From Dehalococcoidales bacterium (lineage in GTDB: Bacteria > Chloroflexota > Dehalococcoidia > Dehalococcoidales > UBA5760), in assembly GCA_028716225.1 (NCBI GenBank), contig JAQUQE010000002.1:62001-126000 (forward strand): a stretch of DNA of 64,000 nucleotides, in the 5' to 3' direction. Both the position numbers and the translations under genes were made by a program. Below, in pieces: positions 1-64,000 of the stretch. The notes beneath the pieces were generated by a model. It was not told the DNA's origin. It did not search any database and saw only the letters and a program-made list of their open reading frames with translations. Every line of letters starts with the position of its first letter. The first letter of the stretch is position 1.

Positions 1-411
1 GCCCCCATGCTGCCCGAGGACGGCGGCAAGGCAGCGGCACGCGCCTCTTTTGACTGGGGCGATGTTACCGACCAGAGTTCGCCGGTGACCTACTCCCTTC
101 AGGTCGCCAGCGACGAAGCCTTCAGCGCAATTGTAATCGAGGTGAGCGGGCTTACCGCTTCCGAGTACACCCTGCCGGAAGGGACCGAGCTGCCCAAGAC
201 CAACGAGGGCTCCCCCTACTACTGGCGGGTCAGGGCCACCGACGCCGCCTCCAACGTCGGCGACTGGTCGGCACCGGACTCCTTCCACGTCGGCGGATTT
301 TCCTTCCCCGGCGGAGGCAGCTGGCTGATACACCTGTGGTGGGGGCTAGGTGCCACCGGCGCCGGTTTCCTGGGCTACTACCTGGGTAAGCGGAGGGCCT
401 ACTACTACTAA
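1..411 (+). CDS. C-terminal part of an anchored surface protein (5' end outside window)
   Basis: The reading frame is open from the first base, so this is the end of a longer gene. The 136 visible residues form one fibronectin-III-like unit (motifs FDWGDVTDQS, YYWRVRATDA, GDWSAPDSFHVGG). A Gly-rich linker, a hydrophobic segment starting SWLIHLWWGLG and a basic tail ending KRRAYYY follow. That tail suggests a membrane-anchored, outward-facing protein. The sequence is nearly identical to the C-terminus of the next gene (599-2002), so the two are tandem paralogs. An internal ATG at 7 is not the true start, because homology with the paralog continues upstream of it. Function unknown; a cell-surface structural or binding role is inferred. 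Confidence 0.8.
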   Translation, partial: APMLPEDGGKAAARASFDWGDVTDQSSPVTYSLQVASDEAFSAIVIEVSGLTASEYTLPEGTELPKTNEGSPYYWRVRATDAASNVGDWSAPDSFHVGGFSFPGGGSWLIHLWWGLGATGAGFLGYYLGKRRAYYY

Positions 412-510
412 TTTGGGGGGGGAACCTCTCCCCCTTAGTCCCCCTCTCCTTATCCAAGGAGAGGGGGAAATAGTCTCTTAATGAAGGGGCTGACGCCCCT
501 TCAAACTACC
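412..510. repeat. Dispersed palindromic repeat, two hairpin modules
   Basis: Module A is a C-rich/G-rich inverted repeat (CCCCCTCTCCTT against AAGGAGAGGGGG). Module B is the hairpin AAGGGGCTGACGCCCCTT. The same two modules recur in most intergenic spaces of the first 23 kb. It lies directly after a stop codon, so it could also act as a transcript 3' end. Confidence 0.8.
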
Positions 511-598
511 CTTACTTATGTTACAGAATTACGCCGGCTCAAATCAAAGCCGGAAAAAGATACGACAAACAGGAAACTAGAGGGAGTTATGTGCTAAG

Positions 599-2002
599 GT
601 GAAGATTACTAAAATCTTTCCAGTGCTGGCGGCGGCAGGTGTCCTGGCATTGCTGATAGCAGCCGTACCGGCCGGCCCAGCCCTGGCGGCTAACTCAATC
701 AGCCTTGACCCGGAGCAGGGTCAGATCGGTGACCGCATCGATATCGATAGTACAGGATGGCCGCCATCCTACCCTTGGGTGGACGTGTATTTTACCTCTG
801 AGGAAGCCTCCCCGAATGACCGCCTCGACGACGATATTCGGGTATACCATAAGGTCGGAGACAGTATTGAAACCGATTCTGATGGTAGTCTCAGCAGCAG
901 CTTCGAGGTGCCCGCCAGGCTCGCCGACGGTGACGACGATGAAGATGTCGTCGGCGGTACCTACTACGTCTGCGTTACTCTGCAAAATTCAAAACAGATC
1001 AAGGCGGTCGCCGAGTTCACCATAACCGCAGGGCAGATTACCATCAGTCCTAAGAGCGGCAAGGTAGGCACCGAGGTGGATATCGACGGCGAGGACTTCG
1101 CCGCAGAGGAAGGTATTACGATATACTACGACGGCGACGAGCTGGACGGCGATTATATCGCCGGGGGCGATGATGAAACCGACAACAGCGGCGAATTCAC
1201 CGCCACCATTATCATCCCTCCCGGTACCGCCGGTAAGCACACCATTCTGGTCACCGACGAGTCGATCTCCAACGCCGAAGCCGAGTTCACCGTCGACCCG
1301 TCCCTTGAGGTCAGCCCGACCCACGCGCTACCCGGCGACGCGGCCGAGGTGAGCGGGACCGGATTCGACAGCGATGAAAATGTCACCATCACCATTGACG
1401 GCGAGGAGATAGCCACCGAGGAGACGGACAGTGAGGGCAGCTTTACCACCACCTTCACGGTGCCCGAGCTGGACGAGGGAGTCTATGATATCGAGGCGGA
1501 CGACGGCAGCAACACCGTCGAGCTGGAGTTCACCGTTGATAGCGGTACGGCGCCGCTCTCTATCGATTCGATAAAACCGGCCGTACCGGCGCCACTACTG
1601 CCCGCAGACGGCGGCAAGGCAGCGGCGAGAGCTAAATTCGACTGGGGCGATGTTACCGACCAGAGTCTGCCGGTGACCTACTCCCTTCAGGTCGCCAGCG
1701 ACGCAGCCTTCAACACAATCGTAATCGAGGTCAGCGGGCTTACCGCCTCCGAGTACACCCTCCCGGAAGGATCCTCGCTCCCTAAAACCAGCGAGGGATC
1801 CCCCTACTACTGGCGGGTCAGGGCCACCGATGCCGCCGCCAACGTCGGCGACTGGTCGGCGGCGAAATCATTCCACGTAGGCGGATTTTCCCTGCCCGGC
1901 GCGGGCGGCAGCTGGCTGATACACCTGTGGTGGGGACTGGGTACTACCGGCGTTGCATTCCTCGGCTTCCGCCTGGGTAAACGGCGGGGTTACTACTACT
2001 AA
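599..2002 (+). CDS. Secreted, membrane-anchored protein with IPT-like and FnIII-like repeats
   Basis: 467 residues with a GTG start. Residues 1-31 are a signal peptide (basic MKITK, hydrophobic core, AxA site before NSIS). Three similar beta-sandwich units follow at about 32-143, 145-232 and 233-314. Each begins with the pattern S/T-x-x-P-x-x-G and a V-x-I-x-G-x-F/W motif, as in IPT/TIG or similar Ig-like folds. A fibronectin-III-like unit (about 330-430) and a single hydrophobic segment with a KRRGYYY tail complete it. The C-terminal 130 residues are nearly identical to those encoded at 1-411, at DNA level as well. This points to recent duplication or gene conversion. No catalytic motif is visible; a surface adhesion or envelope role is inferred. 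Confidence 0.85.
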   Translation: MKITKIFPVLAAAGVLALLIAAVPAGPALAANSISLDPEQGQIGDRIDIDSTGWPPSYPWVDVYFTSEEASPNDRLDDDIRVYHKVGDSIETDSDGSLSSSFEVPARLADGDDDEDVVGGTYYVCVTLQNSKQIKAVAEFTITAGQITISPKSGKVGTEVDIDGEDFAAEEGITIYYDGDELDGDYIAGGDDETDNSGEFTATIIIPPGTAGKHTILVTDESISNAEAEFTVDPSLEVSPTHALPGDAAEVSGTGFDSDENVTITIDGEEIATEETDSEGSFTTTFTVPELDEGVYDIEADDGSNTVELEFTVDSGTAPLSIDSIKPAVPAPLLPADGGKAAARAKFDWGDVTDQSLPVTYSLQVASDAAFNTIVIEVSGLTASEYTLPEGSSLPKTSEGSPYYWRVRATDAAANVGDWSAAKSFHVGGFSLPGAGGSWLIHLWWGLGTTGVAFLGFRLGKRRGYYY

Positions 2003-2120
2003 TAAAATAGGGGAACCTCTCCCCCTTAGCCCCCCTCCTTGAGTAAGGAGAGGGGGATATTTTTTATAGCAAAGAAGAGGGGCTGGCGCCCCTCTTAAAC
2101 ACCCCTCTTTTAGATCTTCG
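2003..2120. repeat. Dispersed palindromic repeat
   Basis: Same modules as at 412-510: module A (CCCCCTCCTT / AAGGAGAGGGGG), then a variant of module B (AAGAGGGGCTGGCGCCCCTCTT). A further inverted piece with AGATCTTCGAGGGG follows. It fills the space between the convergent anchored-protein and hicB genes. Confidence 0.75.
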
Positions 2121-2175
2121 AGGGGTATCAGCCCGTCTTAGACATCCCTTACTTATGCTGTAGAACCACACTTAA

Positions 2176-2517
2176 TCAGCGGGACAGCTTGGTACTGATA
2201 AGGCGATTGAAGCTGACTCTAGCTTCCGCAGCCTGTATATGAAGACTCCTGTGCACATCCGGCGGTATACGAACGGTGAATTTACCCGAATAATCCCTCA
2301 GCGCCAGCGGTTGGGGAATAGCTTCGCCGCTGGACCGCATATCAGAGATAACCTCTCTCACCACCGTCCTTATTCCCCGCAGAGCTGCTTCTTGACCATC
2401 GGCCAACCAGCTCAAACTGGGGAACTCCGCGCACAAACCCACATATTCCCCGTCTTCTTCAGACCAGGTAACACGATAGGTGTAATGGTCTTTCTCGGTC
2501 ATTGCTTCCATTGCCAT
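2176..2517 (-). CDS. hicB: HicB-family antitoxin (apparently orphan)
   Basis: 113 residues. The N-terminal part is a partial RNase-H-like HicB fold (YTYRVTWSEEDGEYVGLCAE, then a helix with EVISDM). The C-terminal part is a short DNA-binding helix pair (GKFTVRIPPDVHRSLHIQAA, SFNRLISTKL), as in HicB proteins with an Arc-like ribbon-helix-helix end. HicB normally neutralises a HicA RNase toxin encoded next to it and represses the operon. No intact HicA is present. Only a 39-codon fragment lies upstream (2519-2638), ending 1 nt before this ATG. The gene may be a relic or may have been kept as a regulator. Confidence 0.8.
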   Translation of the reverse strand: MAMEAMTEKDHYTYRVTWSEEDGEYVGLCAEFPSLSWLADGQEAALRGIRTVVREVISDMRSSGEAIPQPLALRDYSGKFTVRIPPDVHRSLHIQAAEARVSFNRLISTKLSR

Positions 2518-2518
2518 T

Positions 2519-2638
2519 CTATTCTCCCAGCTTTTCTATGGCCCTCAGGACCTGCCTGACCTGGTACGCTTTTCCCATGCCATCATCGTCCTGGATGTTT
2601 ATTCTCGGGTCGCCCGGCCAGGGTGTTTTGGGATAGCA
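2519..2638 (-). pseudogene. Remnant of a gene upstream of hicB (C-terminal fragment)
   Basis: On the minus strand a frame stays open for 39 codons after a TGA (2639-2641). It ends with TAG 1 nt before the hicB start. The translation (DPRINIQDDDGMGK, AYQVRQVLRAIEKLGE) looks like real protein: a charged loop followed by an amphipathic C-terminal helix. It has no start codon. Position and spacing fit the last exon-like piece of a toxin gene that once preceded the antitoxin. I cannot assign it to HicA or another toxin family by eye. Confidence 0.4.
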
Positions 2639-2676
2639 TCATTAATGATACCATTAGTCAAGCCCACCGCACTGTC

Positions 2677-3225
2677 TTAGCCCCGGACCGCGCCGTTGCG
2701 GCTGAAGCTGCGTACCGCCTCGATGACCTCCATGATGGCGAACGGCTTGCGGATGACCAGGAAGGGCCCGTAGTCCATCGCCTTCTTCATCAGCTCGCCG
2801 TCGGCATAGGCGGTGATGATCGCCACCCCGGTATTGGGGTCCATCTCCCGAATACGCCGGAAGACCTCGCTGCCGTCAATCTCCGGCATCACCAGGTCCA
2901 GGAAAATCAAATCGAAGTGTTTGGCTGTTGCCAGCGCCAGTCCCTGACTGCTGCTGGCAACAGCCGTCACCCGGTAGCCGCACATCTCCAGGCTCTCCCT
3001 GAGCAGATCCCCGATCACCGGCTCGTCATCGATAACCAGGACCTCGACCGGCCGGCCTACCGAACGCTCCGACAGCCAGCGGTCGATCTGCTTTTTATTG
3101 AAGCGGAACCGCCGGCCCACCCGGATAGCGGGCAGGTCGCCGCTCCTCGCCTTGCGCAAAACCGTCTGGGGCTTTACCTTAAGATACTGTGCCAGTTCAC
3201 CGGTGGTAAGCAGTTCTTCTTCCAT
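2677..3225 (-). CDS. Excisionase-type HTH fused to a response-regulator receiver domain
   Basis: 182 residues. Residues 1-52 form a winged helix of the excisionase/HTH_17 family (LLTTGELAQYLKVKPQTVLR, then IRVGRRFRFNKKQIDRWL). Residues about 60-178 are a CheY-like receiver with the acidic pair D66/D67, phospho-acceptor D110 (IFLDLVMPEIDG), T138 and K160 (RKPF). The order is reversed from usual response regulators, where the receiver comes first. It probably binds DNA under phosphorylation control. No histidine kinase lies in the window. A perfect palindrome (3305-3320) sits about 80 nt upstream and could be its own operator. Confidence 0.85.
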   Translation of the reverse strand: MEEELLTTGELAQYLKVKPQTVLRKARSGDLPAIRVGRRFRFNKKQIDRWLSERSVGRPVEVLVIDDEPVIGDLLRESLEMCGYRVTAVASSSQGLALATAKHFDLIFLDLVMPEIDGSEVFRRIREMDPNTGVAIITAYADGELMKKAMDYGPFLVIRKPFAIMEVIEAVRSFSRNGAVRG

Positions 3226-3304
3226 TATTACCTCACCTTAACCCGCTTTTGGACGCTTTTATCATCTTATCAGTCCCGTCAGAAGCTTTGTCAATGATTT
3301 CGGC

Positions 3305-3320
3305 CTAAACGTTTGTTTAG
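3305..3320. promoter_or_regulatory. Perfect 16-bp palindrome, candidate operator
   Basis: CTAAAC-GTTT-GTTTAG upstream of the divergent-facing HTH-receiver gene. Symmetry and position suggest a dimeric repressor site, but no binding family is recognised. Confidence 0.35.
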
Positions 3321-3329
3321 ATTATTGAA

Positions 3330-3350
3330 AAGAGGGGCTGCGCCCCTCTT
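3330..3350. repeat. Isolated module-B hairpin of the dispersed repeat family
   Basis: AAGAGGGGC-TG-CGCCCCTCTT, followed by the recurring tail acacaccc. The surrounding space (3226-3527) also holds the 16-bp palindrome and the 92-bp inverted-repeat element. No gene is seen there. Confidence 0.6.
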
Positions 3351-3372
3351 ACACACCCCGTCTACTTACTAT

Positions 3373-3464
3373 GTAATGTAATATAAACTCCCCACTCTAT
3401 ATATTAGAGTAGGAGCGGTAACCGACATACCTTTATATATTGTAATAGTGGGGAAGTTCATTAC
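3373..3464. repeat. 92-bp AT-rich inverted-repeat element (MITE-like)
   Basis: The outer arms GTAATG/CATTAC and AACTCCCCACT/AGTGGGGAAGTT pair across about 90 bp, with an internal small hairpin CTCTATATATTAGAG. The size and terminal inverted repeats resemble a miniature transposable element or a long imperfect hairpin. No target duplication is obvious. Confidence 0.45.
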
Positions 3465-3527
3465 CTCTCCCAACCCGGTACAGCCACGCCAGCGGAGCAC
3501 CTTCCTAATATAATAATGTAGCGAAAA

Positions 3528-4928
3528 TTAATCGGCGGGCGGGCTGCCCTTCGCCCCCCGCGGGGAGTACTGCTCGGTTGCCTCGACCAGGAGCGCCAGG
3601 CTAATCAGAAAATCGTCGTGTCCCTCGGCCGGGTCGACATAGAAGTCCATGGTCCGGTTGGGGCGGTAGCGGCTCTTCGCCCTCTCCATCTCCAAGCAGA
3701 ACTCCCGGTACTCGGCGGAGCCGTCGGCGGTATAGACCTTGAGCCGTCCGGAGTTGATCGCCGCCAGCAGGTTGAAGCCGAGCCCGGACTTGGACTGAGC
3801 GGTGAATACGAAGGGGGATACCCTCGAGCCCAGTGCCTGCCTCAGGAAGGAGCTCACCGGCTGGCCGATGCCGGTAGCATCGACGACGATGCGTCGGCAG
3901 TGCCAGACGTTCTTGAGGATATCGACCAGCGATGAATAGAGCTCACTGTGCCTGCGGCCCGTCCAGCGGTAGTGCTCGACAACCCGCACCAGGGGCTGAC
4001 GGACAATCCCGTGGCACATCGAGAAGTCCAACTCACCGATGGTAAGTACGGTGGAGTCCCGCCGCAGCTGGAGCGCCCGCAAACGGGCGCCTTCCTCCTC
4101 CTCGGCCTCCCCGGCCAGGTCGATGCCGGCGACATAGATCCGGCCGGGAGCCGGCCGTCGCTGCCGGCTGTGGTTTCCGGCCAGTTGAGCCCGCTGCTGG
4201 GTGCTGAGATAACCACCGCCGCCGCGGATAGGCAGCAGGCGGTACTGGGTGAGAAAGTAGGGGTGGTCCTCGCCCAGTCGCCGCCGCTCGGCTTCGACAT
4301 AGGCGAGGTAGTCGGGATTGTGGCGGGCGACCTCCTGCCAGTCGTAGCGGAAGTGGCGCCGGATGCCGTCCCGCTTCTCCAGCTCGAGGTTGGTCTGCTT
4401 CACCTCCTCGAGCAGCGTGCTGTCGTCCCAGGTGGTGCCGTAGTGGACGGTGGTCACGTTGGCGGTAGCACCCATGGGGCGGAACTCCTTGTTGTACTTT
4501 TCTTTACTTACGTCCTGGGACTCGTCTATCTCGAGCAGGATGTGGGCGGTATTGCCCACCACGTTGGCCGACTCGTCCGCGGAGAGGAATACCGCCCGGG
4601 CGCTGCCCAGCCGGATGATATAGCCCAGCTCGGCGGCCCAGATGCCGGCAAATCCGGCGTCGTTGAGGCGGTCCTTGAGGCGCATCATCGAGATAACCGT
4701 CTGCGGCTTGAAGGATGGCGAGCACTTGACCAGGTTGGCCGGCCGCGCCATATAGAGGGTTAACAGGAGCAGCTCGAGCTGAGCGGAGAACTCGTTCTTG
4801 CCGCCCTGCCGGGAAATCTCGACGGAGAAGGTCAGCCCCCGCCGGCCCAGGATGCTGCTCAGCACCGCCAGCGCCACTTCACGCTGGTAGCTTCTCAGCC
4901 TGTTGATACCGGAAGCCGGCTCGGTCAC
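3528..4928 (-). CDS. Phage-type terminase large subunit
   Basis: 466 residues, the usual size for a two-domain packaging motor. The ATPase half has a Walker A-like loop S39-R-Q-G-G-K44 and a Walker B LLEID135-E136, with the coupling DESQD motif. The nuclease half shows the acidic triad typical of RNase-H-like terminase nucleases: D270 (VAGIDLAGE), D350 (RIVVDATGIG) and D438/D439 (GHDDFLISLAL). In phages it cuts concatemeric DNA and pumps it into the prohead. It lies 11 nt after a small-subunit-like gene on the same strand. No portal, protease, capsid or tail genes are nearby, so this is an isolated terminase cassette rather than a prophage. All catalytic residues look intact. Confidence 0.85.
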   Translation of the reverse strand: MTEPASGINRLRSYQREVALAVLSSILGRRGLTFSVEISRQGGKNEFSAQLELLLLTLYMARPANLVKCSPSFKPQTVISMMRLKDRLNDAGFAGIWAAELGYIIRLGSARAVFLSADESANVVGNTAHILLEIDESQDVSKEKYNKEFRPMGATANVTTVHYGTTWDDSTLLEEVKQTNLELEKRDGIRRHFRYDWQEVARHNPDYLAYVEAERRRLGEDHPYFLTQYRLLPIRGGGGYLSTQQRAQLAGNHSRQRRPAPGRIYVAGIDLAGEAEEEEGARLRALQLRRDSTVLTIGELDFSMCHGIVRQPLVRVVEHYRWTGRRHSELYSSLVDILKNVWHCRRIVVDATGIGQPVSSFLRQALGSRVSPFVFTAQSKSGLGFNLLAAINSGRLKVYTADGSAEYREFCLEMERAKSRYRPNRTMDFYVDPAEGHDDFLISLALLVEATEQYSPRGAKGSPPAD

Positions 4929-4939
4929 AACACCCTCCC

Positions 4940-5293
4940 CTAGTCCTTCAGGACAGTGCCGACGCCGATGCCGAGGGGCAGGGCGATGTCTTTCAGGACA
5001 TTGGCGATGGCCGCCTTCAGCCCCTGGCCGTCCTTCTTACCGATGTTCTGCTTCGTCCTGAGCAGCCGGGCCAGGATGGTCACCGCCTGCATAATCAGCC
5101 GGATATTTTCCGGGTCGGCGGCGACGACGGATTTTATCTTGACCCGGAGCAGGGCAATCTCCTCATCGATGCCCTCCACGGCGGTGGCCTGCTCGAGATC
5201 CTGCCGCTCCGTTTCGCTGAGGACGCGGGAATAGAAGCCGTGCTTGCGGGCATTCTGGTTGCCCCGGGGGGCGCCCCTCTTTCGCTTTTCCAT
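4940..5293 (-). CDS. Putative terminase small subunit-like protein
   Basis: 117 residues. The N-terminus has the basic signature RGAPRGNQNARKHGFYSR, common at the start of small proteins encoded beside terminase large subunits. A helical middle (ETERQDLEQA, EEIALLRVKIKSV) and a conserved-looking C-terminal helix follow. The family role would be DNA recognition for packaging, working with the large subunit encoded just downstream. Assignment rests on the N-terminal signature and on position; I could not confirm a helix-turn-helix. Confidence 0.55.
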   Translation of the reverse strand: MEKRKRGAPRGNQNARKHGFYSRVLSETERQDLEQATAVEGIDEEIALLRVKIKSVVAADPENIRLIMQAVTILARLLRTKQNIGKKDGQGLKAAIANVLKDIALPLGIGVGTVLKD

Positions 5294-5387
5294 GCCGCTA
5301 TCCGCTCCTTATTCCTGTTTAATGGGTTACCGACCATGATAGCACAAATGTTCTGTTACCGCCAGCGATCGATGTCATTAAAAATCT

Positions 5388-5480
5388 ACCTCACCCCCTT
5401 TATCCCCCTCTCCTTGAAAGGAAAGGGGGAATATACTTTTTTGTGAAGGGGCTGACGCCCCTTCAAACTACCCTCTAAAA
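5388..5480. repeat. Dispersed palindromic repeat
   Basis: Module A (TCCCCCTCTCCTT / AAGGAAAGGGGGA), then the module B hairpin AAGGGGCTGACGCCCCTT and the tail caaactaccct, as at 412-510. It ends just before the promoter of the first AbrB/RelE-like operon. Confidence 0.75.
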
Positions 5481-5518
5481 CGAATATTGCATCATTGTAA
5501 CGTTGGGGAAATACCCAC

Positions 5519-5547
5519 TTGACACAATACCCCAGCGGTGTTATGCT
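5519..5547 (+). promoter_or_regulatory. Promoter of TA operon 1
   Basis: -35 TTGACA (5519-5524), 17-bp spacer, -10 TATGCT (5542-5547). The antitoxin ATG lies 6 nt after the -10 box, so the mRNA is probably leaderless. The flanking text ggggaaatacccacttgacaca recurs at the promoter of TA operon 2. Confidence 0.75.
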
Positions 5548-5553
5548 GACAGC

Positions 5554-5835
5554 ATGGCTACCATAATAAGAGACGAGAACTTCATCAAGAGGGCCGACGG
5601 GGTCAAGCCGGATTCCAGAAGGCGGGTGAACTTGCCCAAATCCCTGGTAGACGAAGGCATAACCTATCATATCTATAGCAACAGCATGGGGCAGATCATC
5701 CTTGACCCGCAGGTCACCATTCCAGCCGCGGAGCTCTGGCTATTTCAAGATGCCGAGGCACTAGCATCGGTCAAGCGGGGGCTGACCGATGCCGCCAGGG
5801 GCAAGGTTTCTAAGGTTAATCTTGAGAACCTGTGA
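5554..5835 (+). CDS. AbrB/MazE-like antitoxin
   Basis: 93 residues from the ATG at 5554. An in-frame ATG at 5503 lies upstream of the -10 box and is unlikely to be used. The core PDSRRRVNLPKSL and YHIYSNSMGQIILDPQ resembles the swapped-hairpin AbrB/MazE DNA-binding fold. The C-terminal half (LFQDAEALASVKRGLTDAAR, VNLENL) looks like the toxin-wrapping tail common to Phd- and MazE-type antitoxins. The stop overlaps the next start (GTGA), so translation is coupled. It would neutralise the RelE-like toxin and autorepress the promoter. Confidence 0.75.
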   Translation: MATIIRDENFIKRADGVKPDSRRRVNLPKSLVDEGITYHIYSNSMGQIILDPQVTIPAAELWLFQDAEALASVKRGLTDAARGKVSKVNLENL

Positions 5836-6164
5836 GGCCGGCAACTTTGTTTGACCTGGAGTGGACGGACGAAGCCAGCCGGGTTTTTTCCTCGCTGAAG
5901 GGTGATCCGTCTCAAAAGACGCACTACAAAGCCGTCAGAAAAGCCATCAAGCTTCTCGCCCAAGACCCCCGCTACAAAAGCCTGCAAACCCACGAATTCA
6001 AAAGCCTCAGCGGGCCCAACGGAGAAAAGGTTTTTGAGGCCTATGCGGAACAAAACACGCCCAACGCCTACCGGTTGTTCTGGTACTACGGGCCGGACGA
6101 GTTAACTGCCGGGAGTAATCGTATCCCTAAAATCACTATCGTTGCGATAACCCCGCATCCTTGA
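5832..6164 (+). CDS. RelE/ParE-superfamily-like toxin
   Basis: 110 residues. The GTG start overlaps the antitoxin stop by 4 nt. A helical N-terminus (ASRVFSSLKGDPSQKTHYKA, VRKAIKLLAQDP) is followed by a beta-rich part (HEFKSLSG, KVFEAYAEQN, YRLFWYYGPD, ITIVAITPHP). The F-E-A-Y and Y-R-L-F-W strand pattern and the C-terminal I-x-x-I-x-P end match RelE-like mRNA interferases. Related enzymes cut mRNA in the ribosomal A site. The exact subfamily and catalytic residues cannot be fixed by eye. Confidence 0.65.
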   Translation: MRPATLFDLEWTDEASRVFSSLKGDPSQKTHYKAVRKAIKLLAQDPRYKSLQTHEFKSLSGPNGEKVFEAYAEQNTPNAYRLFWYYGPDELTAGSNRIPKITIVAITPHP

Positions 6165-6182
6165 CGGTGAATTAGTCCGACA

Positions 6183-6256
6183 GAGCCAGCACCATCTGTC
6201 GCTTGTCCTACCTTACCTCACTTTATCCCCCTCTCCTTGAAAGGAAAGGGGAAATA
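6183..6256. repeat. TA-operon downstream flank, copy A, with module A hairpin
   Basis: The segment gccagcaccatctgtcgc... tcctacct recurs at 6917-6950 after the second toxin gene. It is followed here by tatccccctctccttgaaag, the module A hairpin also seen at 5390-5430. So the two TA operons share both flanks. Confidence 0.65.
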
Positions 6257-6261
6257 CCCAC

Positions 6262-6290
6262 TTGACACAATACCGAAACGGCATTATGAT
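6262..6290 (+). promoter_or_regulatory. Promoter of TA operon 2
   Basis: -35 TTGACA (6262-6267), 17-bp spacer, -10 TATGAT (6285-6290). The -35 region and upstream 15 bp are the same as in TA operon 1. Here a 40-nt leader with TAGGAG precedes the ATG. Confidence 0.75.
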
Positions 6291-6334
6291 GATCTGGTAA
6301 GATAGTCGGAATATCGGATTTTAGGAGTCGGGAG

Positions 6335-6652
6335 ATGTCGGAACTGATCCAGATACGCAAGAAGGCGCAGCTAACGCTGCCGCACTCAATAAGAAGGGAA
6401 CTCGGCATCGAAGAGGGCGATTTTCTCGACGTCAGCGTCCAGAACGGTACCGCGGTGCTCAAGGTAAAGAAGCTGGTGGACAAAGAACAGGCGTGGTTCT
6501 GGACCCGGCGCTGGCAGCAGGGAGAAAAGGAGGCTGAGGAAGACATCGGCGCCGGATGTCTGCACAAATTCGACAGCGCCGGCGAAGCAGTGGACTTCCT
6601 TCACCGCAGGACCGGCGAAACATCAAGCAAAGCCTCCGGGAATACCGAATAA
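6335..6652 (+). CDS. AbrB-family antitoxin
   Basis: 105 residues. The first 48 form a clear SpoVT/AbrB swapped hairpin: IRKKAQLTLPHSIRRELGIE, EGDFLDVSVQNGTAVLKV. The acidic C-terminal part (EKEAEEDIGAG, FDSAGEAVDFL) would bind the toxin. A Shine-Dalgarno TAGGAG lies 10 nt upstream. The stop TAA overlaps the toxin ATG (TAATG). It is probably autoregulatory on the promoter at 6262. Confidence 0.8.
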   Translation: MSELIQIRKKAQLTLPHSIRRELGIEEGDFLDVSVQNGTAVLKVKKLVDKEQAWFWTRRWQQGEKEAEEDIGAGCLHKFDSAGEAVDFLHRRTGETSSKASGNTE

Positions 6653-6912
6653 TGCCTATCCGACTTACCGAGCGCTTTGTCCGGCAATACGGGGCACTGC
6701 CGCCAGCGATACGAAAAAAGGTGGACAAGGCGCTTCTCCAGCTCGATACCGACTTCCGTCACCCCGGGCTGCGCAGTCATCCGGTGGAGAGCGCCCCGGG
6801 GATTTTCGAAGCCTATGTCGACGGCAGGTATCGCATGACCTTCCAGAGACAGGGCAATACTTTCATCATGCGTAACGTCGACAACCACGACCAGTGCCTG
6901 AGGAATCCCTAG
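6652..6912 (+). CDS. RelE-like mRNA interferase toxin
   Basis: 86 residues from the ATG that overlaps the antitoxin stop. It has the typical RelE layout: two N-terminal helices (TERFVRQYGALPPAIRKKVD, ALLQLDTDF) and then strands with HPVESAPGIFEAYVDGRYRM and TFQRQGNTFIMRNVDNHD. The G-x-F-E-A-Y-V-x-G-R-Y-R-M stretch supplies the basic residues used for mRNA cutting in the family. Partner of the AbrB antitoxin directly upstream. It is distinct from, but shaped like, the toxin at 5832. Confidence 0.8.
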   Translation: MPIRLTERFVRQYGALPPAIRKKVDKALLQLDTDFRHPGLRSHPVESAPGIFEAYVDGRYRMTFQRQGNTFIMRNVDNHDQCLRNP

Positions 6913-6914
6913 CC

Positions 6915-6985
6915 CGCCGGCGCCAGCACCATCTGTCGTTTATCCTACCTCAACTACCTCACCTTCCTTTATCCCCCTCTACTTT
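6915..6985. repeat. TA-operon downstream flank, copy B
   Basis: cgccagcaccatctgtcgtt, then tcctacctcaactacctcacc and tatccccctct. This matches 6183-6240 in the same order and orientation, but the second arm of the hairpin is missing. Confidence 0.6.
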
Positions 6986-7015
6986 CTTTGCACCCGCCCC
7001 CCTATCCGTTATAGA

Positions 7016-7726
7016 ATGGGCGAAGCGGAAATGACTATCGCCAGAGAACTGTTCGAACTGCAGGAAATAGACCTCGAGATCGAGTCCAACGAGCAGGCCG
7101 TCCGGGAGATGACGGCCCGGCTCGGGGAGAGTGAGGCGTTGCTACAGGCCAGAAGTGAGCTTGCCGCGGCCAAGGAGCACCTCGAGGAACAGGGCCGCCG
7201 CCAGCGCGACCTGGAGGGTGAAATAGCCGATACCGGAGCCAAGCTGGCACGCACCGAGGACCAGATGTACAGTGGGCGGACCACCAACCCCAAGGAGCTG
7301 ACCGGACTGCAGCAGGAAGCCGGCATCCTGAAAGCAAAGCGCAGCGACCTGGAGGACCGGGCAGTGGAGGTAATCGAGCAGACCGAGGCCGCCGCCGCTC
7401 GAACCGCCGACCTGACCGGCCGGCTGGCCAAACTGACCGCGGAGTGGCAGGCGGAGCAGCAGCAGCTTAAGAATGAGATAGCAGAGCGGGAACAGCGCCT
7501 GGCCGGTCTTACCGCGAAGCGGGCGTCGCTGGCCGCCGCTATCGAACCGGCCGCACTGGGGGTATACCACGATCTCAGGAAGCGCAGGGGGACGGCGGTG
7601 GCCGGAGTAGAGCAGGGCATCTGCCGCGGCTGCCGGATATCGCTCTCCAGCGCCCAGATGCAGCGGGTCAGGAGCGGCGGCCTCATCGAGTGTACCAGCT
7701 GCGGCCGCATCCTCTTCCTGCCCTGA
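7016..7726 (+). CDS. Coiled-coil protein with C-terminal C4 zinc ribbon (COG1579 type)
   Basis: 236 residues. Residues about 10-185 are almost all heptad-type coiled coil, rich in Glu, Ala, Leu and Arg. The C-terminus holds a zinc ribbon with two CxxC knuckles (GICRGCRI and IECTSCGRI). COG1579 proteins are thought to bind nucleic acid, with no defined reaction. A TATAGA -10-like box abuts the ATG at 7016 (with TTGCAC 16 bp further up), so the real start may be the ATG at 7031 (MTIARELFELQ). In other genomes this gene is often near RNase HI, which follows here at 8119. Confidence 0.8.
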   Translation: MGEAEMTIARELFELQEIDLEIESNEQAVREMTARLGESEALLQARSELAAAKEHLEEQGRRQRDLEGEIADTGAKLARTEDQMYSGRTTNPKELTGLQQEAGILKAKRSDLEDRAVEVIEQTEAAAARTADLTGRLAKLTAEWQAEQQQLKNEIAEREQRLAGLTAKRASLAAAIEPAALGVYHDLRKRRGTAVAGVEQGICRGCRISLSSAQMQRVRSGGLIECTSCGRILFLP

Positions 7727-7841
7727 GCAAGCGCAGCCCCTTCACAAAGAAACATCTCCCCACGGCAGGATGGGATAGATAGAAGAAAGGTACACCGCCT
7801 CGCCAGGGTGGTTCGCGAAATCACGGCAAGTTGAATAAAAA

Positions 7842-8010
7842 CCTCCTTCCCCGCGACAACGGGGAACTTTGTAATAGCACAGCAGATTATAATAATGTAG
7901 CCTTCCCTCACCACGGTAGGGGTATTACATTAGCAAAGCAGAACATAGTAATGTAGCTCCCCCTCCACAGCAGGGGGACTGCACCAGCACAGCAGATAAT
8001 AGTAATGTAG
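7842..8010. repeat. Three tandem ~55-bp hairpin units
   Basis: Units at 7842-7900, 7901-7956 and 7957-8010. Each begins with a C-rich/G-rich hairpin (for example TTCCCCG...CGGGGAA and CCCCCTCCACAGCAGGGGG) and ends with a conserved tail of the form agcanagcag-at-atagtaatgtag. A fourth hairpin starts at 8011 and runs into the dispersed repeat. Arms differ but stay complementary between units. With the next element this fills the 393-bp space 7727-8118, where no gene is seen. Confidence 0.7.
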
Positions 8011-8115
8011 CCTTTCCCCCGCCAAAGCGGGGGATTTGAAGGGGCGCAGCCCCTTCACAAATAAAAACTTTCCCCTTCCCCTAACTAAGGGGAAGGGGAC
8101 TAAGGGGATAGGGTC
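8011..8115. repeat. Dispersed palindromic repeat, modules C, B and A'
   Basis: CCCCCGCCAAAGCGGGGG hairpin, then AAGGGGCGCAGCCCCTT (module B), then CTTCCCCTAACTAAGGGGAAG (module A variant) and ggggactaaggggatagggt. The same order and closing text recur at 13330-13410 and 14530-14645. Confidence 0.75.
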
Positions 8116-8118
8116 ACC

Positions 8119-8514
8119 ATGAAAGTAATTATCCACGCCGACGGAGCCTCGCGGGGCAACCCCGGCCAGTCTGCCATCGGCGCCACCATCAAGGACACCG
8201 AAGGGCGGCTGCTGGCCGCTGTCTCGCAAAGGATCGGCCTTGCCACCAACAACCAGGCCGAATACCGCGCCGTTATCGCCGCCCTCGAGCAAGCTCTCAA
8301 GCTGGGCGCCGCCTCCGCCGAGGTGTACCTCGACTCGGAGCTGGTGGTCAAGCAGCTCAAGGGCAGCTACCGGGTGAAGAACGCCGCCCTCAAACCGCTT
8401 CATGACCGGGCCGTCGGGCTAGCCGGTGCGCTGCAAGGCTTCCGGGTCAGCCACCTGCCCCGCTGCCGCAACGCTGAGGCGGACGCGCTGGCCAACCGGG
8501 CCTTTTCCGGCTGA
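8119..8514 (+). CDS. Ribonuclease HI family protein
   Basis: 131 residues. The RNase H fold has all four catalytic acids in place: D8 (HADGASRGNPG), E48 (NNQAEYRA), D72 (VYLDSELV) and D122 (RNAEADALAN). It removes RNA from RNA-DNA hybrids during replication and repair. It is shorter than E. coli RNase HI and lacks a clear basic protrusion, as is common in the reverse-transcriptase-like RNase HI group. A second RNase H, RnhB, is encoded at 62524. The 300 bp after this gene hold the promoter and leader of the first S-layer-like gene. Confidence 0.9.
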   Translation: MKVIIHADGASRGNPGQSAIGATIKDTEGRLLAAVSQRIGLATNNQAEYRAVIAALEQALKLGAASAEVYLDSELVVKQLKGSYRVKNAALKPLHDRAVGLAGALQGFRVSHLPRCRNAEADALANRAFSG

Positions 8515-8564
8515 TCCAATATCATACTAAAGTATTATGCACAGGTAATTTCAGCGATAATGCC

Positions 8565-8592
8565 TTGACCTATTGACAAGCTGTGATATAAT
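8565..8592 (+). promoter_or_regulatory. Promoter of S-layer-like gene 1
   Basis: TATAAT at 8587-8592 preceded by TGTGA (extended -10), with TTGACC 16 bp upstream (8565-8570). A second TTGACA (8573-8578) lies only 8 bp from the -10. That 8-bp arrangement is repeated at 14659, 20298 and 22797. Confidence 0.65.
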
Positions 8593-8812
8593 GATAAATG
8601 AGTTGCTAGGCCAAGGAGGTGGTGCCATAGAGAGAGCCCGGAGGGATACTCCAGCGATCCATATTCCGAAGGGGGATGCCCTTGATATCAGGAGCATATC
8701 CGAAAACCAGAAAACATAGCCTTTCTCCACAGAGAAAAAAAGAGGTATATGTTGTTATATCTTTATCTGGAGAAAAGGTAATACTTAAAATTTAAGGAGA
8801 AAATATAGGTCG
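8593..8812 (+). promoter_or_regulatory. Conserved structured 5' leader, copy 1
   Basis: About 220 nt between promoter and ATG, similar to 14679-14893 and more distantly to 22817-23066. It contains AAGGAGGTG (8613-8621) followed by GTG-CCA-TAG, a CGGAG...CTCC hairpin, the block ATTCCGAAGGGGGA, and a long stem with arms TCTCCA/TGGAGA. The true ribosome site AAGGAG lies just before the gene. No known riboswitch class was recognised. Confidence 0.65.
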
Positions 8813-11800
8813 ATGAAAACTAAACTGATTTCTAAGATACTTGGCGTAGGACTGGCCATCGGTCTCGTCTTCTCGCTGGGCGCCGCCTTCGTGGCCGCTC
8901 CAGCCGCTTCTGCCGACGAGATGGAATGGGGCGCGGTCAACACGCCGAGTTGGGATGACCTGGTCATCCTGCCCAGCTCCGACATCCTCGACTACGCCGT
9001 CGGCGGCGACGAGGGCGACATCATCTACGCCGTCCTCGAACTGAACGCCGGCTGCACCGAGGTTGGCGTGGTAGTTGATGAAATAGACAATCCTAACTAT
9101 CAACCGGAAGGAGAGCCTCCAGCAGACCCAGAAGGAGATCCGGAATTTCTTGATGTCTGGAGCACCTGGGCCGTGGTCAAATCCGATGACGGCGGTGTCA
9201 CCTGGAGCGACATCACCGAGAATATCGTCGATGCCTCCAGCCTTCCCTTCGAGGCCGTTGACATCATGAGCCTGAACCTGGTGGCGGTGTCCCCAGATGA
9301 CGACGACTGGGTGGCCGTGGCCGGATACTTCGATGAGGATACTGTTGAATCAGGACTGGTTCCACATACCTATCACTACGCCAGTGATGAGGTCGTTCCC
9401 TTCGTAGTCGCCTCCGAGGACGGCGGCTCTAACTTCACCTTTGCTCACTGGGTAGTTGACGGTGACGAGAACATGCTCACTATCGCCGACATGGCCATCT
9501 CCATCGAGCGGGACGGCATCCACAACATCGCCCTGGCCGGCACCGCCACCGTTAACGGCGTGAATGAGGATGGAACATTTAACTTTGCGCCTGTCAATCC
9601 CGGTGTCGGTGCTCCCGGCGCCATCTTCCGCCTCGAGGCGGGAACCTGGCTCACCGGCGGCTGGGAGGACACCCGCTGCTACGACGGCTGGGACGGGGCC
9701 ACCGAGGACCCCTGCGACGAGCAGGACTGGTCGATCTACACCACCGGCATTGTCGCCGTTGACTTCTCGCCCAACTTCGACATGGACGACACCATCGTCG
9801 CCATGGGTGTGGGCGGACCGGACGGTGATCCGATGTGGTACCACTACCCCTATCTCATAGAAGGGACCTGGGATGGCGGCGGTGCCTGGAACGGCGAGGC
9901 CGGCTTCGGCAGCGCCCCGGTCCAGATAACCGACGAGGGGACTGACCTGATTACCTTCTACGCCCGCTACATGATGGGCTTCGCCCTGCCCGCTGACTTC
10001 GACGGACAGGACGGCAGCGCCAACAACATCTATCTCTACGTCAACGCCCTGCATATGACCAGCGAGGAGACCGGCGGCTTCGTCTTCATCTCCGAGGACT
10101 GCGACGACCTCTCCATGCGCTGCGGCCCCTCGGGAGACCCGCTGCTGGCCAGTATCGATGTCCACGGTGACGCCGACAGCTGCAAGGCAATGGTGGGCAC
10201 CCTGGGCGTGGATGTTGAGATTGACGATTTTCCACCAGGGGAAGAGGAATTCGAGGTATCCTGTACTGAGGCCTGCGTCGGCGTGGCGGTCTACCACACC
10301 GTAGAGCTCGACGACTGCTGCCCGGAGTGGGAGTGCGCCTGCAAGGACCCCTCGGGCCCCGGCATGGCGGTAGTGGCCTACACCGAAGACGGTGAGAAGG
10401 CCTTCGCCACCACCACCGGCAGCCAGACCTTCCTCTACGGCAGCTTCGATGCCAACCTCAACCTGGCAGATCTGAGCACCGGTATGTGGGGCTATGATTC
10501 CGATATCGTAGATGGTAGCTGGGCAAATTGGGCACTGCTCGTACCGGGTAATGCCCTTGACGAGTCCGCCTTCTCGGTGAGCCTCGATGACGCCGTCTCC
10601 TTCAACCAGATCGGCTTGATCGACACCGATATCGACTTCCTCTCCGACCTGGCGGTCTGCCCCGACTGCAGCGTGCTCTACCTCTCCACGATCAACGTGG
10701 CAATTGACGAAACCACAGCAAATGGGGCTCCTGGGGAGCCTTGTATTCCTTACTATTCAGGGGTCTACCCCTGCGTAGACTACACCTGCTGCTATCACGA
10801 ATCCGATAACCCCGGCTGGTTTGCCTGTGACTCCGTCTGGCGCAGCTACGACAACGGCGACACCTGGGAGAGGGTTAACCACGGCGACTGGACCGACGAC
10901 GCCACCGGCTGGCTGAGCGGCTCTGACTACTTCGAGCTTGGTAGAGATGCCCAGCAGCTGCTGCTGCGGCTGCCCTGCGACGAGGACACGGAATGCTGCA
11001 CCATCTATATGGGCATTCAGAACACCGAGGAGCTCTACTACAGCCGCGACTGCGGCCAGTGCTGGAACAAGGCGGTCAACCAGAAGCTGACCATCCAGGA
11101 CTTCGCCGTTGAGAGCGAGAACGTGGTCTACATCCTCGATGACTCCGGTCAGGTTTCCAAGTCCACCCAGTACGGACGACGCCCGTCTGACGGCGTCGAC
11201 ACCGGAGTTGATACCGGCCACACCATAACCTCCTGCTGCAACCAGGGCTTCGTGGTTGTCGGCGGCGCCGGTGACGAGCCGGTAGCCTGGTCCGATGACG
11301 GCGGCGAGACCTGGAACACCACCGATGACCTGCCCGGTGACGGCGATGCTGAAGTTCACGTCGCCTGCGACCCGGTCTGTGAGAACATCGTATACGCCGC
11401 TGTTGACGGTACGGGCATCTTCCGCACCGACATCAACGAAGGCGCCTGGGATGACCTTAATCCTATGGCGTTTGACTACACCGGCATCGTGATCGCCCGC
11501 GAGGGCACCCTCTACGCCTCCAGCGACAATATCATGGCCGACAAGAGCGTCTTCTGCGAGCCTTATTCCAAGGCGACTGGTGGTCCAAACGATAAAATTG
11601 TTACCGTAGAACGCTACTGTGATGGCGACGACTGCAAGGACTACGACATGTACAGCGGTGTCGCCCGTAACCTGACCCCCTGCGAGACCGACTGCTGCGG
11701 CACCGAGGACTGGGACTACCTCATCGCCGGCATGAGCCCGAGGGATTGGGACGTTGACGGTTGTGATGAAGGCGAGGACTTCGATCAGCAACCCACTGCC

Positions 11801-12706
11801 CTCAAGATCTGCGGCTGCCTGAGCCCGGACACCAACTCCGTACTCTGGGCCATCGACACCTACTTCTACGATGTTGTCGGTGAAGGCTGCGGCCTGCTCT
11901 GGAGCTACGAGGACTGTGCCGCCAAGCACGGTCCGGAACTGACCTCCCCTGAGGACGGGGCCATCCTGGCCTGTGACGTCTGTGACAGCTGCGTAAGCGC
12001 TGCCATGACCCTCAAGTGGGAGAGAATGTGCCTGGCCTGCAGCTACGACATCGAGATTATGGACGAGGACGGCAACGTCATTGCCGATTGGATCGATGAG
12101 GAGATTACCGGCGACCCGCCTACCTTCTACGTTGATGCAGGGTTGGAGTGCGGCCGCACCTACACCTGGCACGTTCGAGAGGCCAACACCGAGACCGACG
12201 AGTGCGTCCACAGCCCATGGTCCGAAACCTGGAGCTTCACCATCGAGGCCTCTTCGGCTAACGCGGTTCAGCTGATCGCCCCCGAACAGGGTGCGGTAGT
12301 TGCCCAGCGCACCGGAGTCGGCTTCTCCTGGAGCAGCGTCTACGACGCCACCACCTACAGCTTCGTCCTCTCCGCCAGCCCCGACCTCTCCGGCGCCCTG
12401 GCCAGTGCTGATGTTAGCGGTACCGCCTACGCCTACTCGGGCACCCTGGACTACGAGACCACCTACTACTGGCAGGTAACCGCCTGGAAGGACGGCACCA
12501 TGCTCTCCCAGAGCGATGTCGGCACCTTCGCCGTCGCTGCTGAGGAGTACATACCGCCCGAACCACAGCCCCAGGAACCTCCGGTTATCAACATCCCGCC
12601 CACCCAGCAGATAACCCCGACCTGGATCTACGCTGTGATCGGCATCGGCGCGGCGCTGATTGTAGTGGTAATCGTCCTGATTGTTCGGAGCAGGAGATCA
12701 TCCTAA
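8813..12706 (+). CDS. S-layer-like surface protein 1 with BNR/Asp-box repeats
   Basis: 1297 residues. Signal peptide 1-34 (MKTKLISK, AxA before DEMEW). A long beta-propeller-like body carries Asp-box motifs S-x-D-x-G-x-T-W, for example near residues 122 (KSDDGGVTW), 200 (SEDGGSNF), 676 (RSYDNGDTW) and 825 (WSDDGGETW). Many Cys pairs (DDCCPEWEC, DTECCTIY, DCGQCWNK) follow. Two FnIII-like units lie near 1040-1240, then a Pro-rich stalk and a membrane span with a RSRRSS tail. Dehalococcoides BNR/Asp-box proteins are annotated as S-layer proteins, so an envelope-coat role is inferred. Paralogs lie at 14894 and 23067. AAGGAG precedes the chosen ATG. Confidence 0.85.
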   Translation: MKTKLISKILGVGLAIGLVFSLGAAFVAAPAASADEMEWGAVNTPSWDDLVILPSSDILDYAVGGDEGDIIYAVLELNAGCTEVGVVVDEIDNPNYQPEGEPPADPEGDPEFLDVWSTWAVVKSDDGGVTWSDITENIVDASSLPFEAVDIMSLNLVAVSPDDDDWVAVAGYFDEDTVESGLVPHTYHYASDEVVPFVVASEDGGSNFTFAHWVVDGDENMLTIADMAISIERDGIHNIALAGTATVNGVNEDGTFNFAPVNPGVGAPGAIFRLEAGTWLTGGWEDTRCYDGWDGATEDPCDEQDWSIYTTGIVAVDFSPNFDMDDTIVAMGVGGPDGDPMWYHYPYLIEGTWDGGGAWNGEAGFGSAPVQITDEGTDLITFYARYMMGFALPADFDGQDGSANNIYLYVNALHMTSEETGGFVFISEDCDDLSMRCGPSGDPLLASIDVHGDADSCKAMVGTLGVDVEIDDFPPGEEEFEVSCTEACVGVAVYHTVELDDCCPEWECACKDPSGPGMAVVAYTEDGEKAFATTTGSQTFLYGSFDANLNLADLSTGMWGYDSDIVDGSWANWALLVPGNALDESAFSVSLDDAVSFNQIGLIDTDIDFLSDLAVCPDCSVLYLSTINVAIDETTANGAPGEPCIPYYSGVYPCVDYTCCYHESDNPGWFACDSVWRSYDNGDTWERVNHGDWTDDATGWLSGSDYFELGRDAQQLLLRLPCDEDTECCTIYMGIQNTEELYYSRDCGQCWNKAVNQKLTIQDFAVESENVVYILDDSGQVSKSTQYGRRPSDGVDTGVDTGHTITSCCNQGFVVVGGAGDEPVAWSDDGGETWNTTDDLPGDGDAEVHVACDPVCENIVYAAVDGTGIFRTDINEGAWDDLNPMAFDYTGIVIAREGTLYASSDNIMADKSVFCEPYSKATGGPNDKIVTVERYCDGDDCKDYDMYSGVARNLTPCETDCCGTEDWDYLIAGMSPRDWDVDGCDEGEDFDQQPTALKICGCLSPDTNSVLWAIDTYFYDVVGEGCGLLWSYEDCAAKHGPELTSPEDGAILACDVCDSCVSAAMTLKWERMCLACSYDIEIMDEDGNVIADWIDEEITGDPPTFYVDAGLECGRTYTWHVREANTETDECVHSPWSETWSFTIEASSANAVQLIAPEQGAVVAQRTGVGFSWSSVYDATTYSFVLSASPDLSGALASADVSGTAYAYSGTLDYETTYYWQVTAWKDGTMLSQSDVGTFAVAAEEYIPPEPQPQEPPVINIPPTQQITPTWIYAVIGIGAALIVVVIVLIVRSRRSS

Positions 12707-12743
12707 CTCCTAACCCTTCTCGCTTCGACTCTTAGAGACTGAG

Positions 12744-12778
12744 AGAGCCCCCCGGTATTCTCGGGGGGCTCTTCTTTA
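12744..12778 (+). terminator. Rho-independent terminator after S-layer-like gene 1
   Basis: Stem AGAGCCCCCCG / CGGGGGGCTCT with loop gtattct and a T-rich tail. Equivalent hairpins follow paralogs 2 and 3. Confidence 0.9.
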
Positions 12779-12782
12779 TTAG

Positions 12783-13436
12783 TTTTTCTTAGGTAACCTC
12801 TCCCCCTTGATCCCCATCTCCTTAATAAGGAGAGGGGGAATGGTTTTTCTTTAAGAGGGGCTGCGCCCCTCTTTGACACCCGCTTTTTACTTAAGGAAAG
12901 ACAAAGCCCATCATCATAAAACCTGATCCAAGAACCACTCCTGCCCCTCTTATACACCCTCTTTTTTACTTAAGGAAAGGCGAAGTTCGTCATCATAAAA
13001 CCGGCTCTTATGAACCGCTAAAGACCCTCTTATGAAACCTCCTTTTGCTCAAGGTTTACACCCACCCTTTACTCAGGGATTTAAGGGAAGGCAAAGCCTA
13101 TCTTTACAACACAAGAGGAGGAAACTTGCTCAGAGGGAAATCAGGGGTAGTTTACTGAAGCATAGCAAATTGAAGAAAAAACCAGGCTACGCCCCTCTTA
13201 CACACCATCATCAGGGCTATTTAAGAATACGCCTTAACGATAAAACTGCCTTTTAAGCGCCCCTCTTAGACACCCGCTTTTTACTTAAGGAAAACGAAGC
13301 CCCATCATTACAGAGTAGGGGGTAGTTTGAAGGGGCTGACGCCCCTTCACAAAAAAGAAATCTCCCCTTCCCCTTAGCAAGGGGAAGGGGATTAAGGGGA
13401 TAGGGTCCCAAATATCCAGTAGTTTATCAGTTTGCC
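12783..13436. repeat. Cluster of dispersed repeats
   Basis: This 650-bp stretch has no convincing gene. It holds module A (12795-12840), module B (12855-12873), then two or three imperfect direct copies built around acttaaggaaag...aagcccatcatcataaaacc (12890-13010). Next comes a block ggctatttaagaatacgcc (13214-13232) shared with 18727 and 22566, and a full B plus A' unit at 13335-13412. One 74-codon open frame at 13032 is made of repeat sequence and was not called. Confidence 0.7.
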
Positions 13437-13456
13437 AAGTTCATTTGTGTTAATGC

Positions 13457-13462
13457 TATAAT
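13457..13462 (+). promoter_or_regulatory. Extended -10 box, probably giving a leaderless transcript
   Basis: TGC-TATAAT with the -10 ending 8 nt before the ATG at 13471. There is no Shine-Dalgarno. A weak -35 TTGCCA lies at 13432-13437. Confidence 0.5.
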
Positions 13463-13470
13463 AACCTGCG

Positions 13471-13965
13471 ATGGCTTTAAAGGATGCTCTAATCAGTCTC
13501 AATGAATTACAAGCAAGCGGTATCATATCGGATTATGCAATTTGCGGTGGGTATGCTTGTGTTTACTACGAAGTAGGCCAGCCCACCTATGATTTGGACG
13601 TCTTAACTGTTTCGGTTTCTAAAGATGATATTCACGATATATATGAGTATTACGGGAAGCAAGGGGCGAAGATAGAGAATATATACATCTATATAAAGGA
13701 TATGCCCGTTCAATTTATTCCCAATATAAGCCCACTGCACGAGGAGGCAGTTGCAAGGGCTACCGAACTCCTTTTCGATGATATCAGAGGCAAAATTGTT
13801 ACTGTAGAATATTTGATAGCTCTCCTATTGACAGCATATCGGGAAAAGGATAGAATCAGAATACAGAGGCTGTTAGATAAAGCTGACAGAAGTATATTAT
13901 TAGACGTTGTTCAGAGATTTGACGATGGTCAACTATACGAAAGATACAAAGAGATTTTGGCATGA
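13471..13965 (+). CDS. AbiEii-like nucleotidyltransferase-fold protein
   Basis: 164 residues. The N-terminal motif GGYACVYYEVGQPTYDLDVL gives the GG and the D-x-D (D41, D43) of the minimal nucleotidyltransferase fold used by AbiEii/AbiGii toxins. The region KIVTVEYLIALLLTAYREKD is the usual conserved segment that follows. Family toxins add nucleotides to tRNA or other targets and act in abortive infection. The usual AbiEi antitoxin is not seen. The base composition is clearly more AT-rich than the neighbours, suggesting transfer. It is flanked by repeats and by an IS1 remnant. Confidence 0.7.
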   Translation: MALKDALISLNELQASGIISDYAICGGYACVYYEVGQPTYDLDVLTVSVSKDDIHDIYEYYGKQGAKIENIYIYIKDMPVQFIPNISPLHEEAVARATELLFDDIRGKIVTVEYLIALLLTAYREKDRIRIQRLLDKADRSILLDVVQRFDDGQLYERYKEILA

Positions 13966-14084
13966 AAGAGGGCAAGCCAGGATTGCCCTGGATAAGAAGC
14001 GTGCCAGTGCGTCCACATCCGAAAAGAAGAGGACGCAATCTCACATGCAATCCGATATACGCTTCTTGAGGTCAGGAACGATCA
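13962..14084 (+). pseudogene. Possible broken small gene after the AbiEii-like gene
   Basis: An ATG overlaps the upstream stop (ATGA) and opens MKEGKPGLPWIRS for 35 codons. A different frame, open from 13996, reads EEDAISHAIRYTLLEVRNDH and looks more protein-like, but it has no start. The two could be parts of one frameshifted gene cut by the IS1 remnant at 14085. Weakly supported. Confidence 0.25.
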
Positions 14085-14468
14085 TCAAGAAGGTTTGAGC
14101 CGTATTTTACTTACAAACCTGACAATATCCTCTACAGACCAAATCCTATTCGCTAATCCGACTGCCGTAGTTGATGCTCGTGGGTAAGGATTTGCCAAAG
14201 AACTGTGTGTCTTAACAAAGTTATAGTGCCTAAAGCATAGCGCTATAGCGTACATATTATTCTCCAGCTTCTTTGAAAAGCCGTTTGTTAATCGAGTAAA
14301 CCGCCTCATATTCATATGTATTCTTAGATTCTGCCTTTCAGCATAGCTTGTAGATATTTGTTTCGGGTCGGGATTCCCTTGAATTATTCTGTGTTCAGCA
14401 CCTATGCAGTTAACGCAACTGCAGCGACTTTCGCTCTCCGTTTCTCCCCCATAGAGTCTAATGAGCAT
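14085..14468 (-). pseudogene. IS1-family transposase, C-terminal fragment
   Basis: 127 codons matching the last third of IS1-type transposases: CIGAEHRIIQGNPDP, STSYAERQNLRIHM, then RRFTRLTNGFSKKLENNMY, YNFVKTHSSL and WSVEDIV. The zinc-finger/HTH InsA part and the first catalytic Asp are missing, so it cannot transpose by itself. The ATG at 14468 is inside the family domain, not a true start. No clear terminal inverted repeats were found at either end. It marks an old insertion between the AbiEii-like gene and S-layer-like gene 2. Confidence 0.8.
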
Positions 14469-14469
14469 A

Positions 14470-14650
14470 GCATAGCATATTATGTAATGTATCCTTTTCC
14501 CACCAAGGCGGAAATTTTGAGGCGGTGAAGCAGATGTATCCTTACCCCGCTAAAGCGGGGTAGTTTGAAGGGGCGAATGCCCCTTCAAAAACAAATATTC
14601 TCCCCTTCCCCTTGCTAAGGGGAAGGGGACCAAGGGGATAGGGTCCCTAT
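14470..14650. repeat. Dispersed repeats before S-layer-like gene 2
   Basis: Two hairpin units with the tail form gtaatgtatcctt and cagatgtatcctt (related to the tandem units at 7842-8010), then ACCCCGCTAAAGCGGGGT, module B variant AAGGGGCGAATGCCCCTT and module A' CTTCCCCTTGCTAAGGGGAAG, ending aaggggatagggtcc. Confidence 0.7.
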
Positions 14651-14658
14651 ATTACCTA

Positions 14659-14678
14659 TTGACAAGCCGTGGTATAAC
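14659..14678 (+). promoter_or_regulatory. Promoter motif of S-layer-like gene 2
   Basis: TTGACA (14659-14664), 8 bp, TATAAC (14673-14678) with GTGG before the -10. It is the same compact arrangement as at 8573, 20298 and 22797. No good -35 stands 16-18 bp upstream. Confidence 0.5.
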
Positions 14679-14893
14679 CATAATGAGTTATTCTGTGCCG
14701 GAGGTGATGCCGTAGAGAAAGCCCGGAGGAATGCTCCAGCTACTCTTATTCCGAAGGGGGACGCTCCTGAAGGCGGGAGCACAGCGGAAAACCGGAAAAC
14801 ATAACCTTTTCTCCAATGAGAAATAGAGGTGTGTTTCTTGACATCTTTATCTGGAGAGAGGTAATACAAAATTTAAGGAGAAAATTTAGGTCG
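14679..14893 (+). promoter_or_regulatory. Conserved structured 5' leader, copy 2
   Basis: GGAGGTG is followed directly by ATG-CCG-TAG (14707-14715). Then CCCGGAGG...CTCCAGC, ATTCCGAAGGGGGA and a stem with arms TCTCCA (14813-14818) and TGGAGA (14853-14858) appear. Layout and many blocks are shared with copy 1. A longer frame upstream of the signal peptide (from 14816) runs through this leader and is not the real start. Confidence 0.65.
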
Positions 14894-17800
14894 ATGAAAA
14901 CCAAACTTATATCAAAGATTTTAGGCGTGGGACTGGCCCTCGGTATGGTCTTGTCGCTGGGCGCCGCCTTCGTGGCTGCTCCCGCGGCCCAGGCCGACGA
15001 GATGGAATGGGGCCCGGTCAACACGCCGAGCTGGGATGATATGTTCATCCTGCCCTCATCCGACATCCTCGACTACGCCGTCGGCGGCGACGAGGGCGAG
15101 ATCATCTACGCCGTCCTCGAGCTTTCCAGCGGCTGCACCGAGGTCGGCTGGCAGGATGAGGCCGATGTCTGGTACACCTATGCCTTGGTCAAGTCCGATG
15201 ATGGCGGCGTCACCTGGAGCGACATCACCGAGAACGTCGTCGAGGCCAGCAGCCTGCCCGATGTTGTTGTCCCGGGTCGCCATGATGACATCCTGTGTCT
15301 GAACTTTGTGGCACTGGCCCCCGATGACGAGGACTGGGTGGCCGTGGCCGGCTACCTCAATGACGGTAACATCAACAGGGGTCCCGGTACCCCATTCGTA
15401 GTCGCCTCAGAGGACGGCGGCGACAACTTCACCTACGCTCACCCGATTGAGGACGCCTCTGCTGGCACTGCCATGGACTTCATGATGGACATGGCCGTCT
15501 CACCGGCGGTGGGCAGCATCCACAACATCGCCCTGGCCGGTATCTCTCTTGAGGGTTATGCCATCCCACCGGGAAGGGGAGTAGTCTTCCGCCTCGAGGC
15601 GGGGACCTGGCTCACCGGAAGCTGGGTGGACACCCGGTTCTACCCGGGCTGGAACGACAGCACCTCTGACATTAACGACTGGGCTATCGAGATGTTCGGC
15701 GTAGTTGCCGTTGATTTCTCGCCCAACTTCGATATGGATGACACCATCGTCTGTATGTGTGTTCAGGATGCTGGTGTAGACATACCTACGTGCCCCTACA
15801 TCCAGGAGGGCACCTGGAGTGATGACATCGCCTGGAACGCCGAGGCCGGCTTCCCCGATGCCGTCCAGATTACCGATGAAGGTACCACCCTGATCACACT
15901 GGCCGAGATTAGAAGCATGGGCTTCGCTCTGCCCGCCGATTTCGACGGCGCCGAACCGGCCGACAACAACATCTACCTCTACGTTGATGCCATAGACCCC
16001 ATGGTAATGCCTCCTGTCATCAAGGGCTATGTCTTCATCTCTGAGGACGGCGCCCTGACCGGCCGCTGCGGCCCCTCGGGCGACCCGATACTGGCCAGCA
16101 TCGACGTCCACGGTGACGCCGACACCTGCAAGGCGATGGTCGGCGTCTATGCGGAACAGTTGGCCGGGGAACTGGAAGTGGCAGAACCGATACCATGCGA
16201 AGGCGTGGCGGTATACCACACCGTCGAGCTCGATGACTGCTGCCCGGAGTGGGAGTGTGCCTGCAAGGACCCCTCGGGGCCATTCATGGCGGTGGTCTGC
16301 TACACTCCCGACGGTGAGAAGGCATTCGCCTCCACCAGCGGCAGCTTCCAGTACCATCGCCTTTTCTACTATCCTCCCTATCCTACTGATGCCTGGGGCA
16401 ACCCGCTTGAAGAATCCGCCTTCTCGGTGAGCCTGGATGACGGTGTCTCCTTCAACCAGATAGGTCTAATCGATACCGATATCGATTTCCTCTCCGACCT
16501 GGCCGTCTGCCCGGACTGCAGCGTGATCTACCTCTCCACCATCAACTCGGCTGTATGTATAGACATAGGCTCAATTGACCCAGAAATTGTGTGTACGCCA
16601 CGCTACCCCTGCATATCAGATGATCGCGACTGTTGTGATACCATTGATGAAAATCCAGGCTGGTTCGCCTGCGACTCCGTCTGGCGCAGCTACGACAACG
16701 GCGACACCTGGGAGCGCGTCTACCACGGCGACTGGGCCGATTACGACATTATGGCAGACCCCGAAATTGCCCCCAACATCCTGCTCCGGCTGCCCTGCGA
16801 CGAGGATACGGAATGCTGCACCATCTACATGGGCATTCAGGGCACCGAGGATCTCTTCTACAGCCGCGACTGCGGCCAGTGCTGGAACAAGGCGGTCAAC
16901 CAGAAACTGACCATCCAGGACTTCGCCGTTGAGAGCGAGAACATCGTCTACATCCTCGACGAGAACGGACAGGTCTCTACCTCCACCCAGTACGGACGTC
17001 GCCCTTCCGACGGCGTCGACACCGGACTTGATACCGGCCACTCCATCGTTTCCTGCTGCAAGCAGGGCTGGGTTGTCGTCGGCGGCGCCGGTGACGAGCC
17101 GGTAGCCTGGTCCGAGGACGGCGGCGAGACCTGGGACGTTACCGACGACCTGCCCGGCGACGGCGATGCTGAAGTCCATGTCGCCTGCGACCCGGTCTGC
17201 GAGAATATCGTCTACGCCGCTATTGATAGCGAATCTGAGGGTGTTGGAGGCATCTACCGCACCGACCTCAGCGAAGGCGCCTGGGATGACCTAAACGCCA
17301 ATGATTATGACTACACCGGCGTCGTGGTCGCCCGCGAGGGCACCCTCTACGCCTCCAGCTACGACATTCTGGTCGAAGACTCGGATTGTCTCTGCGACCG
17401 TTTCGGAGAAGGTGATATTGGTAATGGGTACGACGAGTACAGCGGCGTGGCCCGCAACCTGACCCCCTGCGAGACCGACTGCTGCGGCACCGAAGACTGG
17501 GACTACCTGATTGCCGGGCTATCTCCTCAAATTTGGTGTGATTCCCCTAGCTGGCAATTAGAGGAGGGAGAATGGTTCGGTCCCCAGCCTTCATCACTGC
17601 GCATCTGCGGCTGCCTCAGTCCGGACACCAACTCCGTACTCTGGGCGATTGACTGGGATTTCTACGACGTCATCGGCGAGAACTGCGGCCTGCTCTGGAG
17701 TTACGAGGACTGCGCCGCCAAGCACGGCCCGGAACTGACCTCTCCTGAGGACGGGGCCATCCTGGCCTGCGACGTCTGCGGAGACTGTGTAAGCGCTGCC

Positions 17801-18541
17801 CTCACCTTCGAGTGGGAGCGGATGTGCCTCGCCTGCAGCTACGACATCGAGATTATGGACGAGGACGGCAACGTCATCGCCTCCATCGAGGAGCTCGAAC
17901 TCAGCGGCGACCCGCCCACACTCTACTGGAACGGTACTGAGAAATATGGCGAATGTACCGACGGCTACCAGTCACCTCTGGAGTGCGGCCGCACCTACAC
18001 CTGGCACGTTCGAGAGGCAAACACCGAGACCGACGAGTGCGTCCACAGCCCCTGGTCGGAGACCTGGAGCTTCACCATCGAGACCTCTTCGGCTAACGCG
18101 GTTCAGCTGATCGCCCCCGAACAGGGTGCGGTAGTTGCCCAACGCACCGGAGTCGGCTTCTCCTGGAGCAGCGTCTATGACGCCACCACCTACAGCTTCG
18201 TCCTCTCGGCAAGCCCCGACCTCTCCGGCGCCTTGGCTACTGCTGATGTTCCCGGTACCGCCTACTCCTACTCGGGCACCCTCGACTACGAGACCACCTA
18301 CTACTGGCAGGTAACCGCCTGGAAGGACGGCACCATGCTCTCCCAGAGCGATATCGGCACCTTTGCCGTCGCTGCTGAAGAGTACATACCGCCCGAACCA
18401 CAGCCAACACCGCCACCAGAAGTCAACATTCCTCCGGTCCAGAATGTAACCCCGACCTGGATGTATGTTGTGATTGCGATCGGCATTGCCCTGATCGTGG
18501 TGGTCATTGTCCTGATTGTTCGGACCAGGAGGCCATCCTAA
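14894..18541 (+). CDS. S-layer-like surface protein 2 with BNR/Asp-box repeats
   Basis: 1215 residues from the ATG at 14894, chosen because MKTKLISK matches paralog 1 and AAGGAG lies 13 nt upstream. Signal peptide 1-34. Asp-box motifs occur near residues 98 (KSDDGGVTW), 174 (SEDGGDNF) and further in (RSYDNGDTW, WSEDGGETW). The Cys-rich signatures (DDCCPEWEC, DCGQCWNK, ETDCCGTEDW) match paralog 1. Two FnIII-like units, a Pro-rich stalk and a C-terminal membrane span with tail RTRRPS complete it. Long stretches are nearly identical to paralog 1, interrupted by short divergent patches such as after GWQDEAD. Envelope-coat role inferred. Confidence 0.85.
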   Translation: MKTKLISKILGVGLALGMVLSLGAAFVAAPAAQADEMEWGPVNTPSWDDMFILPSSDILDYAVGGDEGEIIYAVLELSSGCTEVGWQDEADVWYTYALVKSDDGGVTWSDITENVVEASSLPDVVVPGRHDDILCLNFVALAPDDEDWVAVAGYLNDGNINRGPGTPFVVASEDGGDNFTYAHPIEDASAGTAMDFMMDMAVSPAVGSIHNIALAGISLEGYAIPPGRGVVFRLEAGTWLTGSWVDTRFYPGWNDSTSDINDWAIEMFGVVAVDFSPNFDMDDTIVCMCVQDAGVDIPTCPYIQEGTWSDDIAWNAEAGFPDAVQITDEGTTLITLAEIRSMGFALPADFDGAEPADNNIYLYVDAIDPMVMPPVIKGYVFISEDGALTGRCGPSGDPILASIDVHGDADTCKAMVGVYAEQLAGELEVAEPIPCEGVAVYHTVELDDCCPEWECACKDPSGPFMAVVCYTPDGEKAFASTSGSFQYHRLFYYPPYPTDAWGNPLEESAFSVSLDDGVSFNQIGLIDTDIDFLSDLAVCPDCSVIYLSTINSAVCIDIGSIDPEIVCTPRYPCISDDRDCCDTIDENPGWFACDSVWRSYDNGDTWERVYHGDWADYDIMADPEIAPNILLRLPCDEDTECCTIYMGIQGTEDLFYSRDCGQCWNKAVNQKLTIQDFAVESENIVYILDENGQVSTSTQYGRRPSDGVDTGLDTGHSIVSCCKQGWVVVGGAGDEPVAWSEDGGETWDVTDDLPGDGDAEVHVACDPVCENIVYAAIDSESEGVGGIYRTDLSEGAWDDLNANDYDYTGVVVAREGTLYASSYDILVEDSDCLCDRFGEGDIGNGYDEYSGVARNLTPCETDCCGTEDWDYLIAGLSPQIWCDSPSWQLEEGEWFGPQPSSLRICGCLSPDTNSVLWAIDWDFYDVIGENCGLLWSYEDCAAKHGPELTSPEDGAILACDVCGDCVSAALTFEWERMCLACSYDIEIMDEDGNVIASIEELELSGDPPTLYWNGTEKYGECTDGYQSPLECGRTYTWHVREANTETDECVHSPWSETWSFTIETSSANAVQLIAPEQGAVVAQRTGVGFSWSSVYDATTYSFVLSASPDLSGALATADVPGTAYSYSGTLDYETTYYWQVTAWKDGTMLSQSDIGTFAVAAEEYIPPEPQPTPPPEVNIPPVQNVTPTWMYVVIAIGIALIVVVIVLIVRTRRPS

Positions 18542-18577
18542 CTCCTGACCCTTCCTGACACCGACTCTTAGAGACTG

Positions 18578-18612
18578 AAAGAGCCCCCCGAGAATATCGG
18601 GGGGCTCTTCCT
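18578..18612 (+). terminator. Rho-independent terminator after S-layer-like gene 2
   Basis: Stem AGAGCCCCCCGA / TCGGGGGGCTCT, short loop gaata, followed by tcctatt. Confidence 0.9.
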
Positions 18613-18619
18613 ATTAGTT

Positions 18620-18900
18620 TCTTAGGGAACCTCTCCCCCTTTATCCCCCTCTCCTTATCCAAGGAGAGGGGGAAATGGTTTTTTCTTTAAGAGGGGCTGC
18701 GCCCCTCTTATACACCCTCACCAGGGCTATTTAAGAACACGCCTTAACGATAAAACTGCCTTTTAAGCGCCCCTCTTAGACACCCGCTTTTTGCTTAAGG
18801 TTTACATCCTTTTGCTCAAGTTTTACATTCTCCTTTCACTCAAGGAATACATAATCCCACCATTACATCATAGGGGGTAGTCTGAAGGGGCGCTAGCTCA
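18620..18900. repeat. Cluster of dispersed repeats
   Basis: Module A (18632-18672) and module B (18688-18710), then a segment ggctatttaagaacacgcc (18727-18745) plus following text also present at 13214. The tail is taagcgcccctcttagacacc and the half-unit gggggtagtctgaaggggcg. No gene. Confidence 0.7.
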
Positions 18901-18903
18901 CGG

Positions 18904-18933
18904 TTGACAAATAATATACTGTGCTCATATAAT
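18904..18933 (+). promoter_or_regulatory. Promoter of RHH-MazF operon
   Basis: TTGACA (18904-18909), 18-bp spacer, TATAAT (18928-18933): a near-consensus sigma-70 promoter. GAAGGAG follows before the ATG. Confidence 0.8.
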
Positions 18934-18975
18934 AAGACAATATGAAATCGTGTGATAACATGAAGGAGTGCCATT

Positions 18976-19221
18976 ATGGCGACAAAGACAACTTTGTCGG
19001 TTACTGTCGAGCCGGAGCTTAAGGCCATAGCACAGGAGATTGCCCGGGAGAACAACACTACTACCAGCGGACTGATATCCCGGTGCCTCGAAGAGCTGGC
19101 CAGCAGGCGCAAAGAAAAGCAAATGATCGACTACTATCAAACCATGGCCGCGGAGCATGAGGACTTCGCGCAAAAGTCTGCCGGTGTTATTCAAAGCATG
19201 GCATCTTCCTGGGGTGATTAG
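18976..19221 (+). CDS. Ribbon-helix-helix antitoxin of a MazEF-type pair
   Basis: 81 residues. The N-terminus KTTLSVTVEPELKAIAQEIA gives the beta strand and first helix of a ribbon-helix-helix DNA-binding fold, followed by NNTTTSGLISRCLEELASRR. The rest is a charged, probably flexible tail (MIDYYQTMAAEHEDFAQ) suited to toxin wrapping. A Shine-Dalgarno GAAGGAG stands 8 nt before ATG. mazF starts 5 nt after the stop. It should repress the strong promoter at 18904 together with the toxin. Confidence 0.8.
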   Translation: MATKTTLSVTVEPELKAIAQEIARENNTTTSGLISRCLEELASRRKEKQMIDYYQTMAAEHEDFAQKSAGVIQSMASSWGD

Positions 19222-19226
19222 CCGTT

Positions 19227-19565
19227 ATGACCAAATTGCTCGAGGTAAAGCGGGGTGATATCTACATGGTGGACTGGGGCGGAGAAATCGGCGAGCACCC
19301 CGCGCTAATCATACAGAATGACATCGGCAACCGGTACAGCAATTCTACTATCGTTGCTTACATCACGCACACAGTCGGCAAGGGGCTGCCGGTACTGGTG
19401 GAATTTAAGGACCATGAGGCCAGTTTGCCCCACGGCGGCTCAATCGATTTAGGCAGAATCATGACCATTCCCAAGACAATGCTGGGTAACAAAGTGGGGA
19501 GACTATCCTCGCCAAGAATGCTCGCAGTAAAAAAGGCAATCATGGATAGCCTGGGCATAGCCTGA
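19227..19565 (+). CDS. mazF: MazF/PemK-type endoribonuclease toxin
   Basis: 112 residues of one PemK/MazF SH3-like barrel. Recognisable parts are VKRGDIYMVDWGGEIGEHPA (family R-G-D-I), LIIQNDIGNRYSNSTIVAYI (family Q-N-D-x-x-N/S-x-x-S/T) and DLGRIMTIPKTML. The active-site Arg of the R-G-D loop and the Ser/Thr of the NSTIV strand are present. It cuts single-stranded mRNA at short sites, countered by the RHH antitoxin encoded just upstream. All of the expected length is present. Confidence 0.9.
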   Translation: MTKLLEVKRGDIYMVDWGGEIGEHPALIIQNDIGNRYSNSTIVAYITHTVGKGLPVLVEFKDHEASLPHGGSIDLGRIMTIPKTMLGNKVGRLSSPRMLAVKKAIMDSLGIA

Positions 19566-19618
19566 TCCGGCTGCGCCGCACACCCAATCCCGGAGTCCTT
19601 CCGGCTATTGATATAAAT

Positions 19619-19685
19619 AGAAGGCAAAGCCCATCATTACGGCGTAAGGGGTAGTTTGAAGGGGCGCAGCCCCTTCACAAACAAA
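19619..19685. repeat. Dispersed repeat half-unit
   Basis: agaaggcaaagcccatcatt, then gtaaggggtagtttgaaggg and the hairpin GAAGGGGCGCAGCCCCTTC. The same text occurs at 13308-13352 and 22680-22732. Confidence 0.7.
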
Positions 19686-19689
19686 ATTA

Positions 19690-20157
19690 CTACTGCACCT
19701 TAAACGGTACACTCAAGGCTTTCTGCTCATCCAGATAGAAGACCACCTCATAATCTCCCTGGGGCCAGCCGCTCTCAGGGCGCATTATCGAGAGGGGAAT
19801 GTAACCGGTACCCTCCATGGTGGTACTCCAGGAACTGATCAGCAGACCCGCTTCGTCATCAGCACCGACGGGCAGGTAAAGCCACTCGGCACTTATCTCA
19901 ATATCAGGCGTGGCGTTGGAAACCTTAACCGAGCAGAAGATTACCCCGTCAGTGGCGGCAAAGGTATCGCCCGGCTCTACCGGCTGCCCTGTTTCCAGGT
20001 CTACCGACTTGCACATGGTAGCGTTGCTCAGCGAGGTTTTGCCGCCGCCAAAGCCGGGGAAGCTGATACCTTCGCTCTGACACCCAGCGATAGCAACCAT
20101 CATTACGGACATGAGTGCGCCAACGAGCACTGCCTTGACAACACTTTTTCTCATCAT
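19690..20157 (-). CDS. Putative lipoprotein of unknown function
   Basis: 155 residues from the ATG at 20157, preceded by GAGGGGG. A longer frame starting at 20211 would put 18 residues before a normal signal peptide and is less likely. The lipobox is VAIAGC, with the Cys about residue 25. The mature part is a single beta-rich domain (FAATDGVIFCSVKVSN, EISAEWLYLPVG, DYEVVFYLDEQKALSVPFKV). It resembles small Ig-like domains of bacterial surface lipoproteins. No enzyme motif. It faces the repeat-flanked mazF and is divergent from the cysteine-repeat protein at 20381. Confidence 0.7.
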   Translation of the reverse strand: MMRKSVVKAVLVGALMSVMMVAIAGCQSEGISFPGFGGGKTSLSNATMCKSVDLETGQPVEPGDTFAATDGVIFCSVKVSNATPDIEISAEWLYLPVGADDEAGLLISSWSTTMEGTGYIPLSIMRPESGWPQGDYEVVFYLDEQKALSVPFKVQ

Positions 20158-20297
20158 TAGCAATACCCCCTCTCGGCATGAAAATCGATGTGTAACGTAT
20201 TGAAGCACCATTTCTACCCGGCGTCAAGAGATTTTAGCTGTCTTTCGATACCGGAACAACCCCCTCCGGTATTAGCCATAAATAGGGAGAGTATGTC

Positions 20298-20317
20298 TTG
20301 ACATACTGTGATATAAT
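20298..20317 (+). promoter_or_regulatory. Promoter motif of the cysteine-repeat gene
   Basis: TTGACA (20298-20303), 8 bp, TATAAT (20312-20317), with TGTGA before the -10. It matches the motif before the three S-layer-like genes, suggesting shared regulation, but the structured leader is absent. Confidence 0.5.
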
Positions 20318-20380
20318 GATGGCATTCAAAAATAGGGAGCAAGGAACGATTCTCACTTCTTTCCCAAGGAGGTGATCGAA

Positions 20381-22429
20381 ATGACCAGAAAGGTGTTCCT
20401 GATACCCGCCATGGCAATGATTGTCGCCCTCATCGCTACCATCATCCCGGCAGACACGGCAACCGCCGGACTATTCTCTCCGGCACCGTCACCAGAACCG
20501 GTACCGGCACAGACGGAAGATGAAGAGGCCCTGCGGGAAGACATCCTGCTTGAGCTAAACCAGGCAAAACAGTATACCGACGACCAGGAAATTCTGGATT
20601 TTCTGGATGCCATCATCAACCGGGTGAGAAACCTGGAATGGGTTGAGTTCAGCGGTTCGGCGGAGGATGCCCTCGAGACCAAGTACACGATAGCCAAACT
20701 GATCGAGGAGCTGATCAACGAGCTGCCCATCGCGTCGGCGGGGACAACGGCGGCAACCGCAGCCGCCCCGTCGGACAACCCCCTCTACGAAGAGCTGGTC
20801 AGGATCCGGGCCAAGATAGAGAAGCTGATCGCCATGGAAACACCGCCCGAAGCGGTGCCGCCCCGCCCGCCGGAAATCGAACGCCCGCCGCATATGGAAC
20901 GGCAATTAGTATACTCGGCAAAATTCCTCTGCGGGCCGGCTTTCGGTGGAGAAGGAGTCCAGCGGGGTTCCTATTCCACGGCAATCAATGTCCATAACCC
21001 GCACAACGCAACCGTGATTCTACACAAGAAGGCGGTAATCGCCAACCGCGAGGACGACCCCAGGGGCACTATTTCCGCCTTCCGGAGAGTAGAGCTGGGC
21101 CCCGACGAAGCGATTGAGATAGACTGCGCGGATATCGTCGACCTGCTCGGCTCCCAGCAGCCTCCCACCCGGCGGTTTACGACACCGTCGCTGGCTACTA
21201 CCGGCCAGGAGGAAGAGACCGGTTCGGACCTGCCCACCCTTGATTTGACCGCGATCCAGCCGGTAACCTCTCTAATCAGTTTTATCAAGGGCTTCGTGGT
21301 CATCTACGCGACGGCGCCGCTGGATGTGGTCGCCGTCTATACCGCCAGCACACCGGTCGGATTCAGCCTCGACGTCGAGTATCTAAAGCCAAGCACGGTG
21401 ACCACACTTCAGATACCCCCACCGGAAACCGAGCCGGAATGCACACCCCCCTGTTTGTGCCTGACCAAGGAGGAGGCAGTCAAGCTGGGGTATACCGAGT
21501 GGTGTAACGGCGAGATAGAAGTCTGCGGCTATGACGAACAGCAGCGAGAGAAGTACTGCTTCACGAAGCCGACTGAAGAGCAATGTCCCGACGGGTGTGT
21601 TTGCTTAACCCAGGAAAAGGCTCGAGAGCTCGGTTATCCCATCTGCCCCGGGGAGACGGAGATCTGCGGCTACGACGCCCAGCAGAATGCGATGTACTGC
21701 TACCGGGCGACAACTGAAGAAGAGTGCCCCCAGGGATGCATCTGCATGACGCCGGCAGAGGCTGAGAAGCTCGGCCTGTCCCTGTGCCAGAACAGCAAGA
21801 TAGAGTGCGGCGTCGACGCCGCCGGAAACGTCCTCTACTGCTACGAAAGACCGGCTGAGACCGTCGATTGCCCCGATGAATGCGCCTGTTACACCGACGC
21901 CGAAGCCAAGAGGCTACAGCTATCCCGCTGCCCGGAAGAGACCGGGGTGTGCGGCTTCCGGGACGGTGAAGAGATGCACTGCTACCAGCTGCCCGAGGAA
22001 GAAGAGGAGGAGGAGTGTCCAACAGGGTGTACCTGCCTTACGGAGATGGAGGCCAAGCGGGGCAGCTACACGCTCTGCGGCGGTAAACGCATACCCTGTG
22101 AGTACGTACCCGGAGCCGCTCAGAAGTGGTGCTACGAGAGAGCGGTAGCGGCCAGGATCACCATCACTCCCGGTCAGGCGGCCAATCCCATCGGCACCGT
22201 GCATACCCTGATCATCATGGTCTATGATGCCTACGGTAACCCGATGGCCAACGCGGAGGTAACCGTCACCATCAGCGGCGTGAACAGCTACGCCTCGGAC
22301 ACCGTGGAAACCAACTCCAGCGGTGAAGCCGAGTTCGAGTATTCGGGGAAGAACCCCGGCAGCGATATTATCAAGGCCAGTATCGGCGGTATTTCGGCAA
22401 CAGCCTATAAGGAGTGGTACACCAGGTAG
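20381..22429 (+). CDS. Secreted protein with five cysteine-rich repeats and a C-terminal Ig-like domain
   Basis: 682 residues from the ATG at 20381. A GTG at 20372 lies inside the Shine-Dalgarno AAGGAGGTGATC and is not the start. Signal peptide about 1-29. A helical region (30-130) and a domain at about 175-345 (YSTAINVHNPHNATV, FIKGFVVIYATAPLDVVAVY) come first. Five repeats begin at C354, C402, C449, C497 and C546, each with C-P-x-G-C-x-C-L-T-x-x-E-A, then LGY/L...C, CGYD and YC, with seven cysteines. The last 90 residues look like a bacterial Big-1 Ig-like domain (GTVHTLIIMVYDAYGNPM). No membrane anchor follows, so it is probably released or wall-bound. Confidence 0.8.
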   Translation: MTRKVFLIPAMAMIVALIATIIPADTATAGLFSPAPSPEPVPAQTEDEEALREDILLELNQAKQYTDDQEILDFLDAIINRVRNLEWVEFSGSAEDALETKYTIAKLIEELINELPIASAGTTAATAAAPSDNPLYEELVRIRAKIEKLIAMETPPEAVPPRPPEIERPPHMERQLVYSAKFLCGPAFGGEGVQRGSYSTAINVHNPHNATVILHKKAVIANREDDPRGTISAFRRVELGPDEAIEIDCADIVDLLGSQQPPTRRFTTPSLATTGQEEETGSDLPTLDLTAIQPVTSLISFIKGFVVIYATAPLDVVAVYTASTPVGFSLDVEYLKPSTVTTLQIPPPETEPECTPPCLCLTKEEAVKLGYTEWCNGEIEVCGYDEQQREKYCFTKPTEEQCPDGCVCLTQEKARELGYPICPGETEICGYDAQQNAMYCYRATTEEECPQGCICMTPAEAEKLGLSLCQNSKIECGVDAAGNVLYCYERPAETVDCPDECACYTDAEAKRLQLSRCPEETGVCGFRDGEEMHCYQLPEEEEEEECPTGCTCLTEMEAKRGSYTLCGGKRIPCEYVPGAAQKWCYERAVAARITITPGQAANPIGTVHTLIIMVYDAYGNPMANAEVTVTISGVNSYASDTVETNSSGEAEFEYSGKNPGSDIIKASIGGISATAYKEWYTR

Positions 22430-22785
22430 GGAACCTCTCCCCCTTTATCCCCCTCTCCTTAGTTAAGGAGAGGGGGAATAGCTTTTTCTTTAAGAGGGGC
22501 TGCGCCCTTCTTTGACACCTGCCTTTTTCTCAAAGAAAAACGAAACACCTGTCTACATCACCGGGGCTATTTAAGAATACAACCTACGCGATAAAAACTG
22601 CTCTTAAGCGCTCCTCTTATACAGCATCCTCTTAATCGAGGTTTACATCCCCGCTAAACTCAAGGACTTCAAGGATAGACAAAGCCCCATCACTACAGCG
22701 TAAGGGGTAGTTTGAAGGGGCGTTAGCCCCTTCATTACCTAATCATCTTCCCTTCCCCTTGGCAAGGGGATAGGGTTACAATATA
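22430..22785. repeat. Cluster of dispersed repeats
   Basis: Module A (22437-22477), module B variant AAGAGGGGCTGCGCCCTTCTT (with a mismatch), ggggctatttaagaatacaa, and a closing unit with aaagccccatcactacagcg, gtagtttgaaggggcgttag and ggcaaggggatagggt. The space up to 23066 holds only these repeats plus promoter and leader. Confidence 0.7.
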
Positions 22786-22796
22786 TCTTAAGACTG

Positions 22797-22816
22797 TTGA
22801 CAGGCTGTGATATAAT
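22797..22816 (+). promoter_or_regulatory. Promoter motif of S-layer-like gene 3
   Basis: TTGACA (22797-22802), 8 bp GGCTGTGA, TATAAT (22811-22816), as at the other S-layer-like genes. Confidence 0.5.
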
Positions 22817-23066
22817 TATTAACAAAAAACCGCTAATACTAAAGAGCTAGTACGAAAGACTGAAGACATAAGGAGGTGGTGCCGCGATAAACAGCCCCGA
22901 GGGATGCCCGGTTCAGCTTCACCCCGGAGGGAAGCGTACCCGGTTAAGGGAAAAATAGTATAAACTCCAGAAATAAAATAGCCTTATCTCCACAGAAAAG
23001 GGGATATGTGGTTATATTCCCTTTTATATGGAGAAAGTAATCCTGAATATTAAGGAGTACGAATCA
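22817..23066 (+). promoter_or_regulatory. Conserved structured 5' leader, copy 3 (divergent)
   Basis: AAGGAGGTG followed by GTG-CCG-CGA-TAA (22879-22890), then CCCCGAGGGATGCCCGG and a GGAGGGAAG block. The stem with arms TCTCCA (22987-22992) and TGGAGA (23030-23035) and the final AAGGAG before ATG are kept. The first 60 nt are unlike copies 1 and 2. Positions kept across all three copies point to an RNA-level function. Confidence 0.6.
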
Positions 23067-26000
23067 ATGAAAACTAAGCTATTATCCAAGATTTTAGCCG
23101 TAGGGCTGGCCATCGGTCTCGTCTTTGCCCTGGGCGCTGCCGTAATACCGGCCGGCGAAGCCCAGGCCGACGAGATGGAGTGGGGCGAGGTCAACACGCC
23201 GAGCTGGGAGGACAACGTCATTGCCCCCGGCACCGACATCTTCGACTACGCCGTAGGTCCCGATGGCGAGACCATCTACGCCACCGGCGCCATAACCTCG
23301 GCCAACGTCGAAGATGAGAGCATCCACGGGCTGACCGGCGGATTCGAAATCGACACCGGCGAGGTAACCATAACGCGGATATCGGACTACGCTGCCGAGA
23401 TCGAGGGCTGGCTGGAGGGCGACTCCTGCTACCTGATGGGCGATTTCACCATCTTTACCGCGATGGATATCTCCGGTGTCTCCGCCGCCGCCATCACCGG
23501 TGAAATCACCGTCGATCCCTACACCCTGTGCTACGATGAAGACGACCGGGCCGAGTTCAGCGGCATGCTCTACGACGACGGAGGCATGTTCACCGACAAT
23601 TTCTACTTCGAGATTACCGACGGCGAGCTGGATGTCCAAGACTGGATACTGGATGGCTACGTAAACTGGGTACAGTATGACGAACCGGGCGGCGAAGAGA
23701 TTGACAGTGGTACAGGCTTCGAATTAATGGGCATTTTCACCCAGCCCAGGGTCTGGAAGTCGACCGACGCCGGGGTGACCTGGGAAGACATCACCGCCAC
23801 CGTTCAGGACGCCGTCAACCTGCCCGGCCCCTTCTTTATGCTCTCCTACGGCGGCATAGCAGTCGCTCCCGATGACGAGAACTGGCTGGCGCTGGGCGGG
23901 CTAATATTCGACCCCGAGTTCTTGATGGAATACGGCCCCCCGCATGTCTTCCGACCGGCTGTGGTCGCCTCTGAGGACGGCGGAGACGAATTCAGCTTTG
24001 CCGGCTATATGGAGGACGGCAGCGAGGACAGCTATCTGGCGTTCCTCTACGATATCGACGTCTCCCCCGAGGTGGATAATATCCACAACATCGCCGTTGC
24101 CGGCATCGCCACTAACGCCGGTCACGACGACATACTCTGGGGCTCGGTCTACCGGCTCGAGGCGGGCACCTGGCTTTCGGGGGCCTGGGAGGACACCGCC
24201 TTCTACGACGGCTGGGATGACTGGGACGAAAGTGGTGAGGACTGGGATGACCGCCCCATCTACAGCATCGCGGTAGTCGATGTCGAGTTCTCTCCAAACT
24301 TCGATATGGACGACACCATCGTCTGTATGACCTCCAACCTGGATTTTACTAACGGTGTGGAGCCGCTGCCCTACCTTCAAGAAGGCATCTGGGAGAGCGG
24401 CGGCGCCTGGAACGGCAAGGCCGGATTCTCCGACGCCGTCCAGATAACCGATGAAGGCAACGACCTGTACACCCTGCCCGGCATAAAGAGCATGGGCACA
24501 GCGCTGCCCGACGACTTCGACGGCACCGACCCGGGCGCCAACAACATCTACCTATACGTTGACGCCTTCGACACCGTCACCGAGGTGGTCGGCGGCTACG
24601 TCTTCATCTGCGAGGACGGCGCCCTGACCGGACGCTGCGGTCCGTCGGGAGACCCGCTGCTGGCCAGCATCGATGTTTACGGCGATGCCGATACCTGCAA
24701 GGCGATGGTCGGCGTCTACTGCGACTGGGATAACGGATTAGACGAGGACTGGGGACCGGAAAGGTTCGACTGCTGCCAGGGCGTGGCCGTCTACCACACC
24801 GTTGAGCTCGACGACTGCTGCCCGGAGTGGGAAGCCGCCTGCAAGGACCCCTCGGGGCCATATATGGCAGTAGTACAGTACAGTCCCGACGGTGAGAAGG
24901 CATTTGCCGCCACCACCGGCGCTATGGACATAGTGTGGAGTGCCATATGGTGGGCCGTCACCGAGGGACCGATTGACATATTCAACTACATCGATGATGA
25001 AAGCAGAATCTGGGGCGGCTACTGCGACGAGTCCGCCTTCTCGGTAAGCCTGGACGACGGCGTCTCCTTCAACCAGATCGGCTTAATCGACACCGATATC
25101 GACCACCTCTCCGATGTTGCCGTCTGCCCCGACTGCAGCGTGATCTACCTCTCCACCGTGAACGAGATGGAAGACTGGGGACCTTATTACGACGGATACT
25201 GCGACGTGGGGCAGGTTTGCGAGTGCGACTCCATCTGGAGGAGCTACGATAACGGCGACACCTGGGAGCGCATCTATCACGGTGACTGGTTATTTAAAGA
25301 ATACATAGAGGATGACACCAATCTACTGCTCCGGTTACCCTGCGACGAACTCGAGGAGTGCTGCACCATCTACATGGGAATTCAGGGTACCCAGGAACTC
25401 TACTACAGCCGAGACTGCGGCCAGTGCTGGAACAAGGCAGTCAACCAGAAGCTGACCATCGAGGACTTCGCCGTGGAGAGCGAGAACATCGTCTACATCC
25501 TCGATGATGAAGGCTATGTCTCCACCTCGACACAGTACGGCCGGCGCCCGTCCGACGGGGTCGATACCGGAGTCGGCTCGGGCCACTCGATAACCTCCTG
25601 CTGCAAAGAGGGCTTCGTTATGGTCGGAGGTAATGGTGACGAGCCGGTGGCCTGGTCCGAGGACAGCGGCGAGACCTGGGAGCTTACCGATGACTTACCC
25701 GGAGATTCCGATGGCGGGGTTCACGTCGCCTGCGACCCCATTTGCGATAACATCATCTACGCTGCCGTAGCCGATAGTGATGCCGGGGTTGGCCTTATCT
25801 ATCGCAGCGATATCACCGATGGCTCATGGACCGACATGAACGCCATGCCCGCCGACTACGACGGCATCGCCATCGGCAGGAGTGACGGCACCCTCTACGC
25901 CGTAACCGACAGTATTCGAGTAGACTCCGACGAGGAGTGCCTCTGCGAGCGTTTCGATGAAGATGGTGATGAAGAGTACAGCGGCGTGGCCCGCAACCTG

Positions 26001-27044
26001 ACCCCCTGCGAGACCGACTGCTGCGGCACCGAGGACTGGGACTACCTGATCGCCGGGATTGAAGAAGATGAGGAAGACTTCGACATCGGGCCCAGCGCCC
26101 TCAAGATCTGCGGCTGTACTTCCATTGATACCAACTCCATACTCTGGGCAATCGACACCAATCATTATGAAGTATCCGACGCCTCCGAAGGCACCTTGTG
26201 GAGCTACGAGGACTGCGCCGCCAAGCGCGGCATTGTCCTGACCTCTCCTGAGGACGGGGCCATCGTATCCTGCGACGTCTGCGGAGACTGTGTAAGCGCT
26301 GCCCTCACCTTCGAGTGGGAGCGGATGTGCCTCGCCTGCAGCTACGACATCGAGATTATGGACGAGGACGGCAACGTCATCGCCGCTATAGAGGAACTGG
26401 AAATCAGCGGCGATCCGCCATCTCTCTACTGGGACGGTGAGGATTGCCCGAATGATTGTGCCATCGGCTGTCAGTCACCTCTGGAGTGCGGCCGCACCTA
26501 CACCTGGCACGTTCGAGAGGCCAACACCGAGACCGACGAGTGCGTCCACAGCCCCTGGTCGGAGACCTGGAGCTTCACCATCGAGGCCTCTTCGGCTAAC
26601 GCGGTCAAGCTGATCGCCCCCGAACAGGGTGCGGTAGTTGCCCAGCGCACCGGAGTCGGCTTCTCCTGGAGCAGCGTCTACGATGCCACCACCTACAGCT
26701 TCGTCCTCTCGGCAAGCCCCGACCTCTCCGGCGCCCTGGCCAGTGCTGATGTTCCCGGTACCGCCTACGCCTACTCGGGCACCCTGGACTACGAGACCAC
26801 CTACTACTGGCAGGTAACCGCCTGGAAGGACGGCACCATGCTCTCCCAGAGCGATGTCGGCACCTTCGCCGTCGCTGCCGAGGAGATTATTCCCGAGCCG
26901 GCACAGCCAACACCGCCACCGGAAGTCAACATTCCTCCGGTCCAGAATGTAACCCCGACCTGGATGTATGTTGTATTCGCTATCGGCATTGCCCTGATCG
27001 TGGTGGTCATCGTCCTGATTGTCCGGAGCAGGAGGCCTTCCTAA
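23067..27044 (+). CDS. S-layer-like surface protein 3 with BNR/Asp-box repeats
   Basis: 1325 residues from the ATG at 23067 (MKTKLLSK, as in the paralogs). Signal peptide 1-33. Compared with paralogs 1 and 2 it has an extra N-terminal beta-rich insert (about residues 70-225: GGFEIDTGEVTITRIS, AAEIEGWLEGDSCYLMG). The first Asp box then follows (WKSTDAGVTWEDI). Further Asp boxes, Cys motifs (DDCCPEWE, EECCTIY, DCGQCWNK), two FnIII-like units, a Pro-rich stalk and a membrane span with tail RSRRPS match the others. The last 300 residues are nearly identical to both paralogs at DNA level while the middle differs more. Confidence 0.85.
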   Translation: MKTKLLSKILAVGLAIGLVFALGAAVIPAGEAQADEMEWGEVNTPSWEDNVIAPGTDIFDYAVGPDGETIYATGAITSANVEDESIHGLTGGFEIDTGEVTITRISDYAAEIEGWLEGDSCYLMGDFTIFTAMDISGVSAAAITGEITVDPYTLCYDEDDRAEFSGMLYDDGGMFTDNFYFEITDGELDVQDWILDGYVNWVQYDEPGGEEIDSGTGFELMGIFTQPRVWKSTDAGVTWEDITATVQDAVNLPGPFFMLSYGGIAVAPDDENWLALGGLIFDPEFLMEYGPPHVFRPAVVASEDGGDEFSFAGYMEDGSEDSYLAFLYDIDVSPEVDNIHNIAVAGIATNAGHDDILWGSVYRLEAGTWLSGAWEDTAFYDGWDDWDESGEDWDDRPIYSIAVVDVEFSPNFDMDDTIVCMTSNLDFTNGVEPLPYLQEGIWESGGAWNGKAGFSDAVQITDEGNDLYTLPGIKSMGTALPDDFDGTDPGANNIYLYVDAFDTVTEVVGGYVFICEDGALTGRCGPSGDPLLASIDVYGDADTCKAMVGVYCDWDNGLDEDWGPERFDCCQGVAVYHTVELDDCCPEWEAACKDPSGPYMAVVQYSPDGEKAFAATTGAMDIVWSAIWWAVTEGPIDIFNYIDDESRIWGGYCDESAFSVSLDDGVSFNQIGLIDTDIDHLSDVAVCPDCSVIYLSTVNEMEDWGPYYDGYCDVGQVCECDSIWRSYDNGDTWERIYHGDWLFKEYIEDDTNLLLRLPCDELEECCTIYMGIQGTQELYYSRDCGQCWNKAVNQKLTIEDFAVESENIVYILDDEGYVSTSTQYGRRPSDGVDTGVGSGHSITSCCKEGFVMVGGNGDEPVAWSEDSGETWELTDDLPGDSDGGVHVACDPICDNIIYAAVADSDAGVGLIYRSDITDGSWTDMNAMPADYDGIAIGRSDGTLYAVTDSIRVDSDEECLCERFDEDGDEEYSGVARNLTPCETDCCGTEDWDYLIAGIEEDEEDFDIGPSALKICGCTSIDTNSILWAIDTNHYEVSDASEGTLWSYEDCAAKRGIVLTSPEDGAIVSCDVCGDCVSAALTFEWERMCLACSYDIEIMDEDGNVIAAIEELEISGDPPSLYWDGEDCPNDCAIGCQSPLECGRTYTWHVREANTETDECVHSPWSETWSFTIEASSANAVKLIAPEQGAVVAQRTGVGFSWSSVYDATTYSFVLSASPDLSGALASADVPGTAYAYSGTLDYETTYYWQVTAWKDGTMLSQSDVGTFAVAAEEIIPEPAQPTPPPEVNIPPVQNVTPTWMYVVFAIGIALIVVVIVLIVRSRRPS

Positions 27045-27081
27045 CTCCTAGCCTTTCCTGCCCCCGACTCTTAGAGACTAA

Positions 27082-27115
27082 AAGAGCCCCCCGAAATTCG
27101 GGGGGCTCTTCTTTT
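27082..27115 (+). terminator. Rho-independent terminator after S-layer-like gene 3
   Basis: Stem AAGAGCCCCCCGAA / TTCGGGGGGCTCTT with a T-rich tail. It also separates the surface-protein unit from rnpB. Confidence 0.9.
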
Positions 27116-27131
27116 GCTTTATAATCGCTAT

Positions 27132-27160
27132 TTGACTTCGGCATCACCCTGACATAGTAT
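27132..27160 (+). promoter_or_regulatory. rnpB promoter
   Basis: TTGACT (27132-27137), 17-bp spacer, TAGTAT (27155-27160). The P1 helix of the RNA begins 5 nt later. Confidence 0.65.
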
Positions 27161-27164
27161 AGAA

Positions 27165-27520
27165 GCGGGTCAGGTAGACCGGGTGACCGCCGGCTCAGTG
27201 CGGGAGGAAAGTCCGAGCCCCGCCGGGCAGGATGCTGGGTAACACCCAGGAGGGGCAACCCTACGGCCAGTGCCACAGAAACATACCGCCCCCTTGCGGG
27301 GTAAGGGTGAAATGGCGAGGTAAGAGCTCACCAGCGGCCGGGTGACCGGCCGGCTGGGCAAACCCCATCCGGAGCAAGACCAAACAGAGGGACTTAAGGA
27401 CGCCCGGCCTGTCCCCGGGTAGGTCGCTTGACCCTGATGGCAACATCAGGGCTAGATAGATGGTCACCGCTCCGATGATTTCGGAGTACAGAACTCGGCT
27501 TACAGGTCTGCCTGGCCTGC
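27165..27520 (+). ncRNA. rnpB: RNase P RNA, bacterial type A
   Basis: The catalytic RNA of ribonuclease P, which matures tRNA 5' ends. Conserved cores are present in order: GAGGAAAGTCCGAGC (P3/P4 side), CAGTGCCACAGAAACATACC, AAACCCCATCCGGAGCAAG, AGGTCGCTTGACCC-like, and TACAGAACTCGGCTTACAGG at the 3' side. The ends form a 16-bp P1 helix: GCGGGTCAGGTAGACC (27165-27180) pairs with GGTCTGCCTGGCCTGC (27505-27520). That fixes the boundaries and a length of about 356 nt. Confidence 0.95.
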
Positions 27521-27580
27521 ATTTTAAAAGCAGCACCCGCCCGATACTGCTCAAATACAATCTACCCGGAGATAAAAGCG

Positions 27581-28711
27581 ATGAGAAAGATAAGAATGAT
27601 TATTCCGGCACTGATCATGACCGTCCTGCTCCTTATGCCGGCGGCCGGCTGTGCCCTGATCACAGTCACGACCGGCCCTGAGCCGGACGCCATCAACGAG
27701 GCGTGGGATATCATCTTCGAGGACTATGTCGAAAAGGACAGCCTGGATGCCGATATACTGCGCCAGGGGGCAATCCGGGGAATGGTGGAGGCACTGGATG
27801 ACCCCTATACCGCCTACCTGGATGCGGATGCCTACCAGTTGAGCTTAAGCGAACTCGAGGGCAAATTCGACGGCATCGGAGCTTCGGTAGCCAGGGAAAG
27901 CGACGGCAAAATTATCATCGTAGCGCCCTTCCCCGACTCACCGGCGGAAAAGGCAGGCATCCGGGCCAACGATGAAGTACTGGAGATCGACGGCAAGAGC
28001 GTCTCCGCAATGAGTCTGGTCGAGACGGTCCTCCTGGTACGCGGCCCGCAGGGGACGACGGTAACTCTGCTCATTCTCCACGAAGGCGAGACCGAACCGG
28101 TAGAGATAGAGGTAGTCCGGGATGAGATCGAAGTGACCAGCGTCCAATTCAGGATGATCGGGGATATCGCCTACATCAATATTACCGATTTTTCCGGTCG
28201 TACCGATGCCGAACTGCTGTCGGCGCTAACCAGCCTTATTCAAGGGAACGCCCGCGGCATCATACTGGACCTGCGCCGTAATCTGGGCGGCACGCTGACC
28301 GCGGTAGTCGATGTCGCCAGCCGCTTCATTCCCGATGGTGATGTCGTCAGCGTAGTAGACAGCCAGGGCAACCGGACCACCCGGCCGGTAGTAGAGCACG
28401 AAGTTACCACCGACCTGCCCATGGTCGTTCTGGTGGACAGCTACAGCGCCAGCGGCAGCGAGGTGCTGGCCGGAGCGCTGCAGGACTACGGCCGCGCCCC
28501 CATCGCCGGCAGCCAGACCTTCGGCAAAGGCAGCGTCAACATCCTGCGCCGCTTAAGCGACGGCTCGGGACTATATATCACCTTCGCCCGCTGGTATACC
28601 CCCAACGGACGCCTGATAGAGGGACAGGGAATAACCCCCGATTATCAAATCGAGACGGAAGGTGAAGAAATTATCGAGTGGGCGGTCGACTACCTTAAGA
28701 ACGGCGGCTGA
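27581..28711 (+). CDS. S41-family C-terminal processing protease, lipoprotein form
   Basis: 376 residues. Lipobox MPAAGC with C24. Then come the usual CtpA layout: a helical N-terminal segment, a PDZ domain (about 85-170, FDGIGASV, AGIRANDEVLEIDG) and the protease core. The nucleophile is expected at S291 in SYSASGSE and the general-base lysine is K316 (SQTFGKGSV). Such enzymes trim C-termini of exported proteins outside the membrane. It starts 60 nt after rnpB and may share read-through. The SASGSE variant differs by one Gly from the common SASASE. Confidence 0.9.
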   Translation: MRKIRMIIPALIMTVLLLMPAAGCALITVTTGPEPDAINEAWDIIFEDYVEKDSLDADILRQGAIRGMVEALDDPYTAYLDADAYQLSLSELEGKFDGIGASVARESDGKIIIVAPFPDSPAEKAGIRANDEVLEIDGKSVSAMSLVETVLLVRGPQGTTVTLLILHEGETEPVEIEVVRDEIEVTSVQFRMIGDIAYINITDFSGRTDAELLSALTSLIQGNARGIILDLRRNLGGTLTAVVDVASRFIPDGDVVSVVDSQGNRTTRPVVEHEVTTDLPMVVLVDSYSASGSEVLAGALQDYGRAPIAGSQTFGKGSVNILRRLSDGSGLYITFARWYTPNGRLIEGQGITPDYQIETEGEEIIEWAVDYLKNGG

Positions 28712-28741
28712 AGTCCGGGCCGGCCACGATGGAATAAGACT

Positions 28742-29119
28742 ATGGACAGGTCGAGATTTGAGGAGCTGGTAGCGGAGGCGGTCTCCCGTCTGCCCGCCGA
28801 TTTCTCCGACCGGTTGGAGAACATCGACGTGGTGGTCGAGGAGTGGCCGTCACGGAGGCAACTGGACAGCGTCAAGCTGAAGCGGGGGCACACGCTGCTG
28901 GGACTCTACCAGGGCATACCGCTGATCGGAAGGGGGCGGGGCTACGGGCTGGTGGCCCCGGATAAGATAACCATCTTCCAGAGTCCGATCGAGGCCGAGT
29001 GCCGGAACGAAGATGAAATCAGGGACACGATACAGAGGGTGGTGAGGCATGAGATAGCCCATCATTTCGGCACCGGGGAGGCGAGGCTGGCCCAGCTTGA
29101 GCACCGGGAAGAGCCCTGA
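28742..29119 (+). CDS. Minimal zinc metallopeptidase (zincin-like family)
   Basis: 125 residues, one domain. The zinc motif is H103-E104-IA-H107-H (RHEIAHHFG), near the C-terminus as in the small zincin-like family PF06262. The segment LGLYQGIPLIGRGRGYGLVAPDKITIF is also typical of the family. Substrates are unknown. The 3' end overlaps the convergent elp3 gene by about 100 nt. Confidence 0.8.
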   Translation: MDRSRFEELVAEAVSRLPADFSDRLENIDVVVEEWPSRRQLDSVKLKRGHTLLGLYQGIPLIGRGRGYGLVAPDKITIFQSPIEAECRNEDEIRDTIQRVVRHEIAHHFGTGEARLAQLEHREEP

Positions 29120-30467
29120 CCATATAGCTGCCCTGTGCCCGGTAGCCGAACTCGGCACGGTAGTACTCTCGAGCACCGACTCCACTTAAGACCGCCATCT
29201 GCTGCACTCCGAACTCGGCGGCGGCGATTCGCTCGGCCCCGGCAAGCAGGGCCCGGCCCAGACCGCGGTGCTGCGCCGCCTGCGGGCTGCGCTGTCCGAG
29301 CGGAATCTCCGGTCCGTAGACATGAAGCTCCCTGATTACGGCAGACCCCTGCCCTGATCTGTCCGCGAGTCCCACCCTCATCCGCAGCAGCCCGAAGAGG
29401 GTTTCATTATCATCCTCGAAGGACAGGAAGACCTCCCTGCCCCCGGAAGCAGAATAGTCCGTCCTTACCATGCGGGGCTCACCCGTCTCCCACCCGTCCC
29501 GGGCGCGGTGTCCGTACTCACGGCACCGGATGCAGCGGCACTCGATTCCCCACTCCTTCATACGCCGCCTGACTTCACTCCGCAGCGAGTCCTTCAAGCC
29601 GCCGACAATGAATTTAGCCGGAATATCACGGAGCACCCGGGAAATTCGAACGTATCCGGGCACGATCGACTTGATATCGACAATAAGGTTAATCATCGTC
29701 TCATCATCGTAGGGCAGATAGCGTCCCTGCCGGTACCACTGCTCCAGCTCGGTACCGGCTACCACCATGGTCGGATAGAGCTTCAAGCCGTCCGGTCTGA
29801 AGTCGGCATCGTTAAACAGCCTTCCCGCCATCTCCAGGTCGAGCTGCGGCGTCGAGCCGGGCAGTCCCGGCATCCAGTGGTAGTGCACCTTAAAACCGTA
29901 ATCCTTGAGCAGTTTGGTGGCCCGGACGACATCGGAAACGGTGTGCCCCCTGTGGATAATACGGTAGATATCATCATCGAGGGCCTGGACACCGAGCTCC
30001 ACCCTGGTGGTACCGAACTCCAGCATGCGGTCGGCCTCCTCGGGCCCGCACCAGTCGGGCCGGGTCTCGATACAGAGCCCGACACAGCGGCAGGCCGACT
30101 CTTCGTTAAGCCGCTGGGCTTCCTCAAGGGTGGCCGAGACCTCGCCGTTCAGGGCATCGAAGCAGTCCTTGACGAACCGGTACTGATACTCGACCGGAGC
30201 GGCCAGAAAGGTGCCCCCCATTACAATCAGCTCGATCTTATCGGTGGGATGTCCCATCGCGGAGAGCGTCCGCAGCCTCAGCCTGACCTGCTCCGCCGCA
30301 TCATACCCGCAGTTTATCGCCCGCAGCACCGCCGGCGACTCGGGAGTATAGCTCTGGGGGACCTCCGGATAGGTAGGACAGCAGACGCACCGGCCGGGGC
30401 ACTTCGCCGGCTGTGTCATCACCGCCAGCGGAGTAACTCCGGAGATTGTCCTGGTAGATTTTTTCAT
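29019..30467 (-). CDS. elp3: Elp3: tRNA uridine-34 carboxymethylation enzyme
   Basis: 482 residues. A radical-SAM domain carries the 4Fe-4S cysteines C23, C27 and C30 (KCPGRCVCC), and a GNAT acetyl-CoA domain lies at about 370-455 (HRGLGRALLAGAERIAAAE, VGAREYYRAEFGYR). Elp3 uses acetyl-CoA and SAM radical chemistry to build the cm5 group on wobble uridine of tRNA. A bacterial homolog from Dehalococcoides has been studied structurally. The usual family end is near YMVRAL. Here about 27 further residues are read through the antisense of the zincin gene. Divergent 35 nt away is a Trm9-like methyltransferase, a natural next enzyme. Confidence 0.9.
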   Translation of the reverse strand: MKKSTRTISGVTPLAVMTQPAKCPGRCVCCPTYPEVPQSYTPESPAVLRAINCGYDAAEQVRLRLRTLSAMGHPTDKIELIVMGGTFLAAPVEYQYRFVKDCFDALNGEVSATLEEAQRLNEESACRCVGLCIETRPDWCGPEEADRMLEFGTTRVELGVQALDDDIYRIIHRGHTVSDVVRATKLLKDYGFKVHYHWMPGLPGSTPQLDLEMAGRLFNDADFRPDGLKLYPTMVVAGTELEQWYRQGRYLPYDDETMINLIVDIKSIVPGYVRISRVLRDIPAKFIVGGLKDSLRSEVRRRMKEWGIECRCIRCREYGHRARDGWETGEPRMVRTDYSASGGREVFLSFEDDNETLFGLLRMRVGLADRSGQGSAVIRELHVYGPEIPLGQRSPQAAQHRGLGRALLAGAERIAAAEFGVQQMAVLSGVGAREYYRAEFGYRAQGSYMVRALPGAQAGPASPPRCRNDGLSHASPPSVSCP

Positions 30468-30502
30468 AGTATACTCATAACAAGTTTAGCAAATTACGGC
30501 TT

Positions 30503-31156
30503 ATGGCAACAAACAGAGACGTTTTTGACCGGCTGGCGCCGGGCTGGTATAACTTCAGGCACTGGTCGATCTTTCCCGGCGAACTGGAAGCGCTGGCGAA
30601 GAGGTGGCAGCAGGGCAGTCTGCTTAATCTCGGCTGTGCCCACGGCCCCGACTTCCTCCCCTTCCGCAGCGGTTTCGATCTCTACGGCGTGGACTTTTCC
30701 CCCGGGATGATAAAGGGGGCGCAAAAATACTGCCGGAAATTCGACCTCACCGTAAACCTGTTGTTGGCCGACGTGGGCTGCCTCCCCTTCTCCGACCGGA
30801 GCTTCGACCGGGCCATCGCAATAGCCACCTACCACCATATCAAAGGGGAAAAAGAGCGGCAGAGGGCGTTCGACGAGCTGTGGCGGGTGCTTAAACCCGG
30901 CGCGGAAGCCTTTGTTACGGTATGGAACCGGTGGCAGCGCCGCTTCTGGTTCAAGCCGAAGGAGGTCGCCGTCCCCTGGCGGACCGGGGATAAGACACTA
31001 CAGCGCTACTACTACCTGTTCTCCTACCCGGAGCTGGAGAAGCTAGCCCGCCGGGCCGGCTTCGAGGTGGTCGAGTCCTTTCCGGAAAGCTCATACCGGC
31101 ACCGCTGCAAGTTCTTCTCCCGCAATATCTGCCTGCTGCTCAGGAAGGGCAACTAG
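30503..31156 (+). CDS. SAM methyltransferase resembling Trm9/ALKBH8 tRNA methyltransferases
   Basis: 217 residues, class I Rossmann fold. Motif I is LLNLGCAHGPDF, and the second acidic strand is DLYGVDFSPGM. The segments LLLADVGCLPFSDRSFDRAI, AIATYHHI and LWRVLKPG follow. Three features fit the Trm9/ALKBH8 group: the start FDRLAPGWYNFRHW, the VTVWNRWQ strand, and VPWRTGD followed by QRYYYLFSYPEL. In eukaryotes that enzyme methylates cm5U34 to mcm5U34, downstream of Elp3. Here it sits head to head with elp3, 35 nt apart. A generic methyltransferase cannot be excluded. Confidence 0.7.
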   Translation: MATNRDVFDRLAPGWYNFRHWSIFPGELEALAKRWQQGSLLNLGCAHGPDFLPFRSGFDLYGVDFSPGMIKGAQKYCRKFDLTVNLLLADVGCLPFSDRSFDRAIAIATYHHIKGEKERQRAFDELWRVLKPGAEAFVTVWNRWQRRFWFKPKEVAVPWRTGDKTLQRYYYLFSYPELEKLARRAGFEVVESFPESSYRHRCKFFSRNICLLLRKGN

Positions 31157-31220
31157 ACATATACCCGATAATCTGTTTTAATAAGACATTAAACATTGTT
31201 TTCAATCGAAGGAGTAGAAT

Positions 31221-31712
31221 ATGGATTTTTTCGGTGGCGAGGGAGGCAGCAGCCAGTGGACATTGATAATACCGCTGATCGCTCTGATCGTATTCAGTAT
31301 TTTTATGCGGCGGCGTAAATCGGAGAACAGTCCGCAAGACATAGTCATGAGTCTTGTCAGCGACCTGCACAGCAACCAGAGAATCATAGAGCAGTTCAAT
31401 TCCCAGATGCGGCCGACCAAGCTCAAGGTAGGCAGCTGGCAGAGGAACAGGGACAAGATCGGCTTTCTCGACGAAGCAACGCGCAGCAACGTGACCAACT
31501 TTTTCGGGATGGCGGAAGACTTTAACCTGCAGATGGATACCGCCAAAAGGTACAAGACGACCGGATATCTTTCCGGGATGAACACGGAAAGGATGAAAGA
31601 GCCGCTGGCCAAGAGCAGGGAGGGTCTCCAGGAATGGCTGAAGGTGAACATGCAGCAGATGGGACCCGGTGCCGGCCGTCAGGGATGTCTGCCCGGTATG
31701 GGCGGAGGGTAA
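31221..31712 (+). CDS. Single-span membrane protein of unknown function
   Basis: 163 residues. A Gly-rich start is followed by one membrane span (WTLIIPLIALIVFSIFM, about 13-29) and a basic RRRKSE stop. The cytoplasmic part is helical (DIVMSLVSDLHSNQRIIEQF, FLDEATRSNVTNFFGMAEDF), ending in Gly/Pro-rich QMGPGAGRQG. No known domain recognised. It has its own Shine-Dalgarno AAGGAG and is closed by a bidirectional terminator. Probably topology type N-out with a small coiled-coil domain inside. Confidence 0.7.
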   Translation: MDFFGGEGGSSQWTLIIPLIALIVFSIFMRRRKSENSPQDIVMSLVSDLHSNQRIIEQFNSQMRPTKLKVGSWQRNRDKIGFLDEATRSNVTNFFGMAEDFNLQMDTAKRYKTTGYLSGMNTERMKEPLAKSREGLQEWLKVNMQQMGPGAGRQGCLPGMGGG

Positions 31713-31721
31713 AAGGAAAAA

Positions 31722-31752
31722 ATTACGGACCGGTCTGACCCGGTCCGTATCA
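31722..31752. terminator. Bidirectional terminator hairpin
   Basis: TACGGACCGG / CCGGTCCGTA (10-bp stem, loop tctgac) between the convergent membrane-protein gene and the fatty-acid operon, with A-rich text on the left and a T-rich run on the right. Confidence 0.75.
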
Positions 31753-31784
31753 TCTTGCTTTCCCCTGTAAAGAGATAACCCGTA

Positions 31785-32540
31785 TTATGTAATGCCGCCG
31801 TCGATGGCAATGACCTGCCCGCTGATAAAAGCGGCCCGCTCGCTGGCCAGGAAAGCCACCAGTTCGGCCACCTCTTCCGGCTGACCGTATCGTTTCAGCG
31901 GCGTCATCTTAAGAATAGCCTCCCTTGCTTCTTGCGGCACTCTATCCGTCATCTCGGTAACAATAAAGCCCGGGGCAATGGCATTGGCAGTTATGTTAAG
32001 TGCACCCACCTCTTTAGCTACGGTCTTGGTAAAGGCGATAATACCCGCTTTTGAAGCCGCATAGTTCGCCTGCCCGACATTACCCATTATCCCGGCGATG
32101 GAAGCCATGCTGATAATACGCCCCCACCGCTGCCGCATCATAGCGCGCAGGGCAAACCGGGTACAGGTATAGGCCCCTCTGAGGTTGGTGTCGATAACGG
32201 CGTCCCACGCTTCATCGGACATCTTGAGCAACAGGGTATCACGGTTGATGCCGGCATTGTTGACCAGAATATCGATCCTCTCCCAGCGGCCGGTTACCTC
32301 ATCCAACATGGCCTTGACAGCTTCGCTATCTCTAACATCGGCTTCAACGGCAAAGGCATCTCCACCCAGGTCCTTTATCTCCTTAACCACTGCCTCGGCA
32401 GCCTCTCTGGCTACGTCGTTAACGACCACCCTGGCACCCCGGCTGGCAAGCTTCAGGGCAATGGCTCTACCGATGCCTCGGGAAGCTCCGGTTACCAGCG
32501 CTACCTTACTTTCTAATTCCAGAGACGCATCGTTACACAT
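31785..32540 (-). CDS. fabG: 3-oxoacyl-ACP reductase FabG
   Basis: 251 residues, a short-chain dehydrogenase of normal length. NADP loop TGASRGIGRAIA, NNAG motif (ILVNNAGINRDTLLLKM), catalytic Ser in SMASIAG and Y-A-A-S-K, and C-terminal ISGQVIAIDGG. The FabG-specific strings RDTLLLKM and APGFIVTEMT are present. It reduces 3-ketoacyl-ACP to 3-hydroxyacyl-ACP in type II fatty-acid synthesis. Last gene of the minus-strand operon, 2 nt after fabF. Confidence 0.92.
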   Translation of the reverse strand: MCNDASLELESKVALVTGASRGIGRAIALKLASRGARVVVNDVAREAAEAVVKEIKDLGGDAFAVEADVRDSEAVKAMLDEVTGRWERIDILVNNAGINRDTLLLKMSDEAWDAVIDTNLRGAYTCTRFALRAMMRQRWGRIISMASIAGIMGNVGQANYAASKAGIIAFTKTVAKEVGALNITANAIAPGFIVTEMTDRVPQEAREAILKMTPLKRYGQPEEVAELVAFLASERAAFISGQVIAIDGGIT

Positions 32541-32542
32541 TC

Positions 32543-33772
32543 TTAAGCCTCCTCAAACTTCTTAAAAACGAGACAGCAGTTCTGTCCGCCCAGCCCGAAG
32601 CTGTTTTTCAGGCAGGCATTTACCTGCACCCGGCGGGCCACATTAGGTACGTAGTCCAAATCGCACTCAGGGTCGGGAGTCTCGTAGTGTATTGTAGGTG
32701 GAATAATCCCGCGGCTGATGCTCATTACCACACCGATTGATTCAACCATACCACCGGCAGACAGCATATGACCGAACATGGACTTATTGGCAGTGACCGG
32801 TATCCGGTAGGCCCGTTCTCCGAAGACCATCTTGATGGCTTTTGTCTCGCTGGCATCGTTCAAACGGGTGCTGGTGCCGTGGGCATTGACACAGTCGATA
32901 TCCTCCGGACCGAGCCCGGCATTCCGGATAGCGATTCTCATTGCCATCGCCTCGGTATCCGGCTGGGGAGCAGTGGTATCATAGGCATCAAAGGTCCAGC
33001 CGGCTCCGGCCAACTCGGCCAAAATCGGCGCACCCCTCTTCATAGCATGCGCGTAGCTCTCCAGTATCATTACTCCGGATCCTTCTCCATAAACAAAGCC
33101 GCTGCGGTTAAGATCAAAGGGACGGCAGGCCTTGTCCGGGTCCGGTTCCCGGCTCAGGGCACCTATCACACTGAGCGCGGCTATGGTCATCTCGTCAAGG
33201 GAAGCATCGGAGGTGGCGACAATCATTACGTCGGCATAGCCCAGACGGATGAAATTCAAGGCACACCCTATCGCATCGGCACCACTGGCACAGAGGCTGT
33301 TGACGCTGGTGCTGGGACCCTGTGCCCCGAACAGCATTCCCAGCTGCAGAGACACTATGCTGGGCGCTCCTTTGGTAAAGAACAACGGGTCGACCCGCCT
33401 CGGCCCCCGTTTGGCAAGGGTGTCGAAACCCTGGGCGACATACCGGTTTTCCTGCAAATTGGCACTGACAATACCCACCCGCTCCGGCTGCTCCTGCGCT
33501 ATATCCAGTCCGGCCGAAGCCACCGCCTCTTTAGCCGCCGGGACAACGAGATGAATCGTCCTCGTCGTCCGCTCAACTGTTTTCGGCTCCATATATTTAC
33601 CCGGGTCAAGGTCTTTTACCTCGGCAGCCACCTTGACCGGGTAGTCAGTAGCATCGAACTTTCGGATCAGGCCAACCCCTGATTTTCCCGCCGTCAGGTT
33701 TCCCCAGTACTCTTCGATATTCAGGCCGATGGGACAAACGGTGCCCACACCGGTAACTACTACTCGCTGCAC
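32543..33772 (-). CDS. fabF: 3-oxoacyl-ACP synthase II FabF
   Basis: 409 residues. The condensing-enzyme triad is C161 (NSLCASGADAIG), H298 (NAHGTSTRLND) and H335 (KSMFGHMLSAGG), as in KAS I/II enzymes with Cys-His-His. It elongates acyl-ACP with malonyl-ACP. It lies 2 nt after fabL. No FabH or FabD is in this operon, so chain initiation must be encoded elsewhere. Confidence 0.93.
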   Translation of the reverse strand: MQRVVVTGVGTVCPIGLNIEEYWGNLTAGKSGVGLIRKFDATDYPVKVAAEVKDLDPGKYMEPKTVERTTRTIHLVVPAAKEAVASAGLDIAQEQPERVGIVSANLQENRYVAQGFDTLAKRGPRRVDPLFFTKGAPSIVSLQLGMLFGAQGPSTSVNSLCASGADAIGCALNFIRLGYADVMIVATSDASLDEMTIAALSVIGALSREPDPDKACRPFDLNRSGFVYGEGSGVMILESYAHAMKRGAPILAELAGAGWTFDAYDTTAPQPDTEAMAMRIAIRNAGLGPEDIDCVNAHGTSTRLNDASETKAIKMVFGERAYRIPVTANKSMFGHMLSAGGMVESIGVVMSISRGIIPPTIHYETPDPECDLDYVPNVARRVQVNACLKNSFGLGGQNCCLVFKKFEEA

Positions 33773-33774
33773 TT

Positions 33775-34560
33775 TCAGTTCTCGCCTCCTTTACCCTTAA
33801 GATTAAGAGGGGTTAACGAAAAGCCTCCGTCAACGATAATCGTCTGACCCCTGATCATAAAAGACTCGCTGCCGCAGAGGAAAACCACTGCCCCGGCCAT
33901 ATCTTCAGGACTGACCATCCTGCCCGCCGGAGTTGTCTTCCAGAAAGCATCCTCGTCCTCTTTTCCCGCTCCCTCGGCGTAGGACAGCCCGACCTCGGTA
34001 GGCACAAATGAGGCTCCTACCGCATTAACACAGATATCCTTCGGAGCCAGCTCCACCGCCAGATAGCGCACCAGGGCCTCAAGGGTCGCCTTGGATACCC
34101 CTATGGCAGTGTAGCCGGGCCAGACCAGCTTCGAGCCCAGACTGGTGATGGCTACTATCTTACCACCCCTCCCCTCCATCAGCCCGGCCGCCCGCTGCGC
34201 ACCGAGCAGAAACGCCCTGGCATTGATATCCATCGTCCAGCCCCAGACCTTGGCATCCAGGTCAAGGGCAGAACGGGGCAGACCGGAGGCAGCATTGCTG
34301 ACGAATATGTCCAGCCGGCCAAAGCTGGCGGCAACGGTATCGAACATCTCATCGAGCTTCTCCGGCTCGCCGACATTGGCCCGGATGACACTGGCCTTTA
34401 CGCCTAACTCTTCGATATCCCGGGCCGTTTGCTCGGCAGCCTCACGCCGGCGGAAGTAGTTGACAATAACATCGGCTCCCTCCCGGGCCAGCCTCAAGGC
34501 TATCGCCCTGCCAATGCCACGTGAGCTGCCGGTTACCAGGGCAACCTTACCTTTTAGCAT
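33775..34560 (-). CDS. fabL: Enoyl-ACP reductase of the FabL type
   Basis: 261 residues, a short-chain dehydrogenase. It follows the Bacillus FabL pattern rather than FabG: TGSSRGIGRAIA, IRANVGEP, FVSNAASGLPRSALDL, WGWTMDINARAFL, ITSLGS, then YTAIGVSKATLEALVRYLAV, TPAGRMVSPEDM and MIRGQTIIVDGG. FabL reduces trans-2-enoyl-ACP with NADPH as the last step of each cycle. Its place between acpP and fabF supports this. FabL-type reductases are generally less sensitive to triclosan than FabI. It starts 1 nt after the acpP stop. Confidence 0.82.
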   Translation of the reverse strand: MLKGKVALVTGSSRGIGRAIALRLAREGADVIVNYFRRREAAEQTARDIEELGVKASVIRANVGEPEKLDEMFDTVAASFGRLDIFVSNAASGLPRSALDLDAKVWGWTMDINARAFLLGAQRAAGLMEGRGGKIVAITSLGSKLVWPGYTAIGVSKATLEALVRYLAVELAPKDICVNAVGASFVPTEVGLSYAEGAGKEDEDAFWKTTPAGRMVSPEDMAGAVVFLCGSESFMIRGQTIIVDGGFSLTPLNLKGKGGEN

Positions 34561-34803
34561 CTATTTCTTCTCGGCTACGCGCGCCTCAACGAAGGAAACA
34601 AAATCGCCGAAATTCTTGAACTTCTGAGCCTCTTCATCAGGAATCTCGATGCCGAACTCATCTTCCAGGGCGACCAGCACCTGCACCATATCCAGAGAAT
34701 CAGCCTTCATATCCTGGAAGGTAGACTCGGGGGTGAGAATTTTCCGGTCACAGTGCACGATCTTGACAATAATATCCTTGATGGTTTCTTCTGCAGCAGA
34801 CAT
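34561..34803 (-). CDS. acpP: Acyl carrier protein
   Basis: 80 residues, four-helix acidic protein. The phosphopantetheine site is S36 in KADSLDMVQ, followed by the recognition helix VLVALEDEFGIEIPDEEAQK. It carries growing acyl chains for the enzymes encoded around it. AAGGAG lies 5 nt before the ATG. Confidence 0.95.
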   Translation of the reverse strand: MSAAEETIKDIIVKIVHCDRKILTPESTFQDMKADSLDMVQVLVALEDEFGIEIPDEEAQKFKNFGDFVSFVEARVAEKK

Positions 34804-34829
34804 AATAACTCCTTCTCCTTATTAATATG

Positions 34830-35849
34830 TTAATTGGTATGTTCCAGCATCTTGCTCAACTCTGTTTTCAAGCAACTCACCACACCACGCTCTACCGCCA
34901 GCCTGGCCATTCCCAGCTTGGTGGTTACCTCAGCAGCCTGACTGTGACCATGGATCTTAACCACCACCCCGTCGATACCCCAGATGAGACCGCCGCCGAC
35001 GCTGTCGGATGAGACCAGCGATTTCAGCAGGTTCTTGACCTTACCTTTAACCAGAAGCCCGACAAAGGGATGGCTCTTCATCTTGCTTTTGAAATAACCG
35101 CCCATAGCACCGACGGAGCTTTCGCAGAGCTTCATAAGAGCATTACCGACAAAGGCATCACAGACAATTACATTGGCGCCTCCGGTCAGAACGGCATTAC
35201 CCTCGACATTGCCGATGAAATTCAAGCCGCTCCCTTGCAAGAGAGGATAGGCCTCCCTGACCACTGTATTACCCTTGCCCTCCTCTCTGCCAACATTCAA
35301 CAGCCCTACCGTAGGATTGGGAATATCCAGAAATATTCTAGCATAAACAGTACCTATGATGGCAAAGGTAAGCAGGTGCTGCGGTTTACAGTCTATATTG
35401 ACACCGAGGTCGAACAGCGCCGTCTTCGGAGCAAGGCCGCTTAAGACTCCACCGATGACCGGGCGAGCTATCCCCTCTATCATACCGAGATACTGTATAG
35501 CACTGGCAATCAGTGAACCGGTAGCGGTAGCACCGAGCAGACCGTCGGCCTCACCGTCTCTTACCAACCTGGCCGCCACCGCAATCGAGGAACGGGGATT
35601 ACGGCGCACTGACAGGGCCGGATTCTCTTCCTCCTTGATGAAATTATCGGCATTAACACAGCTAATCGGTAGACCGGAAATACTATACTTAGCCAGCTCC
35701 GCTTCCAGGATATTGAGAGGGCCAACCAGTACCGGCTCGACATCCCCCCTCTGAGCAGCAGCCACGGCACCCTTCACTATCTCCTCAGGGGCATAATCAC
35801 CACCCATTGCATCAACGGCTATCTTTACTCTACGTCCGGTATCAGTCAT
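34830..35849 (-). CDS. plsX: Phosphate acyltransferase PlsX
   Basis: 339 residues from MTDTGRRV, preceded by GAAGGGA. A longer start at 35879 or 35867 is possible. Signatures are IAVDAMGGDYAPEEIVKGA, NPRSSIAVAARLV, DLGVNIDCKP and NVEGNAVLTGGANVIVCDAFVGN. It converts acyl-ACP to acyl phosphate for membrane phospholipid synthesis (with PlsY and PlsC). Placement between the dehydratase and acpP genes is common in Gram-positive-type fatty-acid clusters. Confidence 0.92.
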   Translation of the reverse strand: MTDTGRRVKIAVDAMGGDYAPEEIVKGAVAAAQRGDVEPVLVGPLNILEAELAKYSISGLPISCVNADNFIKEEENPALSVRRNPRSSIAVAARLVRDGEADGLLGATATGSLIASAIQYLGMIEGIARPVIGGVLSGLAPKTALFDLGVNIDCKPQHLLTFAIIGTVYARIFLDIPNPTVGLLNVGREEGKGNTVVREAYPLLQGSGLNFIGNVEGNAVLTGGANVIVCDAFVGNALMKLCESSVGAMGGYFKSKMKSHPFVGLLVKGKVKNLLKSLVSSDSVGGGLIWGIDGVVVKIHGHSQAAEVTTKLGMARLAVERGVVSCLKTELSKMLEHTN

Positions 35850-35881
35850 CAAGAGTTCCCTTCTCATCAACCCTGGCAATG

Positions 35882-36307
35882 CTACTGAAGCTTAACCACC
35901 GCCTCACCGGTAATTATCACCTCACCCTTCTGGTTGCAGCATTCCAGACTGCAATGGGCATACGGGACTCCATCTCTATCCTCGATGGCGTCAACCTTCC
36001 CGCTGGTGGTTATGGTAGCCTCAGGCCGGGCGGCCGCTTTGAAGCGAACGGAAAGCCGTCCCCCCTCAAGCCAGCTCCGTCCGAACGCCCTGGTCATCAT
36101 CTCCGAAGCGTAAGCCAGAATGAGCATACCGTGAGCTATGGTCCCGCCGAGCGGGGTCGCTGCGGCAAAGGCTTCATCAATATGAATGGGGTTAAAATCA
36201 CCGCTGGCCTCAGCATAAAGATTAATCTCACGCTGAGTGACACGCTTGACCACCACAGGAAGACTTGAACCTTGATGGAAGTCTGCTGGTCTTGGTATCT
36301 CGAACAA
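35882..36307 (-). CDS. MaoC-type (R)-hydratase/dehydratase (HadB-like)
   Basis: 141 residues, single hot-dog fold. The hydratase-2 motif is ASGDFNPIHIDEAFA with catalytic D and H, then GGTIAHGM. In this operon it should dehydrate (3R)-hydroxyacyl-ACP, the job done by FabZ elsewhere, together with the hot-dog protein encoded 24 nt upstream. Two unequal partners recall mycobacterial HadA-HadB. No fabZ or fabA is present in the operon. Confidence 0.75.
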   Translation of the reverse strand: MFEIPRPADFHQGSSLPVVVKRVTQREINLYAEASGDFNPIHIDEAFAAATPLGGTIAHGMLILAYASEMMTRAFGRSWLEGGRLSVRFKAAARPEATITTSGKVDAIEDRDGVPYAHCSLECCNQKGEVIITGEAVVKLQ

Positions 36308-36331
36308 AGCAGGTACTCCTCCCCTATTTTC

Positions 36332-36748
36332 TTAGTTTGGTATGGCTATAGTAGCTTTTCCGGTCAGAACCTCTTGCTCATCTTGATTCAGAGCGCTTAT
36401 TTCAATCGACATTAGATTTAACCTGCCACGCTCCAACCGATGGGCTATCTTTCCACCGCAGCTTATGGTAGACCCCACGGGTACTATTCCAAGAAACTCA
36501 AGCTCCTGAGAGGCGTGTATCGAGCCCGGAGGTACTGCAAAAGACTGCGACAGTGCCGTTATAGCACAAGCCGCTATAGCCAGGGGAGGGACTATCCCTG
36601 CCTTTAAGAAATCCTGCTGATCGCCGACTGCGCCCAGGTATTTGGCAATAATCGATTCCGTCAGTTCATAGCTAACCGATGGGAACTGGTAACCTATCGG
36701 TAGATCCTTCAAACTCGCCGGCGAACTGCTATTTTCTTTGTTTTCCAT
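36332..36748 (-). CDS. MaoC N-terminal-like hot-dog protein (HadA-like)
   Basis: 138 residues from MENKENSS. A frame from 36796 would add 16 atypical residues. The fold looks like the MaoC dehydratase N-terminal (FAS1-like) domain: YELTESIIAKYLGAVGDQQ, IVPPLAIAACAITAL, SIHASQELEFLGIVPVGSTI. It lacks the catalytic D-x-N-x-x-H motif that its neighbour has. It likely serves as the substrate-binding half of a heterodimer, by analogy with HadA. First gene of the operon. Confidence 0.65.
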   Translation of the reverse strand: MENKENSSSPASLKDLPIGYQFPSVSYELTESIIAKYLGAVGDQQDFLKAGIVPPLAIAACAITALSQSFAVPPGSIHASQELEFLGIVPVGSTISCGGKIAHRLERGRLNLMSIEISALNQDEQEVLTGKATIAIPN

Positions 36749-36896
36749 CTCAAAACATCCTGTCAATTCGGAAAGAGGCCGGTGCAGAACAGGCATAATG
36801 CCAATAGAAAATATCTCTGTAAATATAAACTACATCCATCCTGAATGTCAAGCAGCTGTAGCTGCTGAATACACCGGCAATATTTTAACGGAAAAG

Positions 36897-36925
36897 TTGA
36901 CATATAAAAATAATAGTAGTAGTAT
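36897..36925 (+). promoter_or_regulatory. Promoter of rpoB-rpoC
   Basis: TTGACA (36897-36902), 17-bp spacer, TAGTAT (36920-36925), AT-rich surroundings. A long leader of about 130 nt precedes rpoB. The 36749-37060 space also contains the start region of the divergent fatty-acid operon. No other gene is seen there. Confidence 0.65.
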
Positions 36926-37060
36926 TAGAATTTGTACTATGCCTCTTAAATCTTATCTTTTATATCATTCCTCAACATGCCTTTGGCCTTATTGTGTCTT
37001 GTTTTAGTGCGATAGTAATACAGAAAATCTATCGTGTCTGTTTAAGGAGTAGGACTAAAT

Positions 37061-40000
37061 ATGGTTTTTACGTCAACAAACACCGTGAAGAAAAGCTCTC
37101 CTGTACCCAGAAAATCCTATGCCAGATTACCACAGATACTGGAAGTCCCCAATCTAATCGAGGTCCAATTAAGGTCGTTCCGCTGGCTGCAAGAAGAGGG
37201 ACTGAAGCAGTTGCTGGAGGAGATATCCCCCATCGAGGACTTTACCGGCAACAGACTGAGACTGGACTTTGTCAGCTACGAATTCCGCCCCCCCCGACAC
37301 TCCGAACAGGAGTGCCGCAACCGCGACCTAACCTACTCAACCCCCATTTACGTCAAGGCAAAACTACTTATTAAAAGCACCGGTGAAATCAAGGAAGAAT
37401 CGCTATTCTTCGGCAGCATTCCCTTAATGACAGAAAAAGGCACCTTCATTACCAGCGGGGCGGAACGGGTGGTGGTAAGCCAGCTGCTCCGCTCGCCCGG
37501 CGTCTCCTTTACGCTCCAGGAAGATGCCTCAAGCGGCCGCAGCCTGTGCCATGCCAAGCTGATTCCCACCCACGGCGCATGGCTGGAGCTTGATACCAGT
37601 AATCGGGATGTTATTTCCGTCAAGATAGACGGTAAACGCAAAATTCCGATCACGACACTGCTACGTGCTATCGGCTACAGCAGCGATGAAGAACTTTTCG
37701 AGCTTTTCGTTAAAGAGGACAACTCAACGCAACACCAGTACATCCGGTCAACCATCGAACGGGACCGTTTAATCAACAATACCACCGACGCTCTGCTTGA
37801 CATCTATAAAAGACTGAGACCCGGCGATCCTCTTACTACCGAGAATGCGCAGAGACTGATAAAAAACCTCTTCTTTGACTCTCAGCGCTACGACCTGGGG
37901 GAAGTCGGACGCTATAAGCTCAATAAACGGCTGGAACTTGACGAGACTAAAGACCTGCGAGTCCTAGATAAAGAAGACATCGTCAACATCATAAGACGCA
38001 TGATTATGATCAATAACGGTGATGATGTCGCCAGCGATATTGACCATCTGGGCAACCGGAGGGTATGCACCGTCGGCGAGCTTATTCGAAACCAGCTCCG
38101 CATCGGTATGCTGCGCCTGGAGCGGATAGTTAAGGAACGGATGAGTATTCTAACCTCAGAAGCAGTAACTCCCAGTACGCTGGTCAACGCCCGTCCCATA
38201 GCAGCAACCATCAGGGAGTTCTTCGGCAGTTCACAACTATCCCAATTCATGGATCAGACCAATCCGCTGGCTGAAATAACTCATAAACGCCGCCTGTCAG
38301 CCATGGGGCCGGGAGGCCTATCCCGGGAGCGGGCCGGCTTTGAGGTTCGTGACGTCCACTTTTCACACTATGGCAGAATCTGCCCTATTGAAACCCCCGA
38401 GGGACCGAATATCGGCCTTATCGGCTCTTTGTCTATCTACAGCCGTATTAACCAGCATGGCTTCATCGAAACTCCGTACCGGCGTGTCATCAACGAGATG
38501 AGCAATAAGGATAAAGGCCTTAAGGGTAAGACGGCACGTGAAGCCGTGGCTGACGACCAGGACAACACAATAATCAAAGCCGGCAGCGTAATCACCGATG
38601 CCGCCGCCCGTCAGTTGTCCAAGCTGTCGACCAGAAAGATAAAGGTAGTGCCGTTTGTATCTAACGAGATTGTTTATCTCACTGCGGATGAGGAGGACAA
38701 ATATGCCATTGCGCAGGCAAACGCCAGACTTGACTCGCGTAACCAGTTCGTAGACGACCAGGTTGAGGCAAGGCTGGCTGAGCGCTACATAGTGACCGCA
38801 CCCGAAGAGATCGGATTTGCGGATGTATCATCGAAGCAGGTATTCAGCGTCGCCACAGCACTGATCCCATTCCTTGAGCATAACGATGCTAACCGTGCCC
38901 TGATGGGCTCCAACATGCAGCGGCAGGCAGTACCCCTGCTCCGCCCCGAGGCCCCCCTGGTAGCTACCGGAATGGAGGTCGAAGCCGCCAGATACAGCGG
39001 CGAGGTCTTCCTGACCCAGAATCCCGGCGAGGTAACCTCGGCTACCGGATCACAGATAGTCGTTACTAAAGATGACGGGGAGCAGGATGTATACCCTCTT
39101 ATGAAATTTGTGCGTACCAACCAGGGCACCTGCATTAACCAGCACCCGGTGGTCGATAGAGGCGACCGGGTAGAAACAGGACAGGTTATTACCGATAGCT
39201 CAGGCACCGACAGCGGCGAGCTGGCTCTCGGTCAGAATATCCTGTGCGCCTTCATGAGCTGGGAGGGCTATAACTATGAGGATGCCATTATTATCAGCAG
39301 TCGACTGGTTGAGGCGGATAAGTTTACCTCTATCCACATCTCCAAGCACGAGATTGAAGCCAGGACCACTAAATTAGGACCCGAAGAAATCACCCGGGAT
39401 ATTCCAAATGTCGGTGAAGAGAGCCTCCGCAATCTCGATGAAACAGGCATTATTCGAATCGGCGCCGACGTCGGTCCCGGCGATATAATGGTCGGTAAAA
39501 TCACGCCAAAGGGTGAAACCGAGCTGTCTGCCGAAGAGAAGCTGCTACGGGCCATTTTTGGCGAGAAGGCCCGGGAGGTAAAGGACACCTCGCTAAGGAT
39601 GCCTCACGGTGGGTGGGGTAAGATAATCAAAGTAAAGAAATTCGACAGTAGTAAAGGGGATGACCTGCCCGCCGGGGTCAACCAGTGGGTACAGATATGG
39701 GTTGCGCAAAAACGGAAGGTATCGGTAGGAGACAAGCTGGCCGGAAGGCACGGCAACAAAGGAGTCGTCTCCATCATAGCACCCGCTGAGGATATGCCTT
39801 TCCTACCCGACGGGACACCGGTAGATATGATTCTCAACCCGATCGGCGTGCCGTCGCGAATGAATTTAGGCCAGATCCTAGAAACTCACCTCGGTTGGGC
39901 CGCCCAAACACTGGGCATCAAGGTACTTACTCCGGTCTTCGACGGCGCCGACGATTCTGATATCGAGGATGAACTATCCAGAGCCTGGCTGGCCCGAAAG

Positions 40001-40861
40001 GCCAGAGCGGTAGATAATACCACCGGTAGTAAAAACCCGACTATACAAATAGAAAAAGCTAAGGAATGGGTTAGCAGTCAGGGCTATGATGGAGAGAAAG
40101 CCTTCAGCGATGATTATCCCGGTGAGGCAAAGGAAATCTGCCTACGCCTATGGCTCGAAGACCTGAAGATACCCAGTCGCGACCTTAACCGGGAAGAACT
40201 CGCACAGACTGTGGAAAGAGTGAGCGTCGAGCGGAACCTCGCTGCCCCTGTTCAAGGGAAGGTTGAGCTTCGCGACGGGCATACCGGAGAACCTTTCGAC
40301 CAACCGATCACCGTGGGCAACATCTATATGATAAAGCTGAACCACCTGGTCGAAGATAAGGTCCACGCCCGTTCTACCGGCCCCTACTCCTTGATCAGCC
40401 AGCAACCCCTGGGTGGTAAGGCACAATTTGGTGGACAGCGGTTCGGCGAAATGGAGGTCTGGGCACTGGAAGCCTACGGCGCCGCGCATAACCTTCAGGA
40501 AATTCTAACCAACAAGTCAGACGATGTCAGTGGTCGAGCCAAGACCTACGAGGCTATTGTCAAGAACGAAGACTTTATCCAATCGGGGGTACCGGAATCC
40601 TTTAAGGTCCTGATTATGGAACTGCGCAGCCTCGGGCTTGCTGTCGAGGTAATCAGTGAGGAAGAGGAAAAGGCAAACATCCCCGAGGAAACCGGGGTAG
40701 CCTCAGCACCGGTCGCCGAGCTCAAAGCTGAAGCGCCCGTTGAAGCAGAAAAAGAAGCAGCCTTGCCCGAGGAAAATATAGAATCTCCCACCGGAGAAGC
40801 GGTTATATCCGATGAGACTACGGATCCCACCGAAAAAGAGGTGAAAGAAGATAATGCTTGA
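37061..40861 (+). CDS. rpoB: RNA polymerase beta subunit
   Basis: 1266 residues. The rifampicin region reads [17 protein letters not shown] then [20 protein letters not shown], with D398, H408 and S413 at the usual sensitive-type positions. The catalytic-face motifs [11 protein letters not shown]-like ([20 protein letters not shown]) and [13 protein letters not shown] are intact. After the usual C-terminal clamp contact ([15 protein letters not shown]) there is an acidic, Pro/Ala-rich tail of about 60 residues ending KEVKEDNA. The 3' end overlaps rpoC by 8 nt. No rpl genes lie upstream; the cluster is divergent from the fatty-acid operon. Confidence 0.97.
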
Positions 40862-43800
40862 AGTTAATGATTTTGATGCCGTCCGTATTTCTCTCGCTTC
40901 ACCAGAGCAGATCAGGAGCTGGTCATATGGTGAAGTGACCAAGCCGGAAACTATCAACTACCGTACTCTCAAGCCGGAAAGAGATGGACTTTTCTGCGAA
41001 AAGATATTCGGCCCGACTAAGGACTTCGAGTGCTTCTGCGGTAAATACAAGAAGATACGCTACAAAGGAGTAATTTGCGACAAGTGCGGCGTTGAGGTAG
41101 CACGGTCTAAAGTACGCCGGGAACGGATGGGGCATATCGAGCTGGCCAGTCCGGCCAGCCATATCTGGTTTGCCAAGGGAATCCCCAGTCGGATGGGACT
41201 TTTGCTCGGGCTGTCGCCACGAAGTCTGGAGCGTGTCCTGTATTTCTCGCACTATATAATAACTTCGATAGACGAAGAAGCACGTCAGAGAGCGATTGAA
41301 GAACTTAAAGAGAAAAACTCCCAGGAAATAGCGGAGCGTAAAAATGTCTTAGAGGCCAAAATCACCGAGACGGAGCAGTCAGGGGCAACGGTGGAGGAGA
41401 TAAATCAGCTCCGGCGCGACTGGACCGACGAAAAGGTCCAGCTTGAAGAGCATTCCGCCAGCGATATTGAGCAACTGGAAGACCTGCGTAAGCACACACT
41501 GCTCAATGAGAACCGCTACCAGGAACTGAAACAGAAGTTCGGCGACATTTTTGAGGCCGGGATGGGAGCCGAGGCTATTCTCCATATTCTCAAAGAAATT
41601 GACCTTGAGGAAACACACAATGCTCTAATTCAGGAGACCCGCCTATCTTCAGGACAACGCCGCAGGAAGGCAAGCAAGCAGCTACAGGTAGTGGAAACCT
41701 TCCGCCGTAGCGGCAATAAACCCGAATGGATGATTCTCACGGTGCTGCCGGTACTGCCACCAGACCTCAGACCTATGGTCCAGCTCGACGGAGACAGGTT
41801 CGCTACCAGTGGCCTTAATGACCTGTACCGCCGGGTGATTAACCGCAATAACCGTCTGCGTCATCTGCTAGAGATAGGTGCCCCAGATATTATCATCCGC
41901 AACGAAAAACGAATGCTTCAGGAAGCGGTCGACTCTCTTATCGACAACGAGAAGGGAGGAGGACGAGCTGTCTCCTTCAGCGGTAACCATAAACTAAAGT
42001 CACTATCGGACATGCTTAGAGGCAAGCAGGGACGGTTTCGCCAAAATCTTCTGGGTAAACGGGTTGACTATAGCGGACGTTCGGTCATCGTTGTCGGCCC
42101 GGAGCTTAAGCTCCACCAATGCGGTCTGCCCAGAAGGATGGCCCTGGAGCTATTCAAACCGTTTATTGTGCATCGATTGATGGAACGTGGACTTGCCTTC
42201 AGTGACAAGAGCGCCCGCCGGCTGGTGGCAAGGGCCAATCCCGAGGTATACGATATCCTGGAAGAGGTTATTAAGGAACGTCCGGTGTTACTAAACCGGG
42301 CCCCTACCCTCCACCGGCTCGGCATTCAGGCTTTTGAGCCGGTACTTATCGACGGCAGCGCCATACAACTCCATCCCATGGTATGCTCAACCTTCAACGC
42401 CGACTTTGACGGCGATCAGATGGCGGTCCATCTACCTCTATCCAAAGCTGCGGTTAAAGAAGCCAGAGAGCTAATGCTCAGCATCCACAATATGCTGCTG
42501 CCAAGCTGCGGAGAGCCAATCGTAATCCCGACTCTGGATATGGTCCTCGGCTGCTACTACCTGACCACCATCAAACCAAGCGCCAAGGGGGAAGGTAAGA
42601 TCTTCGGCAGTTTGGAAGAGGCCAGACTTGCCTATGATATCGATGCTATTGACCTCAGGGCTGAGGTCGAAGTCAGGATTACCGGGCAAGACCAGAGGAT
42701 TAAGACCAGTGCCGGCCGTATCATATTCAACGAGGTGCTGCCCCAGCAACTACGTGATTACAACAAGGTAATCGATAAATCAACCTCGAAGCAAATAGTA
42801 GACAGTTGCTATAAGCTGCTGAGCAGCCAGGAAATGGCAATAGTACTGGACAATCTGAAGCAATTGGGCTTCCGGTATGCTACTAAGTCAGGAACTACTA
42901 TCGGCATGAGCGACGTCAAAATTCCAGAGGCCAAAGCAAGATTGATAAAAGACGCCGAGGAAAAAACGGCCGCTATCAAAGAGCAATATAACCGTGGGGT
43001 AATCACCGAAGACGAAAGTTATAATGGTGTTATCGGTGTGTGGATGGAAACCACCGACCTGATTACAGAGGCTATCTCCAATTCTCTCGACCGCTACGGC
43101 AGCATCTATATGATGTCAACATCAGGGGCCAAGGGTAATATTTCTCAGATCAGGCAGATGGCAGGCATGCGGGGCTTGATGACCAATCCTTCGGGTAAGA
43201 TCATCGATTTTCCCATTAAGGCCAGCCTGCGTGAAGGGCTTAATGTTCTGGAGTACTTTATCTCTACTCATGGCGCTCGTAAAGGACTGGCGGATACCGC
43301 ACTAAGAACATCGGAGAGCGGTTACCTGACCAGACGTCTCGTTGACGTCGCTCAGGATACCATCATCCGCCAGGAAGACTGCGGCACCCTGGATGGAATA
43401 TGGATATCCGAACCTCAAAAAGGTGAAATTCTACCGCCACTCGCTAAACGAATAACCGGCCGTCTGGCTGCCAGTAAAGTGGTTGACCCGCAGACAAATG
43501 AAACCATCGTTGACCGTAATGAAGAAATCGATGACGATAAGGCGAAGAAGATTATTGATGCCGGGCTGACCAAGGTTCACGTCAGGTCTCCGCTCTCCTG
43601 TCAGTCAAGGCAAGGCACCTGCCAGCGATGCTATGGCTGGGACCTTTCCTGCGGCAAGCTGATCAAGCTAAACACGGCGGTAGGCATAATTGCCGCCCAG
43701 AGCATCGGCGAACCGGGTACCCAGTTAACTCTACGCACCTTTCACACCGGCGGCGTCGTCGGACTGGACATCACCACCGGTCTGCCCAGGATCGAAGAAC

Positions 43801-44741
43801 TATTCGAAGGCAGAACGCCCAAGGCCCAGGCCATCATCTCAGAGATAGACGGCACAGCTGAAATAGTGGATGATGAAGAGGGGAGAAGAATCAAGATCGT
43901 CAGCTCCGAGGTATTCTATGATGAATACACACCACCCGCCGGTTGGCTGCTCCTGACGCAGGATAAAGCTTGGGTGGACGTCGGTACGCCACTGGCTTGC
44001 CCACCTCAGTCTGATGAAAACTCGCCACAGGAGCAATCACTCGCCGCTGAAAATCAACAAATACTGGCCCGTGTCAGCGGTGAGGTCACCATTCAAGGGG
44101 AAAAGATACTGATAAGGTATGAGGATAATGAGGTACGGGAATACTCCATTCCCCCAGCCACCCATATCCGTGTCCAAAACGGTGACAGAGTACAGGCCGG
44201 AGACCGTTTGACCGACGGCTCTATTGACCCACAGGACATTCTTCATATTTCCGGGAAAGAGGCCGTCCAGCGTTACCTAGTGGACGAAGTACAAAAGGTA
44301 TACCGATCACAAGGGGTAAACATAAACGACAAGCACATCGAGGTTATCGTCCGCCAGATGCTGACCAAGGTTTATATTGATTCATCAGGAGACACCGGAT
44401 TGGTAATAGGAGAGCTGTTAGACAAGTTCGATTACGAGGATATTAACGCTAAGGTTCTTGCCGAGGGCGGGGAGCCAGCCACTGCCCACATTGTCTTAAT
44501 GGGAATAACCCGCGCTTCACTGAATACTGACAGCTGGTTAGCCGCGGCCTCCTTCCAGGAGACTACCAAGGTGCTTACCGAAGCAGCCGTGGCCGGCAAG
44601 GTGGATAAACTTAACGGGCTCAAGGAGAATGTCATCATCGGGAAGTTAATACCGGCCTGCCATTCAATTACTGAGGGTAATCCAGAGCTAACAGCCGGTA
44701 GAGAGAACGAAGGCGAAGAGTTAAGGGAGCTGGCTATCTGA
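40854..44741 (+). CDS. rpoC: RNA polymerase beta' subunit
   Basis: 1295 residues. The active-site Mg loop is N515-ADFDGD (D517, D519, D521). The N-terminal zinc site ECFCGKYKK...CDKCGVEV, the DNA-clamp motif [19 protein letters not shown] and the second zinc knuckle [13 protein letters not shown] are all visible. The trigger-loop region [20 protein letters not shown] and [11 protein letters not shown] are intact. A coiled insert at about 140-250 lies in the clamp-helix region. The start overlaps the rpoB end, so the two are translationally coupled. Confidence 0.97.
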
Positions 44742-44776
44742 AGCCCGCGATACAAGCTAATCTCTACTACAAGTTG

Positions 44777-44808
44777 AAACCGCCCCGATCAGGTCGGGGC
44801 GGTTTTTT
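44777..44808 (+). terminator. Rho-independent terminator after rpoC
   Basis: Stem AACCGCCCCGA / TCGGGGCGGTT, loop tcagg, followed by six Ts. Confidence 0.93.
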
Positions 44809-44852
44809 ATCAACAGACACCGGCCAGCAAATGCACCGCTCGTGAAAAGTTG

Positions 44853-44861
44853 TGGTATAAT
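44853..44861 (+). promoter_or_regulatory. Extended -10 promoter of ruvB
   Basis: TGGTATAAT, with the wider text TTGTGGTATAATGA like the S-layer-gene promoters. GGAGGAG follows at 44881-44887. Confidence 0.55.
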
Positions 44862-44893
44862 GACCTAAACGAGGATCAAGGGAGGAGAATACT

Positions 44894-45916
44894 ATCAGTC
44901 GGGTTATATCAGGCAAACTCAGTGCTGACGACACATCACTTGACAACAGCTTGAGACCACGGCAGCTAACTGGCTTCATCGGTCAAACTAAGGTCAAGGA
45001 AAACCTGAAGATAGCTATCACCGCCGCTAAGAACAGGGGTGAAGCGCTCGATCACATACTGCTCTACGGCCCCCCGGGGCTAGGTAAGACTACCATGGCC
45101 CACATCATAGCCAGTGAGGTAGGGGTCAACATAAAGATTACCTCCGGCCCGGCAGTAGAACGCACCGGGGACCTGGCAGCAATTCTGACCAACCTGCGCA
45201 GCCAGGATATACTCTTTATCGACGAGATTCACCGTCTCAACCGAACGGTTGAGGAAATACTGTACCCGGCTATGGAGGACTTCGCCCTGGATATCATCAT
45301 CGGTAAGGGCCCCGGTGCTAAAAACCTGAGGATAAATCTACCTGACTTCACCCTGATCGGTGCTACGACCCGTTTTGCCCTGCTCAGCCCACCACTGAGA
45401 GACCGATTTGGTGCTGTCTATCGACTCGATTTTTATGACCGCACCTCTATTGAAGAAATCTTGAAACGCTCAGCACGGATTCTTCAAATAGAGGTTGAGG
45501 ACAAAGGAATAACAGAGATAGCCCGCCGGGCCAGGGGCACCCCCCGCGTCGCTAACCGGTTGCTCAAACGAGTAAGAGACTACGCTCAGGTAATGGCCGA
45601 CGGGCTGATTACCCAGCCAGTGGCAGTCGAGGCACTGGGTAAGCTGGAGGTAGACCCCATCGGCCTCGATGAAATCGACCATAAGGTCCTCAGCACTATC
45701 ATCGACAAATTCAACGGTGGTCCGGTGGGACTGGACACTATTGCCGCCTCAGTCAGCGAGGAAGCCGACACCATTATGGATGTCTACGAGCCTTATCTGA
45801 TGCAACTGGGCTTCCTGGACCGGACTCCCCGGGGCCGGCTGGCCACCAGACTAGCCTACGAACACCTCAAACGGCCCTACAACAAGGGGAAACCACCTCA
45901 ACCAACCCTGCTCTAA
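44894..45916 (+). CDS. ruvB: Holliday junction branch-migration ATPase RuvB (non-standard start)
   Basis: 340 codons if read from ATC at 44894. That gives the normal RuvB length and the usual N-terminus SRVISGKLS...[16 protein letters not shown] lies 6 nt upstream of this codon. No ATG, GTG or TTG occurs in frame until a TTG at 44951, which has no ribosome site and cuts conserved residues. Walker [10 protein letters not shown], Walker [11 protein letters not shown], sensor [15 protein letters not shown] and the arginine finger region with the C-terminal winged helix ([16 protein letters not shown]) are intact. RuvB drives branch migration with RuvA. Neither ruvA nor ruvC is adjacent. Confidence 0.85.
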
Positions 45917-45999
45917 ATCAGGGCAGGGCCAAAGATGAGGGGAACCCTCCAAGCAGGATTCCCCCAGAATCTTCACCCTTCCCCGAGTCAATCATGCGG

Positions 46000-46785
46000 T
46001 CAGTCGAGAATAGCGTAGCAAACCTGAACGGTAAGGCTAACCTCCATCTCACCGGGGCTAATTGATGTTTCCGGTACTGCTTTAGCCATATCGTAGCTTA
46101 TCATCCCTTCATTCTGGTAGATGGAAGACGACTGGGCACTCTCAGAGACATAGGTAGGCTTCCCCAGGCTGACGCCTGCCAGAGCGGCCAGTTGCTCCGC
46201 CTTGGCCCTGGCATCAGCGACCGCCTCCTGCCGTGCCTCTTCATAGTAGCCTTGAGGGTCGTCAATAGTGAACTCAATACCATCGATACGGGTTAAATCA
46301 CCCCCGGCTACAACGACCGCATCAATGATAGCGCCCGCCTTATCGATATCCCTGATCTTAGCGCTCACGATATTAGTCACCCGGTAGCCGACGACAATAC
46401 TCTCGCCCTTCACATCATCCCATCGGGTAACCTGACTGACATTAAAGTACTGGGTCTGAATATCCTTCTCTGCCACACCGCTATCGGTCATGGCTTTCAT
46501 CACCCCATCCATCGCCTCTATTGCTTCTACCTGAGCCTCAGCCACAGTTGCTTCCTGGGCCTCAATACCCACCCTCAGAATAGCGACATCGGGAGCCGCC
46601 ATTGTCTTACCCTGTCCGGTAACCCAGATTCCTGCCTGCTGACTATCCAGGCTAACCTCGAGGGTCGACGGGGAGTTACCCGAACCGACTCCATTGATAC
46701 CCGGTAAACCAGCACCGCAACCGCTCAGGGCAACCACCGGTACTATCGGTACCAGTGCTATTGCCAGAAGCCACTTTCTGCTCAT
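46000..46785 (-). CDS. SIMPL-domain (DUF541) lipoprotein
   Basis: 261 residues. Lipobox VALSGC with C23. The SIMPL fold is recognised from IWVTGQGKTMAAPDVAILRV, VAEAQVEAIEAMDGVMKAM, IQTQYFNVSQ, GYRVTNIVSAKIRDIDKAG and ARAKAEQLAALAGVSLGKP. Proteins of this group are periplasmic or surface-exposed with unclear function; some protect against oxidative stress. GAAGGAGG precedes the ATG. Single gene between convergent ruvB and the ECF sigma operon. Confidence 0.85.
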   Translation of the reverse strand: MSRKWLLAIALVPIVPVVALSGCGAGLPGINGVGSGNSPSTLEVSLDSQQAGIWVTGQGKTMAAPDVAILRVGIEAQEATVAEAQVEAIEAMDGVMKAMTDSGVAEKDIQTQYFNVSQVTRWDDVKGESIVVGYRVTNIVSAKIRDIDKAGAIIDAVVVAGGDLTRIDGIEFTIDDPQGYYEEARQEAVADARAKAEQLAALAGVSLGKPTYVSESAQSSSIYQNEGMISYDMAKAVPETSISPGEMEVSLTVQVCYAILD

Positions 46786-46892
46786 CTCCTGCCTCCTTCT
46801 TTAAGAGAACTCGCTTTCACTCACTTCTTAGAATTAAGACGGTAAAACCATCATTTGGTTAGCCTGCCCGAGGATAAGAAAAAGGCCACGGA

Positions 46893-47759
46893 CTAATCTA
46901 ATACGGTGAGAACTCTTCCGTAGCCAGCGGCCGAGACCGCGATTGCCCGATGCAGGGCAGGCTTGACCGACTCCGGTGCAACCATCAACTTACGGATTAG
47001 AGCAGACTGGTTACTGGCAGCATTGCTAACCACAGTCGTCTTCAGCTCCTCAAGATCGCCATCACCAGCCCACGCTCTCTGTTCAGTAGCATCATTCTCA
47101 TACACCGATGCTTCTTGATCCGGCGTTATTTCCGGCACCGCCATCAGTGCTGCGGGAACAGCATCTTCTTCTACCGCTACCGCCTCCGCTTTCTCAGCAG
47201 AGGCTATCTCCAACAAAGTTCCCAGGCATTCATCCAGACGCTCCGCAATCACTTCAACCTGCTCGGCATCACCCTTATCAGCCAGATATACTATCTCGTC
47301 TACCCTCCTGCTGGCCTGCATAACGCATACCTCTGCCTTATCGGTATCAGATGGGGTTAGCGCCAGCTGCACTTCCTCACTGGCCAGCTTCACCGTATAT
47401 AGGGGGGTGTCCGGCATACTGCCGCTGGCCATTACCACAGTGCCACCCCCAGACACCAGAATAACGCTGATTGCCACTACCGCCGTTACCAACCGCGTCC
47501 TCAAATTAAACAGGGACAGCTTCTTCTTCGCAGTCACTTCCTGAAGCACCGATTGGAATTCATACCTCGCCCTGGCCCTGAACTCGGGGCGGGGCAGAAT
47601 CGCCAGCGTCTCACTGGCTACGCGAGCCGTCCGCAGCAGCGGTTCGAGCTGCTCTGCCTGCTCCGGATAACTCTCAAGACAATGCGTCAGGGTCTCGCCC
47701 CTAGCCAGCCGCTCCAAGCAATCGTCCAGGATGTTTTCGAACTCTCTATTATTCTTCAT
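46893..47759 (-). CDS. DUF5667-type membrane protein, likely anti-sigma partner
   Basis: 288 residues. The cytoplasmic N-terminus (about 1-85: FENILDDCLERLARGETLTH, YPEQAEQLEPLLRTA) resembles short zinc-less anti-sigma-like domains. One membrane span (TRLVTAVVAISVILVSGGG, about 88-106) and an outside helical domain (TPLYTVKLASEEVQLALTP, ASRRVDEIVYLADKGDAEQV) follow. This matches the DUF5667 layout. It starts 1 nt from the sigma-factor stop codon, so the two act together. Control of the sigma factor is inferred from position. Confidence 0.75.
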   Translation of the reverse strand: MKNNREFENILDDCLERLARGETLTHCLESYPEQAEQLEPLLRTARVASETLAILPRPEFRARARYEFQSVLQEVTAKKKLSLFNLRTRLVTAVVAISVILVSGGGTVVMASGSMPDTPLYTVKLASEEVQLALTPSDTDKAEVCVMQASRRVDEIVYLADKGDAEQVEVIAERLDECLGTLLEIASAEKAEAVAVEEDAVPAALMAVPEITPDQEASVYENDATEQRAWAGDGDLEELKTTVVSNAASNQSALIRKLMVAPESVKPALHRAIAVSAAGYGRVLTVLD

Positions 47760-48296
47760 CTATCCCATTCCAGTTAGTTCTTTACGTAGAGCTACTACAG
47801 CGCTATGCTGCAATGCCTTTACTGCTCCTTCGCTCCTGCCCATAACCTTGGCTACCTGTGCAATCGGCAAATCACCGGCAAAACGGAGAGAAATTACCTC
47901 CTGCTGCGCCCGGGTCAACTTTTTTGTCGCCAGAGCCAGTTGCTCAATATCCAGCTTACGCTCTAACGCCAGTTGAGGGTCATCATCACTGGCCAGCAGG
48001 GTATCATCAAGGGCAACGGTCTCCCTCTTCGTCTTCTTCCTCAGGTAATCCACAACCTGATTGTGGGCAATACGAAACAGCCAGGATGAGAAAGGAAACC
48101 CCTTCCACCTAAAGGAAGAGATGGATTTAATAGCTTTGAGGAAGACCTGCTGGGTAATATCCTCGGCTTCCATTCTATCCCCTACCTTGAGCGATACATA
48201 GCGATATATCTTATCAAAGTACTTCTCGTACAACTGTGTAAAAGCCTCCTGGTCGTGCTGCTTCGCTCGTTGTACGAGGCTCTCCTCATCCTGCAC
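47760..48296 (-). CDS. ECF-type RNA polymerase sigma factor
   Basis: 178 residues from a GTG start, with AGGAG 7 nt upstream. Region 2 reads AFTQLYEKYFDKIYRYVSLK, MEAEDITQQVFLKAIKSISS, FPFSSWLFRIAHNQVVDYLR. Region 4 is LTRAQQEVISLRFAGDLPIA with the HTH QVAKVMGRSEGAVKALQHSA. It directs RNA polymerase to a small regulon that cannot be read from this window. The next gene encodes its probable membrane-bound regulator. Confidence 0.9.
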   Translation of the reverse strand: MQDEESLVQRAKQHDQEAFTQLYEKYFDKIYRYVSLKVGDRMEAEDITQQVFLKAIKSISSFRWKGFPFSSWLFRIAHNQVVDYLRKKTKRETVALDDTLLASDDDPQLALERKLDIEQLALATKKLTRAQQEVISLRFAGDLPIAQVAKVMGRSEGAVKALQHSAVVALRKELTGMG

Positions 48297-48472
48297 CTGA
48301 TAACTCCTCGCTCGTCAATGGTATTTATTTACGAGTATTATCCTGTGCATAGATTATAACGAATGAGATACCCAAAAAGATAGTCTTTACAGCGCCCCGG
48401 TTATATCAGACAGCATGGAATGTGCTACAATAATGCCCGAAAAGTCAGGCATGTCTTAAAGAGGAAAGTGAA

Positions 48473-49027
48473 TTGTCTTACTACATACGCCGGATGTGCC
48501 GCGAGGATGTTGACCAGGTCACTGAGATTGACCGCGAAGCCTTCCCTACCATGTGGCCGCCGGCCAACTACGAGCGTGAGCTTAAGGTAAGCCTGGCCCA
48601 TTATATTACTGCCTGTGTAGACGGGACGGCGACCGAAAGAACTGAGAAACAAAGAGTTGTCGGTTTCGCCGGCCTCTGGCTGATGGCTGATGAAGCTCAT
48701 ATAACCAACATCGCGGTAAGACACAGCCATCAGCGGCAGGGTATAGGCGAACACCTGCTGATAGCTATGATAAACCTGGCTATTGAACAGAATGCCCATA
48801 TCCTCACCCTGGAAGTGAGGGCCTCCAACACCGCAGCTCAGAAGCTATACCATAAGTACGGTTTCACCCAGATGGATATCCGCCGCAGCTATTATACCGA
48901 TAACAGAGAGGATGCTCTGGTAATGACCATCGAGAATATCGACGGAGCAGTATTCCAGAAACGACTGCGCCGGCTAGAGAAAGCCCACTTCCGAAAGTGG
49001 GGGGTAGCCCTCTATCACATCGTTTGA
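48473..49027 (+). CDS. rimI: RimI-like N-acetyltransferase
   Basis: 184 residues with a TTG start after GAGGAAAG. One GNAT domain: acetyl-CoA loop RHSHQRQGIGEHLL, then LEVRASNTAAQKLYHKYGFT, typical of the ribosomal-protein-S18-alanine acetyltransferase group. The C-terminal YYTDNREDALVMTI is also RimI-like. The extra C-terminal 30 residues (RLRRLEKAHFRKW) are longer than E. coli RimI. The target could be S18 or another N-terminus. Confidence 0.8.
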   Translation: MSYYIRRMCREDVDQVTEIDREAFPTMWPPANYERELKVSLAHYITACVDGTATERTEKQRVVGFAGLWLMADEAHITNIAVRHSHQRQGIGEHLLIAMINLAIEQNAHILTLEVRASNTAAQKLYHKYGFTQMDIRRSYYTDNREDALVMTIENIDGAVFQKRLRRLEKAHFRKWGVALYHIV

Positions 49028-49055
49028 CGGTCTACTGATAAAAACCGGCCCTGGA

Positions 49056-50201
49056 TCACTCTTCATCGGTAAGCTTTTTAGGAAGAAGCCGGGGATAAGT
49101 GGATATGACCTGCCTCAAGGCTTTCAGCTTCTGTCTGATGTCCTCGGCCAGCTTATCTCCGGTAATGAGCTGCCTAAGTCTGGACTGGTCGAAGCTCAAT
49201 ACCTCCCCCCACAGTCCCTCGGGTTCAAGCAACGTCCTGACCATATCCTCACTAAAACCGGTCTTCTCAACCAGTTTATAGGTGACAGCATGCTCCCGAC
49301 CAAAGACCCGGCTTAAACCCTCATTCTGACAGAAGTCAACAATCATCCGTCTTACCTCTTCAAGCTGGCACTCCAGTTCTTTTATCTCGGCCTGCAGAGA
49401 AACATACCTCTCAACAAGATCAGCTTCAGGTATACGGGACAGAGCCGCCTGCCGGTCTGAATCAAGACTGTTTCCCATATACTGATGGCGATAGTATGGA
49501 CAGTGCTCCGGAAAATCACAGGGGCAATACTGGTTTTCGACAGCAGGAAACCGGTTACCGGCAATGTTCTCCGCCACCTCCACTACCAGCCGCCTGGCTT
49601 TCTCAAGCTGCGATCCCTGCCTCGGCTGACAACTACAGGGAGTATTCGACCTTAAGTGATACAGTGTTAGCTTCTCCACCGGAAGATGCCAGAGTTGCTC
49701 GGCCGCCAGTTGATACAACGTGAGCTGCAGGTTACTCCCCAGGTATTCGCTGGAAAACAACTCCTGGTTTGATTTGTAATCAACTATGGACAAGCCACCG
49801 CTATCCAGTTTGTCCACCCGGTCAATAAAGCCTCTCAGCTTGATACCATCGATATCGATATAAAACATCTTCTCGATAGCCAGCGGCATTCTAAAATCAG
49901 CGCTGTGAATCCTCCAGAAACCGATCAGTATCTCTCTACCATAGGACTGATAATTCTCTTCTTCCTCAGCGGATTGATACCCTTCAGAAAGCCAGCTTTG
50001 CTGATAATAGTCGAGTAGCTCATCCAGCGACGGCGGTGGCGGCACCTTGACCCTGAAGAAATACTCGGCGCACAGATGAAGGACTGAACCAAAGCTAAAA
50101 TACCCCTTCTCCTTAGGCTTCAATCCATCGATATACTGCAGCCGGTAAAGCAGAGGGCAGCTCTGGTAGGTAGCAATCTGAGTATAGCTTAACGGTCTCA
50201 T
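49056..50201 (-). CDS. PD-(D/E)XK nuclease of the RecB family, probable Fe-S protein
   Basis: 381 residues. Start MRPLSYTQIATYQSCPLLYR, then FGSVLHLCAEYFF. Nuclease motifs are LRGFIDRVDKLDSGGLSIVD with YKS (D...D-x-K) and Q-L-x-L-Y-Q-L-A. Cysteines in SCPLLYR and CPCDFPEHCPYY form the pattern of the AddB/Cas4 iron-sulfur box. A C-terminal coiled-coil part (ETDLVER-like, SLQAEIKELECQLEEVRRMI) follows. It probably processes DNA ends in repair; no helicase partner is adjacent. Confidence 0.82.
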   Translation of the reverse strand: MRPLSYTQIATYQSCPLLYRLQYIDGLKPKEKGYFSFGSVLHLCAEYFFRVKVPPPPSLDELLDYYQQSWLSEGYQSAEEEENYQSYGREILIGFWRIHSADFRMPLAIEKMFYIDIDGIKLRGFIDRVDKLDSGGLSIVDYKSNQELFSSEYLGSNLQLTLYQLAAEQLWHLPVEKLTLYHLRSNTPCSCQPRQGSQLEKARRLVVEVAENIAGNRFPAVENQYCPCDFPEHCPYYRHQYMGNSLDSDRQAALSRIPEADLVERYVSLQAEIKELECQLEEVRRMIVDFCQNEGLSRVFGREHAVTYKLVEKTGFSEDMVRTLLEPEGLWGEVLSFDQSRLRQLITGDKLAEDIRQKLKALRQVISTYPRLLPKKLTDEE

Positions 50202-50281
50202 ATCTTCCCCTTCTACATTCTAACAATGCCGGAGAGAATATTTCCAGCGCGGCATCACTAACCTGTCGGGCAACTCCCGTT

Positions 50282-50312
50282 TTGATAGACGGTATATCCA
50301 TTATGCTATTAT
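50282..50312 (+). promoter_or_regulatory. Promoter of ccdA, likely leaderless
   Basis: TTGATA (50282-50287), 19 bp, TGC-TATTAT (-10 at 50307-50312). The ccdA ATG starts 6 nt after the -10 and has no Shine-Dalgarno. Confidence 0.45.
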
Positions 50313-50318
50313 ATATAA

Positions 50319-51011
50319 ATGGACAATATATCAGTAATAGCCGCTTTTGTCGCCGGGCTAACCTCTTTCCTGTTGCCCTGTGTACTGCCCCTGGCCCCGA
50401 TATATATGGCTATCCTGGCCGGTCCGGAAATTCTTGAGCCCGGAGCCGATAAAAAGAACGTCCGGATATTTCTTCACTCCCTTACTTTCGTCGCCGGTTT
50501 TAGCGTAGTATTCATCGGACTGGGTGCCGGGGCCGGCCTGGCCGGCCTGGCCATCAGTATCAACTTCTTCCTAATCAAACAGGTTGCCGGTATACTACTG
50601 ATAGTCTTCGGGGCACTCTTTCTGCTATCCCAGAAGGTGCCGCAGCTAAATTTCCAGAAGCGGCTTACCCCGTCTCAAAGCACTAAGACCGGTTACATAC
50701 GCTCCTTTGCCACCGGCGCCATATTCTCAATGTCTTCGATGACCTGCGCCACCTACATACTGGGAGGCATCTTAATGCTAGCCGCAGCTTCGGCCACCGC
50801 CTGGCGCGGTGCCTATCTGCTGGCGATATACTCCCTCGGCCTGGGCATACCATTTCTGATAATCGGAGCCGCCTTCGAACGGATAACACCGCTACTGAAG
50901 CGCATACAACATCACTCCAGAGCAGTATATATTACCAGCGGCGCCGTACTGATAGTCCTGGGAATATTGGTCACAACGGGCAGACTTACTTTGTTAACCG
51001 GAGCAATTTAG
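50319..51011 (+). CDS. ccdA: Cytochrome c biogenesis / thiol-transfer membrane protein CcdA
   Basis: 230 residues with six hydrophobic spans. The two redox cysteines are in FLLPCVLPLAP (span 1) and SMTCATYILGG (span 4). CcdA passes reducing electrons from cytoplasmic thioredoxin to thiol proteins outside the membrane. The TlpA-like gene starts 12 nt downstream and is its natural partner. Such a system may also help the Cys-rich surface proteins of the first half of the window (inference). Confidence 0.92.
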   Translation: MDNISVIAAFVAGLTSFLLPCVLPLAPIYMAILAGPEILEPGADKKNVRIFLHSLTFVAGFSVVFIGLGAGAGLAGLAISINFFLIKQVAGILLIVFGALFLLSQKVPQLNFQKRLTPSQSTKTGYIRSFATGAIFSMSSMTCATYILGGILMLAAASATAWRGAYLLAIYSLGLGIPFLIIGAAFERITPLLKRIQHHSRAVYITSGAVLIVLGILVTTGRLTLLTGAI

Positions 51012-51023
51012 TAGTAGAATTAA

Positions 51024-51575
51024 ATGATAAACAGGAGACTAAGATTGAGCAAACTACCAAGAATAATGCTGACAGTAATACTGGCCTCTCTCAGTCTGGG
51101 GCTAGTGATATCCGGATGTTCCGGCGGTTCCCCAACCGATGCGATGGCAGTAGGCAGGAAAGCACCCGAATTTGAACTGCCCAATGCGGATGGTGAGTTC
51201 GTATCTCTAAGCGCCTTCAACGGCAGCCCGATACTGATCAACTTCTGGTATACCGGCTGTCCTCCTTGCCGTAACGAGATACCCTACTTGCATCAGGTTT
51301 ATAGTGAAATGCAGGGGAGGGGGCTGGTAATACTTGCGATTAATGTCGGCGATAGCTCCGGTGCGGTAAGACAGTTCCTCGAGAACAACGGGATTGCCCC
51401 TTTTCTTAATACCGTGCTGTTTGACAGCAAAGGTGATACCGTTAAGCAATACAGCGTTCAATGGTACCCGACCAGCTTCTTTATTGACCGGGATGGGATA
51501 ATTCGAGAAAAAGTAATCGGTGGCTTCCAGAGTAAAGAAGCTATCGAAAAGAGGCTGGACAGTATTATTTCATAG
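51024..51575 (+). CDS. TlpA/ResA-like thioredoxin lipoprotein
   Basis: 183 residues. Lipobox LVISGC in a signal peptide of about 31 residues. The thioredoxin domain has GCPPCRNEIPYL (C-x-x-C active site) and the cis-Pro region WYPTSFFIDRDG. KAPEFELPNADGEFVSLS is the family entry motif. It acts outside the membrane as a thiol reductase fed by CcdA. Operon with ccdA. Confidence 0.9.
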   Translation: MINRRLRLSKLPRIMLTVILASLSLGLVISGCSGGSPTDAMAVGRKAPEFELPNADGEFVSLSAFNGSPILINFWYTGCPPCRNEIPYLHQVYSEMQGRGLVILAINVGDSSGAVRQFLENNGIAPFLNTVLFDSKGDTVKQYSVQWYPTSFFIDRDGIIREKVIGGFQSKEAIEKRLDSIIS

Positions 51576-51630
51576 TCGTCGGTGATGATTGCCGCAGGTC
51601 GCTTAGTTATCAGTCGAAAAGAGGTTAGCT

Positions 51631-51951
51631 ATGAGTGATGTTTTAGATGAAGCCCACGGGATAATCCAGTGTAAGGAATGTCCCTGGTACAAGTCATGCA
51701 TTATGCCGATGAGGTTTACTGCCGAGGATATCCGCCGGCAGCTTCAGCAGTCAGTATCCGGAATGGACTCCTCGCAACCCCCCGATATAAACATGCAGAA
51801 CCTTATGTCAAGCATGGCGATTGCCGCCCAGAACTCACTGCTGGAAGGCTGCCCGATATTTATCGAGCGTCTGCGTAATAACCCTAACCTCGCCCAGCGT
51901 ATCAAGGAGATAATGCAGAACTGGGGGAAAGAAGAGGAAAACAAGGGCTAA
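51631..51951 (+). CDS. Small four-cysteine protein of unknown function
   Basis: 106 residues, cytosolic. Cysteines C14, C17, C23 (IIQCKECPWYKSCIMP) and C74 (LEGCPIF) could bind an Fe-S cluster or zinc. The rest is helical and polar (EDIRRQLQQSVSG, NPNLAQRIKEIMQNW). It has its own Shine-Dalgarno GAGG. It sits between the ccdA-tlpA pair and the NuoEF-like operon, both redox units, but is not clearly part of either. I do not recognise the family. Confidence 0.65.
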   Translation: MSDVLDEAHGIIQCKECPWYKSCIMPMRFTAEDIRRQLQQSVSGMDSSQPPDINMQNLMSSMAIAAQNSLLEGCPIFIERLRNNPNLAQRIKEIMQNWGKEEENKG

Positions 51952-52024
51952 GACTAATCCGCCACAACAAATCCTTAACACCAGTACCGGCGCTGCCCTA
52001 TCGCCGATGGTAGGCTTCCACAAC

Positions 52025-52054
52025 TAGACAGACTCTGATGACATATATTATAAT
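52025..52054 (+). promoter_or_regulatory. Promoter of the NuoEF-like operon
   Basis: TAGACA (52025-52030), 18-bp spacer, TATAAT (52049-52054). The 240-nt leader to 52289 has no open frame or strong hairpin that I can see. The rest of the 338-bp space 51952-52288 holds nothing else recognisable. Confidence 0.55.
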
Positions 52055-52288
52055 GAGTGTCGGTGAGCTTACTTCACCAAAATGACTTCAGTAAACTACC
52101 TCTACTCCGGTCAAACTGCTTTACGTTAACTAAGGTAAACAACGAATACCGCAGAGGTGTGATTCGAATAGGACTGAGAGCATGTCTGACAGTCAATACC
52201 TAGCCTTGATTACTACCAAATTACCGGTTATTCCTGATGAGACAAACGCACTTTAAACAAACTTGAGTAGCGAGAAAAGGAGACGACT

Positions 52289-52795
52289 ATGGCCGATGGA
52301 AGCATGACCGAAGAAAAAATAGACTTTAGCGTAATCGATGCCATCGCCCGTAAACACAGCGTGGAACGGGGTGCCGTAATACCGATTCTACAAGAGGTTC
52401 AGGATACGCTCGGCTATGTACCCAAGGCAGCGATACAGCGGGTAGCCGACGACATCGATGTTCCCGCCAGTGAGATATACGGCATCGTCACATTCTATGC
52501 TCAATTCCGTCTCGAACCGCTCGGCAAATACTTGATTAAGGTCTGCCACGGTACCGCATGTCACCTGTGCGGTGCCGAGATGGTAGCTGATACCATCGCC
52601 CAGGTTACCGGTGCCAAGGAAGGAGCAACCAGCGAGGACAAGATGTTTACCGTCGAACGGGTCGCCTGTCTCGGCTGCTGCAGTCTGGCCCCCTGTATTA
52701 TGATTAACGGCGATACCCACGGACGGCTTACTCCGGAATCTATCGACAAGACAATGCAAGAAATCCGGAAAAAAGAAGCGGCCTCTGCAGGTTAA
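52289..52795 (+). CDS. NuoE-like thioredoxin-fold [2Fe-2S] subunit
   Basis: 168 residues. N-terminal helices (VIPILQEVQDTLGYVPKAAI, VPASEIYGIVTFYAQF) and then the 2Fe-2S thioredoxin fold with VCHGTACHLCGA and RVACLGCCSLAPCIMING. The four ligands fit the C-x4-C...C-x3-C NuoE pattern. It is the electron-entry partner of the NuoF-like protein encoded 42 nt downstream, in complex I, hydrogenases (HydC/HndA) or formate dehydrogenases. AAAAGGAG precedes the ATG. Confidence 0.9.
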   Translation: MADGSMTEEKIDFSVIDAIARKHSVERGAVIPILQEVQDTLGYVPKAAIQRVADDIDVPASEIYGIVTFYAQFRLEPLGKYLIKVCHGTACHLCGAEMVADTIAQVTGAKEGATSEDKMFTVERVACLGCCSLAPCIMINGDTHGRLTPESIDKTMQEIRKKEAASAG

Positions 52796-52837
52796 GTCAT
52801 CTTCAAATATACATCCCGGACATGATAGGAGGAACTG

Positions 52838-54616
52838 ATGTCCTTAGCAAAAGAAGAAAAGTGGACAATAAAGATAGGGCTCGCCTCCTGCGGCATAGCC
52901 GCCGGGGCAAGAAAGGTATACGACGCTTTCAAAACTCAGCTTAAAGACAAGGGGCTCAATGTAGTGATTAAGCAGACCGGGTGCATGGGTATGTGCTATA
53001 ATGAGGCCCTGATTGAGGTCATCTCACCTCAAAACGAAAGCACATTCTACAGTAAGGTTACCCCGGATAAGGTCGAACGCATCATCAATGATCATATCGC
53101 CCGGAGTACCCCGGTCACCGAATGGATTATCCCGCAGAAAGAGCTAAAAAGTCTAATGGCGAAGCAGAAAAGGGTTGTGCTGCGTAACTGCGGTATAATC
53201 GATCCTGAGTCGCTTGAAGATTATCTGGCTGCTGACGGCTACAAAGCACTGGAGAAGGTGCTAAACAGCATGGCCCCCCAGGAGGTAATCGATGAGATTA
53301 CTACCTCCGGTCTCAGGGGTAGAGGTGGCGCCGGCTTTCCTACCGGCGTCAAGTGGGGCTTCGCCCGCAAAGCAGAAGGAGAACCAAAATACATCGTCTG
53401 CAATGCCGATGAAGGCGACCCGGGCGCATTCATGGACAGGAGTGTCCTGGAAAGCGACCCGCATACCGTCATCGAAGGCATGCTAATCGCCGGCTACGCT
53501 GTCGGCGCGTCAGAAGGCTATTTCTACATAAGAGCAGAGTACCCGCTGGCAATCAAACGCCTGGAAATAGCGCTGGCTAAAGCCATAGAGAAGGGGTTTA
53601 TCGGAGAAAATATCAAGGGATCCGGTTTCAGCTTTAATATCAAGATTAGACAGGGAGCCGGCGCCTTCGTCTGTGGTGAAGAGACCGCACTATTAATGTC
53701 CATAGAGGGGAAACGGGGTATGCCCAGGGTCCGCCCACCCTTCCCGGCCAACTCGGGTCTATGGGAGAAGCCAACCACCATCAATAATGTCGAGACTCTG
53801 GCCAATGTTGCCTGGATTATCCTACACGGCGCCAGCGCCTTCAACAGCTACGGCACCGAAAAAAGCAAGGGGACCAAGGTCTTTGCCCTCGCCGGCAAGG
53901 TAGCCCACGGCGGTCTGATCGAGGTACCCATGGGAATAACACTCAAGGAAGTCGTCTTTGATGTCGGCGGTGGGACCTCAAGCGGCCTGGAATTCAAGGC
54001 AATCCAGATCGGGGGGCCATCCGGCGGTGTTATCCCGGCCAGCATGGCAGACACCCAGGTAGACTACGAATCGGTAACTAAAACCGGTGCCATTATGGGC
54101 TCCGGCGGCCTGATAGTAATGGATGAGTCCAGTTGTATGGTAGACATCACCAAGTTCTTCCTTAACTTTACCCAGGAGGAATCCTGCGGTAAATGCACAT
54201 TCTGCCGCATCGGCACCCTTCGCATGCTGGAAACGCTGAAGCGGATTGCTAACGGCGAAGGAAAGGAAGAAGATATCGAGCTCCTTGAGGAGCTGGCTCA
54301 TACTGTAAAACGGGCTTCACTATGCGGGCTGGGGCAGACAGCACCCAACCCGGTATTGACCACGATTAAATACTTCCGTGACGAGTACGAAGAGCATATC
54401 CGCGACCATAAATGCCGCGCCAAGAAATGCCAGGCATTGATTACCTACGAGGTTATCTCGGAAAAGTGCCCCGGCTGCGGGGTATGTGCCAAGTACTGTC
54501 CTACCAAGGCTATTTCCGGAGAGAGGAAAAAGCCCTTTGTTATTGACCAGGAAAAGTGTATTCGCTGTGGATTATGCATGAATGTGTGTCGTCTCGACGC
54601 CATATCGGTCCAGTAA
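52838..54616 (+). CDS. NuoF-like NAD(P)H-binding flavoprotein with extra Fe-S domains
   Basis: 592 residues, the HydB/HndC layout. An N-terminal 2Fe-2S thioredoxin-like domain (ASCGIAAGARKVYDAF, KQTGCMGMCYNEALIEV) comes first. The FMN/NADH domain has GLRGRGGAGFPTGVKWGFAR and YIVCNADEGDPGAF, and the 4Fe-4S site is EESCGKCTFCRIGTLRM. Two C-terminal ferredoxin clusters (CPGCGVCAKYCPTKAI and CIRCGLCMNVCRLDAI) end it. It oxidises or reduces NAD(P)H through FMN. Together with the NuoE-like and GltD-fused subunits it forms a soluble module. A true complex I is excluded because no membrane genes follow. Confidence 0.9.
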   Translation: MSLAKEEKWTIKIGLASCGIAAGARKVYDAFKTQLKDKGLNVVIKQTGCMGMCYNEALIEVISPQNESTFYSKVTPDKVERIINDHIARSTPVTEWIIPQKELKSLMAKQKRVVLRNCGIIDPESLEDYLAADGYKALEKVLNSMAPQEVIDEITTSGLRGRGGAGFPTGVKWGFARKAEGEPKYIVCNADEGDPGAFMDRSVLESDPHTVIEGMLIAGYAVGASEGYFYIRAEYPLAIKRLEIALAKAIEKGFIGENIKGSGFSFNIKIRQGAGAFVCGEETALLMSIEGKRGMPRVRPPFPANSGLWEKPTTINNVETLANVAWIILHGASAFNSYGTEKSKGTKVFALAGKVAHGGLIEVPMGITLKEVVFDVGGGTSSGLEFKAIQIGGPSGGVIPASMADTQVDYESVTKTGAIMGSGGLIVMDESSCMVDITKFFLNFTQEESCGKCTFCRIGTLRMLETLKRIANGEGKEEDIELLEELAHTVKRASLCGLGQTAPNPVLTTIKYFRDEYEEHIRDHKCRAKKCQALITYEVISEKCPGCGVCAKYCPTKAISGERKKPFVIDQEKCIRCGLCMNVCRLDAISVQ

Positions 54617-54626
54617 GGAGAGGAAA

Positions 54627-56708
54627 ATGCCCAAAGTCGCATTTACGTTGAATGGGAAAAGGATTGAAGCAGAGGTCGGAACCACTATTCTGGAAGCGGC
54701 CGAGCAGCAGGGAATTAGACTACCCACCCTGTGCCATGACTCACGCCTTAAGCCTACTGCCGCCTGTCGCCTCTGCCTGGTGGAGGTAGAAAAAGCGCGC
54801 GGGCCGATGCCGGCCTGTACCACACCGATAACCGAAGGTATGGCAATCAGAACCGCCAGCGATGACCTAAGCAACATGCGCCGCATGGCCCTGGAGCTGA
54901 TCCTCTCCGACCACTATGGTGACTGTATTGCACCCTGCAAGCTAACCTGCCCGGCAGGCATAGACATTCAGGGCCATATCGCCCTTACTGCCCAGGGCAA
55001 ATATCGGGAAGCACTGGCTCTAATCAAGGAATCCAACCCGCTGCCCCTGGTCTGCGGCCGGGTGTGCCCCCGTTTCTGCGAAACCGAGTGCCGCCGCAAC
55101 CGGGTAGATGAACCAGTAGCAATAAACTCGTTAAAGCGATTCGTCGCCGACTACGATATGAATAGCAAGGACCAATACCTGCCGGAACCCAAACCGGCAA
55201 CAGGCCGCCGTGTTGCTATCATCGGCGGAGGTCCGGCCGGTCTGACCGCCGCTTACTACCTCGGGCTGGAAGGACACACAGTAACCATTCTTGAAGCCAG
55301 TCCCGAGCTCGGGGGAATGCTGAGATACGGTATTCCCGAATACCGGTTACCCAAAGCAATTTTGGACAAAGAAATAGCTGCTATCACACGCCTGTGTCAC
55401 AAAGTCCGCTGCAACGCCTCACTGGGCAAAGACTTTACTATCGAAAGCCTCAAGAAAACAGGTTACGAGGCAATCTTTATCGCCATCGGAGCACAAGCCA
55501 ATCAGAAAATGAGAATCGAAGGGGAAAACCTGCCCGGTGTACTCTCCGGAATCGAATTCTTAAGAGATGTAACCCTGGGTAATAAGGTATCCCTGGGTAA
55601 TAAGATAGCCGTAATCGGCGGTGGCAACACCGCAATGGATGTCGCCCGTACCGCCGTCAGACTGGGGGTAAAAGAAGTAAATGTCGTCTACCGCCGCTCC
55701 AGATTGGAGATGCCAGCTAATGCCGAGGAAATAGAACAGGCTGAGGAAGAAGGGGTCCACTTCCAGTTCCTGACCGCCCCGGTAAAGGCCAGCGCCAGAG
55801 CAGGCAAAGTCGCTGCTATGGAATGTATCAAGATGGCGCTTGGTGAGCCGGACAGTTCAGGCCGGCGCCGCCCCGAGCCGATAGCCGGCTCCGAATTCAC
55901 GATGGAGGTGGATAATATTATCGCCGCCATCGGGCAGGCCATGGATAATCCCAACCTGGACCGGGACAGCCAGATCGAAATCAGCAAGAGAAACTACATC
56001 AGTATCAATGATGAGAATATGGCTACCTCCGTAGCCGGAGTATTCTCCGGTGGCGACTGTACCTCAGGACCAGCCACTGCAGTTGAGGCTATCGGCGCAG
56101 GGAGGAGAGCAGCCAGTTCAATAAACAAATACCTCAGCGGACAGCCGGTAGTACCGGATGTGAAAAGCTACAGCTGTAGCAAGGGTGAGCTGGAAGATAT
56201 CGACTCCACCGATTTCGCCGATGTCGAGCGCATTGCCAGAACCAAACAAGCTACCCTCGATCCGGAAGAGCGTAAGAAGAGCTTTGCCGAGATGGAGTTC
56301 ACCCTCAGCGAGAAAAAGGCGCTCAAGGAAGCGGAACGCTGCCTCGGCTGTGGCTGCCATGCCAGATTCGACTGCAAGCTGCGTGAGCTAGCGACCGAGT
56401 ATCAGGTAAACGATGCCCACTACGCCGGCGCAAAACACCACCTGCCCATTAACAAGAGCGAGCATCCGTTTATCTTAAGAGACCAGAATAAGTGTATTCT
56501 GTGTGGCAGGTGCATCCGGATATGTAGCGAGATTAAAGGGCTCAGCGTCTTCGGCTTTGTGGAGCGAGGCTTTGAGACCAGAGTTGAACCGACGCTGGGT
56601 ATGCCGTTATCCGAAACGAGCTGTGACTCCTGCGGTCTGTGTGTTTCCACCTGTCCTACCGGAGCGTTGGGAACAAAAGCACCACTGCCCGAGATATTAA
56701 CCGACTAA
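54627..56708 (+). CDS. NuoG-N/GltD fusion flavoprotein with C-terminal ferredoxin domain
   Basis: 693 residues from MPKVAFTL, preceded by GGAGAGG. An earlier ATG (54582) lies inside the preceding gene. Layout: NuoG-like 2Fe-2S (CHDSRLKPTAACRLCLVEV) with a following cluster stretch (HYGDCIAPCKLTCPAGID, CGRVCPRFCETECRRN). Then the FAD site AIIGGGPAGLTAAYYLGLEG, the NAD(P) site AVIGGGNTAMDVARTAVRLG with YRRSRLEMPA, and GVFSGGDCTSGPATAVEA. Two ferredoxin clusters (CILCGRCIRICSE, CDSCGLCVSTCPTGAL) end it. It resembles NfnB/GltD-type electron-transfer subunits. The hydrogenase H-cluster and molybdopterin domains are absent. Confidence 0.88.
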   Translation: MPKVAFTLNGKRIEAEVGTTILEAAEQQGIRLPTLCHDSRLKPTAACRLCLVEVEKARGPMPACTTPITEGMAIRTASDDLSNMRRMALELILSDHYGDCIAPCKLTCPAGIDIQGHIALTAQGKYREALALIKESNPLPLVCGRVCPRFCETECRRNRVDEPVAINSLKRFVADYDMNSKDQYLPEPKPATGRRVAIIGGGPAGLTAAYYLGLEGHTVTILEASPELGGMLRYGIPEYRLPKAILDKEIAAITRLCHKVRCNASLGKDFTIESLKKTGYEAIFIAIGAQANQKMRIEGENLPGVLSGIEFLRDVTLGNKVSLGNKIAVIGGGNTAMDVARTAVRLGVKEVNVVYRRSRLEMPANAEEIEQAEEEGVHFQFLTAPVKASARAGKVAAMECIKMALGEPDSSGRRRPEPIAGSEFTMEVDNIIAAIGQAMDNPNLDRDSQIEISKRNYISINDENMATSVAGVFSGGDCTSGPATAVEAIGAGRRAASSINKYLSGQPVVPDVKSYSCSKGELEDIDSTDFADVERIARTKQATLDPEERKKSFAEMEFTLSEKKALKEAERCLGCGCHARFDCKLRELATEYQVNDAHYAGAKHHLPINKSEHPFILRDQNKCILCGRCIRICSEIKGLSVFGFVERGFETRVEPTLGMPLSETSCDSCGLCVSTCPTGALGTKAPLPEILTD

Positions 56709-56764
56709 CAGACCGGTAAGCAACGCAGCATAAAACGGTATCGGCTGAATTACCGATGAAGTAA

Positions 56765-57580
56765 TTAAGCTGTATCCGGCTTTATTCCGACCCCCTTAAA
56801 CCAGGTGTAGAAAAAGGTACCGCCGGGAGATTCCGCAGTATGGCGCAGGTCATCGATACCTTTCCGCCAGGTTACTTCGGCAATAAGCCCCAGATTGAGT
56901 GCCTGTTCTCTCGCCGTTTCAAGCATCGGCACCATAATCTTGCCGACCCCATCGTTCATCAGTCGAGGGTTGCTGCCATCGGCATACAGCCAGCGGGGTA
57001 AGACGTATCCGATGTCGAAGCCGGACTGTTCCAGCAGCGGGTATAGCTGGCGACCGATCAGGGGATTATGGTCAAGGTGTTTCTGCACATCTATCAGACA
57101 CTGCCATACCTTACGGGACTCAGCCGTCTCCGGATACCAGAAACATGATCCATGGTCGCCCTCAATTACCGTTATCGTACCCCCCTTCTTAAGCACCCTC
57201 TTCAACTCGATAAGTGCATCAACCGGTCGGTCAAGATGCTCCAAGACAAAGCAGACAAAGACATGATCAAAAATTCCTTCTCTAAACGGCAGGGTCAGAA
57301 TATCAGACTGCTGTAGGGAAACGACCCCTATACCCTGATTATCGATAATGGCACCAGCCCTTCTGAGAGAGTCCAGAGAGATGTCTACCGATATGATTCT
57401 GGCACGGGGACTGCGTCTGGCCAGGATCACCGTCTGTGCACCGATGCCGCAGCCGGCTTCTAATATCAGATTACCAGCGGGGTAGCTGGTATCAGAATGC
57501 AGCAGATTCTCAATAATCAGGGACTGCTCACGCAGCCGTTGCGCCTCCCTTTCCGAATAACCGTGCACATACCGATGCAT
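56765..57580 (-). CDS. Class I SAM-dependent methyltransferase
   Basis: 271 residues. Motif I LILEAGCGIGAQTVIL, post-motif acidic strand IISVDISLDSL, and FREGIFDHVFVCFVLEHLDR with ALIELKRVLKKGG. The start HRYVHGYSEREAQRLREQ and C-terminal WRKGIDDLRHTAESPGGTFFYTWF resemble UbiE/Trans-aconitate-type small-molecule methyltransferases. The substrate cannot be told. Single gene, convergent with the redox operon. Its expected partner is not in view. Confidence 0.8.
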   Translation of the reverse strand: MHRYVHGYSEREAQRLREQSLIIENLLHSDTSYPAGNLILEAGCGIGAQTVILARRSPRARIISVDISLDSLRRAGAIIDNQGIGVVSLQQSDILTLPFREGIFDHVFVCFVLEHLDRPVDALIELKRVLKKGGTITVIEGDHGSCFWYPETAESRKVWQCLIDVQKHLDHNPLIGRQLYPLLEQSGFDIGYVLPRWLYADGSNPRLMNDGVGKIMVPMLETAREQALNLGLIAEVTWRKGIDDLRHTAESPGGTFFYTWFKGVGIKPDTA

Positions 57581-57690
57581 ATATCACTCCTTCACAAACA
57601 GACGCTACCCACATAATTATACAGACCATCCGCCTAATTACCAAACCGAAGGACATTCGTGGCGACGATAGATACCGGAGTCATAGTTTC

Positions 57691-57719
57691 TTGATAAGCA
57701 AACCCGACGGTGATAAAAT
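57691..57719 (+). promoter_or_regulatory. Promoter of pdxS-pdxT
   Basis: TTGATA (57691-57696), 17-bp spacer, TAAAAT (57714-57719). The pdxS ATG is at 57778 with no strong Shine-Dalgarno (aGAGGGGG about 10 nt before). Confidence 0.6.
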
Positions 57720-57777
57720 ATACCTAGGAAATACGCACAGAAAAAACAACAAAATTACAGCAGAGGGGGCATAAAAG

Positions 57778-58659
57778 ATGAAAACTGGCACTTGGAAGGT
57801 CAAGACCGGGCTGGCGCAAATGCTGAAGGGGGGAGTGATCATGGACGTGGTTACCCCCGAGCATGCCAGGATAGCCCAGGAAGCCGGTGCCTGTGCTGTA
57901 ATGGCACTGGAGAGAGTACCCGCTGACATTCGTGCCGCTGGTGGAGTAGCCCGCATGGCCGACCCGACCGTTATCGAAAACATTAAGAAGGCCGTCTCAA
58001 TACCGGTAATGGCAAAATGCCGCATCGGTCATTTCGTAGAGGCCCAGGCACTGGAGGCACTCGGTATCGATTACATCGACGAGTCGGAAGTGCTTACTCC
58101 TGCCGACGAAGCACACCATATCTGGAAACACGACTTCAAGGTACCCTTTGTCTGCGGCTGTCGCAACCTAGGCGAGGCGCTGCGCCGCCTTGGCGAAGGG
58201 GCTGCCATGATACGGACTAAAGGAGAGGCAGGCACCGGTAATGTTGTCGAAGCCGTCAGACACATGCGAGCGGTCACGGATGCTATTCGTAAACTGGTAA
58301 ATATGCCCGAGGAAGAACTGATGGCAGAGGCCAAGGAAATAGGTGCCCCTTTCGAACTGGTCCAGGAGATACATAAAACGGGGAAACTGCCGGTAGTCAA
58401 CTTTGCCGCCGGCGGTGTAGCTACCCCGGCTGATGCCGCCCTGATGATGCAGCTGGGCGCCGACGGGGTCTTTGTCGGCTCCGGTATCTTTAAGTCTGCC
58501 AAACCCGAGGTCATGGCCAAGGCCATCGTCAAGGCGACCACCCACTATCAGGACGCCGCAATCATCGCCGAGGTCTCCAAGAACCTGGGCGAAGCCATGC
58601 CCGGGCTGGATATCAAGCAAATCCCCACCGAAGAACTGCTGGCATCCCGAGGCTGGTAA
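57778..58659 (+). CDS. pdxS: Pyridoxal 5'-phosphate synthase, PdxS subunit
   Basis: 293 residues, highly conserved. [20 protein letters not shown], the lysine [40 protein letters not shown] and [14 protein letters not shown] are diagnostic. It makes PLP from ribose 5-phosphate, glyceraldehyde 3-phosphate and ammonia. The ammonia comes from PdxT, encoded 1 nt after the stop. Confidence 0.97.
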
Positions 58660-58660
58660 G

Positions 58661-59245
58661 ATGAGAATAGGTGTCCTTGCTATGCAGGGAGCCTTTGCCG
58701 AACACATAGCCATGCTGCGCCAGCTAAAGGTAGAAGCACTACCTGTCCGTCTACCCTCGGAGCTTGAGAATATGGACGGGTTGGTTATCCCGGGTGGAGA
58801 AAGTACCTCTATCGGTCGTCTGATAGCAGCCTATAAGCTGGCCGACGAGGTGAAAAAGTTTGCCGAGAGAGGGCTACCCATATTTGGCACCTGCGCCGGA
58901 ATGATACTACTCGCCAGAGAAATCTCAGAATCCGACGTCGAACCCCTGGGGCTGATGGACATCACAGTCAGACGTAATGCCTTCGGACGACAGAAGGACA
59001 GCTTTGAGGCTGAGCTGGATATACCGGCGCTGGGAGAAAAACCCTTCCTTGGCATCTTCATCCGTGCTCCCTTAATCGAGAAGGTCAATGGCAAAACCGA
59101 GATACTGGCCAGGCTGGGCGACGGTACCATCGTCGCCGCCAGGCAGGGCAAACTACTGGCGGCTGCTTTCCACCCCGAGCTGACCGACGATCTGAGATTT
59201 CATCAGTATTTTTTAGATATTGCTGCCGAGAGCAATAAATCCTAA
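58661..59245 (+). CDS. pdxT: Pyridoxal 5'-phosphate synthase glutaminase, PdxT subunit
   Basis: 194 residues from the ATG 1 nt after pdxS. Class I glutaminase: IPGGESTSIGRL, nucleophile C78 in FGTCAGMILLA, C-terminal H and E in AAFHPELTDD. It supplies ammonia to PdxS through an inner channel. A longer frame from 58472 overlaps pdxS and is spurious. Confidence 0.96.
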   Translation: MRIGVLAMQGAFAEHIAMLRQLKVEALPVRLPSELENMDGLVIPGGESTSIGRLIAAYKLADEVKKFAERGLPIFGTCAGMILLAREISESDVEPLGLMDITVRRNAFGRQKDSFEAELDIPALGEKPFLGIFIRAPLIEKVNGKTEILARLGDGTIVAARQGKLLAAAFHPELTDDLRFHQYFLDIAAESNKS

Positions 59246-59259
59246 ACAGGGGAACACCT

Positions 59260-60789
59260 TTGCAAAAGGTTATGCAAAAGGTTATCACCGATGACCTGGA
59301 TGCTTTGCTCAACATCCTACCGCCACACATTCGTCAGCCGCTATGCGACCAAGGGAACAACAGTGATCTGCTGGAAGTAGTCCTTGATCTGGGCCGGCCT
59401 GCAGAAGCCCGTTTTCCGGCGCGGGAAATAATCCTTAACCCCAAAGAAATTGACGAAGCCGACCTTGATTACGTCGTCTCACGTATCGGTACTTTCGGCG
59501 ATGACAACCGGGCCGGCATTGAGCGCACGCTGCATCGCATCTCCGCTATCCGCAACCGCAAACGGCGTATCGTCGGACTCACCTGCCGTGTGGGACGGGC
59601 TGTCTTCGGCACAATAAAGATTATCGAAGACCTCGTCGAGACCGGCAAGGGCGTTCTCCTCTTGGGTGGTCCCGGAGTAGGCAAAACCACCATGCTCCGT
59701 GAGGTTGCCCGGGTACTCGCTGACGAATTCGGGAAACGGGTTATCATTGTCGACACCTCAAATGAAATCGCCGGCGACGGCGATATTCCCCACCCGGCTA
59801 TCGGACACGCCCGCCGGATGCAGGTAGCCACCCCTACCAAGCAACACGCCGTAATGATTGAGGCGGTGGAGAACCATATGCCCGAGGTAATCGTAATCGA
59901 TGAAATCGGTACCGAACTCGAGGCACAGGCAGCCCGCACTATTGCCGAGCGCGGCGTGCAGCTAATCGCCACCGCCCACGGAAACACACTGGAGAATCTA
60001 ATGATGAACCCTACCCTCTGCGACCTCATCGGCGGCATCCAGTCGGTAACCCTGGGCGACGAAGAAGCCAAGCGAAGGGGCACCCGGAAATCGATCCTGG
60101 AACGCACTTCGTCACCAACCTTTGATATCGTTGTTGAAATTCAGGGCTGGGACAGGGTAGCCATCCGCCCCGACGTTGGCGAGGCGGTCGACGCTATCCT
60201 GCGCGGCCAGGTGCTGGATATCGAAACCCGCTGGCTGGACGAAAAGGGTGAGATCAGGATAGCAAAGCAAGTCCCGGCAACCACCTCGACAAGAACATCC
60301 AGAGCCAGACAACCCCTCAAGAAAAATGAGCCGGCGAAGGTTTACCTCTACGGGATAAACCGGGGGCGGCTGGAACAAATTACCAAAGAGATGCAGCTAG
60401 AACTGGATATAGTGCAAAACTTGAGCGAGGCTAATCTTTTTATCACTTCGAAAAACTACTTTCGCCGTAAGCCGCAAAAGGTGAGGGATGCCGAAGCGGC
60501 TAACCTGCCTCTCTATGTCTTAAGAAGCAATACCCCGGCTCAGATGAGACAACTTTTGACTGACATCTACCCGGTAGAGAATCAGGACAAATCAAATTCC
60601 TTAAAGCGTGCCTTAGGTGAGGCGGAAGAAGCGGTTACCCAGGTAAAGGAAGGGGAGCAAGAAGGAATAGAACTCAGTCCGCAGAGCGCTTACATACGTC
60701 GCCTGCAGCATCTGATAGCGGGACGAAACGACTTGCTCTCCCAGAGCACCGGCAAAGACCCCAACCGCAGGGTGAGGATTTATCGGTAA
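59260..60789 (+). CDS. R3H-domain AAA ATPase (Ycf45/SpoIIIAA-like)
   Basis: 509 residues. AAA core with Walker A LLGGPGVGKTTMLREVARV (about 135-150), Walker B VIVIDEIGTELEA, and TAHGNTLENLMMNPTLCDLI. This is the Ycf45 / stage III sporulation AA-like ATPase group. The C-terminus has a Smf/KH-like part (KVYLYGINRGRLEQITKEM) and a possible R3H tail (LSPQSAYIRRLQHLIAGRND, NRRVRIY). The start is TTG at 59260 (AGGGG 8 nt upstream); an ATG at 59272 is the alternative. Probably a nucleic-acid binding ATPase of unknown role. Confidence 0.82.
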   Translation: MQKVMQKVITDDLDALLNILPPHIRQPLCDQGNNSDLLEVVLDLGRPAEARFPAREIILNPKEIDEADLDYVVSRIGTFGDDNRAGIERTLHRISAIRNRKRRIVGLTCRVGRAVFGTIKIIEDLVETGKGVLLLGGPGVGKTTMLREVARVLADEFGKRVIIVDTSNEIAGDGDIPHPAIGHARRMQVATPTKQHAVMIEAVENHMPEVIVIDEIGTELEAQAARTIAERGVQLIATAHGNTLENLMMNPTLCDLIGGIQSVTLGDEEAKRRGTRKSILERTSSPTFDIVVEIQGWDRVAIRPDVGEAVDAILRGQVLDIETRWLDEKGEIRIAKQVPATTSTRTSRARQPLKKNEPAKVYLYGINRGRLEQITKEMQLELDIVQNLSEANLFITSKNYFRRKPQKVRDAEAANLPLYVLRSNTPAQMRQLLTDIYPVENQDKSNSLKRALGEAEEAVTQVKEGEQEGIELSPQSAYIRRLQHLIAGRNDLLSQSTGKDPNRRVRIYR

Positions 60790-60841
60790 GCGGAGAGGGA
60801 AACAGGATAATGGGCCACCGAATAATATAAATGAGGTAGTT

Positions 60842-61468
60842 ATGTCCCTGTTCATCACCTTCGAGGGAGGAGAAGGAAGCGGCAAGAGCGTTCAGTCTAA
60901 ACTACTATACCGGAGACTGTCGCACCTGTCCATTCCGACCATCCTGACCTACGAACCCGGCGGTACGCCGCTGGGCAAGAAGCTGGGCCGCTGGTTGAAA
61001 TGGACTGATGATAAGGATATCACACCGCTGGTCGAGCTGCTACTGTTTAACGCCGCCCGCGCCCAATCGGTAACCGAGGTAATCATACCCGGCCTGAAAA
61101 ATGGCAAAGTCGTTATCAGCGACCGCTATGCCGATTCTACCACAGTATATCAGGGATATGGACGGGGGCTGGATATGGCAACCGTCAAAGCTACCAATAA
61201 CGCCGCTACTCAAGGGCTTAAACCGGAACTGACCGTCCTTCTCGACATACCCACCGAATTGGGACTTACCCGCAAGAAGGGCAGCCAGCGAGACCGCTTC
61301 GAACAGGAAGAGCTAGCCTTTCACCACAGGATAAGGGAGGGCTACCTCAAGCTGGCTGCTGACGAACCTGAACGCTGGCTGGTCGTAGACGCCACACAGA
61401 GCAGGGAGAAGGTGGCCGGGGCTATCTGGCAACGGGTAAGCGAGCTGCTGGGCCAAGAGAGTGACTGA
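60842..61468 (+). CDS. tmk: Thymidylate kinase
   Basis: 208 residues. P-loop FEGGEGSGKSVQSKLL, in which the common GKTTQ reads GKSVQ. DRYADSTTVYQGYGRGLD and a LID-like RDRFEQEELAFHHRIREG follow. It phosphorylates dTMP to dTDP for DNA synthesis. It heads a run of overlapping genes; the next start lies 8 nt inside its 3' end. Confidence 0.92.
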   Translation: MSLFITFEGGEGSGKSVQSKLLYRRLSHLSIPTILTYEPGGTPLGKKLGRWLKWTDDKDITPLVELLLFNAARAQSVTEVIIPGLKNGKVVISDRYADSTTVYQGYGRGLDMATVKATNNAATQGLKPELTVLLDIPTELGLTRKKGSQRDRFEQEELAFHHRIREGYLKLAADEPERWLVVDATQSREKVAGAIWQRVSELLGQESD

Positions 61469-62540
61469 AAAAAAGATGTCCGGTAAGCGAGTGGTTGTGG
61501 CGATGAGCGGCGGAGTGGACTCTCTAATGGCAGCCGCCCTGCTCAATGAGGCCGGCAATCAAACAAGCGGCGTTTATTTGAAGCTATGGAAAGGCCCCGA
61601 TCAGGAAAAGAATATCGCTGCCCTCAGAGATAACTGCCGGGGGCTGGCAATCCCCCTCCGGATACTCAATCTGGAAGAAGAGTTCCAGGAGCTTATAATC
61701 GACTACTTCTGTCTGGAGTACAACCGCGGCCGGACACCAAACCCCTGTACTATCTGCAACCAAAGAATCAAGTTCGGGCTGCTGCTCGACAGGGTAATGG
61801 AAATGGGAGCCGACTATCTGGCTACCGGCCACTACGCCCGCATCGAGTCCTCCGGGGAAGGGCATCATCTCCTCGAAGGGGCAGACCCGACCAAAGACCA
61901 GTCCTATTTCCTCTACCGGCTCGGGCAACGGGAACTGAAGCACCTGCTCTTCCCTCTGGGTAGCCTCCACAAATCCGAGGTTAGGCAGATGGCCGCCCGG
62001 CGCGGCCTGGCTACTGACAGCCCGCGGGAGAGCCAGGACATCTGCTTCATACCGGGTAATGACTATCGCCAGTTTTTGGCCGGGCACATCACCACAAAAC
62101 CCGGGGATATTACCGACGCGGAGGGTAACGTCCTGGGCAGACACAACGGCATGGCTCTCTACACCGTAGGGCAAAGGCAGGGACTGGGCTTAAGCTCGAA
62201 GGAAAGGCTTTATGTGCTCAAGCTTGATCCCAACACCAACAGAGTAATAGTCGGCACCAGCAACCAGCTGGTAGGCAACAGGCTTAACGCCAGCCGGCTC
62301 AGCTGGATCAGGGGAGTACCACCGCAAGAGACACGCAGAATAACGGCTAAAATCCGCTACGGCTCAGCCCGGGCAGCCGCCAGGTTATGCCTAGAGGGTA
62401 ATACCGCCAAGGTCACCTTCAATAAGCCCCAGAGCGCAATTACCCCGGGGCAGGATGTCGTTTTCTACCAGGGCAGTGAGGTGCTGGGCGGGGGTATAAT
62501 AGAAGTAGAGGAAAGCAAAGGGCGTGATATTCCGATCTAA
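61461..62540 (+). CDS. mnmA: tRNA-specific 2-thiouridylase MnmA
   Basis: 359 residues from a GTG that overlaps tmk. An ATG at 61476 is the alternative. The PP-loop is [15 protein letters not shown]. The two catalytic cysteines are in [14 protein letters not shown] and [29 protein letters not shown] is also diagnostic. It puts sulfur on C2 of wobble U34 in tRNA for Lys, Glu and Gln. With elp3 (29019) this gives a cell able to make cm5- and s2-type wobble uridines. Confidence 0.94.
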
Positions 62541-63159
62541 TAAACCATCCTTTATCGAGGAAGAACTTCTCAGGGCAAATGGCTACCAGCTTGTTGCCGG
62601 CGTTGATGAAGCCGGCCGGGGTGCACTGGCCGGTCCGGTAGCCGCCGCCGCCGTGATACTACCCGCCCGGATAGATACTCCCTGGCAGGATGAGGTAAGG
62701 GACTCCAAGCAGCTAAGTCCGGCCCGAAGGGAGTACCTCTTTCAGCACATCAGGGAAACTGCTATTGCGGCAGGCATCGGACTGGTGCCACCTGAGACGA
62801 TCGACTCACAGGGAATAGTCAAGGCAACGAAACTCGCCATGAAAATAGCTATTGAGCAACTCGCACCAGCGCCCGACTATCTTATTATCGACTATCTAAT
62901 CCTCCCCGAGATATCCCTGCCGCAAAAGGGGATCACCAACGGCGACCGGCTATGCTTCTCCATTGCCTGCGCCTCTATCATCGCCAAGGTGGCCCGCGAC
63001 CGTTTTATGATTCGGCTGGATGATACCTACCCCGGCTACGGGCTGGCCAGACACAAGGGCTATGGAACAAGGGAACACCTTTTCCGCCTCAGCCAGATGG
63101 GAACCTGCCCGATTCACCGCCACTCCTTCAGGCCGGTCAGGCAGGTAAGCGAACTATGA
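62524..63159 (+). CDS. rnhB: Ribonuclease HII
   Basis: 211 residues from a GTG overlapping mnmA by 17 nt. The acidic site [13 protein letters not shown] gives the DE pair, [11 protein letters not shown] the third acid, and [14 protein letters not shown] with HKGYGTREH completes it. It removes RNA from DNA, including single ribonucleotides. This is the second RNase H in the window, after the RNase HI protein at 8119. Confidence 0.93.
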
Positions 63160-63521
63160 AACGCAGAGAGACCGGTATCCTGGGGGAAAGAATAGCCCAC
63201 GACTTCCTCAAAAAACGCGGCTATCACATTCTGGAGACCAACTACCGCTGTCCGCGAGGAGAGATTGATATCATCGCCAGGCATAAGGACTACCTTGTCT
63301 TTATCGAAGTAAGAACCAAAAGGAGCCTCGGCTTCGGCAGTCCGGAGGAATCAATTACTCCGGTCAAGAAGGAAAGGTTGAGAACAACCGCCCTTCACTA
63401 CCGGCAGAGCCACCGTAATCTACCATCGCTATGGCGTATTGATATCGTAGCGATAGAGCTAGACGAAAAAAGCAAGCCGTCCCGCATCGAGCTTATTGAT
63501 AATGCAGTGGGTGAGGACTAA
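63156..63521 (+). CDS. yraN: YraN/UPF0102 family nuclease-fold protein
   Basis: 121 residues. [40 protein letters not shown] and [11 protein letters not shown] give the E-x-D-x-E-x-K nuclease-like site. The start overlaps the rnhB stop (ATGA), and rnhB-yraN is a common gene pair. Its function is not established; a DNA-repair or resolvase-like role is assumed. Confidence 0.9.
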
Positions 63522-63576
63522 GGCATATCTCTTTACCACCTGCTTCCAATTATGTTAGAATTAGCCGCCAGTGACG

Positions 63577-64000
63577 ATGAATATGCCCCCGACAAAAGCG
63601 CTGCCACAACAGATACTACGTATTATCGACGTCAACCTGAACCGTGCCAGTGAGGGACTCCGGGTCATCGAAGACGTAGCCCGCCTGGTGCTTAACGACG
63701 CCGCTATAAGCGGGCAGATAAAAACGATGCGTCACAGGATAGTCGAAGGCGACCTGACACTTAACAAACATCTCGTCGGAGCCCGAGACGCCAGGGGCGA
63801 TGTAGGTATCAACCTGAAAACACCGGGACAGGCAGGAGAGAAAGATATGCCGCTGGTGCTGGTGGCTAATTCAAGGAGAGTTCAGGAATCATTACGAACC
63901 ATAGAGGAGCTTACCCGGACCGGCGGAATCGACCTCGGGTTAGACCCGGAGAGCTTCAAGCAGTCCCGGTTCGAGCTTTACACGATAGAACAAGAGATGC
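63577..64000 (+). CDS. thiE: Thiamine-phosphate synthase with N-terminal ThiD2-like domain (cut by window end)
   Basis: The frame stays open to the end of the window, so the gene continues. The visible part is RIIDVNLNRASEGLRVIEDV, then RLVLND, KTMRHRIVEGD, then ARDARGDVGINLKTPG and ANSRRVQESLRTIEELTR. This matches the ThiD2-type N-terminal domain (alternative HMP-P kinase) fused to ThiE in several phyla. ThiE joins the pyrimidine and thiazole halves of thiamine phosphate. The catalytic ThiE barrel lies outside the window. ATG at 63577 chosen; GTG at 63571 is possible. Confidence 0.75.
   Translation, partial: MNMPPTKALPQQILRIIDVNLNRASEGLRVIEDVARLVLNDAAISGQIKTMRHRIVEGDLTLNKHLVGARDARGDVGINLKTPGQAGEKDMPLVLVANSRRVQESLRTIEELTRTGGIDLGLDPESFKQSRFELYTIEQEM

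Follow-up and report, generated by a model that had tools for sequence, protein, structure and literature searches.

An open reading frame of a Dehalococcoidales bacterium encodes five consecutive cysteine-rich repeats, which raises the question of what kind of module they represent and what an array of them may do. The window considered here is the whole stretch of 64,000 nucleotides in which the gene lies. The reading favoured below, with slightly better than even confidence, is that the unit is a disulfide-stabilised extracellular mini-domain and that the array most likely serves as a surface stalk or adhesive region. The gene, its parts and its divergent neighbour are as follows:

19690..20211, minus strand: lipoprotein-like neighbour gene, divergent from the unit gene
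20366..20376, plus strand: Shine-Dalgarno-like AAGGAGGTGAT, 4 bases before the ATG at 20381 (upstream sequence)
20381..22429, plus strand: unit-bearing, predicted exported protein of 682 aa (ORF listing, translation)
20381..20467, plus strand: likely signal peptide, residues 1-29 (basic start and hydrophobic stretch, by eye)
20504..20839, plus strand: helical region, residues 42-153 (helices in the full-length model)
20906..21385, plus strand: conserved beta-rich domain, residues ~176-335, with C184 and C249 (ortholog alignment and model strands)
21440..21583, plus strand: unit 1 with linker, residues 354-401
21584..21724, plus strand: unit 2 with linker, residues 402-448 (structure predicted)
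21725..21868, plus strand: unit 3 with linker, residues 449-496
21869..22015, plus strand: unit 4 with EEEEEEE linker, residues 497-545
22016..22141, plus strand: unit 5, residues 546-587
22196..22402, plus strand: Big_1 Ig-like domain, residues 606-674 (Pfam PF02369, E 7.5e-11)

The window protein runs from the likely signal peptide through the helical region, the beta-rich domain and the five units to Big_1, and its 32 cysteines comprise C184, C249 and six in each unit. The C-terminal Big_1, the conserved N-terminal domain and the existence of relatives were all missing from the original prediction. Big_1 scores 42.4 bits against a gathering cut-off of 34.9, and a C-terminal Big_1 above cut-off is common to the window protein and the intimin/invasin surface proteins; unlike these, the window protein combines a single Big_1 with an unnamed N-terminal domain and cysteine units, and the other intimin/invasin models all stay below their cut-offs on it, Invasin_D3 among them. 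The conserved beta-rich domain (VYSAKFLCG ... VVAVYTAS) has no Pfam match and finds weaker matches in two more Chloroflexota genomes. The full-length model is of low confidence (pLDDT 68, pTM 0.28).

The translation bears out the predicted unit starts at C354, C402, C449, C497 and C546, spaced 48, 47, 48 and 49 residues apart, while the cysteine count per unit is six and not the seven first reported, in the pattern C-x3-C-x-C-x13/14-C-x6-C-x9/10-C. In the actual residue order this complete pattern is found five times; none of 20,000 shuffles of the region's residues contains it. Across the five units the six cysteines, T9 and A13 are invariant. The signature CPxGCxCLTxxEA, proposed for every unit, holds as a consensus but is exact in unit 5 only, unit 2 for its part showing QEKA; CGYD is present in units 1 and 2 and gives way to CGVD, CGFR and CEYV in the others (CE in unit 5), and YC is replaced by HC in unit 4 and WC in unit 5. 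Acidic EEEEEEE linkers had likewise been described, but this sequence stands only before unit 5, the other linkers being PTEEQ, TTEEE and PAETVD.

As a family, the unit was defined by a C-x3-C-x-C / C / C / C frame together with a helix motif between C3 and C4, and all five window units keep the cysteine frame. The six cysteines are also kept in 76 canonical units, rows that were themselves selected by the six-cysteine pattern; C-x3-C-x-C is fixed in them and the later spacing varies. In an unselected HMM list the cysteines are intact in 134 of 153 units, most of the remaining ones being cut or truncated. The conserved non-cysteine positions of the canonical units, namely P2, G4, a [TS]xx[ED] helix cap, A13 and aromatics beside C6, appear to be structural.

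That the repeat matches no named domain, as originally proposed, survives searches at several levels. No Pfam family matches the window protein's unit region at E≤10, and 54 units scanned singly at that threshold gave just two stray single-member matches, with the caveat that HMMER filters discard most very weak matches. The Kazal and EGF-like families, singled out beforehand as the known domains to be compared, have Pfam models that match neither the window protein nor the 54 units at E≤10. Units of both families and the unit described here are alike in comprising about 40-50 residues with six cysteines and in forming tandem arrays of variable copy number in exported proteins, but the latter has a cysteine spacing of its own (C-x3-C-x-C-x13-C-x6-C-x10-C) and shares no sequence or fold match with them. 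NCBIfam, queried with whole unit proteins, returned nothing for the unit, and a 54-row unit profile found no match among PDB sequences; weak matches of a 5-row profile to about 15 residues of unrelated proteins were gone with the larger profile.

Comparison of the unit model with PDB structures gave a best E of 3.8 with Foldseek and a best Z of 3.1 with VIA-align, a 45-residue model yielding weak statistics in both cases. The sole chain that VIA-align listed at Z≥2, 2qsg (Z 3.1), was judged a chance match. Beta-defensin (2nle and relatives), which has a small six-cysteine beta fold in common with the unit, is among the Foldseek matches, but at E 4.1 and a TM-score of 0.29 the similarity is not significant. 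The absence of a PDB fold match for a 45-residue model is no proof of a new fold. No description of the unit was found in the literature searched, a scope outside which most subscription papers lie.

Several features of relatives point to an extracellular setting: the archaeal PGF-CTERM motif in two archaeal unit proteins (L076 and L090), lipoprotein-like starts in two relatives, and the partner domains Big_5, CARDB, PEGA, papain and FG-GAP. The window protein differs from archaeal PGF-CTERM surface proteins in having no such tail (no match to the motif in Pfam or NCBIfam), and it has no recognisable cell anchor; its export would be directed by the signal peptide. On the favoured reading, each unit would be an independent extracellular mini-domain, some 42 residues long, composed of a beta strand, a short capped helix and a beta hairpin and held by internal disulfides, probably three, with C2-C4 among them. 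Five such units and their short, mostly acidic linkers would build a compact, presumably rod-shaped array between the N-terminal beta-rich domain and the C-terminal Big_1, most likely acting on the cell surface as a length-adjustable stalk or a multivalent adhesive region. The disulfide-rich stalk or surface fibre of the original prediction agrees with the signs of secretion, the partner domains, the tandem arrangement and the cysteine variants described here, the fibre itself being putative.

A point against the favoured reading is that the unit is also found as a single copy and in fusion with enzymes, an occurrence that suits a binding module as well as it suits a stalk. It is conceivable that the unit binds a ligand, such as a glycan, a peptide or a mineral surface, and thereby targets its partner domains, with tandem arrays providing avidity and a stalk being secondary. 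The occurrence of single units, the varying tandem copy number and the attachment of units to a papain-family protease that also carries CARDB and FG-GAP, as well as to transglutaminase-like regions in two archaeal proteins (recognised by eye, one with Pfam matches below cut-off), are all compatible with such a role; against it, no conserved surface patch was recognised and the conserved residues look structural, so that ligand binding as the primary function is a tentative possibility, its probability well short of even.

The mini-domain reading draws further on the predicted fold and on natural variants. AlphaFold, given 54 sequences, models one unit with a pLDDT of 90.1, placing strands at 7-11, 29-32 and 38-43 and a helix at 12-18, and a single unit modelled alone is thus confidently predicted to adopt a beta-alpha-beta-beta fold. 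Such a model had been suggested as a means of seeing disulfide pairing; it supplied the fold, and the evidence on disulfides came instead from units with four cysteines. In these, found in Archaeoglobales and Desulfobacterota in at least three sequence types, C2 and C4 are always missing together, C2 being replaced by W, Y or T and C4 by Y or L, or absent. The chance that three independent two-cysteine losses share one pair is about 0.004, their independence being the authors' judgement, and one Dehalococcoidia unit lacks C4 alone. The joint loss of C2 and C4 in natural variants supports a C2-C4 disulfide as a probable feature of the unit.

The same cysteines could instead act as thiolates that bind zinc, iron or another metal, the array storing, sensing or carrying it at the surface. 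The strong conservation of the cysteines is compatible with this, and C1, C3, C5 and C6, kept in the four-cysteine units, could form a four-thiolate site. Moreover, VKOR, DSBA and Thioredoxin_4 models find no match in the window's own genome (96% complete), a point against the disulfides of the favoured reading and for the metal-thiolate alternative. Metal binding had also been offered in the original prediction, but it gained no positive support: histidine accounts for 0.2% of the residues in units, none of the acidic residues is invariant, the paired loss of C2 and C4 with aromatic replacement suits a lost disulfide, and export together with Ig-like partner domains argues in the same direction, making metal binding unlikely. 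If the disulfides of the mini-domain are confirmed, the sharper question becomes how the carriers oxidise exported cysteines when searches for VKOR, DSBA and Thioredoxin_4 find none. Some exported proteins encoded in the window are cysteine-rich although the genome has no match to these three models. Small cysteine-rich repeats are often exported peptidase inhibitors, and in size, cysteine content and tandem layout the units are like inhibitor repeats generally. A papain-family domain is also present in one archaeal protein with the unit, but no inhibitor model or structure is matched and no exposed reactive loop is conserved, which leaves an inhibitory role very unlikely.

Homologs outside Chloroflexota, as the original prediction proposed to look for, were found in both archaea and Desulfobacterota. 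When 84,980 species, each represented by one genome, were scanned for the pattern, 23 stretches came up, a lower bound, as the exact signature was demanded. The archaeal carriers include Methanothrix/Methanosaeta, Methanomicrobiaceae, Methanoculleus, ANME-1, Archaeoglobales and Thermococci and Altiarchaeales MAGs, and the bacterial ones besides Dehalococcoidia include Deltaproteobacteria/Desulfobacteraceae (Desulfobacterota); most carriers are MAGs, and single taxonomic labels may be wrong. The unit was present in 9 of 197 genomes sampled from the phylum of a Methanothrix MAG, some already known from the scan, and in 7 of 59 genomes sampled from the class of an Archaeoglobales MAG. At one archaeal locus (L122) the unit-bearing protein of the papain family, which also has CARDB and FG-GAP repeats, lies at 6813-10079, and a neighbouring 816-aa protein at 10870-13317 has 90 cysteines and about ten units.

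Carried by at least two phyla of bacteria and several lineages of archaea, the six-cysteine module is missing from the domain library and structure searches made, and it looks like an overlooked surface module common to two domains of life, the naming of which would annotate a set of exported proteins from mostly uncultured anaerobes. Unit 2 of the window protein shares 58% identity with an ANME-1 unit, against 36-49% with its own sister units. It is tempting to see the unit as a mobile surface module that passes between archaea (methanogens, ANME-1, Archaeoglobales) and bacteria (Dehalococcoidia, Desulfobacterota) sharing anoxic habitats and that mediates cell-cell contact there, a scenario that is, on balance, quite unlikely. 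Phage and plasmid records gave matches at chance level only. Viral contigs contain no match to the N-terminal signature; two matches to the C-terminal signature were rejected, the readable one having an in-frame stop.

Within Dehalococcoidia, 12 of 393 sampled genomes matched, the window's own genome included; one of the twelve (G661, profile positions 6-35, E 3e-4) was judged to hold no true unit. A narrow 5-row profile run on a 400-genome sample of the phylum found the own genome alone (1/400), a figure that understates the spread, a 17-row profile having found more within the class. Two other genomes of the genus carry six units each; copy number is 5-6 in the genus and 3-8 across the class. 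In one further genome of the order, a lipoprotein-like protein combines a single unit with Big_5 domains. Across three species of the genus the first unit and the last correspond in position, and the inner units do not match up one-to-one. In two Dehalococcoidia proteins (L065:2344-4002 and L066:3255-4211) a single diverged unit precedes CC-containing repeats of another kind (GGCCRNGVVTPSTQAQC).

In the five genomes inspected for this (G667, G771, G818, G798 and G841), the unit gene has mutM/fpg, the glutamyl-tRNA synthetase gene or both next to it (loci L058, L060, L061, L063, L064 and L070), unlike in the window. These shared neighbours suggest vertical inheritance of the unit gene in those genomes and a different place for it in the window genome. 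In two other genomes of the genus, the unit gene likewise has a neighbour similar to the lipoprotein-like gene, which lies convergent and downstream there. Around the unit gene of the window are three paralogous large exported proteins (8813-12706, 14816-18541 and 23028-27044; 1241-1338 aa), each with 45-48 cysteines (3.4-3.9%), a strongly acidic composition and a hydrophobic C-terminal stretch, which look S-layer-like, as far as such features can suggest. CcdA- and TlpA-like ORFs, which the original prediction had mentioned as part of the setting, are indeed present at 50319-51011 and 51024-51575, but they lie 28 kb from the unit gene, the neighbourhood gives no link, and a functional connection was dropped on account of this distance. 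Upstream of the unit gene, at 18976-19565, two short consecutive ORFs resemble an antitoxin and MazF-type toxin pair.
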